The position numbers and the translations under genes are program-made. Shown piece by piece: positions 1 to 64,000 of a DNA stretch of 64,000 nt; within the stretch, counting starts at the first letter, position 1; each line of letters starts with the position of its first letter. Below the pieces are notes generated by a model, which worked only from the letters and a program-made list of their open reading frames with translations, did not search any database and was not told the origin of the DNA. The stretch comes from Aphrocallistes beatrix (Eukaryota; Porifera; Hexactinellida; Sceptrulophora; Aphrocallistidae): NCBI GenBank assembly GCA_963281255.1, contig OY725490.1, positions 3,596,001 through 3,660,000 on the forward strand, read 5' to 3'.

Positions 1-106
1 ATCTTACAAAACCCTCAAGAGATATTTATATTACATCCCCTCCCTTAATAGTAAGGATACTTATTAATTAAATTAATTAATAGACATTGTTTGACTTATA
101 TATTTA

Positions 107-372
107 GGCCACTGTTAATAGTAAACTTTTCAGCTTTATCTCTTACTTGATAATATTATTAAGGCTAATAATTTGATATATATAATTGGCTACAAAAGTT
201 GAATTAATAAACATTGAAATCTCAATAACCATCAACATAAATAAAAATATATTCCCTGCACCTGAAATGGGATAAAATACTGATTGCAATAATGACAATA
301 ATGACAATATATGCGGTAACAAATATTGATGTGGGCGGAGGAGCTGGAACATGTTTTCAATTAACAGTGGCC
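107..372. mobile_element. Harbinger-type MITE, copy 1
   Basis: Short non-coding element bounded by the terminal inverted repeat GGCCACTGTTAA / TTAACAGTGGCC. It is flanked by a 3-bp TTA duplication (104-106 and 373-375). A TWA target and GG-starting ends are the hallmark of PIF/Harbinger. A longer member of the family lies at 4606-6299, and a decayed Harbinger transposase is at about 55735-56230. Confidence 0.8.
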
Positions 373-479
373 TTACTTATGAAGGGATTATTCACAATAG
401 ATGACTGGAGGGCTGAAAATTCTGTTGGGCCAACCGAGGGGTCACACCACTGCCGCGTAAGAAACCAAACTTGAAGAAA

Positions 480-945
480 TATTACTTTTCAGCAGACATC
501 CCTCAAGGAATGACCCAGAATTTCCAAAGGCACGCTTATTGATTGATGAAAGACGAAACCATTACTCTTATCCACTACGTTGGTGATGAAAGGTTTGCAT
601 AGATTTTCGTCATCGAAGCACACACAACAATGGCGAGCAACCTTTTATAAGAACGCTTCCATCCACCCTGGGAAATTATGAAAAATTATGTAAGTCAGAC
701 AAAGCAAGTGTTGTGTACAAACGAGCAGTGGCTTCAATGGATTGCAACCCAGAACATGTAGCAGTACAGATCCCAAGGAATATGAAACAGTTATGTAACC
801 TCCGATATAAACACCTCCACCAGTCGCGAATTTCTCAAGATACCCTATATAACATTCATGAGCTGGCCTACGACATTCCTGGCTTCGTTTGGAAGATCAT
901 AACCTTTCCTGACCTTGTTTGCATCTGTGGACTATGGCCTACTTT
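480..945 (+). pseudogene. MULE-like transposase relic, N-terminal part
   Basis: Decayed coding sequence on the plus strand. Recognisable stretches include ALYNIHE-like TLYNIHELAYDIPGFVWK and FPDLVCICGL, which I recall from a transposase-like protein family abundant in cnidarians and sponges, here taken as Mutator-like. At least one frameshift separates an early block (VGDERFA, then a stop) from the longer open block at 713-940. Coding similarity stops at about 940 and resumes after a foldback element at about 3735, so this is the left half of a split relic. The family assignment is from memory of motifs. It could be another DDE superfamily. Confidence 0.6.
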
Positions 946-1836
946 TAAAATCGACCCGATTCTACAAACTTTGACAATATCTCTGAGTAAAAAATTATAA
1001 ACCTAAACTTTGATAACTTTGTATATTTTCACGGACTTCTAAAATACATGGACTTTCAACTTTTACAGTAAATTAGCGTAGTCTGAAAATTAATATCGAT
1101 AAGTTACATTTGGTACATTTGGCATCACATTTTTGGTGATATATGTATTATTGCTGAATAGGAAGTAGCATATGGTGATTTCATTGGTCATATTAGAATA
1201 CTTGAAATATTTGTGGTTTTTCTAGTTTCTGCGGTTTTATCACCTTCCCATATATGGTAATTCTGTTAATAATTCGTAATTAGTTAGAGTTAGACATGTA
1301 AAATGTACTATTGTTGAATAGGAAGTCAAATATAAGGCGTCATTTGAGCGTATCGACTGGTCTTTGGTATGTCTGGCCATAGCCTACTGTATATAAGGCC
1401 TCACAGTAACTTGCGGATTTGAGACTAGGGATGCGGTAGAAGATGGTTGAACTAATACATGAGATGCCTTAAATCGTTAACAGAGCACAATAGCTTAGGA
1501 ATGTATTACCTGCATATATAAATATGGTGTCAAAGTACCCATATCCGTCGTTAAAATTTAGGTTAGTCAACATATGATTGCGCAATAGGTTATATTTGTG
1601 ACAAATTTGGTGATTTTCAGAGGCCGTTTGGGGCACTTCTAAGTGCTTTTATTATAATTTTTTTCGCATAGAACTAAGATGTGAATGGGTTAATTAATAC
1701 GAAAATTTGGAATTTTTTTGATGGAATGTTGCTACATTCCAGTGTTGCTATGGAAACGTGTTTTGGTCAGTAGGGGTTATATCTTGAAAACTGCAATAGC
1801 TAGACATTCAAATATAATTCCATTTGATATCGACTA

Positions 1837-2261
1837 CCGTATTGCTTCGAATAAGCGCCCGGGCGCTTATTTATTTCATGCACCCTTTAGACCCGGCGCT
1901 TATTCAAACCGGCGCTTATTCAAGCCCCGGCGCTTATTTTTTTCATTCGCTATTTTTACCCGGCGCTCTTTTTTTTTGTTTACACATTGACTGGCACTTT
2001 TATTTTTGCCACAACTGAGAATGTTAGTTCTATTAAAAAAGCATAATGTAATGTTTCAAAAAGCACTTCTATCTATGCCACTACTGAGAATACTAGTTTG
2101 ATATGATTTTCAGAACTAAAATGCCCCGGCGTCCGACGCTTATTCGAGCCCCGGCGCTTATTCAAGCCCCGGCGCTTATTTATTTCGCTCACCCTTTAGA
2201 CCCGGCGCTTATTCAAACCGGCGCTTATTCAAGCCCCCGGCGCTTATTCAGGGAAATACGG
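1837..2261. mobile_element. MITE with AATAAGCGCC termini, copy 1 (nested in FB1)
   Basis: Inverted ends start CCGTATT and carry repeated (A)ATAAGCGCC / GGCGCTTATT units. The duplication is TA (1835-1836, 2262-2263). The opposite arm of FB1 (about 2913-2930) holds the uninterrupted site, reading cgactatactac after reverse complementing. This proves the ends and the TA duplication and shows that insertion came after the palindrome formed. Confidence 0.85.
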
Positions 2262-2336
2262 TATACTACTTCCTATTAAGCGATAATATAATTTATCTGT
2301 CTAAATTCAATGATTTACGAGTTATTAGACAATGTA

Positions 2337-2821
2337 CAGTAAAACCTCTAAAAAGTGAACACCGTTTGGACCAGAAAAAAATGTTCACTTTTGAGAGGTG
2401 TTCACTTTTCGTGATTTATCATGTATAGTATGAAATTATGAATGACCAGATTTGTCTAAAGATATAATGTATATAGGAGCAATTTGTTTTGCTTTCAATG
2501 TTTAGATAAATGTGTGAAGTCCTAAACAGAAAGAGGGCTTCTTATTTATGATGAATTCCTATCCAGAATTTACATTTAATATTCACTCTAGCCTACTATC
2601 TAATGAAGCCACCGGATATGTTCACTTTTTAGAGGTGATATCCAATGCAATTTGGTCAATTGGGACCAGATTAGGTGTTCACATTTCACTTTTCAGAGGT
2701 GTTCACAAGTTGGAGGTTAATTAATATGTAACAGAATGGGGAAAATTTGGGACTGAGAAAAAGTGTTCATATTTTTGAGGTGTTCACTTGTTAGAGGTGT
2801 TCACTTTTGGAGGTTTTACTG
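2337..2821. mobile_element. pogo/Tigger-type MITE (CAGTAAAACCTC ends)
   Basis: Inverted termini CAGTAAAACCTCTAAAAAGT and its complement, with TA duplications at 2335-2336 and 2822-2823. It sits near the loop of FB1. Internally it repeats GTTCACTTTT / AAAGTGAACA units several times. CAGT-start ends with TA targets are typical of pogo/Tigger elements. Non-coding. Confidence 0.75.
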
Positions 2822-3734
2822 TATCATATTGGTCACATTTGGTAATTTGTCGAATATCTCGTAAGCCATTGAATTTAGACGTCGAAATTATATTATCGCT
2901 TAATAGGAAGTAGTATAGTCGCTATCAAATGGAATTATATTTGAATGTCTAGCTATTGCTGTTTTCAAAGATATAACCCTACTAACCAAAACACGTTTCG
3001 ATAGCAACACTGGAATGTGGCAACATTCCATCAAAATATTCCAAATTTTTCGTATTAATCAACCCATTCACATCTTAGTTCTATGCGAAAAAAATTATAA
3101 TAAAAGCACTTAGAAGTGCCCCAAACGGCCTCTGAAAATTTCCAAATTTGTCACAAATATAACCTATTGCGCAATCATATGTTGACTAACCTAAATTTTA
3201 ACGACGGATATGGGTACTTTGACACCATATTTATATATGCAGGTAATACATTCCTAAGCTATTGTGCTCTGTTAATGATTTAAGGCATCTCATGTATTAG
3301 TTCAACCATCTTCTACCGCATCCCTAGTCTCAAATCCGCAAGTTACTGTGAGGCCTTATATACAGTAGGCTATGGCCAGACATACCAAAGACCAGTCGAT
3401 ACGCTCAAATGACGCCTTATATTTGACTTCCTATTCAACAATAGTACATTTTACATGTCTAACTCTAACTAATTACGAATTATTAACAGAATTACCATAT
3501 ATGGGAAGGTGATAAAACCGCAGAAACTAGAAAAACCACAAATATTTCAAGTATTCTAATATGACCAATGAAATCACCATATGCTACTTCCTATTCAACA
3601 ATAATACATATATCACCAAAAATGTGATGCCAAATGTACCAAATGTAACTTATCGATATTAATTTTCAGCCTACGCTAATTTTACCGTAAAACGAAGTTG
3701 AAAGTCCGTGTATTTTAGAAGTCCGTGATATTTT

Positions 3735-4090
3735 CAGGAAATCTTAGATGAAGCTGACCGAGTGCTCACTCTAGTTGATCCGCAATTATTATCATACAAT
3801 ACTACCTTTCAGCTTGTGACAGTTATGTTTCACCACTTATTTTCCGCCATACATTATTCCAAGAGAGACCTTGTATTCCTGCCATGTTCCTTGAACATGA
3901 GAGGAAGTTCACAGAGACACATAAGGAGATGTTTAAGGAATGTGTAACACGCATCCCAGCACTAAAAGAAGAAATCCCCATTAGTGACTGATAAAGAGAG
4001 GGCAATTGTGAATGCTGTCAAAGCTGAGATTGACAATGTACCGGTGGTGCACTGTTGGAATCACATTTTGCAAGACATAAGGTTATGGTT
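3735..4090 (+). pseudogene. MULE-like transposase relic, C-terminal part
   Basis: Continuation of the relic at 480-945 after FB1. The pieces read EILDEADRVL, QLLSYNTTFQL, FRHTLFQERP, FLEHERKFTE and, after a further break, VTDKERAIVNAVKAEI and HCWNHILQDIRLWL. The order and spacing match the DDE-containing core of the family (D in TDKER, then the CWNH motif). Two frameshifts and a stop are needed to connect them, so the gene is dead. Similarity ends at about 4090 where an unrelated dispersed repeat begins. That repeat shares its start (atcaatacttcaaagcaata) with sequence near 30935. Confidence 0.65.
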
Positions 4091-4272
4091 GAAACTTCGC
4101 TGTTATCAATACTTCAAAGCAATAACTTATATACAATTGTTATTTTTACTAGAGTGCATGGCAATGAAAAATATGTTAGACTAGCTTTCAGCGGTTGACT
4201 TGGGGTTTTTACTAGGGGTATATAATCTGAATATCATATTTGGAAAATATTTAAGTTTCAAAAATTACTCAC

Positions 4273-4527
4273 CTTTTTCGGTTGCAAACCTATCAAATTT
4301 CCAACGAAATACGCACATTCTTTCTCAACATCAATTTCTTTGGTGTAGTCCTCTGCGTTTGCCAGTCCTTTAGTTTCAGCAGAGTAATTTATTACTTCTC
4401 TGGCATTAGGAATATTGAACTCCTCCCTGAAGGAATAGAGTGGGTCTTTTTTATCCAACATTTCAGCAAACTCGACACTCAGTGGTGATAATTCTGTTGT
4501 TTTTGCTAACTTTATTATTTCTTCCAT
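4273..4527 (-). CDS. KYNU: Kynureninase, first coding exon
   Basis: The 85-codon exon starts at the ATG at 4525-4527 and ends in phase 0 at a canonical donor (GTGAGT, 4272-4267). The encoded N-terminus has the kynureninase spacing: LDKKDPLYSFREEFNIP followed by AYFVGNLIGLQPKK, which lines up with the 'FRECFYIP ... IYFLGNSLGLQPK' region of animal kynureninases. The enzyme is a PLP-dependent hydrolase of kynurenine and 3-hydroxykynurenine in tryptophan breakdown and NAD synthesis. The PLP-binding part lies in later exons. No further exon is visible between here and position 1, so the rest must lie left of the window across a repeat-filled intron of over 4 kb, or this is an orphan exon. A Harbinger MITE begins only 80 bp upstream of the ATG. 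Confidence 0.7.
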
Positions 4528-5392
4528 TTGTCTCCTCTTCAAAACTTAATTTTCTAATTTATTACGTAGTTTCATTATTCAGACATGTTCTTCGAAATGC
4601 ATTAAGGCCACTGTTAATAGTAAACTTGTTTCAGCTCCAAAAAAGGCCTTCAGTGGAGATGCCGGCGAGCGAAATCCCAACCATTATCTCATTATTTGAT
4701 AATATAATCAAGGCTGATTATTTGGTGTATAAATGGCGACAAACATATAATTAACGCATTTAAAGTCTCAATATCCATATATATACTATATTGAAATGCT
4801 AGTCATATCGACTGTATAACTCCATCTATAGTAATAAATTATCTGCACCTGAAATTTAATGGGATACATACACCGCAAGTAAACAGTCACATGCTGGTTT
4901 GACCAGCATTTGCAGTACAAAACCAGCAAAGTAACTAAAAAAACAGCATTTCATTCAGATCTCTGTTAAGTATATAATCATTGCGAGACTGCATTGATGG
5001 ACTTAAATTTATTTATCGAATTGGTTGCTTACATCTTATATTTGACTACCACAAAATTATTTGAGTCATTTTCCTCTCGAAGGAAACCAGATTTTGCTCC
5101 CATTTCAAGGCCGACAGAAGCAAATTAAGGGAGGTTTAGCAAAATTCATATTTGAAAAAGTGTTAAGGTAAAATTGTGGTCTTGCAATACCTGTAATACA
5201 ATTTCTATGAAAAAGTGCTAAATGCTGTATCTGCCGTACCGTTTTCTCCGGCCCTGCATTTAGATTTATCATGATTATACTAACCAAAAGATTAGAAACA
5301 TATTTTTTTGGTTTATTGATCGCCTAAAATAAAATATGATAGATTTTTCTTGCTTATTATTCTACAATTACAATCAAATGTGCAATCATATA

Positions 5393-5833
5393 CAGTGGAA
5401 CCTGTATATAACGGCCACCCAAGGGACTGGACAAAAATGGCCGTTATACACAGGTGACCGTTATATACAGGTGATTGTCCTAATCCCCCAAAGGTATCAA
5501 CGTAAATATCAAGTTTTTAGAAATCCATTATTGAAGTAATTACATGAAACTTGTAACTTGTTTATCTTTCGTATCAGGTCCTGCAATAAACACATAAAAA
5601 CGTCAAAAGGTGTGACCGTTTTAGCCAGTTGTGGCCGTTATAGACAGGTAATGGCCGTTATACACAGTTTTAGGGTCAGTAAGGGACTACAAACGGGTGG
5701 CCGCTGGCCGCGTTGAGCAGGTGACCGCTATACACAGGTTCAATATTATGGGATTTCGGACGGGACTGTTCATTGGTGACCGCTATATACAGGTGACCGT
5801 TATATAGAGTGGCTGTTATAGCAGGTTCGACTG
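5393..5833. mobile_element. pogo/Tigger-type MITE (CAGTGGAACCTG ends)
   Basis: Ends CAGTGGAACCTGTATATAAC and the near-complement finishing GGTTCGACTG, with TA duplications at 5391-5392 and 5834-5835. Internally it has many diverged copies of a GGCCGTTATA / GACCGCTATACACAGG unit, as in Tigger-like MITEs built from end repeats. Non-coding, nested in the Harbinger MITE. Confidence 0.8.
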
Positions 5834-5867
5834 TATATGTATAAGTATTGATGGGGGATGGCAAAAC

Positions 5868-6155
5868 CAGGCACGTAGCTAGAGTAAGAAATTCAGGGGG
5901 GCAAGATGTATTACAGGGGAGCAAAGGCAGCGTCTATCAACTATCACGAACGCCAGGGGCGCCGAACCTTTCGAAATATATGTGTAATTTTGGCGTTCTA
6001 GGGGAGTTCAGCCCTAAAATTTGTATTGCGTTTATGTACCATCTTCGATTCCAGCGGGGGCTTGAGCCCCTCCAGCCCCCCCGGGTTCGGCGCCTATGAC
6101 GAACGCTTCCCAAATTTTTCATGGGGGGCAATCGCCCCCCGTAGCTACGTGTCCG
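5868..6155. mobile_element. hAT MITE (CAGGCACGTAGCTA ends), nested
   Basis: Imperfect inverted ends CAGGCACGTAGCTA / TAGCTACGTGTCCG with a perfect 8-bp duplication GGCAAAAC at 5860-5867 and 6156-6163. These are diagnostic of a hAT element. It contains a second hAT MITE. Confidence 0.85.
5954..6098. mobile_element. hAT MITE (CAGGGGCGCCGAACC ends), innermost
   Basis: A 145-bp element with inverted ends CAGGGGCGCCGAACC / GGTTCGGCGCCTATG and a perfect 8-bp duplication ACGAACGC at 5946-5953 and 6099-6106. It is inserted inside the previous hAT MITE, making this the fourth nesting level. A related end (ATAGGCGCCGA) is visible near 6777. Confidence 0.85.
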
Positions 6156-6302
6156 GGCAAAACAGGACCAGTATTTGAATACTATAAGTTAGGATCTATG
6201 GGAATGTATATTTACTGATTGCAATAAGGGCAATGTATGCGGTAGCTAAATATTGATGCGGGCGGAGGAGCTGAAACATGTTTATCTTTAACAGTGGCCT
6301 AA

Positions 6303-7015
6303 TATTATATACAATATTGAGATGGTGTTTCTTTCTCAGTAAATAATAGTGAGCTATCAAACCAGACTAAGAATAATGAAAACACTGGGTCCTAGTTATA
6401 TACATATGCATATATAGTAAATAACAAGACTCACATACATCCAAACCAATGATCATGATAATATAATTTAAAGTGAGTGATGAATTTGTTTCGAGATGTC
6501 TGCTAATGATTATATAAGCAAAAAGTTTAGTTGAATTGGAAGAGCCTACTATAGTTCTAGTTTGAGATTCCTGATGTGTCATATCCTCATGAATAATTAA
6601 CCATTTGGTAAATGTATTTGACGAAACTTCTTTATTGACATTGTTGTATTATAATATATCAAGCACAAATACTTTGTGTTGAAAACTTCGAATATTCAAA
6701 ACGAATGACAAAGCCTTGTTTCATAATTATTTTCGTGAATAGCCTAAATAGTGAACGACAATGGCTGCCAGTATCCATAGGCGCCGATAGTGCCAAACTG
6801 GGTGAGTCTTGACCAGGGGAACAATAGCTCCCCTGTCGGGGAAAATTTAATAAACTGTGGGGAAAGAATTGTAAGAAATTTAGAAAAGACACTCTAATTA
6901 ACCCCCCCCCCCCGGTCTAGAACATCAATACAAACACCAAGGAACGGTCGAGAATTGTTAATATTATTCGGGATTCGCATTAACCGAGGTGATTCACATG
7001 TAAATCAATCAAATC
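6303..7015. other. Unassigned AT-rich stretch
   Basis: No gene recognised. It holds a degenerate ATAGGCGCCGA end at about 6777, a poly-C run at 6902-6914, and otherwise unique-looking AT-rich sequence. Confidence 0.4.
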
Positions 7016-7019
7016 ATTT

Positions 7020-7790
7020 CAAAAAATTTCGGTCGACAGATATTGGTGAAATCAGTTGGGACCAGCCTTCGTACTTGTAATTATTAATGGCCCCAACTGA
7101 TTTCACCAATATCTCCAAACCGGTAGATTTTAGCCCACCAAAATGTATTAATACGTAGCTGATATAAAACCACTCACAAATAACTCAATACAAAGTTACT
7201 AGATCCTTTGCTTACCGTATTTCCCTGAATAAGCGCCGGGTCTAAAGGGTGAGCGAAATAAATAAGCGCTGGGGCTTGAATAAGCGCCGGGGCTCGAATA
7301 AGCGTCGGTCGCCGGGGCATTTTAGTTCTCTAAACATCATATCAAACTAGTATTCTCAGTAGTGGCATAGATACAAGTGCTTTTTGAAACATTACATTAT
7401 CCTTTTTTAATAGAACTAACATTCTCAGTTGTGGCAAAAATAAAAGTGCCAGTCAATGTAGTAAACAAAAAAAAGAGAGCTCCGGGTCAAAATAGCGAAT
7501 TAAAAAAATAAGCGCCGGGGCTTGAATAAGCGGCGGTTTGAATAAGCGCGGGTCTAAAGGGTGCACGAAATAAATAAGCGCCCGGGCGCTTATTCGAAGC
7601 AATACGGTATATCAGAAGTACTCTTCCCTAAACCAGAAAAATCCCATTATAAATCTGCACTCGGAGAAGGCTACATTGCGACCACTAAATCATCTCCAAA
7701 TTGCTTGTTTTTTTTATGGCGGACATTAGGTGATTAAAGTAAACTATTCGAAGGGTAAGCATCTAAAGATTCAAACTTTTGAATTTTTTG
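7020..7790. repeat. Half copy of inverted-repeat family IR2
   Basis: Matches the loop and right arm of the palindrome at 14570-15170. Shared pieces include ATATTGGTGAAA-CAGTTGGGACCAG around 7030, GATATAAAACCACTCACAAATA near 7160, CATCTCCAAATTGC-type sequence at 7690 and GGTGATTAAAGTAAAC at 7729. The left arm is missing beyond the loop. A younger MITE (7215-7607) interrupts it. Confidence 0.6.
7215..7607. mobile_element. MITE with AATAAGCGCC termini, copy 2
   Basis: Same family as 1837-2261 in the opposite orientation. Ends CCGTATTTCCCTGAATAAGC and its near complement, with TA duplications at 7213-7214 and 7608-7609. The comparison with 14990-15000 (ctttgcatatcagaag) shows the uninterrupted target. 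Confidence 0.8.
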
Positions 7791-8390
7791 AAACTATCTA
7801 AACACAGCTAAGACAATCAAATTTCTGGTATTGATACCGACCGGTCGATTCCTTACTTCGGAACAACAAGGATTACATATCAGCATGGATGTCATTCATC
7901 ATATAATTATAAATATACTGGTCCTCTCGGGGAAAGATCCACATGAATGAAAACATTGTGGCATGATAAATTCATTTTCGACGCCAAGAATATCATTTTA
8001 TGGTCTTTTGGTTTCGTTGATTACTTCATACTTTAATAATTTGCGTGGTCAGGGGGGGGTAAAAGTCGGTCTACAGACCGATAGTACTGCTCCAGTAAGT
8101 GATTCGATGGAATGTGAAATGCGAATATCGTATATCGGAAATACTTATTTTAGAGCTTTCTAAGTATGAAATTTAAAATCTACATAATGGAATACCCTTA
8201 ATTTGCTATCTCACTTCTCATATTAAATTACGAATTTTTCAAATGGTGTGAAAATATGTATATAGAATATGTTACCGTTAAAACATCAAATTAGTCATTA
8301 TATAAAATCCCTGAAGAATTTCAGTTATTATGCATAATACCTGGAAATTCCAGGAATTTTTCATCAGTTATTAATAACTTACAAGCGCGC
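7791..8390. other. Unassigned stretch
   Basis: No reading frame or repeat that I can support. AT-rich, with one G run at 8051-8057. Confidence 0.4.
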
Positions 8391-9352
8391 TTCGCTTGCT
8401 TGCGGTGCGCGGCTGACGGACACTTTGTGGGCGCCTGAGGTACATTGATTAATTATAAGGGAGATAACATCTCTAAATACGTCTGTCCTACTGTTATAAT
8501 CGATATCGCACCAAAAATCAGCAAATTTGTAATTTTTTTAAATTTTGATGCGTAATGATGACGTCATAACAGAGTGATGAGTCACCATTTTCTTATGATA
8601 GTTGTATCATATTTGAGATATATTAATATACATATTTTATTAAAATTTCAGCCTTCTATCACTGGTGACGATGACGTCATAATTCCATGATGAGTCGATA
8701 TTTTGGTCTGAGCTCAGAACTTAGTGGAGCCATAGCCAAAAGACTACCACATACCAAAAATCAGCTTTCTGCGACTGGCAGTTTCTTCAATCAATTCGTT
8801 ACAGATACAGTCGACTCTCGTTAATACGAACACGGATAAGGAGTACAATCGGATAAGAAGTACAAGTTTTGATTCCCCAACCTAATCTATGGCAAAATAT
8901 ATACAAACGAACTCCGGTTAACACGAACACGGATAAGACGAAATATCGGATAATAAGTACGATTTGTGGCTCCCCTTCAGTGCGTTTTCAATACTAAATA
9001 CATCGGTTAATACGAACACGGATAATACGAACAGGTGTGTGCCTACGAGCACTTTGAATATGGTACGTAGTATGTACGTAGATAGATACTAGACAGATAT
9101 TTCTCAATGAAAATACAGTCGAATCTCGTTAATACAACATGGATAATGAGTTCTCTATTTGACAAGTACAATTTTATACTCTCACGTAGTTATCACTATG
9201 TATATTAAGTATTTTGGACAAATGTGGCTATGTACGTACTTCGGTTAATACGTACTCCGGATAAGGAGTATAAATCTCTACGGTTCCTTGGTGTACGTGT
9301 TAACGAGAGTCGACTGTATATATAAACATTAATCGAGTTTTAATAGTAAGGA
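8391..9352 (+). mobile_element. CRE-bearing MITE family, copy A
   Basis: Starts ACAAGCGCGCTTCGCTTGC and ends with ATTAATCGAGTTTTAATAG-TAAGGA. Internal landmarks shared by all copies are GGCGGACAC-type and GGGAGATAACATCTC blocks, two ATGACGTCAT palindromes (CRE-like) and GATGAGTC (AP-1-like). A pogo-type MITE splits it at 8808-9316. Non-coding. Confidence 0.8.
8808..9316. mobile_element. pogo/Tigger-type MITE (CAGTCGACTCTCG ends), copy 1
   Basis: Inverted ends CAGTCGACTCTCGTTAATAC and GTTAACGAGAGTCGACTG with TA duplications (8806-8807, 9317-9318). It contains repeated GTTAATACGAACACGGATAA motifs. It shares its body with 20888-21330. Confidence 0.85.
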
Positions 9353-10140
9353 TTATGCATAATTTCAAGTCATGATCTTTAAACTATCGCCAAGGGAGGC
9401 AGTACGGCTGCATACCAACACTCATTTTAAATTTAGAATTGTGCACCTTCACTATTAGGATCAGAGTAGATCCTGTAATAGTATAGGATGTACATTAAAA
9501 ATATGTTTCATTATATTGAACTTAAAGTCTAACTTACAGTATTTAATTCTTAAAGATATTAATTACAAAGTTGATCAAATTTCATTTTAATTTATGTTAA
9601 ATAGTCCATATATATGAATATAACTAGATTATATATTCAATTGTTGGATTGCTTTATATTGTGATAGATATTTCCTACATTATTACAGGTAAGGTTTCTT
9701 CTGAATATCGTGATATTCTCCATACCGAATAATCGCTCCGGTTCCTACGCCACTGCTTGATGCAAGTCCTTAAAATGATGAAAATTTACAATACATAATA
9801 TTTTAATATTATCATATTTAAATTTTTTATTCCTTTTGAGTTTAGCCATTTTAAGTTAAGTACTAAATTTGTTCTAATGTGGAAAATTATCGATCCTGCA
9901 AATCTGGTGGGACAAACGCAAGGAAACTAAATTCGGGATCAAGTCATTTAAATTTGTTTAACATTAATCTTTAACAATTTATCCTACATGTAGTTGAATT
10001 AAACTTTTCAATTGAATCTGGAGATAAATATGAATTCTAATCAACGATGTTACTACTCTCATCGTTGTATACCTAAGATTAAACTCACTCAAGATTTCTA
10101 ACATCGTCAATCACATTCAGGTACAGAACTAACAACATAC
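9353..10140. other. Unassigned AT-rich stretch
   Basis: No gene, long reading frame or repeat end recognised. A short inverted pair, AACGATG ... CATCGTT, lies at 10042-10069. Confidence 0.35.
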
Positions 10141-10149
10141 ACTAGATCA

Positions 10150-10710
10150 ATGGAGTTGCCTGATTTTGATCGAAAATTAGGTCGGAATTTGATCAAAAAC
10201 TTGTTTGTATGAATTTAATCGAAAAGTTTTACGATGTCGGAAAATGATCGAGAGCTATCTTATACATGTCATTCTAAATTCAGGATACATATCCCATTAT
10301 GTTAGACTGTGCTTCGTCCCATTAAAAAATGCATACTATCTTTTGACCTTGAACCAATTCAAGACCTAAGATACCTCGCTTCCTGCTTGGCAAAGCTGCT
10401 CTCTCGACCCTGAGCAACATATCGCCACTACAAATGCCATTTATGCAGATACTATCTAATTTTTGAATCAATTCGATCAAAAGATATATAATTTTCGAAT
10501 CAATTCGATCAAAAGATATCTAATTTTCGAATCAATTTGAAAAACTTTAGCTTTCGATTAAATTCTGCTCTCCCCAAATTTGGTACCATAGCATTTTCGA
10601 TCATTCTCCGGCATCGGAGAACTTTCGATCAAATTCCTATTTTTTATTTTCACTTTCGATCATCTTCCTATTTACATTTTCGATCAAATTCTGCTCTCGT
10701 TCAATTTCAA
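10150..10710. repeat. MITE-like element built from TTTCGATCAAATTC units
   Basis: The left part carries TTTGATCGAAAA / AATTTGATCA-type units, the right part their complements (TTTTCGATCAAATTCTGC), and the middle a tandem of GAATCAATTCGATCAAAAGA. The symmetry about a centre near 10450 suggests a MITE with multiplied end repeats. Exact ends and target duplication are unclear. Confidence 0.45.
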
Positions 10711-10794
10711 TGGAATAGACATATTAGTATCAACTAACAATTTACTACTTATGCAGCCTAAGACCAGGGGTTTTTAACCCCCCTAAGAATACTG

Positions 10795-11000
10795 TTAAAC
10801 GACTAATCTTATAAATTAAACGCTATGAATTTGGTTTGTTTGTTTGTTTGTCCGAATTGATATAAAAATTGGCGAATCGTAGGAATATGAAAATTGGCAT
10901 GTTGGGTGCAAATGATGAGTCATGATTAAGTTCGAAGATCCAAGCGAAATGTTCACACCTCTGCAAAAATGGAAAACATTTTTACACATATTATATACAA
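10795..11000. repeat. Dispersed repeat fragment (TTTGTTTGTCCGAATTGAT family)
   Basis: Matches 30705-30885: shared TTTGTTTGTCCGAATTGAT, then ATTGGC-AA-TCGTAG, then TTAAGTTCGAAGATC and AAGCGAAATG. Superfamily unknown. The AT-rich start is compatible with a Helitron-like element but nothing decisive is visible. Confidence 0.5.
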
Positions 11001-12105
11001 TATATATGGCTTCACTCTCACATAGAAATCATTAACGACACCACAATAGGCTGTTGTTGTCAGGGCCAGCGAGAGCGCGAGCGGCCCCGGGTCATGATTT
11101 GGCACGGGCCCCCTCCGATATTATTGTTGTCATAATCAAGTGAATAAACTACACCCAAACCAACACAATCATAAAAGCTCAATACAGCCATAAAAGCCCA
11201 TACAGCATACCTTCATAGACCGATTTTTTTCGGGAACCAGAGTAATTACCCCTCCTACCCCCTCCCCTCTTGACGCTAGTGGTTATTAATACTACAAAGC
11301 AATAACTTCCCTAAATATCTACACTTCCTGGCCAAAAGTATTCAAACACCAATTTAGGGATTTTCTGCTTTAAAATCCAAGCTAAATCTTCTAAAGTGAT
11401 TGGCAAGTATGATACGTAATAGAAAACCTCAATGTTTGATTTGCTTGCAAAGAGTGTAATATCCGTAACCTCTACCAAACAGCTAGCAAGAGGGAGTGTC
11501 CAATATATGCATGTGAATCTAGGACACAGAGTTGCAAGCGGGGTGGGCAGGGTCGCAGCCCGCCCCGCGGCCCGACTCCACCGCGATGATGACAGACCTG
11601 AGAGGTGTTTTTCATTGTCACAAGTACCAATTAGGGAACCCTTAGTACTAAATTCCTCAAAAGTACCAAGGCGGCACCCATCGATTCTGAGTTCAGAAGA
11701 TATAACTGATAAATAATTCACTTTTGCATAGAAATGTGGTTCAAATTATTAACTTTGTGCTAAAATGCAAAAGACCCCTGAGAGGATTTCTTTAACCGAA
11801 ATGCCGATTTGGTCGGATAATTTTGGAGTCGTAATTTTACCATTTAAAAAATTTCAAACAGGCATAAAAAACCTCGAACACAATTGGGCATTTACAGGGT
11901 ATTTCATAAATCACCATGCACGAAACTAAATTGCTCTCATTTCACTTGTGATTGGGCTAACATGATGATTTTAGTCACATTTAAAAGGAAAACCTCTGTC
12001 ATTTATGAAAAATAATGGAATAAGCATTTGGATTTAGAATTAATTCATTCCAATACGTATTCAATATGGGATACTCTATTTGCTATAACGTGATTTAGGC
12101 ATAGG
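11001..12105. other. Unassigned stretch with a GC-rich repeat scar
   Basis: A block at about 11523-11580 (acagagttgcaagcg, then rich in GCCCGC) resembles the ends of the hAT element at 43101-44400 and is probably a fragment. The open frames over it on both strands are by-products of its GC content. The rest is unassigned. Confidence 0.4.
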
Positions 12106-12111
12106 CATAGC

Positions 12112-12508
12112 CTACTGTATATAAGGCCTCACAGTAACTTGCGGATTTGGGACTAGGGATGCGGTAGAAGATGGTTGAACTAATACATGAGCTGCCTTAA
12201 ATCATTAACAAAGCACAATAGAGCTTAGGAATGTATTACCAGCATATATAAATATGGTGTCAAAATACCCATATCCGTTGTGAAAATTTAGATTAGTCAC
12301 CATATGGTTCCGTAATAGGGTATATTTGTGACAAATTTGTTGATTTTCAGAGGTCGTTTAAGGGCACTTCTAAGTGTTTATGTGATCAAATTTTTCGCAT
12401 AGAACTGAGATTTGAATGGATTAATTAATTAATTAATACGAAAAATTTGGATCCGCATCCCTTGTCCCAAATCCGCAAATTACTGTGAGGCCTAATATAC
12501 AGTAGGCT
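12112..12508. repeat. Short deletion derivative of FB1
   Basis: Begins ATAGCCTACTGTATATAAGG and ends with its near complement (cagtaggctat). The interior matches FB1 arm sequence (ATGCGGTAGAAGATGGTTGA, CCATATCCGTTG). The inverted ends of about 57 bp share CTTGCGGATTTGGGAC. It looks like an internally deleted, stand-alone copy. Confidence 0.6.
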
Positions 12509-12584
12509 ATTACATAGGCTAAAATTCTGTATTAGTCTTCTGCAAGTGGGTCGTGTTATTGTTGAGATAAGGCTCTCAATCTCG

Positions 12585-13383
12585 CAGGGCTGAGGTTGGT
12601 TAACCGATTTTGGGGTCGGTTATTTTGGTTTCCTCCAGGGCGGTTAACCGGTTAACCGATGCCAATATTAATTAGTATAAATATGGATTTGTCGACCAAT
12701 ATTTAACCTGATATTGAAAATTTATAATTTTCAGTGGTCTCGAAATATACTATTTGGTAAAAAAATAGAAATAATATTGCAATATCAAAATTTTAGAAGT
12801 AATATTCATGAATCTCCATCGAAAAGCAATGAAATTAGTCTTAATATTTAGAAAATAAAGCAGATCGGCTAACCGATTCAAAATTTTCTTAACCGTTAAC
12901 CGTGATTGACGGCGGTTAGCTGGTTAACCCAGTGGCGGATCTAGGTGGGGGAAATGGGGGCAATTGCCCCCCCCTTTTCTAGGAATAGGTGTTCGAAAAA
13001 TCTTAGAAATTATTGGTTTGTTTATGTATACTGTAGTGAATAATGCAGTATACACTATACATATACTATGTATTCGTATGCACGATTGGCTATCGTAATG
13101 TGGTACCTAGTATACTCTAAGTCTCTTAATTGAGGAGACTGGTAATTAATTTATTCTCTGGTTGCTAAATTGCTCCCTAAATCTGGTACAAATGAGTCAC
13201 TAGTGATAAAAATAGCAGTAGATGGATGTTTGGGTGTTTAGGACTGAAATTTTTTTTCTGGGGGGTTTACCCCTAGACCCCCCTATATTATATATAATCG
13301 CTCACTACGTTCGCTCATTGCCCCCCCCCCCTTTGACAAATCCTGGATCCGCCACTGTAACCGGTTAACCGAATCCAGCCTTG
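12585..13383. mobile_element. hAT-like element with GGTTAACCGGTTAACC ends
   Basis: Inverted ends CAGGGCTGAGGTTGGTTAAC and GGTTAACCGAATCCAGCCTT-G, with GGTTAACC multiplied near both ends. No clean 8-bp duplication was found, so the superfamily is tentative. It inserted into the GCDTTS-family relic that ends at about 13400, and it carries a second MITE at 12930-13357. Confidence 0.5.
12930..13357. mobile_element. hAT MITE (CAGTGGCGGATC ends)
   Basis: Ends CAGTGGCGGATCTAGG and CCTGGATCCGCCACTG with poly-G/poly-C next to each end, a very common animal hAT MITE pattern. The flanks are repetitive GGTTAACC sequence, so the 8-bp duplication cannot be read cleanly (TAACC is shared). Confidence 0.75.
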
Positions 13384-14428
13384 TTTACAATTACATAATA
13401 TAGGTTTTAGGTTTGAGGATATTTATTCGATTTTAAGTTCCCACAACTACCACATCACTAGTGTGTGACAGCTCTATAGCAGTTTGCCTATTAGTACATC
13501 AGCATCTGCTACAGAGTGTCTCACTGTTATTCTTGCCAGTGTCATGTGTTTTCCCAAAGCTTTAATCAACCTTGCCTTGTTCTTACCATTAGATAGCAAT
13601 CCAATTTGGCGAATTGTTATACATTGTAGGTATTTCATCAGTAAACTGGATTTCTGTTGATTGAAACTTTCTTTCTCAATTCATTTGGAGCTTAGAGCAT
13701 CACTGTATCCATCGAATACCACATGACAAACTGTTGGGTAGTGCTTTCGTAAGTGGGATAAATAGACTCGGTAAAGGTCCATGTATGACCCATGTTCTGG
13801 TCACACCACTCCCCACAATAGGAATTTCATATCTATGACAATTACACTATTGGGAGGATATGTATGCTCAATGCATAAAGGGATTATATTACTTGTACTT
13901 TGTAAATTTTTCTGTCTTTCTCATGGAAAGTTCTTCAAACAGCAAGAGTGGACGAGGAGACCATTCATAAGCAAAATCAGTATTAAATGTTATCACATAC
14001 ATGATCCTGTTGAAAAACTGCATCGTGTTGACAGGGATGATCTCATCACGCACTGACACATAGTTTCTCTGTCTTTCGATGCAATTCTATATCCCCAAAT
14101 GTTGTGCCTACCAATTTCTCCATCGCCTGAGTACGATCTCCACAACAGCATCACAATTAACAGTTTCATTAGCAACAATTCCTATGCTTAAATGGACAGT
14201 AAGGCACTCTTCAGCTTTAAAACATCCATTTTGTCAAGCATCTAGTGTGACATTCGCAGATCCACACGTTGTTCAAATGAAGTTAATTCACTACCACTAA
14301 ACCAGGCATGCCTTGTACTCAATGGTTCAAAACACTGTCAGTCATGTCACGGCCACGAGTCAGACATCTAGAGGTTTTCATTGATCTCGTTAGCACTTGC
14401 TATATCGCCATATCAGTCCATATGTCAT

Positions 14429-14532
14429 GGACCAAAGTGTAAATCGGCCAAGATTTTGGAATATCTTGGCTGAGGCAAACTTTTGGCTCAGCCAAGACTT
14501 TCCAAAATCTTGGACGATTTACAGTTTGGTCC
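14429..14532. repeat. Small hairpin element
   Basis: A near-perfect 104-bp hairpin. The arms begin GGACCAAAGTGTAAATCG and end CGATTTACAGTTTGGTCC, with CCAAGATTTTGG blocks inside and a loop of about a dozen bases. A compact MITE or a folded scar inside the GCDTTS relic. Confidence 0.7.
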
Positions 14533-14569
14533 ATTACACATATAGTACCCACAATAGGGTGGTGCTCCA

Positions 14570-15170
14570 AAATATTCGAAAGTTTGAATCTTCAGATGCA
14601 GACTTTTCAAATAGTTTACCTTGATCACCATATATTCACAATAAAATTTCAAGCAATTTGGAGGTGATTTAGTAGTCGCGCAAGGTAGATCCTCCCTCGT
14701 GAAGATTTATAAGGGATTTATCCATTTTGGGACTTAAAGTTGCAAAAGGCGTACTTTTGATATACAAAGAAACTAGTAACTTAATTTTTGAGATATTTGG
14801 GGGTGGTTTTATATCGGCTAATAATACATTTTAATAAAATCTACCAGTTCGAAGATATTGGTAAAAACAGTTGAGACCATTAACAATTTAAAGTACGAAG
14901 GCTGGTCCCAACTGTTTTCATCAATATCTCTGTATTATTAGCTGATATAAACCACCCCCAAATATGTCAAAAATAAACTTACTAGTTACTTTGCATATCA
15001 GAAGTACGCCTTTTGCAACTATAAGCCCCAAACCAGACAGATCATGTGTGACCACCACTATCTTGTGTGACCACTAAATAATCTCCAAATTGCATGAACA
15101 TTTTATTGTGAGTATTTGGTGATTAAGGTAACCATTTCAATAGTATGAATCTAAAGATTAAAACTAAACG
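14570..15170. repeat. Inverted-repeat element IR2 (complete palindrome)
   Basis: Arms at about 14570-14880 and 14895-15170. Paired blocks are ACTAGTAACTTAATTTTTGA with its complement near 14965, GGGGGTGGTTTATATC-type sequence at 14810 with ATATAAACCACCCCCAAATA at 14948, and the end TTGAATCTTCAGATGC with its counterpart near 15150. The loop is around 14885. A half copy lies at 7020-7790. Non-coding. Confidence 0.7.
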
Positions 15171-16440
15171 GAATTTTTGGGGGGAACCTAACCCACAATT
15201 TATCACTTCTAGTGAAATTTCCCATTGAGGTGAAGTCAACTCAATATCTGTCATCCTATCATCTAAGTAGAATCTGCTGCAGATAATGTTTTGCATTTGA
15301 CAGGTGCCGTTACATGGAAATGTGAAATCATTAATAAACACTGTAGAGATATCCAATCACCAGAACATTCAGCACGGAGAAATGTACATATTAGCGTCAC
15401 CTGGTTGTAGACTGCACTCACAATTTGATTTGAACTGTGTAAAAGGCATCCAGGCTAATAACCTGCAAATTAGCATATGTTAAGACGATTGACTTGGATA
15501 TTTAGTAGTCCTGACTTCTCTGAGATCCAAATTATCTGTTGACATAATAGGGCTAGTCCAACTGCATAGCCTTGTTTTATTTTATCTATTCAGCCTTTTC
15601 ATTAATTGACCACATCGTCCATGAACACCGTCAAAGTATTAGGAATGACTGTTGTCACATCACATATTATTAAAGCTGCATGGCTGGTGTGTACGATTCA
15701 GTGTCATATGCCATAGAACGTATATTCTCCCTGATTACGTTCTTCACATGGGTCCTGTGAGTTTCGAATATAAAGTGCATTTGTAAAAATCTTCAAACAT
15801 CCATATGGGTTTATTTCCATGCATACTTGTGATGATGACATCATCGCTAAAACGCTCTGTGAGTTGTCTTCAATGAATTTTCGGAACATCCAGTACCAGT
15901 AACAAAATCGTGCATACACGCTTCAAGATTTTGGAGCAGCACATCAACAAAAGATTGACGGGAATTTATCACTCTCTTCAAGACACGCAAAAAGGGACCA
16001 AATGCTGACGACAAATAGTCATCTTCTGGATGACCTTTCTTTTGGCTTTGAAAAATTTATCGTAACAACTGTTGTGGAATTTGGTCCCAGCAGCTACCAA
16101 ATATATTACATTGGTGAGGCGAGCCTTCACTGTTTCTCCTCATTCATCATTCCTTCATGCTGCATCAAGTATAGATGCTGTATAAGAGCCTGCGCTTCAT
16201 ATACCAATGAATCGTTTATCAACTGGCTTCTTCTCTCAGCAGAGTCACAACTACCAGCACAAAACATATAGTGATCCTTAAAATTAAAAAGTGTCTGTGA
16301 TGATAGGAGAAAATTCGTCGATTGTTTAGGCAAAGAAAGAGGACGGAACGAATAGGGGATTCTAATATGAATTTTTACACGAACACAAACTGAGCAGAGT
16401 CCATGTAGTTCAGCAATACCGTCCCGTCTCCGCATGCTGC

Positions 16441-17233
16441 TTCATATGATGGCCGCCAATGCTCTTGTTAGATTTACTGTGTGTGAGGTCTTTTTCACAC
16501 AAGAAAGATGGATTTCTGCTCATCCATATTGGTCCGTCTGGGCAAAATCACAACATTATCTAAAAAATTCTGAAAACACAGTTAGAGGTGGGAACATTGG
16601 ATTTTCAACATCACAGTATACGAAATACGTATAACACAGTAACCTCAGTGTTGTGGATTAGCTTACCTGACCTTAAAAACAAATTTGATTCCTAGAAATC
16701 CTCTCTACGATATCTATAAGCAAAATCCAATTGAATTGAAAGGGCGACCATATTGGTTGGATCTGGCCCTCTAGCGGTAAATGCTAGTGGGATTTACCTA
16801 TTATATTTTCCATGTGCATTGCTTCAAGGTTAACTAATTTAAATTAATTATAATGATTTTGTGATTACTAGAAAAATCCTCCCACAATAAATTTTGAATC
16901 GCCACCAAAGCATATGCATATAAAGGTTAGATATAATGCTGTATTTAGGTTCAGAATATAATTTATAATTGATTGGAAAAGTAAATTTAAATTTTTCAGT
17001 ACTTTTCACAATTTTTTCTCCGTAACCATAAATAATCTCGATCTAGAAACGATAAATTGGAAGCAAATTTGATTTATCAGCAAATATGTATATTAAAACC
17101 ATACAAACAAAACACATCGAATTACTAATGATATAAAACATAAAACAGAAGTTCTAATGCAATCAACAATAGTGGAAAATAAGTATAGGCAGGGGACAAA
17201 GCTATCTTAGCAATTATGTACATCCAATCAGTT
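16441..17233. other. Unassigned stretch downstream of NHL gene 1
   Basis: Intergenic and AT-rich. It includes the 3' flank of the minus-strand NHL gene. No convincing exon or repeat end recognised. Confidence 0.4.
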
Positions 17234-18478
17234 CTAAAATATCTTAAGACGGTGGTTGTATCCCACTTGGATAATCCTCCCGCTTGCGTCTAGTGTGACA
17301 CCCATTGGGTATTGTATGCCATCAGTGATTCTATGAAGTACATCTCCTTGATGATTGAAAATCACAATTGCTTGCTCCCTGCAATCTGAAATAATAAAGT
17401 TACCAGCACCATCTATGCAGAATGAATAAGGTTGCTGTAAATGATTAGAAATAGCAGTGAGGACAGTGCTCAGTATCTGAGTTAGATTATGTCTGAAGGA
17501 ATAGAGGAAAGGTTTGGTGTCACTAAGTACATAAATTGATTTGCAGGTGAGCTTTATGTCAGTAGGATACTTCAGTATCCCTTGTCCGAACTGAGATCTG
17601 AATAGGAAATCTTTTGAAAAAATTTGAACCCGATTATTACCATTGTCACATATAAATATTTCTCCATTCGATTGGTTGATAGTAATGCCATATGGGTAAT
17701 TAAACTGACCTTCTCCATTCCCTGGAGTCCCTATCTGTTGGAGAAAAGTGCCATTTAAATCATAAACCAACAAACAACCACCAGTACCCTGAGATACGAA
17801 TACCTTGTTTTGGTAGAATTCGATCGCTCGAGGCCATTTCATCTTACCAGCTCCATCTCTATCTCCAAACTTGTATACATATCCTCCATCTTTATCAAAC
17901 ACCTGAACTCTGTGGTTTAACTGATCCGCTACGAAAATATTACCAGTTGAGTAGTGCACTGTCACTCCATAAGGATTAGAAAACTGTCCTTCCTCACCAC
18001 CTGGTGCTCCTCCTATACTGAGTAGAGGAGACACTCTTCCCTCGTACTCTACTACAGGGAGACGAGATGCTAGCCTAGTCGAGTCAGTAACAATCAGTCT
18101 ACCAAACTTGCCAGCTGAACGCACTAGTGTATTGTCAAACTCAAGACGGACACGCATGCAATGGAACTCAGATTCAAACTTTTCACGTTTTTCAGTCAAG
18201 TTTTGGATAATCGACTCAGTAAATTCGTTGAGTTCGTTAGATTTGAACTTTTCTTTGGCAAACTCCAACCCTTCTTCGAGTTCTTTTATAGATTGTTTGT
18301 GCTTATTTCTTTCTCTCTCATAAGTGCTTAGAATTTCCTCCAACTCAATCAAGAGTTCTCTTTCCCTCTCTTTCAAGAGATTGATTACGTCACCGAAAAG
18401 AATTTCAATCTCACGTCTTGTGTCAGAGATTTGATTTTCAAAACTAAATATTTCAGGAGTTTCCATAGCGGTTGCCAT
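17234..18478 (-). CDS. Coiled-coil / NHL-repeat protein 1 (TRIM-NHL-like without RING)
   Basis: A 414-residue protein in a single open exon. I take the ATG at 18476-18478 (MATAMETPEIFSF) as start because the sequence just upstream (tttttcttttcag) is a 3' splice site, implying a 5'-UTR intron ending 10 bases before the ATG. Residues about 15-115 are charged and heptad-like (coiled coil, rich in KERERELLIELEE). From about 150 on there are NHL repeats, with signatures NPYGVTV...VADQLNHRVQVF, YPYGITI...ICDNGNNRVQIF and QPYSFCIDGAGNFIISD, which predict a six-bladed propeller. The architecture is that of TRIM-NHL or TRIM2/3-like proteins lacking RING and B-box. NHL propellers bind RNA or protein; the partner here is unknown. 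Two relatives are at 29077 and 62834. Confidence 0.85.
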   Translation of the reverse strand: MATAMETPEIFSFENQISDTRREIEILFGDVINLLKERERELLIELEEILSTYERERNKHKQSIKELEEGLEFAKEKFKSNELNEFTESIIQNLTEKREKFESEFHCMRVRLEFDNTLVRSAGKFGRLIVTDSTRLASRLPVVEYEGRVSPLLSIGGAPGGEEGQFSNPYGVTVHYSTGNIFVADQLNHRVQVFDKDGGYVYKFGDRDGAGKMKWPRAIEFYQNKVFVSQGTGGCLLVYDLNGTFLQQIGTPGNGEGQFNYPYGITINQSNGEIFICDNGNNRVQIFSKDFLFRSQFGQGILKYPTDIKLTCKSIYVLSDTKPFLYSFRHNLTQILSTVLTAISNHLQQPYSFCIDGAGNFIISDCREQAIVIFNHQGDVLHRITDGIQYPMGVTLDASGRIIQVGYNHRLKIF

Positions 18479-18491
18479 AAGCACAATATCT
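18479..18491 (-). other. 3' splice site before NHL gene 1 start codon
   Basis: On the minus strand a pyrimidine-rich tract ending in CAG directly precedes ATATTGTGCTT-ATG. NHL gene 2 has the same arrangement (ctatacag, then gcaa-ATG at 30346-30356), suggesting both genes share a 5'-UTR intron. Confidence 0.6.
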
Positions 18492-18687
18492 GAAAAGAAA
18501 AACAATAATCATCAAAAATTGGGAGCGTCAAGAATTTGAAAGGATGTGAGATATTACGTGCGAATTTTTCAATTATCGATACAGAAATTTATTATAACGC
18601 GACTCGAAGTATGCTTACTGGATATAATAGAGAGGATGGTTGAAAGCAAGATTCCCCACAATTTAGCATTATAATCAAGGTGCTATA

Positions 18688-19314
18688 CAGTGGCGTACCG
18701 TGACTAAATGCCGCCCGGGGCGGGAATTTTAGAATGCCGCGTTGCCGCCCCTAAGTGTGAATTATTTAAATTATAACTTCGCGATTCACTTTCCTATTTG
18801 CTTTATTTTGCTTAACAATATTCTAATAACTCGCTACAAATGGTTAACAAATAGTTCTTCTCGCTTTCAATGCTGCTCATTATTTGAAATTGCATGATGA
18901 AATCTGAATAGTTAATATATTAAAACACGCAAGAAATCTATAAATGCGACTTAATATTGTCATTTATATCTTACAGTTAATAATATCACTTCTACAAGTA
19001 TTATTACTATTATGTTATTACAGTAAGGTTGTGGTTTGTATACTAATATATGTTTTCATTATTTCAGAAATTGAAATCATTACAATTGATTTAGAAGGAT
19101 TCTTAATTATAGAAGTGCAGTTATCAATTGTTATTTGTGAATTGGCAATAGTGCAAATTGTCAACAGACAATAAACTTTGATCAATTTAATTCAACACTG
19201 GATTTCTACATGCATTAGGAGAATTTAATTTAAAGTTGTAAATGCAATTTGCCGCCCCCTTGAAGTGCCGCCCGGGGCGGGCCGCCCCCCCGCCCGCCCC
19301 ACGGTACGCCACTG
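18688..19314. mobile_element. hAT MITE (CAGTGGCGTACCGTG ends)
   Basis: Perfect inverted ends CAGTGGCGTACCGTG / CACGGTACGCCACTG and a perfect 8-bp duplication GTGCTATA (18680-18687, 19315-19322). GC-rich GCCGCCCGGGGCGGG blocks near both ends flank an AT-rich core. Non-coding and evidently young. Confidence 0.95.
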
Positions 19315-19322
19315 GTGCTATA

Positions 19323-20025
19323 CAGCCCTCCAGAGATCCGCTCCTAGTCTCAAACCCATAAATTATCATACGCTTAAATCGATAAATAGCATTAAAATAT
19401 AGGGTAAATTGGGTATTTTTCTGGATTTTCACGCTCCTAAACACTTTGAGGTTTAAAATCATACGCCTAAAGGAGCGTCTCGCGCTCCTAGACAATCCCT
19501 TGATTCTAATGCAGCAATAAAATGTCTCCAGCAATATCCCCCCTCCCAGAAAATATTTTCCAAGACTTTTTTAGCCGAAAAAGAATTCTGCCTTATTCCA
19601 GTTTTGAAAATTCGGTCTTATTCTGCTTTCCCAAAATAATTACTTGCATATTTTCATTATAATTTGAAACTTATTATGTACAACTAAATGTGGTAATTCG
19701 TATAATAATATTTAAATTAACCTTTGTTCTAGGGCCAGAGGTCAAACAAACTTCATTACCAATTTGCTACAAATAGTATGTCTGCAGGAGCGAGCGTAAA
19801 TTTTTAGTTGTAGTTTACTCTTTTTGCAAATTTTATATGAACCTTCAGATGAATGTTACGAAAATTTTGGTCCCCTGGAAAATTGGACCTATGCTAAATT
19901 TTTTTACATTAACCTAGACCAGGGCTTCCCAACCCGTTTACTACAATTACTCCGTTGTCTAAGTGACACAGTTAATCTATTACCCCAATTGATGAGGGCA
20001 AGCATCAGAAAATTTTACAATATAA
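19323..20025. other. Unassigned stretch
   Basis: No gene or repeat end recognised. AT-rich with several short unrelated open frames. Confidence 0.35.
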
Positions 20026-20887
20026 ATATGCATAGCCTACTCTGTATAAGCCCTGCCATCAGAATGAAAAATTTGTATCAGGGATGCGGTCGAGGATGAT
20101 TGAATTTTTACATAGAGAAGCTAAAATAGTCAACCATGCAGAATAGAGCTTATCCGTAAGATATTGTGAAGTATTGTATGTAGTAGGCTATGGTACCCTA
20201 TAGTATAACTATATAAACATGGTATCTAAGTACATACATCAGTTGTCAAATATTTGATTAGTCATCATACCATTGCGTAACAGGCTATCTTGAGATCGAA
20301 TCTGACCTGCTTTAAGAACGGTTTAAAGGATTATAAGTGTATTACTTTCGCACAGAATCAAGCTGGAGACCGGCGGATTTGAAAACTTAATTTTTCAATA
20401 GAATGATGTTACATTCCAGGGTTGCTAAGGAAATGGCCATATCTTGATAACCATAGTGGCTAGACATTCAAATTTGATCTTAGTGGTGGGCAATAGGCTA
20501 CTCCTCAGAACTCATCTGAACTTCTAAATTCAAAGTTTTCGAGCTATAGAACAATTGTCCCATCGGTTAAATTTTAAAATTGATTCATAACTCAAAGCCT
20601 TTTAATTTAGAAATAGTCAGGTCAATATGGTGCATGACCCCCAAAAATTACAAGAAATTGTTCTATTGCATTTTTCCGTTGTATCATGTCTTAAGAGTAA
20701 CATACTAAAAGTTTACCAAAATCGGAATCTCAGAAAGTGATTTGACACGACCCCGTCGTGGCCCCCAAACTATAAAAATCGCCGGTTTTGAAAACTAAGA
20801 TATAACCTTTCAAATGATAGCAAATCAGTTTTTATTGCCATATTCGTGCTCCGCATCAAATTTCCGGCAATTTGATATATATATATA

Positions 20888-21330
20888 CAGTCGACTCTCG
20901 TTAATACGGATAAGAAGTACAAGTTTTGATTCCCCAATCTAATCTATAGCAAAATATATACAAACGAACTCCAGTTAACACGAACACGGATAAGACGAAA
21001 TATCGGATAATAAGTACGATTTGTGGGTCCCCTTCAGCGAACACAAATAATACGAACAGGTGTGTGCCTACGAGCACTTTGAATACGGTACGTAGATAGA
21101 TACTAGACAGATATTTCTCAATGAAAATACAGTCGAATCTCGTTAATACAACATGAATAATGAGTTCTCTATTTGACAAGTACAATTTCATGCTCTCACG
21201 TAGTTATCACTATGTATATTAAGTATTTTGGACAAATGTGGCTATGTACGTTCTTCGGTTAATACGTACTCCGGATAAGGAGTACAAATCTCCACGGTCC
21301 CTTGGTGTACGTGTTAACGAGAGTCGACTG
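20888..21330. mobile_element. pogo/Tigger-type MITE (CAGTCGACTCTCG ends), copy 2
   Basis: Ends CAGTCGACTCTCGTTAATAC and TTAACGAGAGTCGACTG inside a TA-rich target. It has the same body as 8808-9316 with one internal deletion near 21040. The matching site in the opposite arm (about 23010-23025) is empty. Confidence 0.85.
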
Positions 21331-21654
21331 TATATATATATATTGACCATATTTTGAGCAAAAGATTTTGGGGCCTCCCTAGCAACAACCCGGAATGTAA
21401 AAATTCCGATCTCCAAATTTGGTGTAAACCATATCGAGTGACCCCTTGTTTTTCTCGGCTATGGTTGCTGTGCACGAATTTCTTAATATAAATAGTCTAA
21501 ACGTTAGTTTTAAAATATTATGGTTTGCGGCTGGTGGTATTCATGTATTTTTAACAGTAAACATATGTACTCATAAATCTTTGTTTTGTCTCTTTAACTC
21601 CTATGAAATATTAGAATGGAAAATTTAGGTGGTATAGTAGATGGATTGATATGT

Positions 21655-22430
21655 TCAAATTTCAATTTCATCTTCGGTTTCATCATCCGATGCAATTCCT
21701 TCTTGGCATCGTCCGCATGCTTGGGAACAGTTGAGTCCTTGTTTTCCGCAGCTACATCTGAGACTACTATAGCCTGTGGAACAGTTACAGAGGATTATTT
21801 TCAGGAGTGCTTCGGGTGCAGGGTTACTATCCAACATGACTGGGATTAAGCTGTTATCTTGGCAGTCTCATCCCCATTCGGTGATCTCCATACCATCAGC
21901 CATGCCCATCCACATCATCACCTGGAAATCGCACCTCAGAGAGTGAAATTTCGTGGCATAGGCTGTAGCTGGCAGTCTTTCAGGTGTAACGAAGCTTTTG
22001 GCTGCACTCACTTTCTTGCAGGATAGTGTATCTCAAGTCGCGAAGACTGTCCCCAAGTTTTGCGTTGAACTACGCGATCATGACTTTATAACCAGTGCTT
22101 TCTATTACACAACTGGGTCTTTGTTTGGTGCTGAAAACACCATTGCATAGCTTTTTGAGATGGAATCCTCTTTGAACTTGTACAGAGCAGACTTCTTTCC
22201 GAGTCCGAAAATGCTGGAAGTGGTGTCACACCCGGTGAATATAGGCAGAAAAAGCAGGCTGTGGCAGTTTTCGTCCCCAAGCACCTGCTTTATCACCTTG
22301 ATATCATACACTACGGTTGATTTCCCTTTATCCGAGCGGATGTATATCTTCTTTGCATCGTTGTTAGGAGTGTAGTGCAACAACATAACCAATAGATCCA
22401 TATCCTCTCTGAGGTACTATTTCCAGGTGA
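21655..22430 (-). pseudogene. GCDTTS-family gene, C-terminal part (PIN/FEN-like core plus Cys-rich tail)
   Basis: On the minus strand from 22430: EDMDLLVMLLHYT, KKIYIRSDKGKSTVVYDI, LLFLPIFTGCDTTSSIFGLG, then a stop and frame changes. After these come YATKFHSLRCDFQVMMWMG, EWGW, then SNPAPEALLKIILCNCSTG and the cysteine-rich GYSSLRCSCGKQGLNCSQAC, ending in an acidic tail. The acidic DMDLL and GCDTTS-G-G-K pattern resembles the metal-binding and helix-hairpin-helix region of FEN/XPG-type PIN nucleases; that is inference. The tail resembles CXC-type zinc-binding motifs. It is the missing C-terminal part of the relic at 13400-16440. Broken, so not a working gene here. Confidence 0.6.
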
Positions 22431-22434
22431 TGTT

Positions 22435-22715
22435 GTGAATGGGCATGGCTGATGGTATGGAGGTCACCGAATGGGGATGAGACTGCCAAGATAACAGCCT
22501 AATCCCAGTCATGTTGGACAGTAACCCTGCACCCGAAGCACTCCTGAAAATGATCCACTCTAACTGTTCCACAGGCTATAGTAGTCTCAGATGTAGCTGC
22601 GGAAAACAAGGACTCAACTGTTCCCAAGCTGCGGACGATGCCAAGATGACAACTGTGGAAAAATGAAAGATTGTGCATCGGATGATGAAACCGAAGATGA
22701 AATTGAAATGTGAAC
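22435..22715 (+). pseudogene. Inverted second copy of the GCDTTS-family C-terminal tail
   Basis: Plus-strand mirror image of 21655-21910: MLDSNPAPEALLKMIHSNCS followed by the Cys-rich stretch, interrupted by a small insertion or deletion around 22635. It belongs to the right arm of the palindrome, so both tails point outward from the centre. Confidence 0.65.
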
Positions 22716-23472
22716 ATATTAATCCATCTATTCCACTTAAATTTTCCATTCATATATTTCATAGGAGTTAAAGGGATAAAAGAAAAATTTATGAGTATGT
22801 TTACCATTAAAAATACATGAATACCACCAGCCGCAAACCATAATATTTAAAAAATAACGTTTAGACTATTTATATTAAGAAATTCGTTTTCAGCAAATAT
22901 AGCCGAGAAAAACAAGGAGTCACTCGATATGGTTTACACCAAATTTGGAGAATTTTTACATTCCAGGTTGTTGCCAAGGAGGCCCCAAAATATTTGCTTA
23001 AAATATAGTCAATATATATATCAAATTGCCGGAAATTTGATGCTGAGCACGAATATAACATACAAACTGATTTCCAATCATTTGAAGGTTATATCTCAGT
23101 TTTCAAAACCGGCGATTTTCATAGTCCGGGGTCAACGACGGGGTCGTGCCAAATCACTTTCTGATATTCCGATTTTAGTAAACTTTTAGTATGTTACTCC
23201 TAAGACATGATACAACGGAAAATCCAATAAAACAATTTCTCGCAATTTTTTTGGGGTTGGGACTATTTGCTTCCTATTTTGACCTGACTACAATTGTATC
23301 ATCACTTAATATGAAGTAACCTATTGCCCATCTAATAAGATCAAATTTGAATGTCTAATCACTATGGTTCTCAAGATATGACCTTAATTGAACAAAATTC
23401 ATTTCCATAGCAACGCTGGAACCGGTCCCCAGCTTTGTTTCTGTGAGAAGGTAATACACTTATAATCCCTTA

Positions 23473-23890
23473 ATGCAGTGGCGAGCAACATACCCCTTTA
23501 GTGGACCATAATTGGGCCCCGCGTAGGGTCTGACACAGAGTTGCACGCGGGCTACCCGCGGGTTGAGGGCCGACTTTTCTTATTGGCCTGCGGGCCGTGC
23601 GGGCCGAATATAATAGGTTGCGGGCTCCGCGGGCCGGCGACAGGGGGGGGTAGCTTGGGGTAAAACCGGGGGGCCCGTGGTAAATAGGGGGCCCGGGGTA
23701 AATAGGGGCCCCAGGTCGGCATGTAATAGTTTCTTTAGGATTTAAGATGTCCATTGTAATTGTGTCTTGTATGTACATAATAAGCTTGTATCACAATATG
23801 AATTCCTTTGTTTCAGTTTTCACTAATAGAATAATGGAGGGGCCCGGCCAGAAATCTTACTAGGGGGCCCGTAAATTATGTCGCCGGCCC
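23473..23890. mobile_element. GC-rich hAT-type MITE fragment(s)
   Basis: Starts CAGTGGCGAGCAACAT. It includes ACAGAGTTGCACGCGGGCTA at about 23532, as at the ends of the hAT element 43101-44400, then a run of GGGCCCGCGG-type sequence and G runs. At least two GC-rich MITE ends are superimposed. Ends not resolved. Confidence 0.5.
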
Positions 23891-24189
23891 AGTAGTTACA
23901 CCATGGTATCGAGGTTAAAATTGAAAATTTGGTAAAATCCTACTCTCTCAGTTTGAAATTTCTAGTTCTGCACAAATCTTCGTCGTAATTTACTCTTACG
24001 TTTGAATCTTTCGTATGACAGTTCTTTGTAAAAAATAGAGTTTTATAAAGGAGCACGTTGTTATAAACATAATGGGAACCAAATCAGTGGAATTTGGAAA
24101 ATATTTTCTGAAAGTTTTTGTTATAACAGAGCATTGTGTGACTTTGTGACATAGTATAGACATTTTTCGAGGATATTGATTATAACCGT

Positions 24190-24330
24190 AAGACAGATGT
24201 ATTTAGAGATGTTATCTACCTTATAGTAATTAAACAATATGAGCATAGGCGCCCAAGTGGTGCCTCTGGTGGACACAAAGTGTCCGACAGCCCCGCAGCG
24301 TAAGCAAGCGAAGCGCGCTTGTTTTGTATA
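24190..24330 (-). repeat. CRE-bearing MITE family, truncated copy
   Basis: Reverse-oriented fragment from GATGTATTTAGAGATGTTATC through CACAAAGTGTCC to AAGCGAAGCGCGCTTGT. It lacks the half with the CRE-like sites and ends about 110 bp before the first likely ATG of the 7TM gene. Confidence 0.7.
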
Positions 24331-24439
24331 ATAGCTTTATCAATTCTGGGTGACCAGTGCACCCTAAATGATCATAGTTGGGCCTATGAGTATATATGTT
24401 TACAATCAAGCGTTTTACATGATGATTATTAGGTATAAC

Positions 24440-25975
24440 ATGGTTGACGTCTCCCTGGATCAAACCAGCCTGGCTAAAAATGACAAAGTTGAACATGATA
24501 AATTTAAGAGATTATCCCAATTTAATGAGATTCCTCAAATGAACTTCAAGCTCCAAAAGATCATTTTGTTAATCACATCATTAATCCTAATAGTGTTTAT
24601 CTGGATATTCTGTATATTTGTGATCGGAATAGAAACGAAAATCCTACTGAATTTCAAAGACTCCTTTTCTGAACATTCAAATACAACCAATGCACTGAAT
24701 GGCCTCATTCAACAATTCGCTAATGAAACCGACAACTATACTTTCATGTGCCCTGAAAATTATGAATTTTCTAGTTCATTTCCTTATTGTTCCCCTTCTT
24801 GCATAGTAGGGGATTATTGTCCAAATAAGAGTTGTTTTGACTTTCATCACGCTCTAATAGCGATTCTCGATATTATCGCCATATTTTTAAGTATCTTCAT
24901 ACTCATTTCTTGGCCTTTTGTAAAAGAATTTTGGGAATTTCCACAAATCACAATATTCTTTGTTATAATCGGTTTTAGTGCGCTAGCATTAACGTTTAGT
25001 ATTGGAGATATCCCTGGTCCAGCTTATTACTGTGATGCAAACGGTGAGTATAGTTTTGATGATGTTAACGTCTTATTTCAAGATAGATTAATCGGGCAAG
25101 GTGTAATATTGCACTTCTTGAGATATTGCATTTTGATTTGGGTTACTAGCTCACTGCTAAACATCGTTATCTCAATCGAGTCATCTATACGTCGATATAT
25201 GCTCAGCAAGAATACAAAAATACTGATAATCAGTATTGAAGGAGTAATCTCTCTCATAGTTCCTACTGTATTTTGTATTGGAACACTTGCAAATAATTCG
25301 AAGTACATTTATGAATATTTTGGATCATTTCCAGGTTTTCAAACGGTGGAATTGTTCGTTATAGGAAGAACATTACCAGACTATTTGACAATATTATCTT
25401 CGATGACGCTAGTAATTTACATCCTTGCTAGGTTTCGCTGGCTATATCTATCTAGTCACGCAGTGTTAGGTAGCTCGGGTAGACCAGTTTCACAACTTGA
25501 GAAAAGACTTCTGATATATTGTATATTAAATTCTTTAATATTCACATTTTTTGTTGCTCAAACAATCTGGTTTTTGACTATCTCAACCGAAGAATTTGTA
25601 ACAATATTCAATTCCAGAGCTTGTTTAACCTTAAAAAGTCCAGTTCAAGGATTTAGGAATTCACAACAATTTCAATACAACGCTACCTATGAGCTGATAT
25701 CTCCCTCCATTTGGCAAAATGGGAGTGAGTGTAATGGTCTTGATCCCCATTATAATGCCTTGAGCGAGATTCTAATAGTCTACAATGGACTTTATAGAGT
25801 CGAAAGGCTTATGTTTTTTCTTGTTTTCATTCTCAAAGCAAATCTTCTAGTTTGGTTCAACTGGATTAAGTTGATAGGAAACTCGATAAATATCAGGAAT
25901 CAATCAGTTACTCAAACTTCGAAAAAAACGATTGAAACTAAAGACCAGGCAGTTAATCAAGTGGAGTCTAAGTAA
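24440..25975 (+). CDS. Multi-pass membrane protein, Frizzled-like 7TM (tentative)
   Basis: A 511-residue intact protein from the ATG at 24440 (MVDVSLDQTS). In-frame ATGs from 24368 would add 24 residues. Hydrophobic segments lie at about 38-64, 137-157, 168-188, 220-246, 260-283, 311-331, 355-380 and 457-478: one anchor-like helix plus seven. Between the first and second is an extracellular-looking loop with glycosylation sites (NETDNYT) and a compact cysteine cluster (CPENYEF ... YCSPSCIVGDYCPNKSC). The second and third helices are joined by SWPFVKEFWEFPQITIFF, recalling the short first loop of class F receptors (F-YP-R-I). There is a long last loop, as in Frizzled, but no canonical Frizzled CRD. 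Poly-A-like AATAAA at 26191. It could be an unrelated 7TM family; membrane topology is secure, the family is not. Confidence 0.75.
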   Translation: MVDVSLDQTSLAKNDKVEHDKFKRLSQFNEIPQMNFKLQKIILLITSLILIVFIWIFCIFVIGIETKILLNFKDSFSEHSNTTNALNGLIQQFANETDNYTFMCPENYEFSSSFPYCSPSCIVGDYCPNKSCFDFHHALIAILDIIAIFLSIFILISWPFVKEFWEFPQITIFFVIIGFSALALTFSIGDIPGPAYYCDANGEYSFDDVNVLFQDRLIGQGVILHFLRYCILIWVTSSLLNIVISIESSIRRYMLSKNTKILIISIEGVISLIVPTVFCIGTLANNSKYIYEYFGSFPGFQTVELFVIGRTLPDYLTILSSMTLVIYILARFRWLYLSSHAVLGSSGRPVSQLEKRLLIYCILNSLIFTFFVAQTIWFLTISTEEFVTIFNSRACLTLKSPVQGFRNSQQFQYNATYELISPSIWQNGSECNGLDPHYNALSEILIVYNGLYRVERLMFFLVFILKANLLVWFNWIKLIGNSINIRNQSVTQTSKKTIETKDQAVNQVESK

Positions 25976-27040
25976 TACTATCTATTCATATGAGTACTTC
26001 TACTTTTAATTTTTAGGTTTTTTAGGTACAAATTCTTTCTTCGGATGATTTTAAACATTTTGTATTTGAAGTCTTTTATATGTAGAATTTAGATGTTTCT
26101 ATACCCTATTATTTGTATATACGTGTTAATTCTTTTTCTTCATCGGCTTAATTTATTTCTCTTGGCTATTTTAGACTAGAGAATAATTGGAATAAATCCA
26201 GGGTTAGATACTATAATTATTTTCAGAAAGTTATCAACCACATTTATAGTGTGTTTCTTCAATCCTATACTTCAAATAGGTTTATGATCCTATAGTAAAA
26301 TAGTATACTAGGTGCACAGTTCTAAAATGAGAGTTTGTGTCAGGTCGGCCGTTTGTCTCCCCCGACTAAACGATAATGACTTGATTTTTTTGTGACGATG
26401 AGACATTATAACTTGTAAGTAAATTCGTACCTAGCCCTTCGATTTTCAAAATCTGCTAAATCATCATGATTACACAGCATTATGTGATTTTCTTCTTTTG
26501 ATTATAACTCGAAAACTATTCAATACATCGGTTCCATATTAATACCAAAGGTGCACTATGGGTATCTCCACAATATTATGCTAGCATCATGATGACGCAG
26601 CAAAAATAAAAATCCGAGTCACTATTTCCTGAAAAGATCTATATCTCGCGAATAAGATGAGATAGGAGTGAGCATATGATTGATGAAATGTTGAGTATCA
26701 AAGTCTCTACAATATTATGCTAACGTGAGCATGATGATGTCATAGTAAGTCGGAAAAAATGGCATTTTTCATTGTATCAGCTTGAAATAATATTAAATGC
26801 GTATATTAACTATATCTAAGCATGGATGACTACAATATTTACACTTCCAGGACAAAGGTATCCGTACACCCCAAATTTTCCAAACAAATAGTATAATACC
26901 AATCCATTTAGCTTTAAAATCACTTAATTTGAAAGAGATACGCTTAATTTAAATAGCTCAATCAGTTTATGACATTCAAATAATTAAACTTGAGAAGAAA
27001 TACAGATTTTAGCGCAAATTCGGGTTTTACGGGTCTGGCC
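25976..27040. other. 3' flank of the 7TM gene and unassigned sequence
   Basis: Contains AATAAA at 26191. Similar segments around 26570-26590 and 26705-26745 (atattatgcta with nearby ATGATGACGC / ATGATGATGTC) form a degenerate direct repeat of about 150 bp. No gene recognised. Confidence 0.4.
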
Positions 27041-27049
27041 CGCCTCAGG

Positions 27050-28340
27050 TGGTCACTTGGGACCTAGATATAGAAACCAGCAACGCGCGTGCAGAGTCTG
27101 AGGCATATTGCCTGAGAATGGACGCGAGCTGCTCGATATACCTCTTCGTAGTCCAAATGGTCACGGTGCGTGCCTACATAGTAGCAGTGTGCACGGGATG
27201 GAAGATCCGTAACAGGAAGAACATTTTGAACGACTCCATCTTCTGGAGTACCATGGACCTTGGCTCTCATTGTGGCAGGCTGATCGCGATCATTGGACAT
27301 TGGCCCGATCCAATCGAGGAGCTGCGAGTACACAGCAATGAAAGTTCCATCGCCAGCAGGCGCAACACCCACTTGGTGTCACACAGAGGATGAATGTGCA
27401 CGTCCTTCGCTGCGGAGAAATATCTATTTCCATTGATTCCAGTACACAGCAAATAACTACGAGTTTAGACTTATGTAGTTAAGTGACGATGACTTATCAT
27501 AAAATCCAAAATGTTGAATTTGCATTATTATGCTATACAATGTTTACCAGAAACATTTCCTTAAAAAGATAGAGATTAGGTTACTTGAGATGAATTGTTC
27601 ATTAGCCATTACGTACAACACCTTTCTATGTAAAGATGTTCATGACAGTGGAAAATGACTCATCAATAATTCTATCATGTAAAAAAAATAATAATAAAGA
27701 TACCCTAGTTTGCCTTCACCTTTATCAAGCAGTCCCCACCCAGAGATCCTGCACAAGCACCGGAAACCAAGTATGTATAGTCTGGCTCATTTTTTCCGGG
27801 ATCTCCTGCATACCCTGGCCTGCAGGCCCGAACACTCACCTCGCAAATTTCCCGCTCCATCGTAGGTTTGTCCCTCACTAGGTCAAAAACCCAGATGCAG
27901 TAGAGCATCTTTAACGAGGGCAAGAAGAGTCGCGGAATCCGTCTTCTCTGTCTTGAGAAACCCAAGAAGTTCTCCGATCGTAAAGTTATTGGAAGCGTGG
28001 AGAACCCATCTGGAAACCTGCTCCTCGACAGAGAGATCAGTAGTTTCTTCTATGAAGATTGCGAATTAGCCATTGTTCTTCACATTGGATATCAGCTGAC
28101 GCAGCACTGTCTGGTGGAACAACGTCAGAACTTCATTCTGAATCTGCGGTGATGGCCATGTGTACTCTACGGGACTCTCCTCTACGATGCATCCATTGCT
28201 TAACGTTGTGGTTGTGTTTGCCAAGAAGGATTAACAGTTGCTTGAGGTTGCCTTCATCGGTGCCTCAATCCCGAGGGCCGCGAAAGGCTTGGCCCTGCCG
28301 TGCAAGGTAAACAACAGCGTCAAAGATGCAGCTGAGTGAC
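27050..28340 (-). pseudogene. hAT-type transposase relic (DUF4371 / ZMYM1-like)
   Basis: Minus-strand coding remains in the order of the family. IFDAVVYLARQGQAFRG lies near 28310, then NLKQLLILLGKHN, then IFIEETTDLSVEEQVSRWVL near 28040 and GQTYDGAGNLRGECSGLQAR near 27860. After a non-coding gap come CDTKWVLR, SNDRDQPATMRAK and SFKMFFLLRIFHPVHTATM (27390-27080). The ETTD and GQTYDGA-N motifs are characteristic of this domain. Several stops and frameshifts break it. The gap at about 27450-27690 is an insertion or an old intron. No inverted ends were found around it. Confidence 0.65.
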
Positions 28341-28354
28341 TCGCGGTTGGAAAC

Positions 28355-28610
28355 CCGTTTACATGAGCTGCCTTAAATCATTAACAAAGCAAAAAAGAGC
28401 TTAGGAATGTAGTATTACCAGCACATATAAATATGGTGTCAAAGTACCCATATCCGTTGTTAAAATTTAGATTAGTCATCATATGGTTGCGGAATAGGGT
28501 ATATTTGTGAAAATTTGGTGATTTTCGGAAGTCGTTTGAGGCCACTTCTAAGTGTTTTTATTATAAAATTTTCCGCATAGAACTGAGATGAAAATGGGTT
28601 AATACGAAAA
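28355..28610. repeat. FB1 arm fragment
   Basis: Single-arm fragment: ACATGAGCTGCCTTAAATCA, CCATATCCGTTGTTAAAAT and TTCCGCATAGAACTGAGATG match FB1 (about 1455-1700). It adjoins the 5' end of the hAT relic. Confidence 0.75.
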
Positions 28611-28639
28611 ATTATTTTTGCTTGTAATAGGTACATAAA

Positions 28640-29000
28640 GTGAACAAATCTCAGAAATATGCTAGAAAATAGCTTTTAGCAGTTGACCTGGGTATTTCAT
28701 GGGTGTAGATTCCGAATTACATATTTCCGAAACTGTTGGCCAATATTTTTTTGTTTTACATTTAATTTTTAAAAATCGAAAAGGATTGATGAAAGTAACC
28801 AATGTTAGGGATTATTTAATATCCCATGGTCTCAGGCGCCGACTCTGCGGGCACGGAGAGTTCACTAGCCTCACTACGCAAGCGCGCGCTTGTAGTTAAA
28901 TAAAGAATATAAGCTTATTATTTTTCAAAATACACTGGTAATAATGCAATATTCAGATCCATCCCTATGTCACACTGAAATCAATAGTACATTTGATACA
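28640..29000. repeat. Mixed repeat fragments
   Basis: 28650-28740 matches the ATGCTAGAAA ... GGTGTAGATT module that is tandem at 31030-31560. 28831-28895 is a reversed scrap of the CRE-bearing MITE head (CTCAGGCGCCGACTCTGC ... CGCGCGCTTGTAG). Confidence 0.55.
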
Positions 29001-29076
29001 AGGTTAGGATAAATGACTAATAAACAATATCTATATACTCGTATATATCCTTCTAATGTCTAAAATACATATTGTT

Positions 29077-30345
29077 TTAGAATATTTTGATGCAATTCAG
29101 ATTTTTGCATGCAACTATGATCTTATCTTGAAAAATTATAACATCACTGCAACCATCAATATCTTCATTACATTGAGAATTTCCACCGATTTGGTATATA
29201 ATTTCACCTTCAGGTGAAAATACTATTATCCTTTCAAAAAAACTGTCTAGTAGAACAATATTACCTCTTGGATCAAAACAGAAAGATTTTGAACTAAATT
29301 TCTCGATTGATTTTCCGTCATTCAAAATCCCTAAGTTTTTCCCAGTTTTAGATAGATGATAAATATTCCCTTGTGCCAACCCATATATATGATCTTCTTT
29401 AAATCGAATATAATCTATGGATAATTCAACATTGATTTCTCTTCGATAAAACAAATTGTTATCGAAAATTTCGAGTTCTGATCCGCTATCTCCAAATAAA
29501 AATATTTCATTATCTGGAGAGATTGCAAGGTAGGAAAATGTAAAACTATTGCATCCAAACCCATACTTTGTTTTCGATTCAGACACATTCACGTTTTTAA
29601 TCTCTTGAAAAGTTGCCTTATCCAATTTGTGGATGTAATAATTCTTTTCTTCAATAGGTGGGTCAAATGTGATAAATGGGTCCCAATCGTTTTCTTCTTC
29701 TGATCTATGAATAAATCTAGTAACCCTGATTGCCAGATACAAGTGCTCGCTGGTACTTACAATTGCGATGAATTCTGAATATCTTTTAGATGTGATCGAA
29801 TTTTCTAAAGTCCAATTAATCATGTCATATTTGTTCAGTGTTGTACTTGAATAGTCTAAACTGCCAATCGCAAAAAGAACTGCCCCATCCACATGTAGAT
29901 ATGTAGGTGAGGTACATTTCAATATGATCTGAGCCTTCTTCTTACTTTGGTAGTCAATAGCTAATGGCATTTTGTTAACGACAACTGACCCAAATTTTCT
30001 GAGTTTGTCTGACATCTCTCCAAAAGGACATTCAAAGCTGAGGTTAGGCGGTTGTGTTACGTTCTCGATTTGTTTCCGAATAGGAGCTAGAGACGCTTGA
30101 ACCATGTTCGATGGTAGTTTCTGTTTGATACTCATATGTTCAATTTGTGATTGAAGCTTCTCTAACTCTCTCATGTTCTCATCTTCAACTATTAGTGCAT
30201 ATTTAAACTCGCTTTTCATTGCATTGACTTCTGCCATCAACTCATCTCTTCGAGTCACCAGCTGTTCGATTAATGTATTGAATGTATGGAATATTTTTCG
30301 ACATATATTATCAAATATTGTGTCGCTTGGTAGGTAATTCGCCAT
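29077..30345 (-). CDS. Coiled-coil / divergent NHL-type propeller protein 2
   Basis: A 422-residue single-exon frame from the ATG at 30343-30345 (MANYLPSDTIFDN). The upstream ctatacag-gcaa suggests a 5'-UTR intron as in gene 1. Residues about 15-110 are a predicted coiled coil (LIEQLVTRRDELMAEVNAMK; MRELEKLQSQIEHM). From about 125 a beta-rich region follows. Its last blades keep NHL-like features (FCFDPRGNIVLLDSFFERII, VFSPEGEIIYQIGG), but the middle blades are much diverged. Both proteins end in K-IF. It is probably a rapidly evolving paralogue of 17234-18478. Function unknown; a scaffold or ubiquitin-ligase-like adaptor role would be inference only. Confidence 0.8.
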   Translation of the reverse strand: MANYLPSDTIFDNICRKIFHTFNTLIEQLVTRRDELMAEVNAMKSEFKYALIVEDENMRELEKLQSQIEHMSIKQKLPSNMVQASLAPIRKQIENVTQPPNLSFECPFGEMSDKLRKFGSVVVNKMPLAIDYQSKKKAQIILKCTSPTYLHVDGAVLFAIGSLDYSSTTLNKYDMINWTLENSITSKRYSEFIAIVSTSEHLYLAIRVTRFIHRSEEENDWDPFITFDPPIEEKNYYIHKLDKATFQEIKNVNVSESKTKYGFGCNSFTFSYLAISPDNEIFLFGDSGSELEIFDNNLFYRREINVELSIDYIRFKEDHIYGLAQGNIYHLSKTGKNLGILNDGKSIEKFSSKSFCFDPRGNIVLLDSFFERIIVFSPEGEIIYQIGGNSQCNEDIDGCSDVIIFQDKIIVACKNLNCIKIF

Positions 30346-30700
30346 TTGCCTGTATAGGAAATCATAAAATAATAATATATGATAACAATTATGCTTATAA
30401 AGCTATATGTATTTGGTGCACCTAATACTCTGAACTAACAAGGTCTCGTGGTATATCTCAAGATATCAGATTATGTTTCATGATATGATAAGACAATGCT
30501 GTTCCATCAAATAATGATAGAAACAACTAGTTCAATTAAATAAAATTTAGAAATTAAAATATTTCGACCAAAAGATCTCATGCCTTTAATACATAAGCAT
30601 AAGGTGTGTTTATTTGACTTTTAATTCTTCAGCACTATTGCGAATAATATATTTTATTTCCAAAAACAAACATTTTTCAAAAACATGTCAAATTTTAACA
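30346..30700. other. Upstream region of NHL gene 2
   Basis: Probable 5'-UTR intron and promoter, AT-rich. No recognisable motif beyond the splice acceptor next to the ATG. Confidence 0.4.
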
Positions 30701-31565
30701 TATCTTATATATTAAAAAGCTAGGATTGTTTTTTTGTTTGTCCGAATTGATTGAAGAATTGGCAAGTCGTAGAGATACGAAAATTGCCATGTAGGTGTCA
30801 AATGATGAATCAACGATTAAGTTCGAAGATCTAAGCGAAATGAAAACAATTTTTCACACCTTTTCTATACAATACTATGTATCTCACAATACTTGTAGAA
30901 TTCATTGTACGACACTATTGTAGGCTGTCATTCTCATCAATACTTCAAAGCAATAACTTATATACGTAGATATCTCAATGATATTATAGTTTATAGCAAT
31001 AAAAAAGCAATAAAAGAGAATAGCTTCCAACGGTTAACATGGGGTCTTCAGGGGTGTAGATTTCTAATATAATATTTTCAGATCAATATGATAAATTATT
31101 TGTTTATTTTTGTTTACACTAGATACATAAAGTTAACAAATTACAAAAATAGGCTAGAGGCTGACTTCCAACGGTTGCCATGGGGTTTTCAGGGGTGTAG
31201 ATTTAGAATATTATAGTTTCGGATGCATATGAGAAATTATTTGTTAGTTTTTGTTTACAATATTTATATATAGTAAAAAAATCCCAAAATAGGTTAGATT
31301 GAGTAACTCCTGGCGCCCACAGGGCGACTCTGCGGACACACAGTGTCCGCAAGCCGCGCAGCGCAAGTAAGTGAAGCGCTTGTGATAAATTAATTGTTAA
31401 TTTTTGTTTACAATAGATACATTAAGTAAACAAACCTCAAGAATATGCTAAGAACTTGCTTTCAACGGTTGCCATGTGGTTTTCAGGTGAGTAGATTTAG
31501 AATATTATATTTTCGGATCTATATGAGAAATCATTTGTTAACTTTTGTTTACAATACATCAGAAC
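30700..31565. repeat. Dispersed repeat with tandem modules
   Basis: Starts with the TTTGTTTGTCCGAATTGAT family (compare 10795). It continues into at least three copies of a module of about 130-bp: ACGGTTGCCATGGGGTTTTC, GTGTAGATTTAGAATATTAT, TTTTTGTTTACAATA, at about 31030, 31150 and 31450. A scrap of the CRE-bearing MITE (31313-31382) lies between modules. Related modules occur at 4180-4260 and 28650. No coding content. Confidence 0.6.
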
Positions 31566-31918
31566 TCAGTTATTTTGAATTAATAACTGGCTAAAGAAAA
31601 ATATAAATACGTATATTTAATCAGGAGGAAAAAGTTATTTTCGAACTTTTTTGAGATTTTTGAGATCAGATTATTGGAGTCCCGGGTATATAATATTTCA
31701 AAGATTTGTGTAAAAAATATTTTGCGCAATTATTAGTGTTCATTTCAAACTCAAAGGGTGGTAGATTCCATGCTGTTAGGAGTATTGTAGAGTTCTTAGT
31801 CACCCATGAGGAGCGCACGGGTTACTATTACGTAGTTAATAGAGTCTATTTATTATATTAGTGTCTACGACTCAATTATTAATTCTCTCACGCTCTACAG
31901 TAATTATTGTGTTGTCAT
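31566..31918. other. Unassigned stretch
   Basis: No gene or repeat end recognised. This is the 3' flank of the NLR pseudogene. Confidence 0.4.
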
Positions 31919-34160
31919 TTATATTGAATCGTATAAAGAACGAAGTAATTTGAAATCAGAACGAATCATTTGTTTGGAGATCAGCTGAAGAAATTTCTGT
32001 GACAACAAAGACTCAGATAAACATAAACTTGAAATGAGTTTTAAGGATGGAATATTATGGACAGTGAAAGAACTAGAATCAGATTTAAGGGAGGAGAGTT
32101 CTAGGCTAACCTTGATTTTGGATGGTAGTTCGCTTTCTAAGACCTGTGTGTAAGAAGATAGTGTCGAAAGATCTTTATTACGTTCAAACTTCAAAGCTAA
32201 AGAGCTGACAGAGCTTGAAGTCAAGTGTTTTAGTAGAAAACGAAACTGAATTGGTGTAACATTACTTGTCTCAAAGTAAATTGATTGAATTGTGGACAGG
32301 ATATGAAGAAACTTTACGAAGCAGTTCCATTCGTTGGGTGATATGGTGCTCAAATAGAAATAGAGTTTCTATGGGAGGAATTTAAGGAAATGTGAAGATA
32401 ATTTAATGGTATCAGAATTGGTCTCAAATAGCATTTCGGATAATAAGACAATATTCTGGGTATACTTTATCCAGCCCGTATGTTCAGGGTTTGAGCAAAA
32501 AATATTCAATTGGCTAATTTGGGGCATAATTCTATAGGAATAGGAGTTGTTGGTAGGTATTTGTGCATAATATAGAGGATGTGGTTGGATTTGTCTGCCA
32601 GCTATCCACAAACAAATCGAATGACCATTTTGAATATGGCGAAATATTCATCAGAGTGGATAATATACCGAACACTAAGACAATGGTCGCCAACCGATGA
32701 CATTTTCAACCAGACTTCCCTCACGAACTCCTGAATAGTCAGGTGAGCAAACGACCAAACACGTATAATCACTCCCTCCTGGTCTCTCTTGAAGTATTCC
32801 TGTGCTAGTCCCAAGCACTGGCATCTCTTCTCAAGTTTTCCCAGCTTCAATAGGATGTCCTTCGAAGAACTCTGAAGTAAGCTAACTATCCTATTTCGAA
32901 TAAACATTCCAGCACATTAGGAGGGAGATGGAATAAGCTCGCCTTCTTCGCCAGTTCCGTTAAATTCATTCTGGACAGCTGGCAGCGTATAAGATAGGTT
33001 ATCAGTTCGGAGTAGAGGTAGGTTAGGGTCTGTGCATGGATGCTATATGAACCTCGAATGAGGGATGCAAATAAAGAAGCATTAACCGGGACCAGAGTCT
33101 CCTCGTGTAGATGGAACAGTTCCTCTAATTGCTTGAGTTGAGCCTCTTTCTTCAGCTGAAAAATGAAATATTTAACACGATTTTTCGGCAGACAGTCCTG
33201 CTTTTTCCCTCGACTGTTCCATTTGATGCCACTCCTGATGGCGACAAGGAATAGTGGCGCAGTAGGAAAATTGTGATAGTTCATTACTGCCAAAGCGGAT
33301 GACAGAGGAACGTTTTCCTGCTACCAGGGTTGCCTATCAGAACCATATTTGTGGAGTAGCCGCATCGTATTGTATTAATTCTTCTGTGAAGTCAACTGGG
33401 ACTATTTTTATCTCTTTGTTAGCGATCTTTCGGAGGAAGGCAATTTCAAATAGTTTCATCCTCCAGTTTAACTTCACGAGGTTTCTGCTTCACAATTGTG
33501 AGAGGAATATACACCGATTCTATATCCACATGTTCCTCGTCGTCTAGAACTTGTTTGATTTTCCTGTTTAGAGTTATAATATACTTCCGCAGACAATCAC
33601 ACCCCTCCTATAGGTTTCTCTTGATAGTCGCGACCTTTTTTAGGAACTGTTTAATGAACGTTTGATTCGATATTTCTCTGAATAATTGTTTGAGTTGTTC
33701 GACTTTTTGGACAATGTATTCTCGTTTGATCGCAAGGTCTGGAGTTATGTAGCTTTCACTTGCTAATATTCTTAGTTTGGACTCTACTTGAATTCAAGAT
33801 ATGGAGTAGCGTTTGGATGGGATTTAATGGATCTAGTTCAGATGGAGCGTTTGACCAATGAATCTTGCGTACAGTGGACATTAGATCGGGACGTACGGAT
33901 TCTATTGCTTGATGAATCTTATCGGGATTGCGTTCATCCCAATTACCAAGGGAATCGAACAAACTTGTCCCGTCATGAACACTTTCAAATATTCGTGCGG
34001 GGGGCTAAGGAATGAAAAAATTTCTTAATTTCTTGTGTCAGGCTACCAGCCAGTTCGTTTATAGCTGATATTTGGAATATCTTCTCTTCCATTCGATCCG
34101 TAATCTATAAGATGAAGAAACTATTAATCCAATTCGTACTCAGCGGTACTAAATCTTCAA
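31919..34160 (-). pseudogene. Broken NACHT/NLR-type gene
   Basis: Minus-strand fragments in NLR order. First an N-terminal helical part (SLFDSLGNWDERNPDKIHQA; SESYITPDLAIKREYI), then a linker ending in MVLIGNPGSRKTFLCH (33310-33350). That is a NACHT Walker A in which the glycine before lysine is arginine (GSRKT for GSGKT). LFLVAIRSGIKW and the helical NACHT-associated region follow, with FAHLTIQEFVREVWL near 32720. Last is a leucine-rich, serine-rich tail (IPSLKLISSLCLSESLLSQK, near 32000). Stops and frameshifts separate the fragments (at least five breaks). NLRs are intracellular immune sensors. This copy cannot encode a full-length product and its ATPase site is altered as well. Confidence 0.7.
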
Positions 34161-34304
34161 GGATCGAAAGATAACTCCTTCCATTTAAGTAGTACCTAGT
34201 ATTGAAACGTCGAGAGTGCATGCACATTGAGTCGAGTGTGAAATAAATAAATAAATTTACGATATTTTGCGTATTTTAATTAATTAATTGTAAATTATGT
34301 ACCT

Positions 34305-34440
34305 AACTAGCAGGGGCGCATTTAGGTTGTGCGGGGAAAACTGGTCCGGGAACCAGGTAGGCAGCCAATTTGATCCGTGTGTCGTATTTTATCGATTAAT
34401 TAAATTGGTGGAATAAATAGTTATTTGAACAATAGATATA
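34305..34440. repeat. GGTCCGGG-type MITE fragment
   Basis: Shares GGTAGGCAGCCAATTTGATC and CGTATTTTATCGATTAAT with 39920-39970. Probably one end of the element described at 39833-40135. Confidence 0.55.
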
Positions 34441-34628
34441 CAGTCGACTCCGCTTAATAGGACCACTGGTTAATCGGGTCAACCGCTTAATCAGGCCACT
34501 TTTGGTAGGACAGGAATAGTTCTCACACATAGAAGCTAATACAAAATATTTTCGGTTAATAGGATTCTCTGTTTAATCGGGCCAAAATGTCCTCTGACCG
34601 ATGTGACCCTATTAAGCAGAGTCGACTG
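34441..34628. mobile_element. pogo/Tigger-type MITE (CAGTCGACTCCGCTTAATAG ends)
   Basis: A 188-bp element with ends CAGTCGACTCCGCTTAATAG and CTATTAAGCAGAGTCGACTG and TA duplications (34439-34440, 34629-34630). A truncated relative ends at 59435. Confidence 0.85.
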
Positions 34629-34764
34629 TATAAGTAAATCTAGTACCTATACAATGCTATAGCTGGCCACTGACTTGTGAGGCTGGTTGTGTGCCAGGTA
34701 GCAATCAGAGTTGAGTACCCTGATCTAATCGTTACAGATAACTATTAACATATAACCAATGCAG

Positions 34765-35310
34765 AGTGGACCATGGGTCACTTACAGTAACCATGACCCA
34801 TCTGACCCATTGCACGCGTGACCCATGACCCAGTGACCCAGTACGTGACCCAATGACCCAGTGACCCAGTACGTGACCCAGTGACCCAGTACGTGACACA
34901 GTGACCCAGACTAGTTTAACACAACACATACATACAAGTAAATGATGTTAATCAATTAATTTATTCTTATAACCTTCTAAAACTACAGAGATGACCCATC
35001 GATTTATGTGTCCCATGTGACCCATGACCCTGTAATCCAGTGACCCAGTGACTGGGTCACTGGGTCAAGAGTTTACTATACAATAGTATATTCTATACAA
35101 TATACAATAGTATATATTATATAATTATAAATAAAAATATAACTATACAATAGTATAGTCGCCAACAATTAAAATGAGCGGCAATATATTATATATTATA
35201 TATATATAGGTCACTGGATCAAGGGGTTGTGACCCATGACCCTGTAATCCAGTGACTGGGTCACTGGGTCAAGAGGTCGTGACCCATGACCCAACTGACC
35301 CAGCGATTTA
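34765..35310. repeat. GTGACCCA minisatellite with inverted segments
   Basis: Many copies of GTGACCCA / TGGGTCAC, partly as GTGACCCAGTGACCCAGTAC units (34800-34910), then inverted arrays at 34990-35070 and 35215-35305 separated by AT-rich spacers. In the GGGTCA orientation the units form direct repeats with 2-bp spacing. Non-coding; its origin could be a MITE core. Confidence 0.75.
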
Positions 35311-35825
35311 TACATTAGCATCCCAGTTTTGAATGAGACTATTATTGTGTTTGTTTTATAGTGAAAATGTCGTAGTTCCAGAGGTTCTCTCTTAATTTTG
35401 TCCTTTGGACTGTTACCCTGTGGTGAGATGTCCCCGAACCTATGGCACTAGGATGATGAATCCATGAGACTTCTAACCCTGGGGTAACGAATCCTGTGGG
35501 GACGGCCGGCACACCGACATAGTTATATAATTTGTTCATTTCACAACTGATTGATAACAAGTTTCATAGTCATACATACGTTTAGTCAAATGTGCTCTAG
35601 TTTTAGTGAATAATATCCGATATTCTCGTAAATTTGAATGTTTGAGTGATGGAATCCCGACAGAATTCCAATGTTTCGGTGAATTATTTTCACTCAAAGT
35701 ATGGCTGAGAAGCAGTGAATTGAACATCTAATTTCTGTTTAGAATCTATTCACAGAATGAATAATTGTTAGGTATGACATTATCATACATAATCGGGGTC
35801 CTACCGACATTTTAAAAAAGTTAAA
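35311..35825. other. Unassigned stretch
   Basis: No gene recognised. A minus-strand open frame at 35342-35560 has no family resemblance that I can name. Confidence 0.35.
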
Positions 35826-35829
35826 GTTT

Positions 35830-36176
35830 ATAGGGGGTTTACAATCTGAGTGAGGTGCTAAACCTACTGATAGTTACTGAATGTGTGCATGCGGCGTGTA
35901 TGTATGCATATGATGGCATGTCTGTATGCATATGATAGGGTGTTACAGAGAATAACCCGGCTAACAGTAGGCAAGAAAGATAGCACCTGACTTAACTTTA
36001 CCTTTAAACGAGATGACATCCTTAGTGCTTTCAGCTCACTAAGGTTCTGCAAGAGTGTATGCTCAGATTACATTACCGGAGCAATGTAATTGAGAGTAAA
36101 ATGCAAATGACTAGAGCGAGGTTAGAACCCGCGACCTAAGTCCTGGTATTCAAACGCCCTAACCACTGTACCACCC
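35830..36176 (-). repeat. tRNA-derived SINE (probable)
   Basis: Read on the minus strand, the head (36176-36111) resembles a tRNA: GGTACAGTGGTTAGGGCG (box A-like), an anticodon-like loop, then GGTCGCGGGTTCTAACC (box B-like). About 270 bp of tRNA-unrelated body follows, ending in a T-rich tail. Exact ends and target duplication are unresolved. Confidence 0.55.
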
Positions 36177-36272
36177 AAGAAATGATGTGACAACATTTCA
36201 CTGTAGGAGATTAAATGACAATTTATTCCGATATTTACATTTCATATTCCTCCGAGTCACTTCCTGGAACTG

Positions 36273-36840
36273 CATGTAGGCGAAGAGTAGAATTGCAATC
36301 AGATTATTACTAATAGTATATGCCAGAGCAACACCCTTAATCTCGAGGGAAAAAACAACAACAAATATATATTGTAAGAGAATATTAAACAGATTCCCAC
36401 TTACTTGTATTGCAAGATTGGGGAATATAATGTTTTGAGATTGCAAGAAATTACAAGCTAGCCTCGAGTAGATGTACTAAGCTGGATAGCTAAAACACAA
36501 AATTGTAGTATAGTCACCTGCATCTTGTGCTAGTTCAGAGTCTCTAGTGTTCTAGTAAATGACAGATTCGACACTAATCCATATTGTCCAAATGGGAAAG
36601 CAAGTGAGTGATGCGATTATCAATGCTCACATGAAGTATGTGCCCATCAGCTTGTAGTTTGAAGCACCGTAAGCTTGAGAGCAAAGTGTGCTCGTCCCAG
36701 CAGCAATTCCCTGTACAACCACGTATGATGTGCAACCTATAATTGATTGACCAATGAACAGAGAACCAACTTTACTTCCTATTTCAGTCCCTGATGTACG
36801 AGATATGAAGATGGTACCTATTTTTGCTTAATAGAATCAC
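36273..36840 (-). pseudogene. MATE transporter fragment, left-arm copy
   Basis: Minus-strand mirror of 52560-53108: SQNIIFPNLAIQVSGNLFNI and KGVALAYTISNNLIAILLFA are readable, with the same stops further upstream (three in-frame stops in the mirrored N-terminal half). After LLFAYMQF the sequence diverges from the right copy, which marks the edge of the duplication inside the gene. Not functional. Confidence 0.7.
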
Positions 36841-37824
36841 TGAAGAAACCTAGTGCTCCTAAAAATCCTAACATGTTGAGGAAGTTCTGTTAGTATCCAT
36901 TTCTGCTTACTCGAAGTAACCCTTAGCTTCTCCACAATATATTGTAACATGAGTAAATATATTTGAAATTTGGATTTGATAGTGGATTTGATAGTCATGA
37001 TAGGATACATAATATGTATATACTTAAGTGCTTCTGTTCATTACTATAAATCTTATGACTTTAAATACTACTTGGTATCTTATGTTTAACAACTGAATCT
37101 CCTCAATTGTTAATACATGTACGGTAATTGAAAATTTATATACGTACTAATATGACGAGGATAATGTGATTTTAATAATCATCATCTTCATCTTCATTTA
37201 TTGTGTATGTGGTTTACACACATATATCTTCAGCTTCCCGGTACTATGGCATATGGCCAACTTTTAGAAATCCGAATCATAATATTATATTCCTCTTATC
37301 GCTATCTAGGAAAAACATGTGAGAGATGATTGAAATACACAATGCTTGTATAAGAATTTCCACAAAGAACTGGCGATACCAAATGATTATAGTCTAGCAC
37401 TGAATATTTGAGCATATTACATTTTCATAGCTGCGCTAGATTATAATCACTTCGTATCGCGGCGTTTTGGTGTGATTTTATGATAGTAACTGCATTGGGG
37501 AGGCGGAAAACGGCTGTAATATTTGTATTATTTAATAATCGGTTTCTAATTAATGCACTAATAAATTTAGCTATAAGTCAACCAAATTTAGTCAAATGTC
37601 TACCAAAAATTTGTTATTACACTGACAAAATTTGTGAAAAAACTAACAAAAATTAATAAAAAGATGATCAAAATTAATGTGATTAGATTGTTCGACTTAC
37701 ATTAGTTTTTAAATAAATCAAATTTGTCTGTAAGCAATTGGTTGGCATTCAGTTCCAGACCCAACTCTATATCTCAAAAGCCAATTTAATTTCAGTTCTT
37801 TTAGATGATTACCTTTTGATTAGT

Positions 37825-38267
37825 ACAAGCGCGCTTCGCTTGCTTGCGCTGCGCGGCTGGCGGACACTTTGTGTCCGATGGAGGCTCCCTTCGGTCGCCT
37901 GGAGCCACATTGGTTAATTATAAGGGAGATAACATCTCTAAATATAGCTGTCTTACTGTTAAAATCGATATCACTCGAGAATCATCAAATTTGTCCATTT
38001 GTAAAATTTTTGATGCGTAATGATGACGTCATAACAGTGATGAGTCATCATTATTTGATGAGAGTTGGATCATATTTGAGATATATTAATCTACACACTA
38101 TGTATATTAAAATTTCAGCCTTCTATCACCTAAAATGGCTGAATTATGATCGAAAAACTGAAATTTCTAATTATAAAAAAGGTGACAATGACGTCATAAT
38201 TCTATGATGAGTCAACATTTTGGTCTATATAAACAAATACACATTAATCGAGTTTTAATAGTAAGGA
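37825..38267 (+). mobile_element. CRE-bearing MITE family, left-arm copy
   Basis: Complete copy from ACAAGCGCGCTTCGCTTGC to the end TTTTAATAGTAAGGA, with two ATGACGTCAT sites. A mirror copy is at the same place in the right arm (45349-45782), so this insertion predates the duplication. Confidence 0.85.
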
Positions 38268-38429
38268 TGATTAATGTGTTTGTTCTGATTATCGGATTTG
38301 GCTACATTATTGGCTTCTCTGTGCGTAATCTTCACTATCGGTATTGTCTCTTAAGAGAATGTAAATATGTTTTAGTTTATTAACCTTAACTCCTCTTCTA
38401 ATTCAGTTTTATTGTTTTTGTAGTCATTA

Positions 38430-39320
38430 TAACAGACGTGTATTAGAACCATGTCTAGATGGGAACACAGAACTTGAATCACACTTAAGTCTGAATATCC
38501 GTGACAGTTTATGTAAGCCCATTTTGTCGATTCAAAAAAGCTGCATTTAATTTTTTAGACAGAAATATTCTTAGTCAGTGGAATATCGATGGACCGAAAA
38601 TGAAACGCGCTACTCTGAGGACTTCCTTTCACGAAATCAATTTTGAATATTGAATCTAGAACCCAAGACTTTCCGACAACATTACAGCTGGCTCTCCCTA
38701 ACCCGAATGATATCAATCCATTGTAGTGTTCCAGACAGTACCACAGCTCTTTACAGATTTCGAATTGAACTTTACTCGACTTACTACTTTGTGGATGTTT
38801 GAGTTTGGGATAATACAGAGGAACTGGATTACTGAACGAGTAATGCTCGATGCATAGTCCGTACAGAGTCTGAAAATTGGAATATTATATGAAATACATC
38901 ATTGGTAGTTAGAGTTATGTCTGAAATATTTGAAAATATTTGAGCAATATCTTCGAAGTGGAGACCACATTTTCAATAATGGAAGATTAGAAGTAGTAAT
39001 TGAACAAAAGATCCTCCGCTTTCTTAGATCGTTTCCTACCTTCAATGCGACCAATAATATTATTAAATGAGTTAGTAATTACTGTTTTATAATTTTCCAA
39101 AGAGAATTTATTGAAATCAGAAGCCTTAGAAATACAAAAGCCACAGAAATAATCCTTTCTTCATGATTATCTCTGAGGTATTTGTCCTCTTCAAGATGTA
39201 CACGGTATTAATGAATATAACTGGATATAATATCCGATTCGACTATATTTAGTTTTTTTACTCAATTCCTCAATATTTCCTTTACTGTTCTTGATTATTA
39301 AAATTTCATCCATGGTCAAA
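38430..39320 (-). pseudogene. Large-GTPase-like (URGCP/GVIN-type) fragment, left-arm copy
   Basis: Mirror of the right-arm copy. The exon-like block 38869-38555 starts after TTTTCAG and encodes TLYGLCIEHYSFSNPVPLYY ... LISFGLGRASCNVVGKSWVL before a stop. The upstream remains (MDEILIIKNSKGNIEELSKK) are interrupted by a small piggyBac-like element. Not functional. Confidence 0.5.
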
Positions 39321-39324
39321 TTAA

Positions 39325-39442
39325 CCCTTAAATTACCTGGGGTCATTTCTATTTAAAGCAAAGACCCCACACTTCTAAGGTTTCCCCGCCCAAAATGACT
39401 TAACCGGAAATGAGTTAGCAAAAATCTAGCGCCATTTAAGGG
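39325..39442. mobile_element. piggyBac-like MITE, present only in the left arm
   Basis: A 118-bp element with ends CCCTTAAATT / CCATTTAAGGG. TTAA lies on one side, TTAT (a likely mutated TTAA) on the other. The right arm reads straight through (gatgttaatttgacc at about 42972), proving insertion. Confidence 0.65.
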
Positions 39443-39480
39443 ATAATTAATAACATCAATTTTTAGGAAATTTTCAGACT

Positions 39481-39830
39481 CTTCATATCCGTTCAAATAT
39501 TGACAGACAATCCTATATTCAATTTCATTTTCTATCGTAGAGTACAATATAATTGATCCTGCAATTTCAGATTTTTGGACGAAATTATATATCGTTATGT
39601 TTTTACTGGCATATCACCACAGTACTTGAAAATATCGAGAACTCGTCTCCCGTTGTTACGAGAAAAAGTAACAAATGTCATTGCAGCGTATTCTTTGACC
39701 TTTTTAGTAGTAATATTCAATTGGTTAGATATTTCGCTAATGGGTATATTCTGGTCAAAAATTTCTTGTTTTTAGTCAAAGGTGACATTTTGAAATACTT
39801 CGAAACTAAAACTTCATCAACTTCATCAGT
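39481..39830. other. Spacer of the inverted duplication, unassigned part
   Basis: Unique-looking AT-rich sequence at the start of the loop between the arms. No recognisable gene. Confidence 0.35.
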
Positions 39831-39832
39831 TT

Positions 39833-40135
39833 TGGGTGCAAAATTGGTCCGGGGGACCAGATTTGGCTGCCAAATTATTCCGGGAGACCAGTTTGGATCG
39901 CGAAATTTGGTTCGGGAACCAGGTTGGCAGCCAATCTGATCCGTATGTCGTATTTTTATCGATTAATCAGGTTGGTGATATAATGAGTTTTTAGAACAAT
40001 ATAAATTAAGTAATTCTAGGACCTATCACGAAAAAGCTGGTTCGGGGCCAAAAATGGTACGGGGGGACCAATTTTGGCAGGCCAAAACTGGTCCATCCCT
40101 GCCAAAATTGGTCCGGGCAATTTTTTGTGCCATTA
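39833..40135. repeat. MITE with repeated AATTGGTCCGGG motif
   Basis: Begins GCAAAATTGGTCCGGGGGAC and ends CCAAAATTGGTCCGGGCAAT. Variants of GGGACCA and TTGGCAGCCAA are scattered between. It shares its centre with 34340-34430. Ends approximate. Confidence 0.5.
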
Positions 40136-40715
40136 ATTGCCTACACTAGAGCAGTCCTCTCCTCATAGGATGTGATGACTTTGCAATCACTCTAGGCGGT
40201 ATTTATAGGCTAATGGGGCTTTACTCCATGCGTATATACTTAGTCCCAGTTATTAAGTACGTATAGTATTTATAAACCCTATATTTATTTGTAGTTATAT
40301 ATTGAGTTAAATACTAACACTTATATAATACGTATTATACTCAATATAACCAACCATGTTCATTCAAGTCAACTGCCCCGTTTTTGGCGGACGTCCCGCT
40401 TTTTGGATTTTATGTATAATATTTTTCTATTGCGTCCCCCAAGTCACACAAAATTCAACACTGCGTCCTGATTATATCATGGCTCAAGTTGGCATGTATG
40501 CATGTTAGAACTAAAAAAATGTTTGTCGGCAGACTGATAGGGCAGCTCCATCAAGTGACTTGGCACGTGAGATATGAATATCCTAAGGCATCGAGACTAC
40601 TCAATTTATGATAACTATTCACATTCTTAAGTTCTAAGTACGGTAATGGATTCTACACATTAAAATACCCAATATTAGCTATTGAGAGACATCGTATTTA
40701 AAAATATAAATTATC
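40136..40715. other. Unassigned stretch in the loop
   Basis: No gene or repeat end that I can support. Confidence 0.35.
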
Positions 40716-40719
40716 TTAA

Positions 40720-42648
40720 GGATACCGCCCGTGAAAAATCCATAGGTTTGGCTTACAGCATATATCAAGAATAGAGATATATAAGATGTTAAGCGTGGGC
40801 AGGTAGTGCAATTAAAAAATATTGAGACATGCCAAACAGTTTTTGGTTCACATTTCTAGTTTTTGAATTACAGCGTCTCAAAGTCGGTTTTTTCCGTTTT
40901 TCCCTAGCACATCTTAATGGTAAGCCCTCCTGCACTCTGTGATTTTTTTAAAGCACATGTTTGGATCAAATGCTTCGAAAATTTATTCATAGATAGTCTA
41001 TCATATTTGCCACTTCATAGGACCAAAAGAAAGTTAAAATTTTAAAAATTGTAAATTTTATCGGTGTCCGAATAAAAAGGGCCAAAAAACGGCGAAAAAA
41101 GCCCGATTTTCTTTGCAAATCAGCAATAAAATCACAAATTTATAAAATATCAAAAATTGAGTGGTCCTACGCTCATCGCCTAATGATATGGAACAACTCC
41201 TGAAATTTTCAAACCTCTATCTCAAAGCAATTTTGAGTTAAAATTTTTGAAAGACGGTCAATTTTGGAATTTTAAAGTCCCGAGATATAGGGATTTGAAG
41301 TTTTGATGGTAAGAACGATGTAAAATGAGCTATTAACGAAAAATAAAAGCATCCATGGACATTTAATCGCGTGTATACTAATGAATTAGATGTATTCCAA
41401 CAGATTTTGGTGAAAATAGCAAAATTATACTGAAAATTCACAAATTACCTTGAGGCCCCTAACCCCGAATATTTTGAACCAATTAGGGAATGTAAATCAT
41501 ATTCCTAGCAGTACAATGTATAATTCATCGGTTTAGAATGAATAAAGAGCTACCAAAAAGTATATTGGGAAGTTAGAGCGAGAGTCTACGACTTTTAGTT
41601 TTCAAGTTAGGATTTTCGAAAAATGCTACGTCATCACGTGATAAAAATTTGAAACTTAGCATTCCATTCCATGTAGTACATTTATTATTTAAGAATCAGA
41701 TATATACCGTCTTGAAAAGTGTATTAGGAATTGAGAGCTAAGAATTTTGGTGTATATTTCCCGAGATATGGAGGAATCTGTTTTTGGACCATAAATGGGG
41801 GGGCTTTGACCGAAATTTGGAGATAAATGCTTTGAACTTCCAAAATAATCATGTTGGGTGCTTCAAAGTTTCTGTATACATTGCTAGTGACTACTGCATA
41901 GTTTTTTGAGTATAATAGCTACTTTTGGGAACTTATTTCATGACAAGATTCACCATTTTCTAATATATTCAAAGTTCTCCATAGAATTTGTATTACAACA
42001 AAAACGATGATTAGTCAAGAAATATTTACTTTTTGACAAAGAGATGTTTGAGGAACCTATATATTATCATATATATCCTTTCATTTAAGATTATTATAGA
42101 TTATATATCTTCAATAGTTTTTAAGCATTGACATCGAGCACTTTGGGGGCCATAGAGTGGTTTGATGTCCGAACTTTACCTACAATATACTATAACTTAC
42201 GAACTAATGGTCCGATCTGAACAAACTTTTTTTAAAATGTTCAGAATTTTTTTCTATACACAATAGCTAATATCACAACGGCCATTTCCCGAGCATTTTA
42301 GAAATGAAGTCCCTCATAAAGATATTTTTGATTGGATTTCAGGTGCCTCTTTTTCTAAATTCATCTGTTTTATAATATTTAAAGGGGCCAAAACCATTTT
42401 GAGGTTCGTATAATTGAAAAAATATCAGATAAGTTAGAAAATAATTGATGAATGCGCCGCAAAATCACGAATAACTTTCCGATTTTTAGTACGCCTGAGC
42501 TTTAGGTGCCCAGTTCTAGAATATCAAAATAAATACCGTCCAACAAGTACGATTAGATGGTAGACTACTCAATAATCCGATGGAATTGACAATAAAAAAT
42601 TCCACAATTTTTTTTAATGTTTTGCGATGTTTTTCGAGGGCGGTATCC
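40720..42648. mobile_element. Kolobok-like non-autonomous element, 1.93 kb
   Basis: Inverted ends GGATACCGCCC / GGGCGGTATCC flanked by TTAA on both sides (40716-40719, 42649-42652). TTAA targets with GG-starting ends fit Kolobok better than piggyBac (CC-starting). The interior has no reading frame above about 70 codons. It is rich in short A+T palindromes and ATATCTC-type motifs, so it is a non-autonomous passenger. Confidence 0.75.
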
Positions 42649-42659
42649 TTAAAAGGTGC

Positions 42660-42930
42660 GAAAATATGTATACTCATAGCCTACTGTATATAAGGCCTCA
42701 CAGTAACTTGCGGATTTGGGACTAGGGATGCGGTAGAAGATGGTTGAACTAATACATGAGCTGCCTTAAATCATTAACAAAGCACAATAGAGCGTAAGAA
42801 TGTATTACCAACATATATTAATATGGTGTCAAAGTATCCATATCCGCTGTTAAAATTTAGATTAGTCATCATATGGTTGCGCAATAGGATATATTTGTGA
42901 CAAATTTGGTGATTTTCAGAGGTCGTTTAA
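42660..42930. repeat. FB1 arm fragment
   Basis: ATAGCCTACTGTATATAAGG through GATTTTCAGAGGTCGTTTAA matches FB1 1380-1625. It lies between the Kolobok-like element and the right arm. Confidence 0.8.
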
Positions 42931-43154
42931 TACTAGGTTTGCAAGATAGTCTGAAAATTTCCTAAAAATTGATGTTAATTTGACCATGGATGAAGTTTTA
43001 ATAATCAATAACAGTAAAGGAAATATTGAGGAATTGAGTAAAAAACTAAATATAGTCGAATCGGATATTATATCCAGTTATATTCATCAATACCGTGTAC
43101 CAGAGTTGCACGCGGGTCGATTTTTGAAACCGCGGCCCGCAGCTAAATTTTCGG

Positions 43155-44062
43155 TGCTAGGACACCTTGCCGAAAGACATCTTGCCGAAAGACATCTTGC
43201 CGAAAGACATCTCGCCGAAAAGACATCTTGCCGAAAGACATTGTGCCGAAAGGACATCTTGCCGAAAGGACATTGTGCCGAAAGCCATTGAATATCAAAT
43301 TGTAATAATCATAATTAACAACTAAGTGTCGCATTAACTGGTTCAGAGTTTGAATAAGTTTATTATTAAGTGTTAAGAAGTAATAACAAGGAAAACAAAA
43401 ATATTAGAAAGATAAGTTTTGTGATATGCCGCGCAGATATTCTAGATGTGGAATGTATATATATTCATCAACCATCTCTAAACGCTTGTTTAATTGGAGG
43501 TACTTCTTCTTTGATTGGGGCAGTTGATGTCCGCTTCTAACTTTTTCCAAGGTAATTTCACTATCACTCTGTTCCATAATAATTTTCCGAATTAGTTTGG
43601 AGACAGAAGGATGAGTTGTATTTATTCTAATATCGACAGCCCTATGCCAACCCTCTACAGAATTATTCGTCCGTGGAAGAGCTCGTTCCACTCTATCTCT
43701 GACGTTCCATAGTTCGATTGGAAATAAAGGGCGACGTCTTCTTCCATGATGTTCTAAACCTATCCATGTCTTCTCAAAATAATGGAGAAAATCGCTTAAG
43801 TCATCAACTAGCTCATCAGATAGTGAATCGAAGTTCTTCATAACATGCAATTACATCAATAGCCGGAACAAACGCTAAGGCCCGAAATTTCTTCTCCGGA
43901 TTCTCATTATAATAATAAGTAATCATCAAACCACATACTTTCGGCAAGATGTCCTTTCGGCAAGATGTCCTTTCGGCAAGATGTCCTTTCGGCAAGATAT
44001 CTTTCGGCAAATGTCCTTTCGGCAAAATGTCTTTCGGCAAGATGTCTTTCGGCAAGGTGGGC
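43155..44062. mobile_element. Element with tandem CTTGCCGAAAGACAT ends
   Basis: Both ends consist of seven to eight tandem copies of a 15-17-bp unit (CTTGCCGAAAGACAT on the left, the complement on the right, 43935-44060). The unique centre encodes a transposase fragment. Tandem-subrepeat inverted ends are a known style of MULE-like MITEs. The exact insertion site in the hAT element is not resolved. Confidence 0.7.
43404..43925 (-). pseudogene. MULE transposase C-terminal fragment
   Basis: Minus strand. NPEKKFRALAFVPAIDVIAC and YEEL come first, then after one frameshift SDELVDDLSDFLHYFEKTWI, RRRPLFPIELWNVRDRVERA, LPRTNNSVEGWHRAVDIRIN and HPSVSKLIRKIIMEQSDSEI. The order ELWNV--R---LPRTNN-VEGWHR-----HP---KLI is typical of the end of Mutator-like transposases of the insect and aphid type. 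Only the last third of a transposase is present. It could be a pack-type capture. Confidence 0.75.
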
Positions 44063-45348
44063 GGACACGAAATTTTCGGCCCGCAAGAAGCCCGTATAAC
44101 TATTTTTAGCCCAATTTGTAAGTTACTAACTATGGAGAGACACTTAGGGAATCCTTTTATGGGAGTGAGTTTCTGAAAACACAAATAAGTGGAAACTAAC
44201 AAAGTTAAAAGTCATATACGTAAGTATTCCTTAATTGGTACCTCGTGACAATTACAAACATCGTCTCAGTTGTCATCGCGGGGAGCCTTGCCAAGATTTC
44301 CGGCCCGCGGAGCCCGCAAACTATAATATTCGGCCCGCACGGGCCGCGGGCCGATAAGAAAAGTCGGCCTGCGGGCCGAACCGGTCCGCGTACAACTCTG
44401 CCGTGTACATCTTGAAGAGGACAAATACCTCAGAGATAATCATGAAGAAAGGATTATTTCTGTGGCTTTTGTATTTCTAAGGCTTCTGATTTCAATAAAT
44501 TCTCTTTGGAAAATTATAAAACAGTAATTACTAACTCATTTAATAATATTATTGGTCGCATTGAAGGTAGGAAACGATCTAAGAAAGCGGAGGATCTTTT
44601 GTTCAATTACTACTTCTAATCTTCCATTATTGAAAATGTGGTCTCCACTTCGAAGATATTGCTCAAATATTTTCAAATATTTCAGACATAACTCTAACTA
44701 CCAATGATGTATTTCATATAATATTCCAATTTTCAGACTCTGTACGGACTATGCATCGAGCATTACTCGTTCAGTAATCCAGTTCCTCTGTATTATCCCA
44801 AACTCAAACATCCACAAAGTAGTAAGTCGAGTAAAGTTCAATTCGAAATCTGTAAAGAGCTGTGGTACTGTCTGGAACACTACAATGGATTGATATCATT
44901 CGGGTTAGGGAGAGCCAGCTGTAATGTTGTCGGAAAGTCTTGGGTTCTAGATTCAATATTCAAAATTGATTTCGTGAAAGGAAGTCCTCAGAGTAGCGCG
45001 TTTCATTTTCGGTCCATCGATATTCCACTGACTAAGAATATTTCTGTCTAAAAAATTAAATGCAGCTTTTTTGAATCGACAAAATGGGCTTACATAAACT
45101 GTCACGGATATTCAGACTTAAGTGTGATTCAAGTTCTGTGTTCCCATCTAGACATGGTTCTAATACACGTCTGTTATAATGACTACAAAAACAATAAAAC
45201 TGAATTAGAAGAGGAGTTAAGGTTAATAAACTAAAACATATTTACATTCTCTTAAGAGACAATACCGATAGTGAAGATTGCGCACAGAGAAGCCAATAAT
45301 GTAGCCAAATCCGATAATCAGAACAAACACATTAATCATCCTTACTAT

Positions 45349-45782
45349 TAAAACTCGATTAATGTGTATTTGTTTATATAGACCAAAATGTTGACTCATC
45401 ATAGAATTATGACGTCATTGTCACCTTTTTTATAATTAGAAATTTCAGTTTTTCGATCATAATTCAGCCATTTTAGGTGATAGAAGGCTGAAATTTTAAT
45501 ATACATAGTGTGTAGATTAATATATCTCAAATATGATCCAACTCTCATCAAATAATGATGACTCATCACTCTGTTATGACGTCATCATTACGCATCAAAA
45601 TTTTACAAATAGACAAATTTGATGATTCTCGAGTGATATCGATTTTAACAGTAAGACAGCTATATTTAGAGATGTTATCTCCCTTATAATTAACCAATGT
45701 GGCTCCAGGCGACCGAAGGGAGCCTCCATCGGACACAAAGTGTCCGCCAGCCGCGCAGCGCAAGCAAGCGAAGCGCACTTGT
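45349..45782 (-). mobile_element. CRE-bearing MITE family, right-arm copy
   Basis: Mirror of 37825-38267: TCCTTACTATTAAAACTCG at one end, GCGCACTTGT at the other, with both CRE-like sites kept. Inserted before the inverted duplication formed. Confidence 0.85.
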
Positions 45783-46623
45783 ACTAATCAAAAGGTAATC
45801 ATCTAAAAGAACTGAAATTAAATTGGCTTTTGAGATATAGAGTTGGGTCTGGAACTGAATGCCAACCAATTGCTTACAGACAAATTTGATTTATTTAAAA
45901 ACTAATGTAAGAGGCATTCCATATCATTTCACCCACCCTAAATAAGATTTCCTCCGAATCGTTCAAAAATTTCAATTTGCAACAACAATATAGGGTAAGG
46001 ATAACCTGAAATTTTTGGCGCCAAAACCCTTCTGGAAGCCAAATTATAGCACGTACAAAAATTCGACTTTTGAGTGTCGGACTCATTTGGTCCCAATCGA
46101 TTTTCCACTTGAATTTAAGACTATTGTCTCGTAGTAAAGTATTATAATGACATTTATAACTTTCTAGGTATAATTTACCTCGTAGAATTCAAATCCGGCA
46201 CTAAAAATACCCCAAAGTGGCAAATTAATGGTCAATTTTTGTTTTTAATGTAAAAATCCGACATTTTCATACTAAATCTTCTTCAGGTCGAAAAAAAAAT
46301 CTTTCAAAAAAGTTTTGTCTGATACTTACAGAAAACCTAGCAAATAGATTGTTATTTAATATATATTAAAACTGGAGAGGTTTTTTTTCTTATTTTCAAA
46401 ATACATTACCATTCGCAAGCTATGCTAATAAATTGGAAAAATGCTGATTAGTTGTTTGTCAGCCGCAAGAATTATGATATAATTGATTTTTATTTCCTCT
46501 TAAATCACTTTTTAAAATTTTAAAATCATTATCCTGCGAATAAATTGAAATTACAAAAATCGATGGTATGATTAATTACTTTCTCTCTATCCTACATTTT
46601 CATCAGTGATATTGTATACAGCA

Positions 46624-46660
46624 TGGCAACACAAGAGGAACAATTGGTATGCACTCCAGG
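46624..46660 (+). other. Mini-exon in the left terminal repeat
   Basis: ATGGCAACACAAGAGGAACA ... ends CCAG followed by the donor GTAAGA, encoding MATQEEQLVCTP plus one base. An identical mini-exon lies in the right repeat (50937-50973, minus), directly upstream of the transposase gene. The repeat therefore seems to contain a promoter and first exon. Confidence 0.4.
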
Positions 46661-47079
46661 TAAGATGAATTAGAAACCACAAATAATTGTGTACTCACCC
46701 CTGAAATATAATATTATTCTACACAAGTAAGTGTGTTGTGAAGATTCATAATTAGTTAAATACATTCAGATCACCATGGTAACATAAAATATTTTCGAAG
46801 ACTCCGCTAACTCCAGTATATAGGAATTTGATTAATTTCACTACAACATGAAGGTTTGATCAACAACATTCGTATTAAAAAAAGATTTTAATTCTCCACC
46901 ACGCCGAAAGGGGAAATCAACTCATTTATTTAGTTGGGTGGAACCCTGCTAAATACACGGTTCAAAAAATGGGTTCACACAATTGATAATTATTGACTCG
47001 TATGTATAGTAAGTATATAAATTCTCCATATAATATATCTTAGTAAGTAAGGATCACTGTTGTTTTTTCATTCATCAGG

Positions 47080-50000
47080 TCATCTTGACTTAAATTTTTG
47101 GATAATTGAATTAATATCTGCTGTAGGAAGTATATATTGACGGCTAGATGCTGAGGTTGTTAATGGTGCATTTATCTTGCACAGAATATTAGTGATTGGG
47201 ATCAAACATGCATCCTCCCTGCTAGGCCACTTAAATATTCTCGTTCGAGGGTTAAAATGCATTAGTTTTATTTCTGTGTCTCCTTCTTCATCAAACACCT
47301 GCTCAATAATGCCAATCCACCAATTGTTGTCATAGACACAAGCCACATAATTTCCAATTGAGGCTAAGGGAAACACTTGCGCGTCTTTTTCAAAATCGAA
47401 TCTGAGTGAAAAATTTTCTTGATCACTTGTTCGCATAATATCGAGCACAGACGAATTCAATGGTCTGAATCGGTGAAAACTTCTTGTTCCTGGGATTGTC
47501 TTGGCACTCGCAAATCTAGCTTGTAGAAATTTCCGTTCCGTATCCACGTCGCTTTTGGACAAATAAAAGAAGGTTATGTCGCTACTAAGTAACTTACAGA
47601 AATTAAACATTCCTTCAGGAGTTATAATTTGGTTATTATGCGTTCTTTTCAGACTTTCGATTGCTGTAATACGTTTAACAGTTCCTCCTATGCCATCACA
47701 AGGAGACTTCCCATGTGCAGTAGCAAAAAAATTCCACTCGGCATCCAATCCAAAGTCGTCCTTATGTTTACACAAATTAATGAAATTGTACTTATTTTTG
47801 TACTGAGCTGCACATCCGTCTGAAAAATATTCAATTTTACTGATCTTGGGAATATACTTTTTGACGTAGCTGAGGAGCATTTTTTGAATTAAATAAACCA
47901 TTGAAGTATCGTGGTGCATATCATCAGAAATAAAGCAGAATGATTGGTGCTTCACAGATTCTGAACTTTGTAATAAATTACAATTGGGTGAAGTGTTGCT
48001 TGCTGCTTGGACCAGTGATAGCTTTGGATTTCATCTTGTATAACGAAGGTAAAGTTTTCGGCGAAGTCACCAAGACAAATTAGTGAATTTTCATTAAGAT
48101 TTTCCTTACGCATTTTAAGATATTTCGATTGTGCTTTTGCAGTATAGGAGTGTGTTGTGAGGGTGTCAATTGAACTGACAATCATATCTATTAAGTGATG
48201 GAGAGAAGTTGAGTCAGATATGAGTGTAGTTCGATCTGTACCAATCCATTGTTGATAGACAATGTCAGAATCCGCCTGAGTTTCGAGAGAATCTTAAAGA
48301 TGATCTCTAAGTTTGTCAATCCCAGGACACTTCTCACACCTGAAAATTATATATTTGTATACATAACGATTTTTCCCCATATTTTCTGCATAATTTCAAA
48401 AGTAATATGATTAATTTTAATAATTACAGAAAGTTTATTAACACTACCTGTGTATCATGCAATCTCTGTTTTCTTGTGCACACACAACGTAATTCATCAA
48501 GTCTGAGTAATTTTCTTTAGTTTGGATTGCATCAACTAACAACTTTACATTTTGATGAATGGCACAAACACATACTGAATGAGTTCCACTTGCACCTGGT
48601 AAAATGCACCATTTAGGGCGTAGAGAGCAAAATTTAGAGAATCCGATTTTAACCTAAAAAAATAGAAATTAACTACATAGATTTTATATTTTAGAGTCTT
48701 GTAATTAAATAATATAATATAACGTATGTATGATGCTAAATACAGTCGACTCGATAATGTGAACTTTACAAGGCAAAGGCAGACTAATTACCTCAGGGTG
48801 ATTCTGAAACTTCTGCAAAAACTGTTGGTATAGTTCTTTTAAGCTAAGTAGCATTAGACGTTTTTGTTTATACTGCTTTCTCCCGACACTGACAACATCC
48901 TTTTGACCTAAATGTAGTAAAAAATTGGTTAAGTAAATAATATAACGAGATATGTTGAATTACTAATTGTACAGTCACACCCCACATAAATGCATGAACA
49001 TGAGAATATACTAATTTGTAAGGCGCCTAAAACACTCTCTACGCCCTTCACGAGCCAATACAAAAATTCAAGGGAACTCTCCACGAGTTACAAATAAGTT
49101 TTTTAGACAAAAACAAATAAACAGTAAATACTGCTACTAACCAGGAATCTCACGCGAATATTCATCATCCTCATAATACAATAGAGTGATGTCTTTGATT
49201 TCCTTAGATAGTGCTTTTCCCTTCTTGGGTTGTGGAAATGATAGAATGCCTTTTTCGTGAAATAGCATCTTAGCTTGTTTTACCTGATATTCTGTTACCT
49301 ATACGAAAATAAATAATGTTAGGGACTCGACACAATCGCATAACTAAACAAGGCACTTATACCGTCTATAAAATGCCATAATGACTAATTCATTTTTTCT
49401 AGCCTGCGTTTTAATAGCTCTCTAAAATAGTATTTTCATAGGGCAAGATAGGGATGATTCGGAAAAAACTCTGCAAACTCAGGGAAACAAATAATTTAGC
49501 TCCTTATTACACAAATGCATTTCAAAAATAGCTATCCAAAAGGGCAATATTTGTTTGATGAAAGTCTATCTTTAGTTTTAGAAATATTTACGATAATTTA
49601 GAATTTATTAAATGTTTACTCTATCAAACAATTACCTCGAAATATTCTTGAACTTTATTTTTGGACCAGTTGCTTGGCGCGAGAGTTAACAAATGAATTA
49701 TAGTTCTTTTATCTTCTGACTCGTGTATTTTAGCTTTAACCATTGCCATTAAGCTATCAAAGTTGGCTGCTTTTTCAATAATGTCACTATCCTGAAATGA
49801 AGGGTCATATAGTTTAAAACTTGTGCCTCTACCAGTATGTTCGATGTTTGAATCTTCTCTAAAATTGAAAATACATACCATTATAAACTCAAAAATAGAT
49901 TCCATTATAAACTCATTTATCTAAAAACTTTTATCCTTAAAATACCTTGGTGATTTAGATACAAGTGCTGAATTAAATAGTTCCAGTTCGAGAGGTGCAT

Positions 50001-50654
50001 TGGATGTTGCTAGGTGTACTTGTTTAGTGAACTTTTTTTCGATACGTTTGAGTTCGATATCTGGGGAATCGAACCCCGGTCCTGTATATTTTGTTTCTTC
50101 TTCTTCAACTTTGTTCTCGTCAAAATTCCGCAACGTTTCAAACATTTGAATCTTGCACCGGACGCACAATTTTTTTCCAGGGATCATGGTAACATTCAGA
50201 GTTTCGCTCAACTTTAGAGATTCGTCTAAACGCATTTCTCTTCCTTGCCCTAAACATTTATAGTTACAGGTTAGTCACGATTTCCAACTTTTAATTATGC
50301 ATCCTATTAAAACGAATTAGAGGAATATCTATGAATACAAATTTTGTTGAGACACTACTTACCTTTGGATAAATAGAAGACTTTTCTGTGGAATCCGAAA
50401 GGATTTGCGCAGGATCTTTGCAACTGCACATAAGAAGTTAAATACATTGCGAAGTGATGGCCACAAATATTATCAAGGGTGGTTAACTTTAAGCTTGTGC
50501 GTAGCACAATTAGCTGTTGATCGTTTTGATCGAGGTCACCAAACATCATGAGCTTATCTTGTTTGATATAGTAGGATTTTAAATGGCAAGGAGTTTCCAG
50601 AAGGATGCCAACTGTACAATTTGGGAGTAGAGACTCAATAGAGAATGAAGCCAT
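47080..50654 (-). CDS. Transposase gene of the 5.8-kb transposon (7 exons, nearly intact)
   Basis: Exons read from GT/AG sites and frame: 50654-50363, 50249-49946, 49858-49636, 49298-49142, 48907-48792, 48653-48448 and 48339-47080. Start at MASFSIESLLPN (ATG 50652-50654); all junction phases agree. Landmarks: a KKLCVRCKIQMF cysteine pair in exon 2, VTEYQVKQAKMLFHEKGILS and YYEDDEYSREIPG in exon 4, FSKFCSLRPKWCILPGASGT in exon 6. The last exon has CLGDFAENFTFVIQDE, FISDDMHHDT, IEYFSDGCAAQYKNK and FFATAHGKSPCDGIGGTVKR. The conserved acidic residues (D in GDFAENF and SDGCAAQ, D in PCDGIGG) suggest an RNase-H-fold catalytic core; that is inference. I recall close relatives in hydra and aphids. 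Defects: one TAA at 48294-48296 and one frameshift near 47965. Confidence 0.75.
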
Positions 50655-50936
50655 CTTACGTATAATAATAGTTGATTGAAGTTAGAGCAACGATTGATAT
50701 GAAATAGAATTAATTGTTTTACAGGTCTATTATATTATATTATAGTATATACGTATAGTAATATGTTTGCTGAGTCTTCGAAAATACGATATAAATAACT
50801 ATCGTATTTTATGTTACCATGGTGATCTGAATGTATTTAACTAATTATGAATCTTCACAACACACTTACTTGTGTAGAATAATATTATATTTCAGGGGTG
50901 AGTACACAATTATTTGTGGTTTCTAATTCATCTTAC

Positions 50937-50973
50937 CTGGAGTGCATACCAATTGTTCCTCTTGTGTTGCCAT
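50937..50973 (-). other. Mini-exon in the right terminal repeat
   Basis: Minus-strand twin of 46624-46660, with the same ATG and GTAAGA donor. It lies about 280 bp upstream of the transposase ATG. Joining it to the next exon would need an acceptor of the right phase, which I could not fix; it may belong to an alternative 5' end. Confidence 0.4.
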
Positions 50974-51689
50974 GCTGTATACAATATCACTGATGAAAAT
51001 GTAGGATAGAGAGAAAGTAATTAATCATACCATCGATTTTTGTAATTTCAATTTATTCGCAGGATAATGATTTTAAAATTTTAAAAAGTGATTTAAGAGG
51101 AAATAAAAATCAATTATATCATAATTCTTGCGGCTGACAAACAACTAATCAGCATTTTTCCAATTTATTAGCATAGCTTGCGAATGGTAATGTATTTTGA
51201 AAATAAGAAAAAAAACCTCTCCAGTTTTAATATATATTAAATAACAATCTATTTGCTAGGTTTTCTGTAAGTATCAGACAAAACTTTTTTGAAAGATTTT
51301 TTTTTCGACCTGAAGAAGATTTAGTATGAAAATGTCGGATTTTTACATTAAAAACAAAAATTGACCATTAATTTGCCACTTTGGGGTATTTTTAGTGCCG
51401 GATTTGAATTCTACGAGGTAAATTATACCTAGAAAGTTATAAATGTCATTATAATACTTTACTACGAGACAATAGTCTTAAATTCAAGTGGAAAATCGAT
51501 TGGGACCAAATGAGTCCGACACTCAAAAGTCGAATTTTTGTACGTGCTATAATTTGGCTTCCAGAAGGGTTTTGGCGCCAAAAATTTCAGGTTATCCTTA
51601 CCCTATATTGTTGTTGCAAATTGAAATTTTTGAACGATTCGGAGGAAATCTTATTTAGGGTGGGTGAAATGATATGGAATGCCTCGTAA

Positions 51690-52600
51690 GTCGAACAATG
51701 TAATCACATCAATTTTGATCATCTTTTTATTAATTTTTGTTAGTTTTTTCACAAATTTTGTCAGTGTAATAACAAATTTTTGGTAGACATTTGACTAAAT
51801 TTGGTTGACTTATAGCTAAATTTATTAGTGCATTAATTAGAAACCGATTATTAAATAATACAAATATTACAGCCGTTTTCCGCCTCCCCAATGCAGTTAC
51901 TATCATAAAATCACACCAAAACGCCGCGATACGAAGTGATTATAATCTAGCGCAGCTATGAAAATGTAATATGCTCAAATATTCAGTGCTAGACTATAAT
52001 CATTTGGTATCGCTAGTTCTGTGGAAATTCTTATAGTACAAGCATTGTGTATTTCAATCATCTCTCACATGTTTTTCCTAGATAGCGATAAGAGGGATAT
52101 AATATTATGATTCAGATTTCTAAAAGTTGGCCATATGCCATAGTACCGGGAAGCTGAAGATATATGTGTATAAACCACATACACAATAAATGAAGATGAA
52201 GATGATGATTATTAAAATCACATTATCCTCGTCATATTAGTACGTATATAAATTTTCAATTACCGTACATGTATTAACAATTGAGGAGATTCAGTTGTTA
52301 AACATAAGATACCAAGTAGTATTTAAAGTCATAAGATTTATAGTAATGAACAGAAGCACTTAAGTATATAAATATTATGTATCCTATCATGACTATCAAA
52401 TCCACTATCAAATCGTATTTACTCGTGTTACAATATATTGTGAAGAAGCTAAGGGTTACTTCGAGTAAGCAGAAATGGATACTAACAGAACTAAAGTTCC
52501 TCAACATGTTAGGATTTTTAGGAGCACTAGGTTTCTTCAGTGATTCTCTTAAGCAAAAATAGGTACCATCTTCATATCTCGTACATCAGGGACTGAAATA
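51690..52600. other. Non-coding part of the right arm
   Basis: Mirror of 36800-37696. It holds the likely 5' flank of the MATE pseudogene and a decayed first exon near 52440-52560. Nothing else recognised. Confidence 0.45.
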
Positions 52601-53982
52601 GGAAGTAAAGTTGGTTCTCTGTTCATTGGTCAATCAATTATAGGTTGCACATCATACGTGGTTGTACAGGGAATTGCTGCTGGGACGAGCACACTTTGCT
52701 CTCTAGCTTACGGTGCTTCAAACTACAAGCTGATGGGCACATACTTCATGTGAGCATTGATAATCGCATCACTCACTTGCTTTCCCATTTGGACAATATG
52801 GATTAGTGTCGAATCTGTCATTTACTAGAACACTAGAGACTCTGAACTAGCACAAGATGCAGGTGACTATACTACAATTTTGTGTTTTAGCTATCCAGCT
52901 TAGTACATCTACTCGAGGCTAGCTTGTAATTTCCTGCAATCTCAAAACATTATATTCCCCAATCTTGCAATACAAGTAAGTGGGAATCTGTTTAATATTC
53001 TCTTATACAATATATATTTGTTGTTGTTTTTTCCCTCGAGATTAAGGGTGTTGCTCTGGCATATACTATTAGTAATAATCTGATTGCAATTCTACTCTTC
53101 GCCTACATCCAATTCACGGCTATACGCTTTACATTTTCTCTATTCTCGTGGTATAATTTATCTGGCTGGTATCACTTTTTGAAGAATGGATTTATTGGGA
53201 CACTTCAGTTCATGATTGATATATTAAGTGCTCGAATTGTGCCTTTAATATTAATCGGATTTATCCTCAAAGACGCGATCAACTCGCATTATTGGGGATA
53301 TTTTATCTTTCTGTCGGTTTCTTATGGGTTGGGTGCTGGAGCTAATGTACGTATTGCTAATCTTCTTGGGGAAAATAATTTGGAAAGAGCAAAGAAATCG
53401 ACTATAATTGCTATTTGTTACGAATTAACAATAGTGACTGGATTTAGCGTTGTCATTTTCTCTTTTTCATATTACATATCATACATTTTCACATCCGTAG
53501 AGGATATCAGAAAACAAATTGAATTTGGGATAAAAATTCTAACCATCGCTTTGCTATCAGATGTAGGAAGTTGTTTAAAAGGCATATGTAATGCGTGCTG
53601 CCTTCAGTATTTTGCTTTAGCAAGTGAAATTATCTTCTTTTTCTTCATATCTGTTCCTCTCGGTTGTGGACTGTCCTATTTTGTGACTTGGAAAGCAATG
53701 GGATCCTACATATTCCTGAGTATCGGATATTTAGCTTCAGCTATAACATTAATCTTAATTTTATTCTGTTATGATTGGCAGAAAATTGCAAAAAAGGTAT
53801 CACAAAATATTTCACAAATAAATCAGGAAAAGGAATGCAGTGAAACTGATCTGAATAACAATCTCGCTATTTCATCAGCAGAGCTTTCCAAATGCAGAAT
53901 ATTCCTGCTAGTTTCAAGGTATCTGATTATCTTGGTAATTAGTATTATTATGTTTATTTTGGTCTGTTTCTTTGAAATTTAG
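52601..53982 (+). pseudogene. MATE-family transporter, 5' half broken, 3' half open
   Basis: GTEIGSKVGSLFIGQSIIGC, TSTLCSLAYGASNYKLMGTY (the MATE AYGA-N----G motif) and SQNIIFPNLAIQVSGNLFNI are readable, but three stop codons and at least one frameshift lie between 52750 and 53030. From about 53080 to the TAG at 53980-53982 the frame is open for some 290 codons. It encodes about six membrane helices with GLGAGANVRIANLLGENNLE, the second-half counterpart of the MATE motif. MATE proteins export cations and drugs by H+ or Na+ antiport. An alternative start (ATG near 53212) could give a half transporter, but a dying gene is more likely. The boundary between broken and open parts nearly coincides with the end of the inverted duplication (53108). 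Confidence 0.7.
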
Positions 53983-55730
53983 TATATTTCGCATATATCT
54001 ATAAAAGAAATATGCTTCGTCACATTTTGAGATCAATGTGTTTATCCTTTATTATGTATTTGCTTAAACATCGAAAATTGTTGTTAAAAGCTTATTAATC
54101 CTTCAAAACAATGTAGTACGTATATAAGGAGAATCATATTCGTAAAGTATTTCATGGGATCTAGACATCTAGTTTTATCTTGGTAAATTCATTTGAATAC
54201 TGTTCGTAGTCGTACTTTGTTTTGAGTCTTTTTATACATTGTTTATGATAGATCCTACTTTAAGGGAGTAGCAATTAAGCCTTAAGGCATGGAGAGTGAT
54301 CAATGAGGGTTAAGTATGAAACAATCTAACTCTGATCAAATTCAGCATGGGGTTCCAGAGTATTATACTGCCCTTCAGAGATCTCCAAATCTCAAACTCT
54401 AATTTTTATACGCCTAAATCAGTAAATAAGCTTTTCAGCTAGGTACTAAATATACCTAAGTATTCGGTTTTGCATTGGTCTGGACTCGAAAGTGACCCGA
54501 ATTAGGGTAGTAAAACCTGCATTCACGCTGAAATCTGGATTTCTTCGCAAAACTATTAAATATGAAATTCATGATGGAAATTTGGTTTATTAACCAATTG
54601 GTTGGCATTTGGGCCTTAATATAAAGAACTTTCATTGAAAACTAGGCACGACGTCCATAGATGGAATCGACCAGGTTTGACCAGTGCCTATCGATCGGTC
54701 GGGTCTGGTCGGGTCAGGTACTGGTCGAAATTCTTGACCGGCTTCTTAGGATACTTTTGAAAGAAATTCAAATAAGGAGTTTGATAGATGATATTTTGAT
54801 TGAATAAGTAATTACTATGGGTTAAATTAAGGTATAGAGTTAAAAATAGAAATTTTTTAAAAATCACACTTTCGGGCTGGAATGAAGCTAAAATTTGCAG
54901 TTTACCGCCAAAAACCCCACCACGACCCTTTGAAATCTTTTTGGATCTAAATTCCAACCTGGCTCAATAACTTTAAATTCAAATTTTGACAAAATTTCTG
55001 AACTCAAATCTTTGGTGGCAGCATAGTATGTCAAGGAATTGAGATAATAACTTCATTTCAAGTAACTAAGTTACAAAAACAGGATATCTTTGTTTTCTTA
55101 AGTATCTTCCTTTTAAATCGAACCATTTTTTATTCTCAGTGGCATTTCAGACATCAAAACTACAGAAACCAGGTAATATCAGAGATCAACCATAATTGTC
55201 GTTTTTAATGAGGGTATCTTTATTGGTTGCAGGTTCCACATCTCGACTCCCTCTTGACTTATACCTTTGAGTTTTTCTATTGATAACAATTCGGAACTGT
55301 ATCCTAGCCATATACAATTAACCTGAAACAAATGAATGTTGTATTGCAACGAATCTTAGCACTACGAGAGTGATAAACTGTGGCCCCATCTTACTGGAGG
55401 ATGGTTACGGACATGTCTAGAAGCATTTCCAAACCAGAACAGAGTCGCTTTCTCTTTTTATGTTAAATTCAGGAGACAGAGTATTTTCTGATGTTTCACA
55501 TTTAGTATTTGCCAGATACTATACAGGAGTTTTTATCATTAAGATTAATGTTTTATACAATTCAAACTTGGAAAAAAGTCATTACACAGAAAGAGATCAT
55601 CAATTTCTTGACATACTGTAACTCAAAAAGTATTCACTATACAAAAAACCCATGCTCAACAAGACGCTCCGTCATCACCTCTACAAGATAACTGGTTTCT
55701 ATTTTTGAAAAAAATCCTTTTTAGGTTGTC
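53983..55730. other. Unassigned stretch downstream of the MATE pseudogene
   Basis: About 1.7 kb of AT-rich sequence. A local repeat of CGGTCGGGTC/TGGTCGGGTC-type units lies at 54690-54740. No gene, repeat end or RNA gene recognised. Confidence 0.35.
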
Positions 55731-55734
55731 ATGA

Positions 55735-56230
55735 TGCTTCAAAATCAAAAGTTACCCTAAACTGGGCTTTTTTATTATGAACAATATCAATAAAGCCCAG
55801 GTCCGCATCGTATATTGTCTGCACATTTATAGAATGATGCCTTTTCTGTTAACATATAGAGGCTCATCAGTAGAGGGTGCAACATTTGGAACGTGTGAAC
55901 CATCAACACAGCCTAATACTTTTGGAAACTTGTCTTGAAATCATTACTGATTTCTTGTCTGTCTTTCCACACTCGGAGAATATATAAAATCCTTAGCGAA
56001 AGCGCATAGTGGATTGTTATAGTTAAGACACATTGTAGCACTGTTTGAAAAGTGCCGGTAGCTAAAAATTGTAATGTAATCAATAACTAGTTGTCGTAGG
56101 TATAGAGTGTGGTCAACTTGTGGGCTGATTCATCAACGATCCAATCTACCAATTCACTCTTTAAACATAACCCGAGTAATCCTGTAATGAGCAATGAACT
56201 CTGAATCTGAATCAGCATCAAGATGATTTC
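55735..56230 (-). pseudogene. Harbinger-type transposase relic
   Basis: Minus strand, in pieces: LQFLATGTFQTVLQCVL (the ALRFLATG-type helix), [20 protein letters not shown] with its DG catalytic aspartate, [11 protein letters not shown] and TIYDADLGFIDIVHN. This is the order of DDE_Tnp_4 (Harbinger) transposases. Several frameshifts; the C-terminal third with the final acidic residue is missing. It is a plausible remnant of the autonomous partner of the Harbinger MITEs at 107 and 4606, though shared ends were not found. Confidence 0.6.
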
Positions 56231-56408
56231 GGCATGAAAAAATATTAAAAGAAATCATATGGTATATCGATTGGAATTTCTAATAAACTTTTCCAAGATT
56301 GAAAATATTAACATTACATAGTTTTTTCCATTTTACAAAATATTGGTGCAAATACATTAAAAAACAGATGAATATTCTCATTATACATATCAATACTACA
56401 TACATAAA

Positions 56409-57592
56409 TCCTTACTATTAAAACTCGATTAATGTATATTTATTTATTTACAAGCGCGATTCGCTTGCTTGTGCTGCGCGGCTGGCGGACACTTTATGTC
56501 CGCCTGAAGCACCCTTTGGGCGCCTGGGGTCACATTGATTAATTATAACGGGGATAACATCTCTAAATACGTCTGTTCTACTGTTATAATCGATATCGCA
56601 CGAAAAATCAAAAATTTTGATGTATAATGATGACGTCATAACAGAGTGATGAGTCATCATTTTTTGATGATAGTTGTATCATATGTGAGATATATTAATA
56701 TACACATTCTATTAAAATTTCAGCTTTCTAACACTTAAAACGGCTGAGTTATGTTCGAAAAACTGAAAATTCTAATTATAAAAAAAGGTGACAATGACGT
56801 CATAATTTCATGATGGGTCGACATTTTCGTCTGAACTCAGAACTTAGTGGAGCCATTGCCAAAAGACTCCCACATGCCAAAAATTAGCTTTCTGTGCTTG
56901 GCAGTTTCTTAAATCAATTCGTTACAGATATAGTATATATATATACTATATACACATATTATACAGGGTGTTTCAAAAGTTCTGCAACAAATGTTGCTGA
57001 TGTATTATACATAGACAAATAGATCGAATATCCGATACCTCTTTTTAATCAAAAATAGGGAGGATTATCTTAATTATTTTGCATTCCCAATGGCCTGCTT
57101 TTCTCAATTTATTTGCAATGATTAATCATATATATCGTTGTCTCGTAAAGAATATTTTTTATCTCAATAAAAAGCTCATATCCATGGTACATTTTACGGC
57201 TGTACTTAAAAATATTCGATCTTATCGAAGATTTCCGTTGCATAAATCAAAAGTAATAATATTATATTAGTATTATGAATCAATGACAGAATATAGAAGT
57301 GATTAATGTAATATTTCATCAGAAAAATAGAGATCTTCAAACTTGACACTTTTGAGTTCCAAATTTTGTAGTCAATGGTATGTAATTATGTATTTAAAAT
57401 TTTATAAGAAATGTCTTTTGTGTAATGAGTTGAGCTCATTTCTATGCAAGAAGGGTGCTAGATTTCATTTATGGAGGCTAATTTGGACTAAAACCAAATG
57501 ATCTTAGTCAAATTAACAAAGTAAAATTGGTTGTTGCAGAACTTTTGAGACACCCTACTGTATATAGATTAATCGAGTTTTAATAGTAAGGA
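56409..57592 (+). mobile_element. CRE-bearing MITE family, complete copy with nested mariner MITE
   Basis: Both terminal repeats are present: TCCTTACTATTAAAACTCG at 56409 and its complement ending at 57592. The body runs from ACAAGCGCGATTCGC to ATTCGTTACAGATATA and is interrupted at 56964-57560. Two ATGACGTCAT sites and one GATGAGTCATC site are kept. Confidence 0.85.
56964..57560. mobile_element. mariner/IS630-type MITE
   Basis: Ends CAGGGTGTTTCAAAAGTTCT (left) and AGAACTTTTGAGACACCCT-ACTG (right), in TA (56962-56963, 57561-57562). GGGTGTTTCAAAAGT ends are typical of mariner-like elements. No transposase frame. Confidence 0.8.
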
Positions 57593-57596
57593 TATA

Positions 57597-57842
57597 TCTG
57601 TAACGAATTGATTGAAGAAACTGCCATGCACAGAGAGCTGAATTTGGCATGTGGGAGTCTTTTGGCTATGGCTCCACTAAGTTCTGATCTCAGACGAAAA
57701 TGTCGACTCATCATGGAATTATGATGTCATTGTCACCTTTTTATAATTAGAAATTTCAGTTTTTCGATCATAATTCAGCCATTTTAGGCGATAGAAGGCT
57801 GAAATTTTAATAGAATGTGTATATTAATATATCTCAAAAATC
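57597..57842 (-). mobile_element. CRE-bearing MITE family, truncated copy
   Basis: Begins TGTAACGAATTGATTGAAG (family end reversed) and breaks off after AATATATCTC at about 57838. It follows directly on the previous copy. Confidence 0.8.
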
Positions 57843-57849
57843 TATCTCA

Positions 57850-58440
57850 TTAGTTTACAGGCTATTTAATGTCCTTAAGACTTTCATTCCTGATACTATC
57901 TACTCATAAATATAACAATATAATGATTGTATTCTTTATTAATTTTCAAAATCATTCAGAACAACTATATTTGCTTTCATTTGTAGCAAACTACGTTAAA
58001 ATAACAGTAAAATAGATGCTCGTGATAGTTTGCTCTCATCTCTCTCGACACTTCAGCTCGTATTCTACTCTCGATCTCAAGAAACCTGAATTAATGACCA
58101 TAATGTCATTAATCCACTCTGACCTTCTTTTTAATTTGAGATCAGAGAACTGTGGCTTCGATCAGGAGACAAGATGCAAAATTTTAGATGAGTGAGTAGC
58201 TTACGTTCAAAACGTTACTTTCGAGTACGAAATCGACCTAATAAGTAGTCAGCTAATACCTCCTCTCCAGCATTGATTTATTTCAACACATCGTACTTTT
58301 CACGCGCGCCAAGCTGTGAGGACTTCTTTTCTCCGGAGACAATCGTGTTGCTGCGATGTCTTCACTCTTCCCACACCGTACTATACAGAAATGTTTCTAC
58401 AGTAGAGGAAGTCTTGCCTTGTTTTTCAGGATTTCAGTAG
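57850..58440. other. Unassigned stretch
   Basis: No gene or repeat recognised between two MITE copies. Confidence 0.35.
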
Positions 58441-58442
58441 AA

Positions 58443-58976
58443 TCCTTACTATTAAAACTCGATTAATATTTGTTTATATACAAGCGCGCATCGCTTGAGT
58501 GCACTGCGCGGCTGGCGGATACTTTGTGTCCGCCAGAGGCGCCCTCTGGGCGCCTGGGGTCACATTAATTAATTATAAGGGAGATAAAATCTCTGAATAC
58601 GTCTGACCTACTATTTTAATCGATATCGCACGAAAAATCACCAAATTCGTCAATTTTTGAATTTTGATGTGTAATGATGACGTCATAACAGAGTGATGAG
58701 TCATCATTTTTAGATAATAGTTGCAGCAAATGTGAAAAATATTAATATACATATTCTATTAAAATTTCAGCCTTCTATCACTTAAATGGCTGAGTTATAG
58801 TCGAAAACCAAATTTCTAATTATAAAAAAGGTGACAATGACGTCATAATTCCATGATGAGTCGACATTTTCGTCTGAACTCAGAACTTAGTGGAGCCATA
58901 GCCAAAAAGACTCCCGCATGCCAAAAAGCAGCTTTCTGCGCCTGGCAGTTTCTTCAATCAATTCGTTACAGATATA
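58443..58976 (+). mobile_element. CRE-bearing MITE family copy
   Basis: TCCTTACTATTAAAACTCG, ACAAGCGCGCATCGC and the full body to ATTCGTTACAGATATATA. The distal terminal repeat is replaced by the start of the next copy, so it is joined head to tail. Confidence 0.85.
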
Positions 58977-58978
58977 TA

Positions 58979-59358
58979 TCCTTACTATTAAAACTGGATT
59001 AATATTTATTTATATATACGTATATATATATACAAGCGCGCTTCGCTTGCTTGCGCTGCGCGGCTGGCGGACACTTTGTGCCCGCCAGAGGCGCCCTGTG
59101 GGAGCCTGGGACCACATTGATTAATTATGAGGGAGATAACATCTCTAAATACGTCTATCTTACTGTTATAATCAATATCGCTCGAAAAATCACCAAATTT
59201 GTCAATTTTCAAAATTTTGATGCGTAATGATAACGTCATAACAGAGTGATGAGTTATCATTTTTTGATGATAGTTGCATCATATGTGAGATATGTTAGCA
59301 TACAGATTCTATCAAAATTTCAGCTTTCCATTTCCTATAATGGCTGAGTTATGCTCGA
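58979..59358 (+). mobile_element. CRE-bearing MITE family, truncated copy
   Basis: Full head and middle. One CRE-like site is altered (TAACGTCA). It ends at GGCTGAGTTATGCTCGAAT where a pogo-type fragment begins. Confidence 0.8.
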
Positions 59359-59435
59359 ATTCCGGTCCTGCCAAAAGTGGCCCGATTAAGCGGCTGACCC
59401 GTTTAAACAGTGACCATATTAAGCGGATTCGACTG
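59359..59435. mobile_element. pogo/Tigger-type MITE fragment
   Basis: The right end AAGCGGATTCGACTG, followed by TA, and internal GATTAAGCGGCTGACCCG relate it to 34441-34628. The left end is missing. Confidence 0.7.
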
Positions 59436-59445
59436 TATATATATA

Positions 59446-60040
59446 TCCTTACTATTAAAACTCGATTGTTATTTGTGTATATATATATATATGTAACGAA
59501 TTGATTGAAGAAACTGCCGGGCTCAGAAAGCTGATTTTTGGCATGTGGGAGTCTTTTGGCTATGGCTCCAGAAAGTTCTGAGTTCAGAGCAAAATGTCGA
59601 CTCATCATGGAATTATGACGTCATTGTCACATTTTTAAAAGTTAAGCAACACAGTTATTCGGGCATAACTCAGCCATTATAGGAGATAGAAGGCTGAAAT
59701 TTTAATAGAATCTGTGTACTAACATACCTCACATATGATGCAACTATTATCAAAAAATGATGACTCATCACTTTGTTATGACGTCATCATTACGCATCAA
59801 AAATTTTTAATTCACAAATTTGGTGATTTTTCGAGTGATATCGATTAGCACAGTAGGACAGACATATTTAGGGATGTTATCTCCCTTATAATTAACCAAT
59901 GTGACTCCAGGCGACCGAAGGGAGCCTTCGGCGGACACAAAGTGTCCGCCAGCCGCGCAGCGCAAGCAAGCGCGAAGCGCGCTTGTATACAATATGTATA
60001 TAGAGTTATAGACACATTAATCGAGTTTTAATAGTAAGGA
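59446..60040 (-). mobile_element. CRE-bearing MITE family, complete reversed copy
   Basis: Both terminal repeats are present (TCCTTACTATTAAAACTCG at 59446; TTTTAATAGTAAGGA ending at 60040), with the body reversed from TGTAACGAATTG to GCGCGCTTGTA. Both CRE-like sites are kept. The best reference copy in the window. Confidence 0.9.
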
Positions 60041-60049
60041 TATACATAT

Positions 60050-60521
60050 ATCTGTAACGAATTGATTGAAGAAACTGCCAGGCGCAGAAAGCTGATTTTT
60101 GGCATGTCGGAGTCTTTTGGCTATGGCTCCACCAAGTTCTGAGCTCAGACCAAAATGTCGACTCATCATGGAATTATGACGTCATTGTCACATTTTTAAA
60201 AGTTAAGCAATACAGTTATTCGAGCATAACTCAGCCATTATAGGAGATAGAAAGCTGAAGTTTTATTATAATCTGTATACTAACATACCTCGCATATGCA
60301 ACTACCATATAAAAATGATGACTAATCACTCTGTTATGACGTCATCATTATGCGTCAAAAATTTTTAAATTGACAAATTTTGTGATTTTTCGTGCGATAT
60401 CGATTATAACAGTACGACAGACGTATTTAGAGATGTTATCTCCCATATAACTAAATAATGGTGACCACCGGCGGACACAGTGTCCGCTTGCCGCGCAGCG
60501 CAAGCAAGCGAACGCGCTTGT
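60050..60521 (-). mobile_element. CRE-bearing MITE family, reversed copy
   Basis: From TGTAACGAATTGATTGAAG to AACGCGCTTGT. The distal terminal repeat is absent. Both CRE-like sites are kept. Confidence 0.85.
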
Positions 60522-62025
60522 GATTTATGAAACAGGGTAATGAATCCTTTAACTATATTCCCAGTATTCCCTCCTGACCCTGACCTTGCCACATGTTTAC
60601 TATGATCTTTCCCTCCTTTTCAGCCCGTTTGATTGTAGACAATCGAAATATACAAGATATCGTAGACATCTTCTCATAGAGTATATCATCAATTGCTATA
60701 ACTTTACCAGGTACAATCTTCGGGAAGTAATTATTTCAGTGGTTTCCAAGGGAACCAGTCAACTCATCCCAAATACCAACACTTCCAAAAGCACTAAGTC
60801 AACCCATGAGAGATATCTGTAAGAACACAGCGAAAGGCAGGATTTTCTGTTGACTTGGTGCGAGTTGGTATGTGCTGTGCTGTGAGTTGGCATGTCGTAC
60901 GAATTGGCAGTGGTACGAGTTGACTGGCATTCGTTTCCAAGGTATGTTTGAAGGTTTTATTCATCGTCACAGGAGGTAGGCTTTACTAAACTCTAGAACA
61001 TCACATCTTAAAATTTTCTGAGTGTGAACTCGTAACAAGATCGAAGAGGATTAACTCCCCGGCTCCGGTCCCATCTCAATTGTTCACTGCCTCCTTGAAT
61101 GATCTGTCCTGTGCCGTTCCAACTGTTTTTCTTCATATTCTCAGAATCATCAATTTGTTAAAATATAAAATCTCATCTAGAGGTTCACAATTTACACGAT
61201 CTGGGGAATAGTTACTCTACATCCGGAAAGAGAACAGTGGATATCGTGAAAATAGATGGTAAAGCAGCTACGTAATAATAAATCAAAAGATATAATTATA
61301 AGTCAAAAAGGTGTAGAGAACTGCTTTGTAAAATATTTATGAAGTAAATAATCAAATATTAAACAAAAGGCTGGTAGAAAGTTTGTGGAGCTTATACTTA
61401 CCATGCTAATTTCATACTAAATAGTTGTGGTTTACTAAATAATTCACATCCATTACTTCATCCCTAGTCCAAAATTTTGAGGTTGATACCAGGCCTTATA
61501 TTGAGTAGGCTATGGCTAAACCTCATGATTAGGCATCATCAACATGATGACTCTGCAAAAATATAAAATCTTGTTTTTTATAACAATCAATTTATAAAAA
61601 CTTGTTCTTGAAATATCAGGACTCCTGGGGTGTTTCCAGGAGACACCCAGAGCAAATTCTAGTCAATGAAGCCAAAAGCTTAGGGCTCCTGAATTTTGGT
61701 CCAGTCCTGACACCTGGTATGGCACATTCCTGAAATTGGCCGGTAGGACTCATTAATCGTCTTAAATCGATATTTGACAAAGAATTCAGAAGAATTGGAT
61801 AAATAGGAATGACCTAAATCGAATACAAATAACTTCTCCGTTATAGCCAATGAAGAGAGCGCTTATAATACCTCTTTAGAATCATCGCTGATATATGAAG
61901 ACATGTCTGATGACGTCATCTGACACAAAGAATGCAACCCAACCACTTCACACCTCACAACATTCCATCCTAATTCAATTCCGTACAAACTCAATTGATA
62001 TTATTTATATCTGATACTATATTTA
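60522..62025. other. Unassigned stretch
   Basis: About 1.5 kb without a recognised gene. A degenerate FB1 scrap (ggccttatattgagtaggctatggc) lies at 61490-61515. A short repeat of CGAGTTGGTATG / TGAGTTGGCATG / CGAATTGGCA units lies at 60860-60925. Confidence 0.4.
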
Positions 62026-62027
62026 TA

Positions 62028-62460
62028 TGGAATGGCGGAACTTTCGTCGCGGAACCTTCGTCGCCCGGAACTTTCGTCGCCCGGGCATTTCGTCCTCTGA
62101 ACATTAGTTACCGGACAACGGGTAGCGGAACTTTTTGCCCCTGGAATTTTCATCACGATACCCCTTTCGCACTTACTTATTTCTCAATCAAAAGCCCTCA
62201 ACCATACTTTCAAACATACTCCACTCAAAAGGCCTCAACTTCCGTTCCTTACACATTAGTATCCGTTTATTTTAGTCACTAATGAGGCGAAATTATTCCG
62301 TTAACAATAATCAATTACATACGTTAATAATAATAATAATAATAATAACTAAACGTTGAGCGACGAAAGTTCCGGGCGACGAAAGTTCCGGCGACGAAAG
62401 TTCCGGGCGACGTAAGTTCCGCGAAGAAAGTTCCGTCGTCGAAAGTTCCGTTTCCCATTT
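62028..62460. mobile_element. MITE with tandem GGAACTTTCGTCGC ends
   Basis: The left end has about four units of GGAACTTTCGTCGCC. The right end (62350-62450) has six of the complement GGCGACGAAAGTTCC. Outer ends ATGGAATGGCGGAACTTTCG and AAAGTTCCGTTTCCCAT are inverted. An (AAT)n microsatellite lies inside at 62320-62346. It has the same build as 43155-44062 but a different unit. Confidence 0.7.
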
Positions 62461-62833
62461 ATATGCATGTAACAGCTACAGCGTATTTGTATTTTTGAAA
62501 GTGCCAAATTAAACACATTTGTGAATCTTCAGTTTTATAAACAAATTAAAGGTTCGGTAAATATGCGATTGAACTTCAAAATTCTTTTTCGAGTGGATAG
62601 TACACAAAAACATTCGAGCTGGGATTTGATGATATTTTAAAATGTACCACTGATTCTCATTGGTTTAATCTGTATAATTTATTTACATTTTAGAATGTTA
62701 TGAATCTCCAGGATACCAAAATAATGTCACTACTAAACACTAATTGAACACAATTGATAAACAGAATAGTATGACACAAACAAATAATAAATAAATACGT
62801 GTAATTACATAAACATATATTATTAGTTGTAGC
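62461..62833. other. 3' flank of NHL gene 3
   Basis: On the minus strand an AATAAA lies near 62680, about 150 bp after the stop codon, a plausible poly-A signal. Nothing else recognised. Confidence 0.4.
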
Positions 62834-64000
62834 TTAGAAGGCTTGAAGTATGTTATCTTTTTTCCAATCCACTATAATTATTCTTTGTTTATAGTCTACT
62901 GCTATACCTCTAGGGCAGTATAACTCTCCTTCTTCCTTCATTCCCTCTCTACCAATCTTCTGTGTCAGGATTCCGTCTGGAGAGAATATACTGATACAGT
63001 GACCATTACATTCACTCACCAGAATATTCTCATAGGAATCTAGACAGAAGTATAGAGCATACTTGATGTCGTTTCCTGTTACTAGGGACCGTATGAGGGT
63101 TCCATCTAGCTTGAATACTTGGATTGGATCTGGATGGTAGTTATTTTCAACACCCCAGTAACAGAATAAAATAAACATTTGTTGTTTGTGTAGGATGATG
63201 TCTCGAGGAGTCGCATCTTCATCAAACGAGATAGCCTTCAGAATAATCTTCTTAGTAGGCTTGAGGTTGAGATCAAATATATGTACTGTTAGAGACATCT
63301 CGACACAAGTGTAGATATTAGATCCTTCTATAAATATCCCACGCAAGGGAGTGTAAATTTCCAATTTTTTAACTGTTTCTCCTTTCTTGTTTACTTTGAG
63401 AAAATAATCCGTGGAAAGTTTCGTGATGGAAAGTTCTGGAATGAGAGAAAATGTAGTCAGATAGATGTGGTCTTTATGACTCTTCATGTACTTGCAGTGA
63501 TCCATCAGTGGATTGTGTAGAGTTGAGTGGTGATTGCCTTCACTCGTGAAGACTTGTATTCTACCAGTAAAAGAATTCTCTCCTACATATATCAGCTGGC
63601 TGGTGGGATCTATACAGATTGATGAAGGTTTGAATAATTGATCTTCTTCTCTACCTTCCTTAACTCCATGCCAGATAGGTAGAGCCCTGAACCTGTATGG
63701 ATTAGGGCGTTTCATAATGCGACACTTCTCTTCCAGTTTCCTCTCTATCTCTTCCATCTGACAGCTGATGGATACGAGAGGGAACGAAATCTGTTCTGAA
63801 AGAATATTCTCCATTTCTTCCTTGATATTCTTAAGATTTTTCTGAAGCAACGCGTTCAGTCTGTTGGCATTAAGTTCTTTCTCCGTATCATCTCTGTTAT
63901 TTGTTAGCTGTTCCAAGCTAGCTCTTCGCTCTTGGATTTTAGCTTGGATATCGACTGGGATGGCATCCAGCTCTGTTAAGAGTGCCACTTCTTTTTGTGC
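62834..64000 (-). CDS. Coiled-coil / NHL-repeat protein 3 (partial, 5' end outside)
   Basis: At least 388 residues, open to the window edge (AQKEVALLTELD...). There is no ATG near 63988, so the start lies beyond 64000. The first 90 visible residues form a coiled coil (IQAKIQERRASLEQLTNNRD; NLKNIKEEMENILSE). NHL-type blades follow: FKPSSICIDPTSQLIYVGEN...IQVF, LRGIFIEGSNIYTC, YALYFCLDSYENILVSECNG...ISIF, and the final YCPRGIAVDYKQRIIIVDW. It shares layout with genes 1 and 2 and may carry an N-terminal RING or B-box outside the window. A TRIM-NHL-like adaptor is inferred. Confidence 0.8.
   Translation of the reverse strand, partial: AQKEVALLTELDAIPVDIQAKIQERRASLEQLTNNRDDTEKELNANRLNALLQKNLKNIKEEMENILSEQISFPLVSISCQMEEIERKLEEKCRIMKRPNPYRFRALPIWHGVKEGREEDQLFKPSSICIDPTSQLIYVGENSFTGRIQVFTSEGNHHSTLHNPLMDHCKYMKSHKDHIYLTTFSLIPELSITKLSTDYFLKVNKKGETVKKLEIYTPLRGIFIEGSNIYTCVEMSLTVHIFDLNLKPTKKIILKAISFDEDATPRDIILHKQQMFILFCYWGVENNYHPDPIQVFKLDGTLIRSLVTGNDIKYALYFCLDSYENILVSECNGHCISIFSPDGILTQKIGREGMKEEGELYCPRGIAVDYKQRIIIVDWKKDNILQAF

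What the first reader, a model, noticed from the sequence alone, without database searches (positions are those of the whole stretch)
36273..53108. Giant inverted duplication whose arms hold each other's empty insertion sites
A unit of about 3.1 kb (part of a MATE gene, a MITE, part of a GTPase-like gene) is present in opposite orientations around a 3.5-kb loop. The right arm gained a 5.8-kb transposon and a hAT element, the left a 118-bp element. In each case the other arm shows the clean target. The insertions are therefore younger than the duplication and the shared MITE is older, giving an internal relative chronology. The alternative is a misassembly that joins two haplotypes head to head.
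Basis: seen in the sequence. Interest (0 to 1): 0.8.

Follow-up and report, generated by a model that had tools for sequence, protein, structure and literature searches.

The report
Inverted duplication with later transposon insertions
A 3-kb piece of an animal-like genome holding two damaged gene fragments lies twice in opposite directions around a 3.5-kb spacer, probably the scar of a small chromosomal inversion, and jumping-gene insertions in one copy show their empty sites in the other.

Summary
A 3.08-kb unit lies at 36274-39480 and, inverted, at 42948-53108, around a 3,467-bp spacer. Without inserts the arms differ by 19 substitutions in 3,062 aligned bases plus 8 indels. The right arm carries a 5,775-bp transposon (TSD TTAC, TIRs identical over 881 of 881) and a 1,300-bp hAT-like element (TSD GTACACGG) with another element nested in it. 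The left arm carries a 118-bp inverted-repeat element (129 bp net). Each site lacks the insert in the other arm.

The right arm runs on into the rest of the MATE gene; the left copy stops at about 36267. The left arm keeps an open frame into the spacer, while the right inner border lies 17 bp from a cut-off MITE (weaker). This fits a microinversion with a duplicated end, by staggered breaks or template switching, as described in Drosophila.

A simple head-to-head haplotype join is disfavoured: the flanks compared share only short dispersed repeats. Assembly error cannot be excluded without reads. The chronology is likely, not forced. New member of a known kind.

The parts
36274..39480 (-). Left arm: MATE pseudogene piece, shared MITE-like repeat, unidentified gene 'G' piece, with a 129-bp private insertion
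42948..53108 (+). Right arm, same unit in opposite orientation, interrupted by two private insertions
39481..42947 (.). Spacer (loop) between the arms, 3,467 bp; holds an open frame continuous with the left arm at its left end and a truncated MITE at its right end
45911..51685 (-). 5,775-bp DNA transposon with 881-bp identical TIRs (45911-46791, 50805-51685), TSD TTAC (45907-45910, 51686-51689); strand is that of its longest reading frames
   Evidence: single TTAC at 37697-37700 in the left arm
43101..44400 (.). 1,300-bp hAT-like element, ends CAGAGTTG, 8-bp TSD GTACACGG (43093-43100, 44401-44408)
   Evidence: single target copy at 39198-39205 in the left arm
43155..44070 (.). 916-bp element nested in the hAT-like one: inverted arrays of a 15-16-bp unit at both ends, flanked by 9-bp direct repeats AATTTTCGG; its 148-codon frame looks like a MULE transposase C-terminus by recall only
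   Evidence: no convincing Pfam hit in its two frames scanned
39325..39442 (.). 118-bp element with inverted ends CCCTTAAAT/ATTTAAGGG; net length difference to the right arm 129 bp
37815..38268 (+). Shared MITE-like repeat (left copy), older than the duplication
45338..45792 (-). Shared MITE-like repeat (right copy)
52996..53979 (+). MATE transporter C-terminal half, open over 328 codons, running across the right outer border at about 53108-53115
   Evidence: Pfam MatE 5.2e-10; aligns to residues 200-470 of MATE1, PDB 9r10
36267..36476 (-). Left MATE copy ending at the left outer border; homology to solved MATE chains stops at codons 68-73 of the frame
42675..42930 (+). MITE truncated 17 bp from the right inner border; of four other copies aligned, the one at 12106 runs about 150 bp further to its second inverted end and the others at least about 65 bp further

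Best explanation
A genuine inverted duplication left by a small (about 3.5-kb) inversion whose one end was duplicated. In the ancestor the order was left flank, spacer in the opposite orientation, one copy of the arm, rest of the MATE gene. Staggered breaks with fill-in, or replication template switching, flipped the spacer and left the 3.1-kb neighbouring segment at both ends, with some loss at a breakpoint. The duplicated piece was already a damaged MATE fragment plus an unidentified gene fragment and a MITE-like repeat. Afterwards the copies decayed separately, and transposons inserted in one or the other. Shown from the sequence: arms, inserts, target duplications, shared stops, MATE border. 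Inferred: the inner border, the event itself and the order of events.
For: Arms differ by 19 of 3,062 bases. The right MATE frame runs across the outer border and aligns to MATE1 (9r10) residues 200-470. The left MATE homology stops at the border, and the MATE C-terminus is not found in the 11.3 kb of left flank compared. The frame at the left inner border stays open 45 codons into the spacer, and 0 at the right one. A MITE is cut 17 bp from the right inner border. Three in-frame MATE stops are shared by both arms in the 236-bp stretch compared. The outer flanks compared share only short dispersed repeats. A similar architecture is described for Drosophila inversions (passages of PMC3355041; PMC7584159).
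Against: An open run of at least 44 codons occurs at 9.2% of 40,000 random positions in this window, so the inner border rests on modest evidence. The similarity between the spacer and arm reading frames is marginal (229 of 5,000 shuffles reach it). The missing part of the cut MITE was not found at the left outer border, so a deletion must be assumed. No read data, second individual or relative was available.
Confidence: 0.58

Rival explanations
1. Assembly artefact: a stretch of the other haplotype was built in next to its allele in inverted orientation, so that the arm differences and insertions are allelic.
For: 19 substitutions in 3,062 plus three insertion differences look like ordinary allelic variation. 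No reads were available, and no genome is held.
Against: A simple head-to-head join predicts homologous outer flanks, which were not found in the stretches compared. Two separate precise false joins (about 36267 and 42948) would be needed. The window holds no N.
Confidence: 0.22
2. An inverted copy of the arm was inserted 3.5 kb away, and the spacer later flipped by recombination between the arms.
For: Gives the same final borders. Spacer flipping between inverted repeats is discussed for Drosophila subobscura (passage in PMC7584159). The arms are similar enough to recombine, and an 884-bp identical run (P about 0.003 under uniform placement) fits later exchange.
Against: Needs two events where one suffices.
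Confidence: 0.15
3. The arms are the terminal repeats of one giant transposon.
For: They are long, near-identical and inverted around a spacer.
Against: The right outer border lies inside a continuous MATE frame, so it is no element end. By eye, no target duplication is seen at the outer borders. The spacer's matches elsewhere in the window are to short repeats, chiefly the cut MITE; most of the spacer was not scanned for a transposase (only 39458-39771 was).
Confidence: 0.03

Closest known systems
Drosophila mojavensis inversions 2h and 2q (PMC3355041, passages)
   Same: Single-copy DNA duplicated in inverted orientation at the ends of an inverted segment (7.1 kb; about 1 and 4.3 kb), with genes partly duplicated and TE insertions near or between the copies
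   Different: Those are fixed chromosomal inversions polarised against D. virilis; here the spacer is 3.5 kb and no outgroup was available
Microinversion at the Drosophila subobscura O7 proximal breakpoint (PMC7584159, passages)
   Same: A 2,026-bp microinversion with a terminal inverted duplication, explained by staggered breaks or alternatively by template switching
   Different: The microinversion's own duplication is 59 bp (that of O7 about 534 bp); here 3.1 kb
hAT-type non-autonomous elements
   Same: 8-bp TSD with CAGAGTTG ends (type recalled)
   Different: No transposase domain recognised by Pfam in the frames scanned
MULE-type elements
   Same: 9-bp direct repeats around array-like inverted ends (type recalled)
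   Different: No MULE domain recognised by Pfam
Sola- and Kolobok-type DNA transposons
   Same: 4-bp target duplication (Sola2: AT-rich 4-bp TSDs in PMC3627910; Kolobok: TTAA, purine-purine start, in PMC9587614)
   Different: TSD here is TTAC; TIRs are 881 bp against 12-21 bp in the Sola2 elements of that paper; the transposase was not classified

Membership tests
Inversion with duplicated breakpoint segment (staggered breaks) | Originally single-copy DNA present in inverted orientation at both ends of a segment | tested here: met
   'originally single-copy' rests on this window alone, and the arm includes a repeat
Inversion with duplicated breakpoint segment (staggered breaks) | Each copy keeps one different ancestral border | tested here: inconclusive
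   Outer border supported; inner border only suggested
Inversion with duplicated breakpoint segment (staggered breaks) | Spacer inverted relative to an uninverted relative | not testable with these tools
   No relative found
Haplotype-joining artefact, simple head-to-head | Outer flanks are alleles of each other in inverted orientation | tested here: not met
   25.0-36.3 kb against 53.1-64.0 kb: six matches of 30-87 bp, dispersed repeats
Haplotype-joining artefact, any kind | Half depth or no spanning reads | not testable with these tools
   no reads held
hAT superfamily (1,300-bp element) | 8-bp TSD and short TIRs of CAG type | tested here: met
   the CAG rule is recalled
hAT superfamily (1,300-bp element) | hAT transposase | tested here: not met
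   No transposase in the three overlapping frames of 100 codons or more (42950-43288, 43407-43850; 43819-44211). Expected of a non-autonomous element, so it is called hAT-like only
Sola superfamily (5,775-bp element) | 4-bp TSD | tested here: met
   TTAC
Sola superfamily (5,775-bp element) | Sola transposase | tested here: inconclusive
   No convincing Pfam hit in the four frames scanned; single-sequence model of one of them has mean pLDDT 31.4
Kolobok superfamily (5,775-bp element) | TTAA-specific TSD | tested here: not met
   TSD is TTAC; rule from a passage of PMC9587614

The most novel reading that the evidence does not exclude
The arms still exchange sequence and flip the spacer. The 884-bp difference-free stretch is then a conversion tract, and the substitution count understates the age, while private insertions persist as fixed marks. 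Such a structure would be a natural two-copy recorder of transposition against gene conversion, and a long hairpin RNA source if transcribed.
Probability: 0.12. Interest if true: 0.45.

Novelty: new member of a known kind. Interest (0 to 1): 0.3.

Why it matters
It is a clear worked example of how a small inversion can duplicate neighbouring DNA and how reciprocal empty sites order transposon insertions inside one locus. The ratio is striking: three large insertion differences for 19 substitutions. It also shows that border anatomy can argue against a simple haplotype join without reads. The kind of event itself is already described.

Tried and rejected
Searched for relatives of the MATE C-terminus (288 residues beyond the arm) in viral and genome contigs and of one transposase frame in viral contigs: no relative confirmed. 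A 25-base stretch of the multi-copy MITE gave 0 matches in both collections. No genome is held for the window. No Rfam match at gathering threshold and no tRNA by ARAGORN.

Tested whether the left flank joins directly to the reversed spacer through the cut MITE: no significant match of the missing MITE part there. The 17-bp stretch between the cut MITE and the right arm has only a 3-mismatch match, in the same place of both arms, which is not convincing. A repeated motif between the spacer frame and the arm frame is marginal (229 of 5,000 shuffles). The transposase model had mean pLDDT 31.4 and was not used for any fold search. The giant-transposon idea was rejected on the MATE border. Literature searches. 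Papers seen by passages only: PMC3355041, PMC3627910, PMC7584159, PMC9587614; other papers only as listings. No search was made for whether this very locus is in print.

Full report
Observation. Self-comparison of the window confirms a long inverted duplication: left arm 36274-39480, right arm 42948-53108, spacer 39481-42947. With the three private inserts and one copy of each duplicated target set aside, the arms are 3,078 and 3,074 bp and differ by 19 substitutions in 3,062 aligned bases (13 transitions) plus 8 indels. Of the 27 differences, 18 lie at or before position 37700 and 9 after it. The longest difference-free run is 884 bp, reached in 0.34% of 20,000 uniform placements, so the differences are unevenly spread.

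Insertions. The 5,775-bp element (45911-51685) has TIRs identical over 881 of 881 bases and is flanked by TTAC on both sides, while the left arm has one TTAC at 37697-37700. The 1,300-bp element (43101-44400) has CAGAGTTG ends and an 8-bp duplication GTACACGG, present once in the left arm at 39198. Inside it, 9-bp direct repeats flank a 916-bp element with inverted arrays of a 15-16-bp unit. One of its frames resembles a MULE transposase C-terminus by recall only; Pfam gave nothing convincing. The left arm carries 129 extra bases, of which 118 lie between CCCTTAAAT and ATTTAAGGG. The remaining 11 bases make the target duplication uncertain, TAA or TAAC. At that site the right arm keeps an 89-codon open frame when the hAT-like insert is skipped, which suggests that the left state is the derived one.

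Older features. The MITE-like repeat is present at the same place in both arms and related to copies at 56.4-60 kb. The MATE piece carries the same three in-frame stops in both arms in the 236-bp stretch compared, so it was probably dead before the duplication, although the C-terminal 328 codons to the right are open. The right copy has a leucine at a residue where the left has glutamine and scores lower against MatE (24.5 against 29.9 bits); it also has 2 extra bases that break the frame which the left copy keeps. The left G copy has a stop and a 1-bp indel that the right lacks. Both copies have therefore changed independently.

Borders. The right MATE frame runs through the outer border and aligns, with only small gaps, to residues 200-470 of MATE1 (PDB 9r10, E 8.5e-16). 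The left copy aligns to the preceding part and stops at the border (best E 9.8e-06, MATE1 residues 173-237). The MATE C-terminus is not found in 25.0-36.3 kb (best hit 10 residues, E 8.2). At the inner border the left arm's frame stays open for 45 codons into the spacer, the right arm's for none. At least 44 open codons are seen at 9.2% of 40,000 random positions, so this is only suggestive. On the right side of the spacer a MITE is cut after 256 bp, 17 bp before the arm; the copy at 12106-12510 is 405 bp with both inverted ends, and three further copies also continue past the cut. This marks that junction as a likely rearrangement join.

Interpretation. One arm keeping the outer and the other keeping the inner ancestral border is what an inversion with a duplicated end produces. 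Passages in PMC3355041 and PMC7584159 describe such inversions for Drosophila, with staggered breaks or template switching as mechanisms and with spacer flipping between inverted repeats as a further event. A copy insertion followed by flipping gives the same end product and cannot be told apart here. A simple head-to-head haplotype join would make the two outer flanks homologous; comparison of 25.0-36.3 kb with 53.1-64.0 kb gave only six matches of 30-87 bp, which are dispersed repeats. A more complex assembly error with two false joins remains possible.

Chronology. The order MITE, then duplication, then insertions is the simplest. For the 5.8-kb element it is supported independently by TIR identity (0 of 881 against 19 of 3,062 between arms, two-sided Fisher p = 0.012), with the caveat that TIRs can be homogenised. 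It is not forced, because an insertion polymorphic before the event could be missing from the copied allele, and exchange between arms could also have moved or removed marks.

Source. Reading frames such as an NHL-repeat protein (17237-18508; Pfam NHL 4.4e-19; nearest solved chain Drosophila Thin) and a MATE nearest to MATE1 among solved chains fit an animal genome. A sponge such as Amphimedon is my recollection only and was not tested.

On rereading the calls I corrected the left target position of the 5.8-kb element, the statement of how far other MITE copies run, and the name of the MATE1 chain, and scanned one further frame of the hAT-like element.

Noticed in passing
1029-1836 and 2916-3728: Another inverted pair, 97.2% identical over about 810 bp around a 1.1-kb spacer, containing a MITE in each arm; the adjoining 1835-2215 recurs inverted at 7226-7609 (borders printed). 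Probably transposon-derived, not resolved.
   Followed up: partly
20637-23257: Long inverted parts (20637-20884/23012-23257 and 21334-21943/22405-23021, 89-90%) of what looks like one large transposon.
   Followed up: no
56389-60541: Dense cluster of diverged copies of the MITE-like repeat shared by the two arms, in both orientations.
   Followed up: partly
36100-36190: Stretch that looks like a tRNA-derived SINE head by eye; ARAGORN and Rfam at gathering threshold found nothing in the window.
   Followed up: partly
17237-18508: NHL-repeat protein; nearest solved relatives Thin, TRIM71 and TRIM2.
   Followed up: partly
36229-36268 and 8091-8130: 40-bp match (82.5%) ending right at the left outer border, hinting at an old repeat cut there.
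   Followed up: partly
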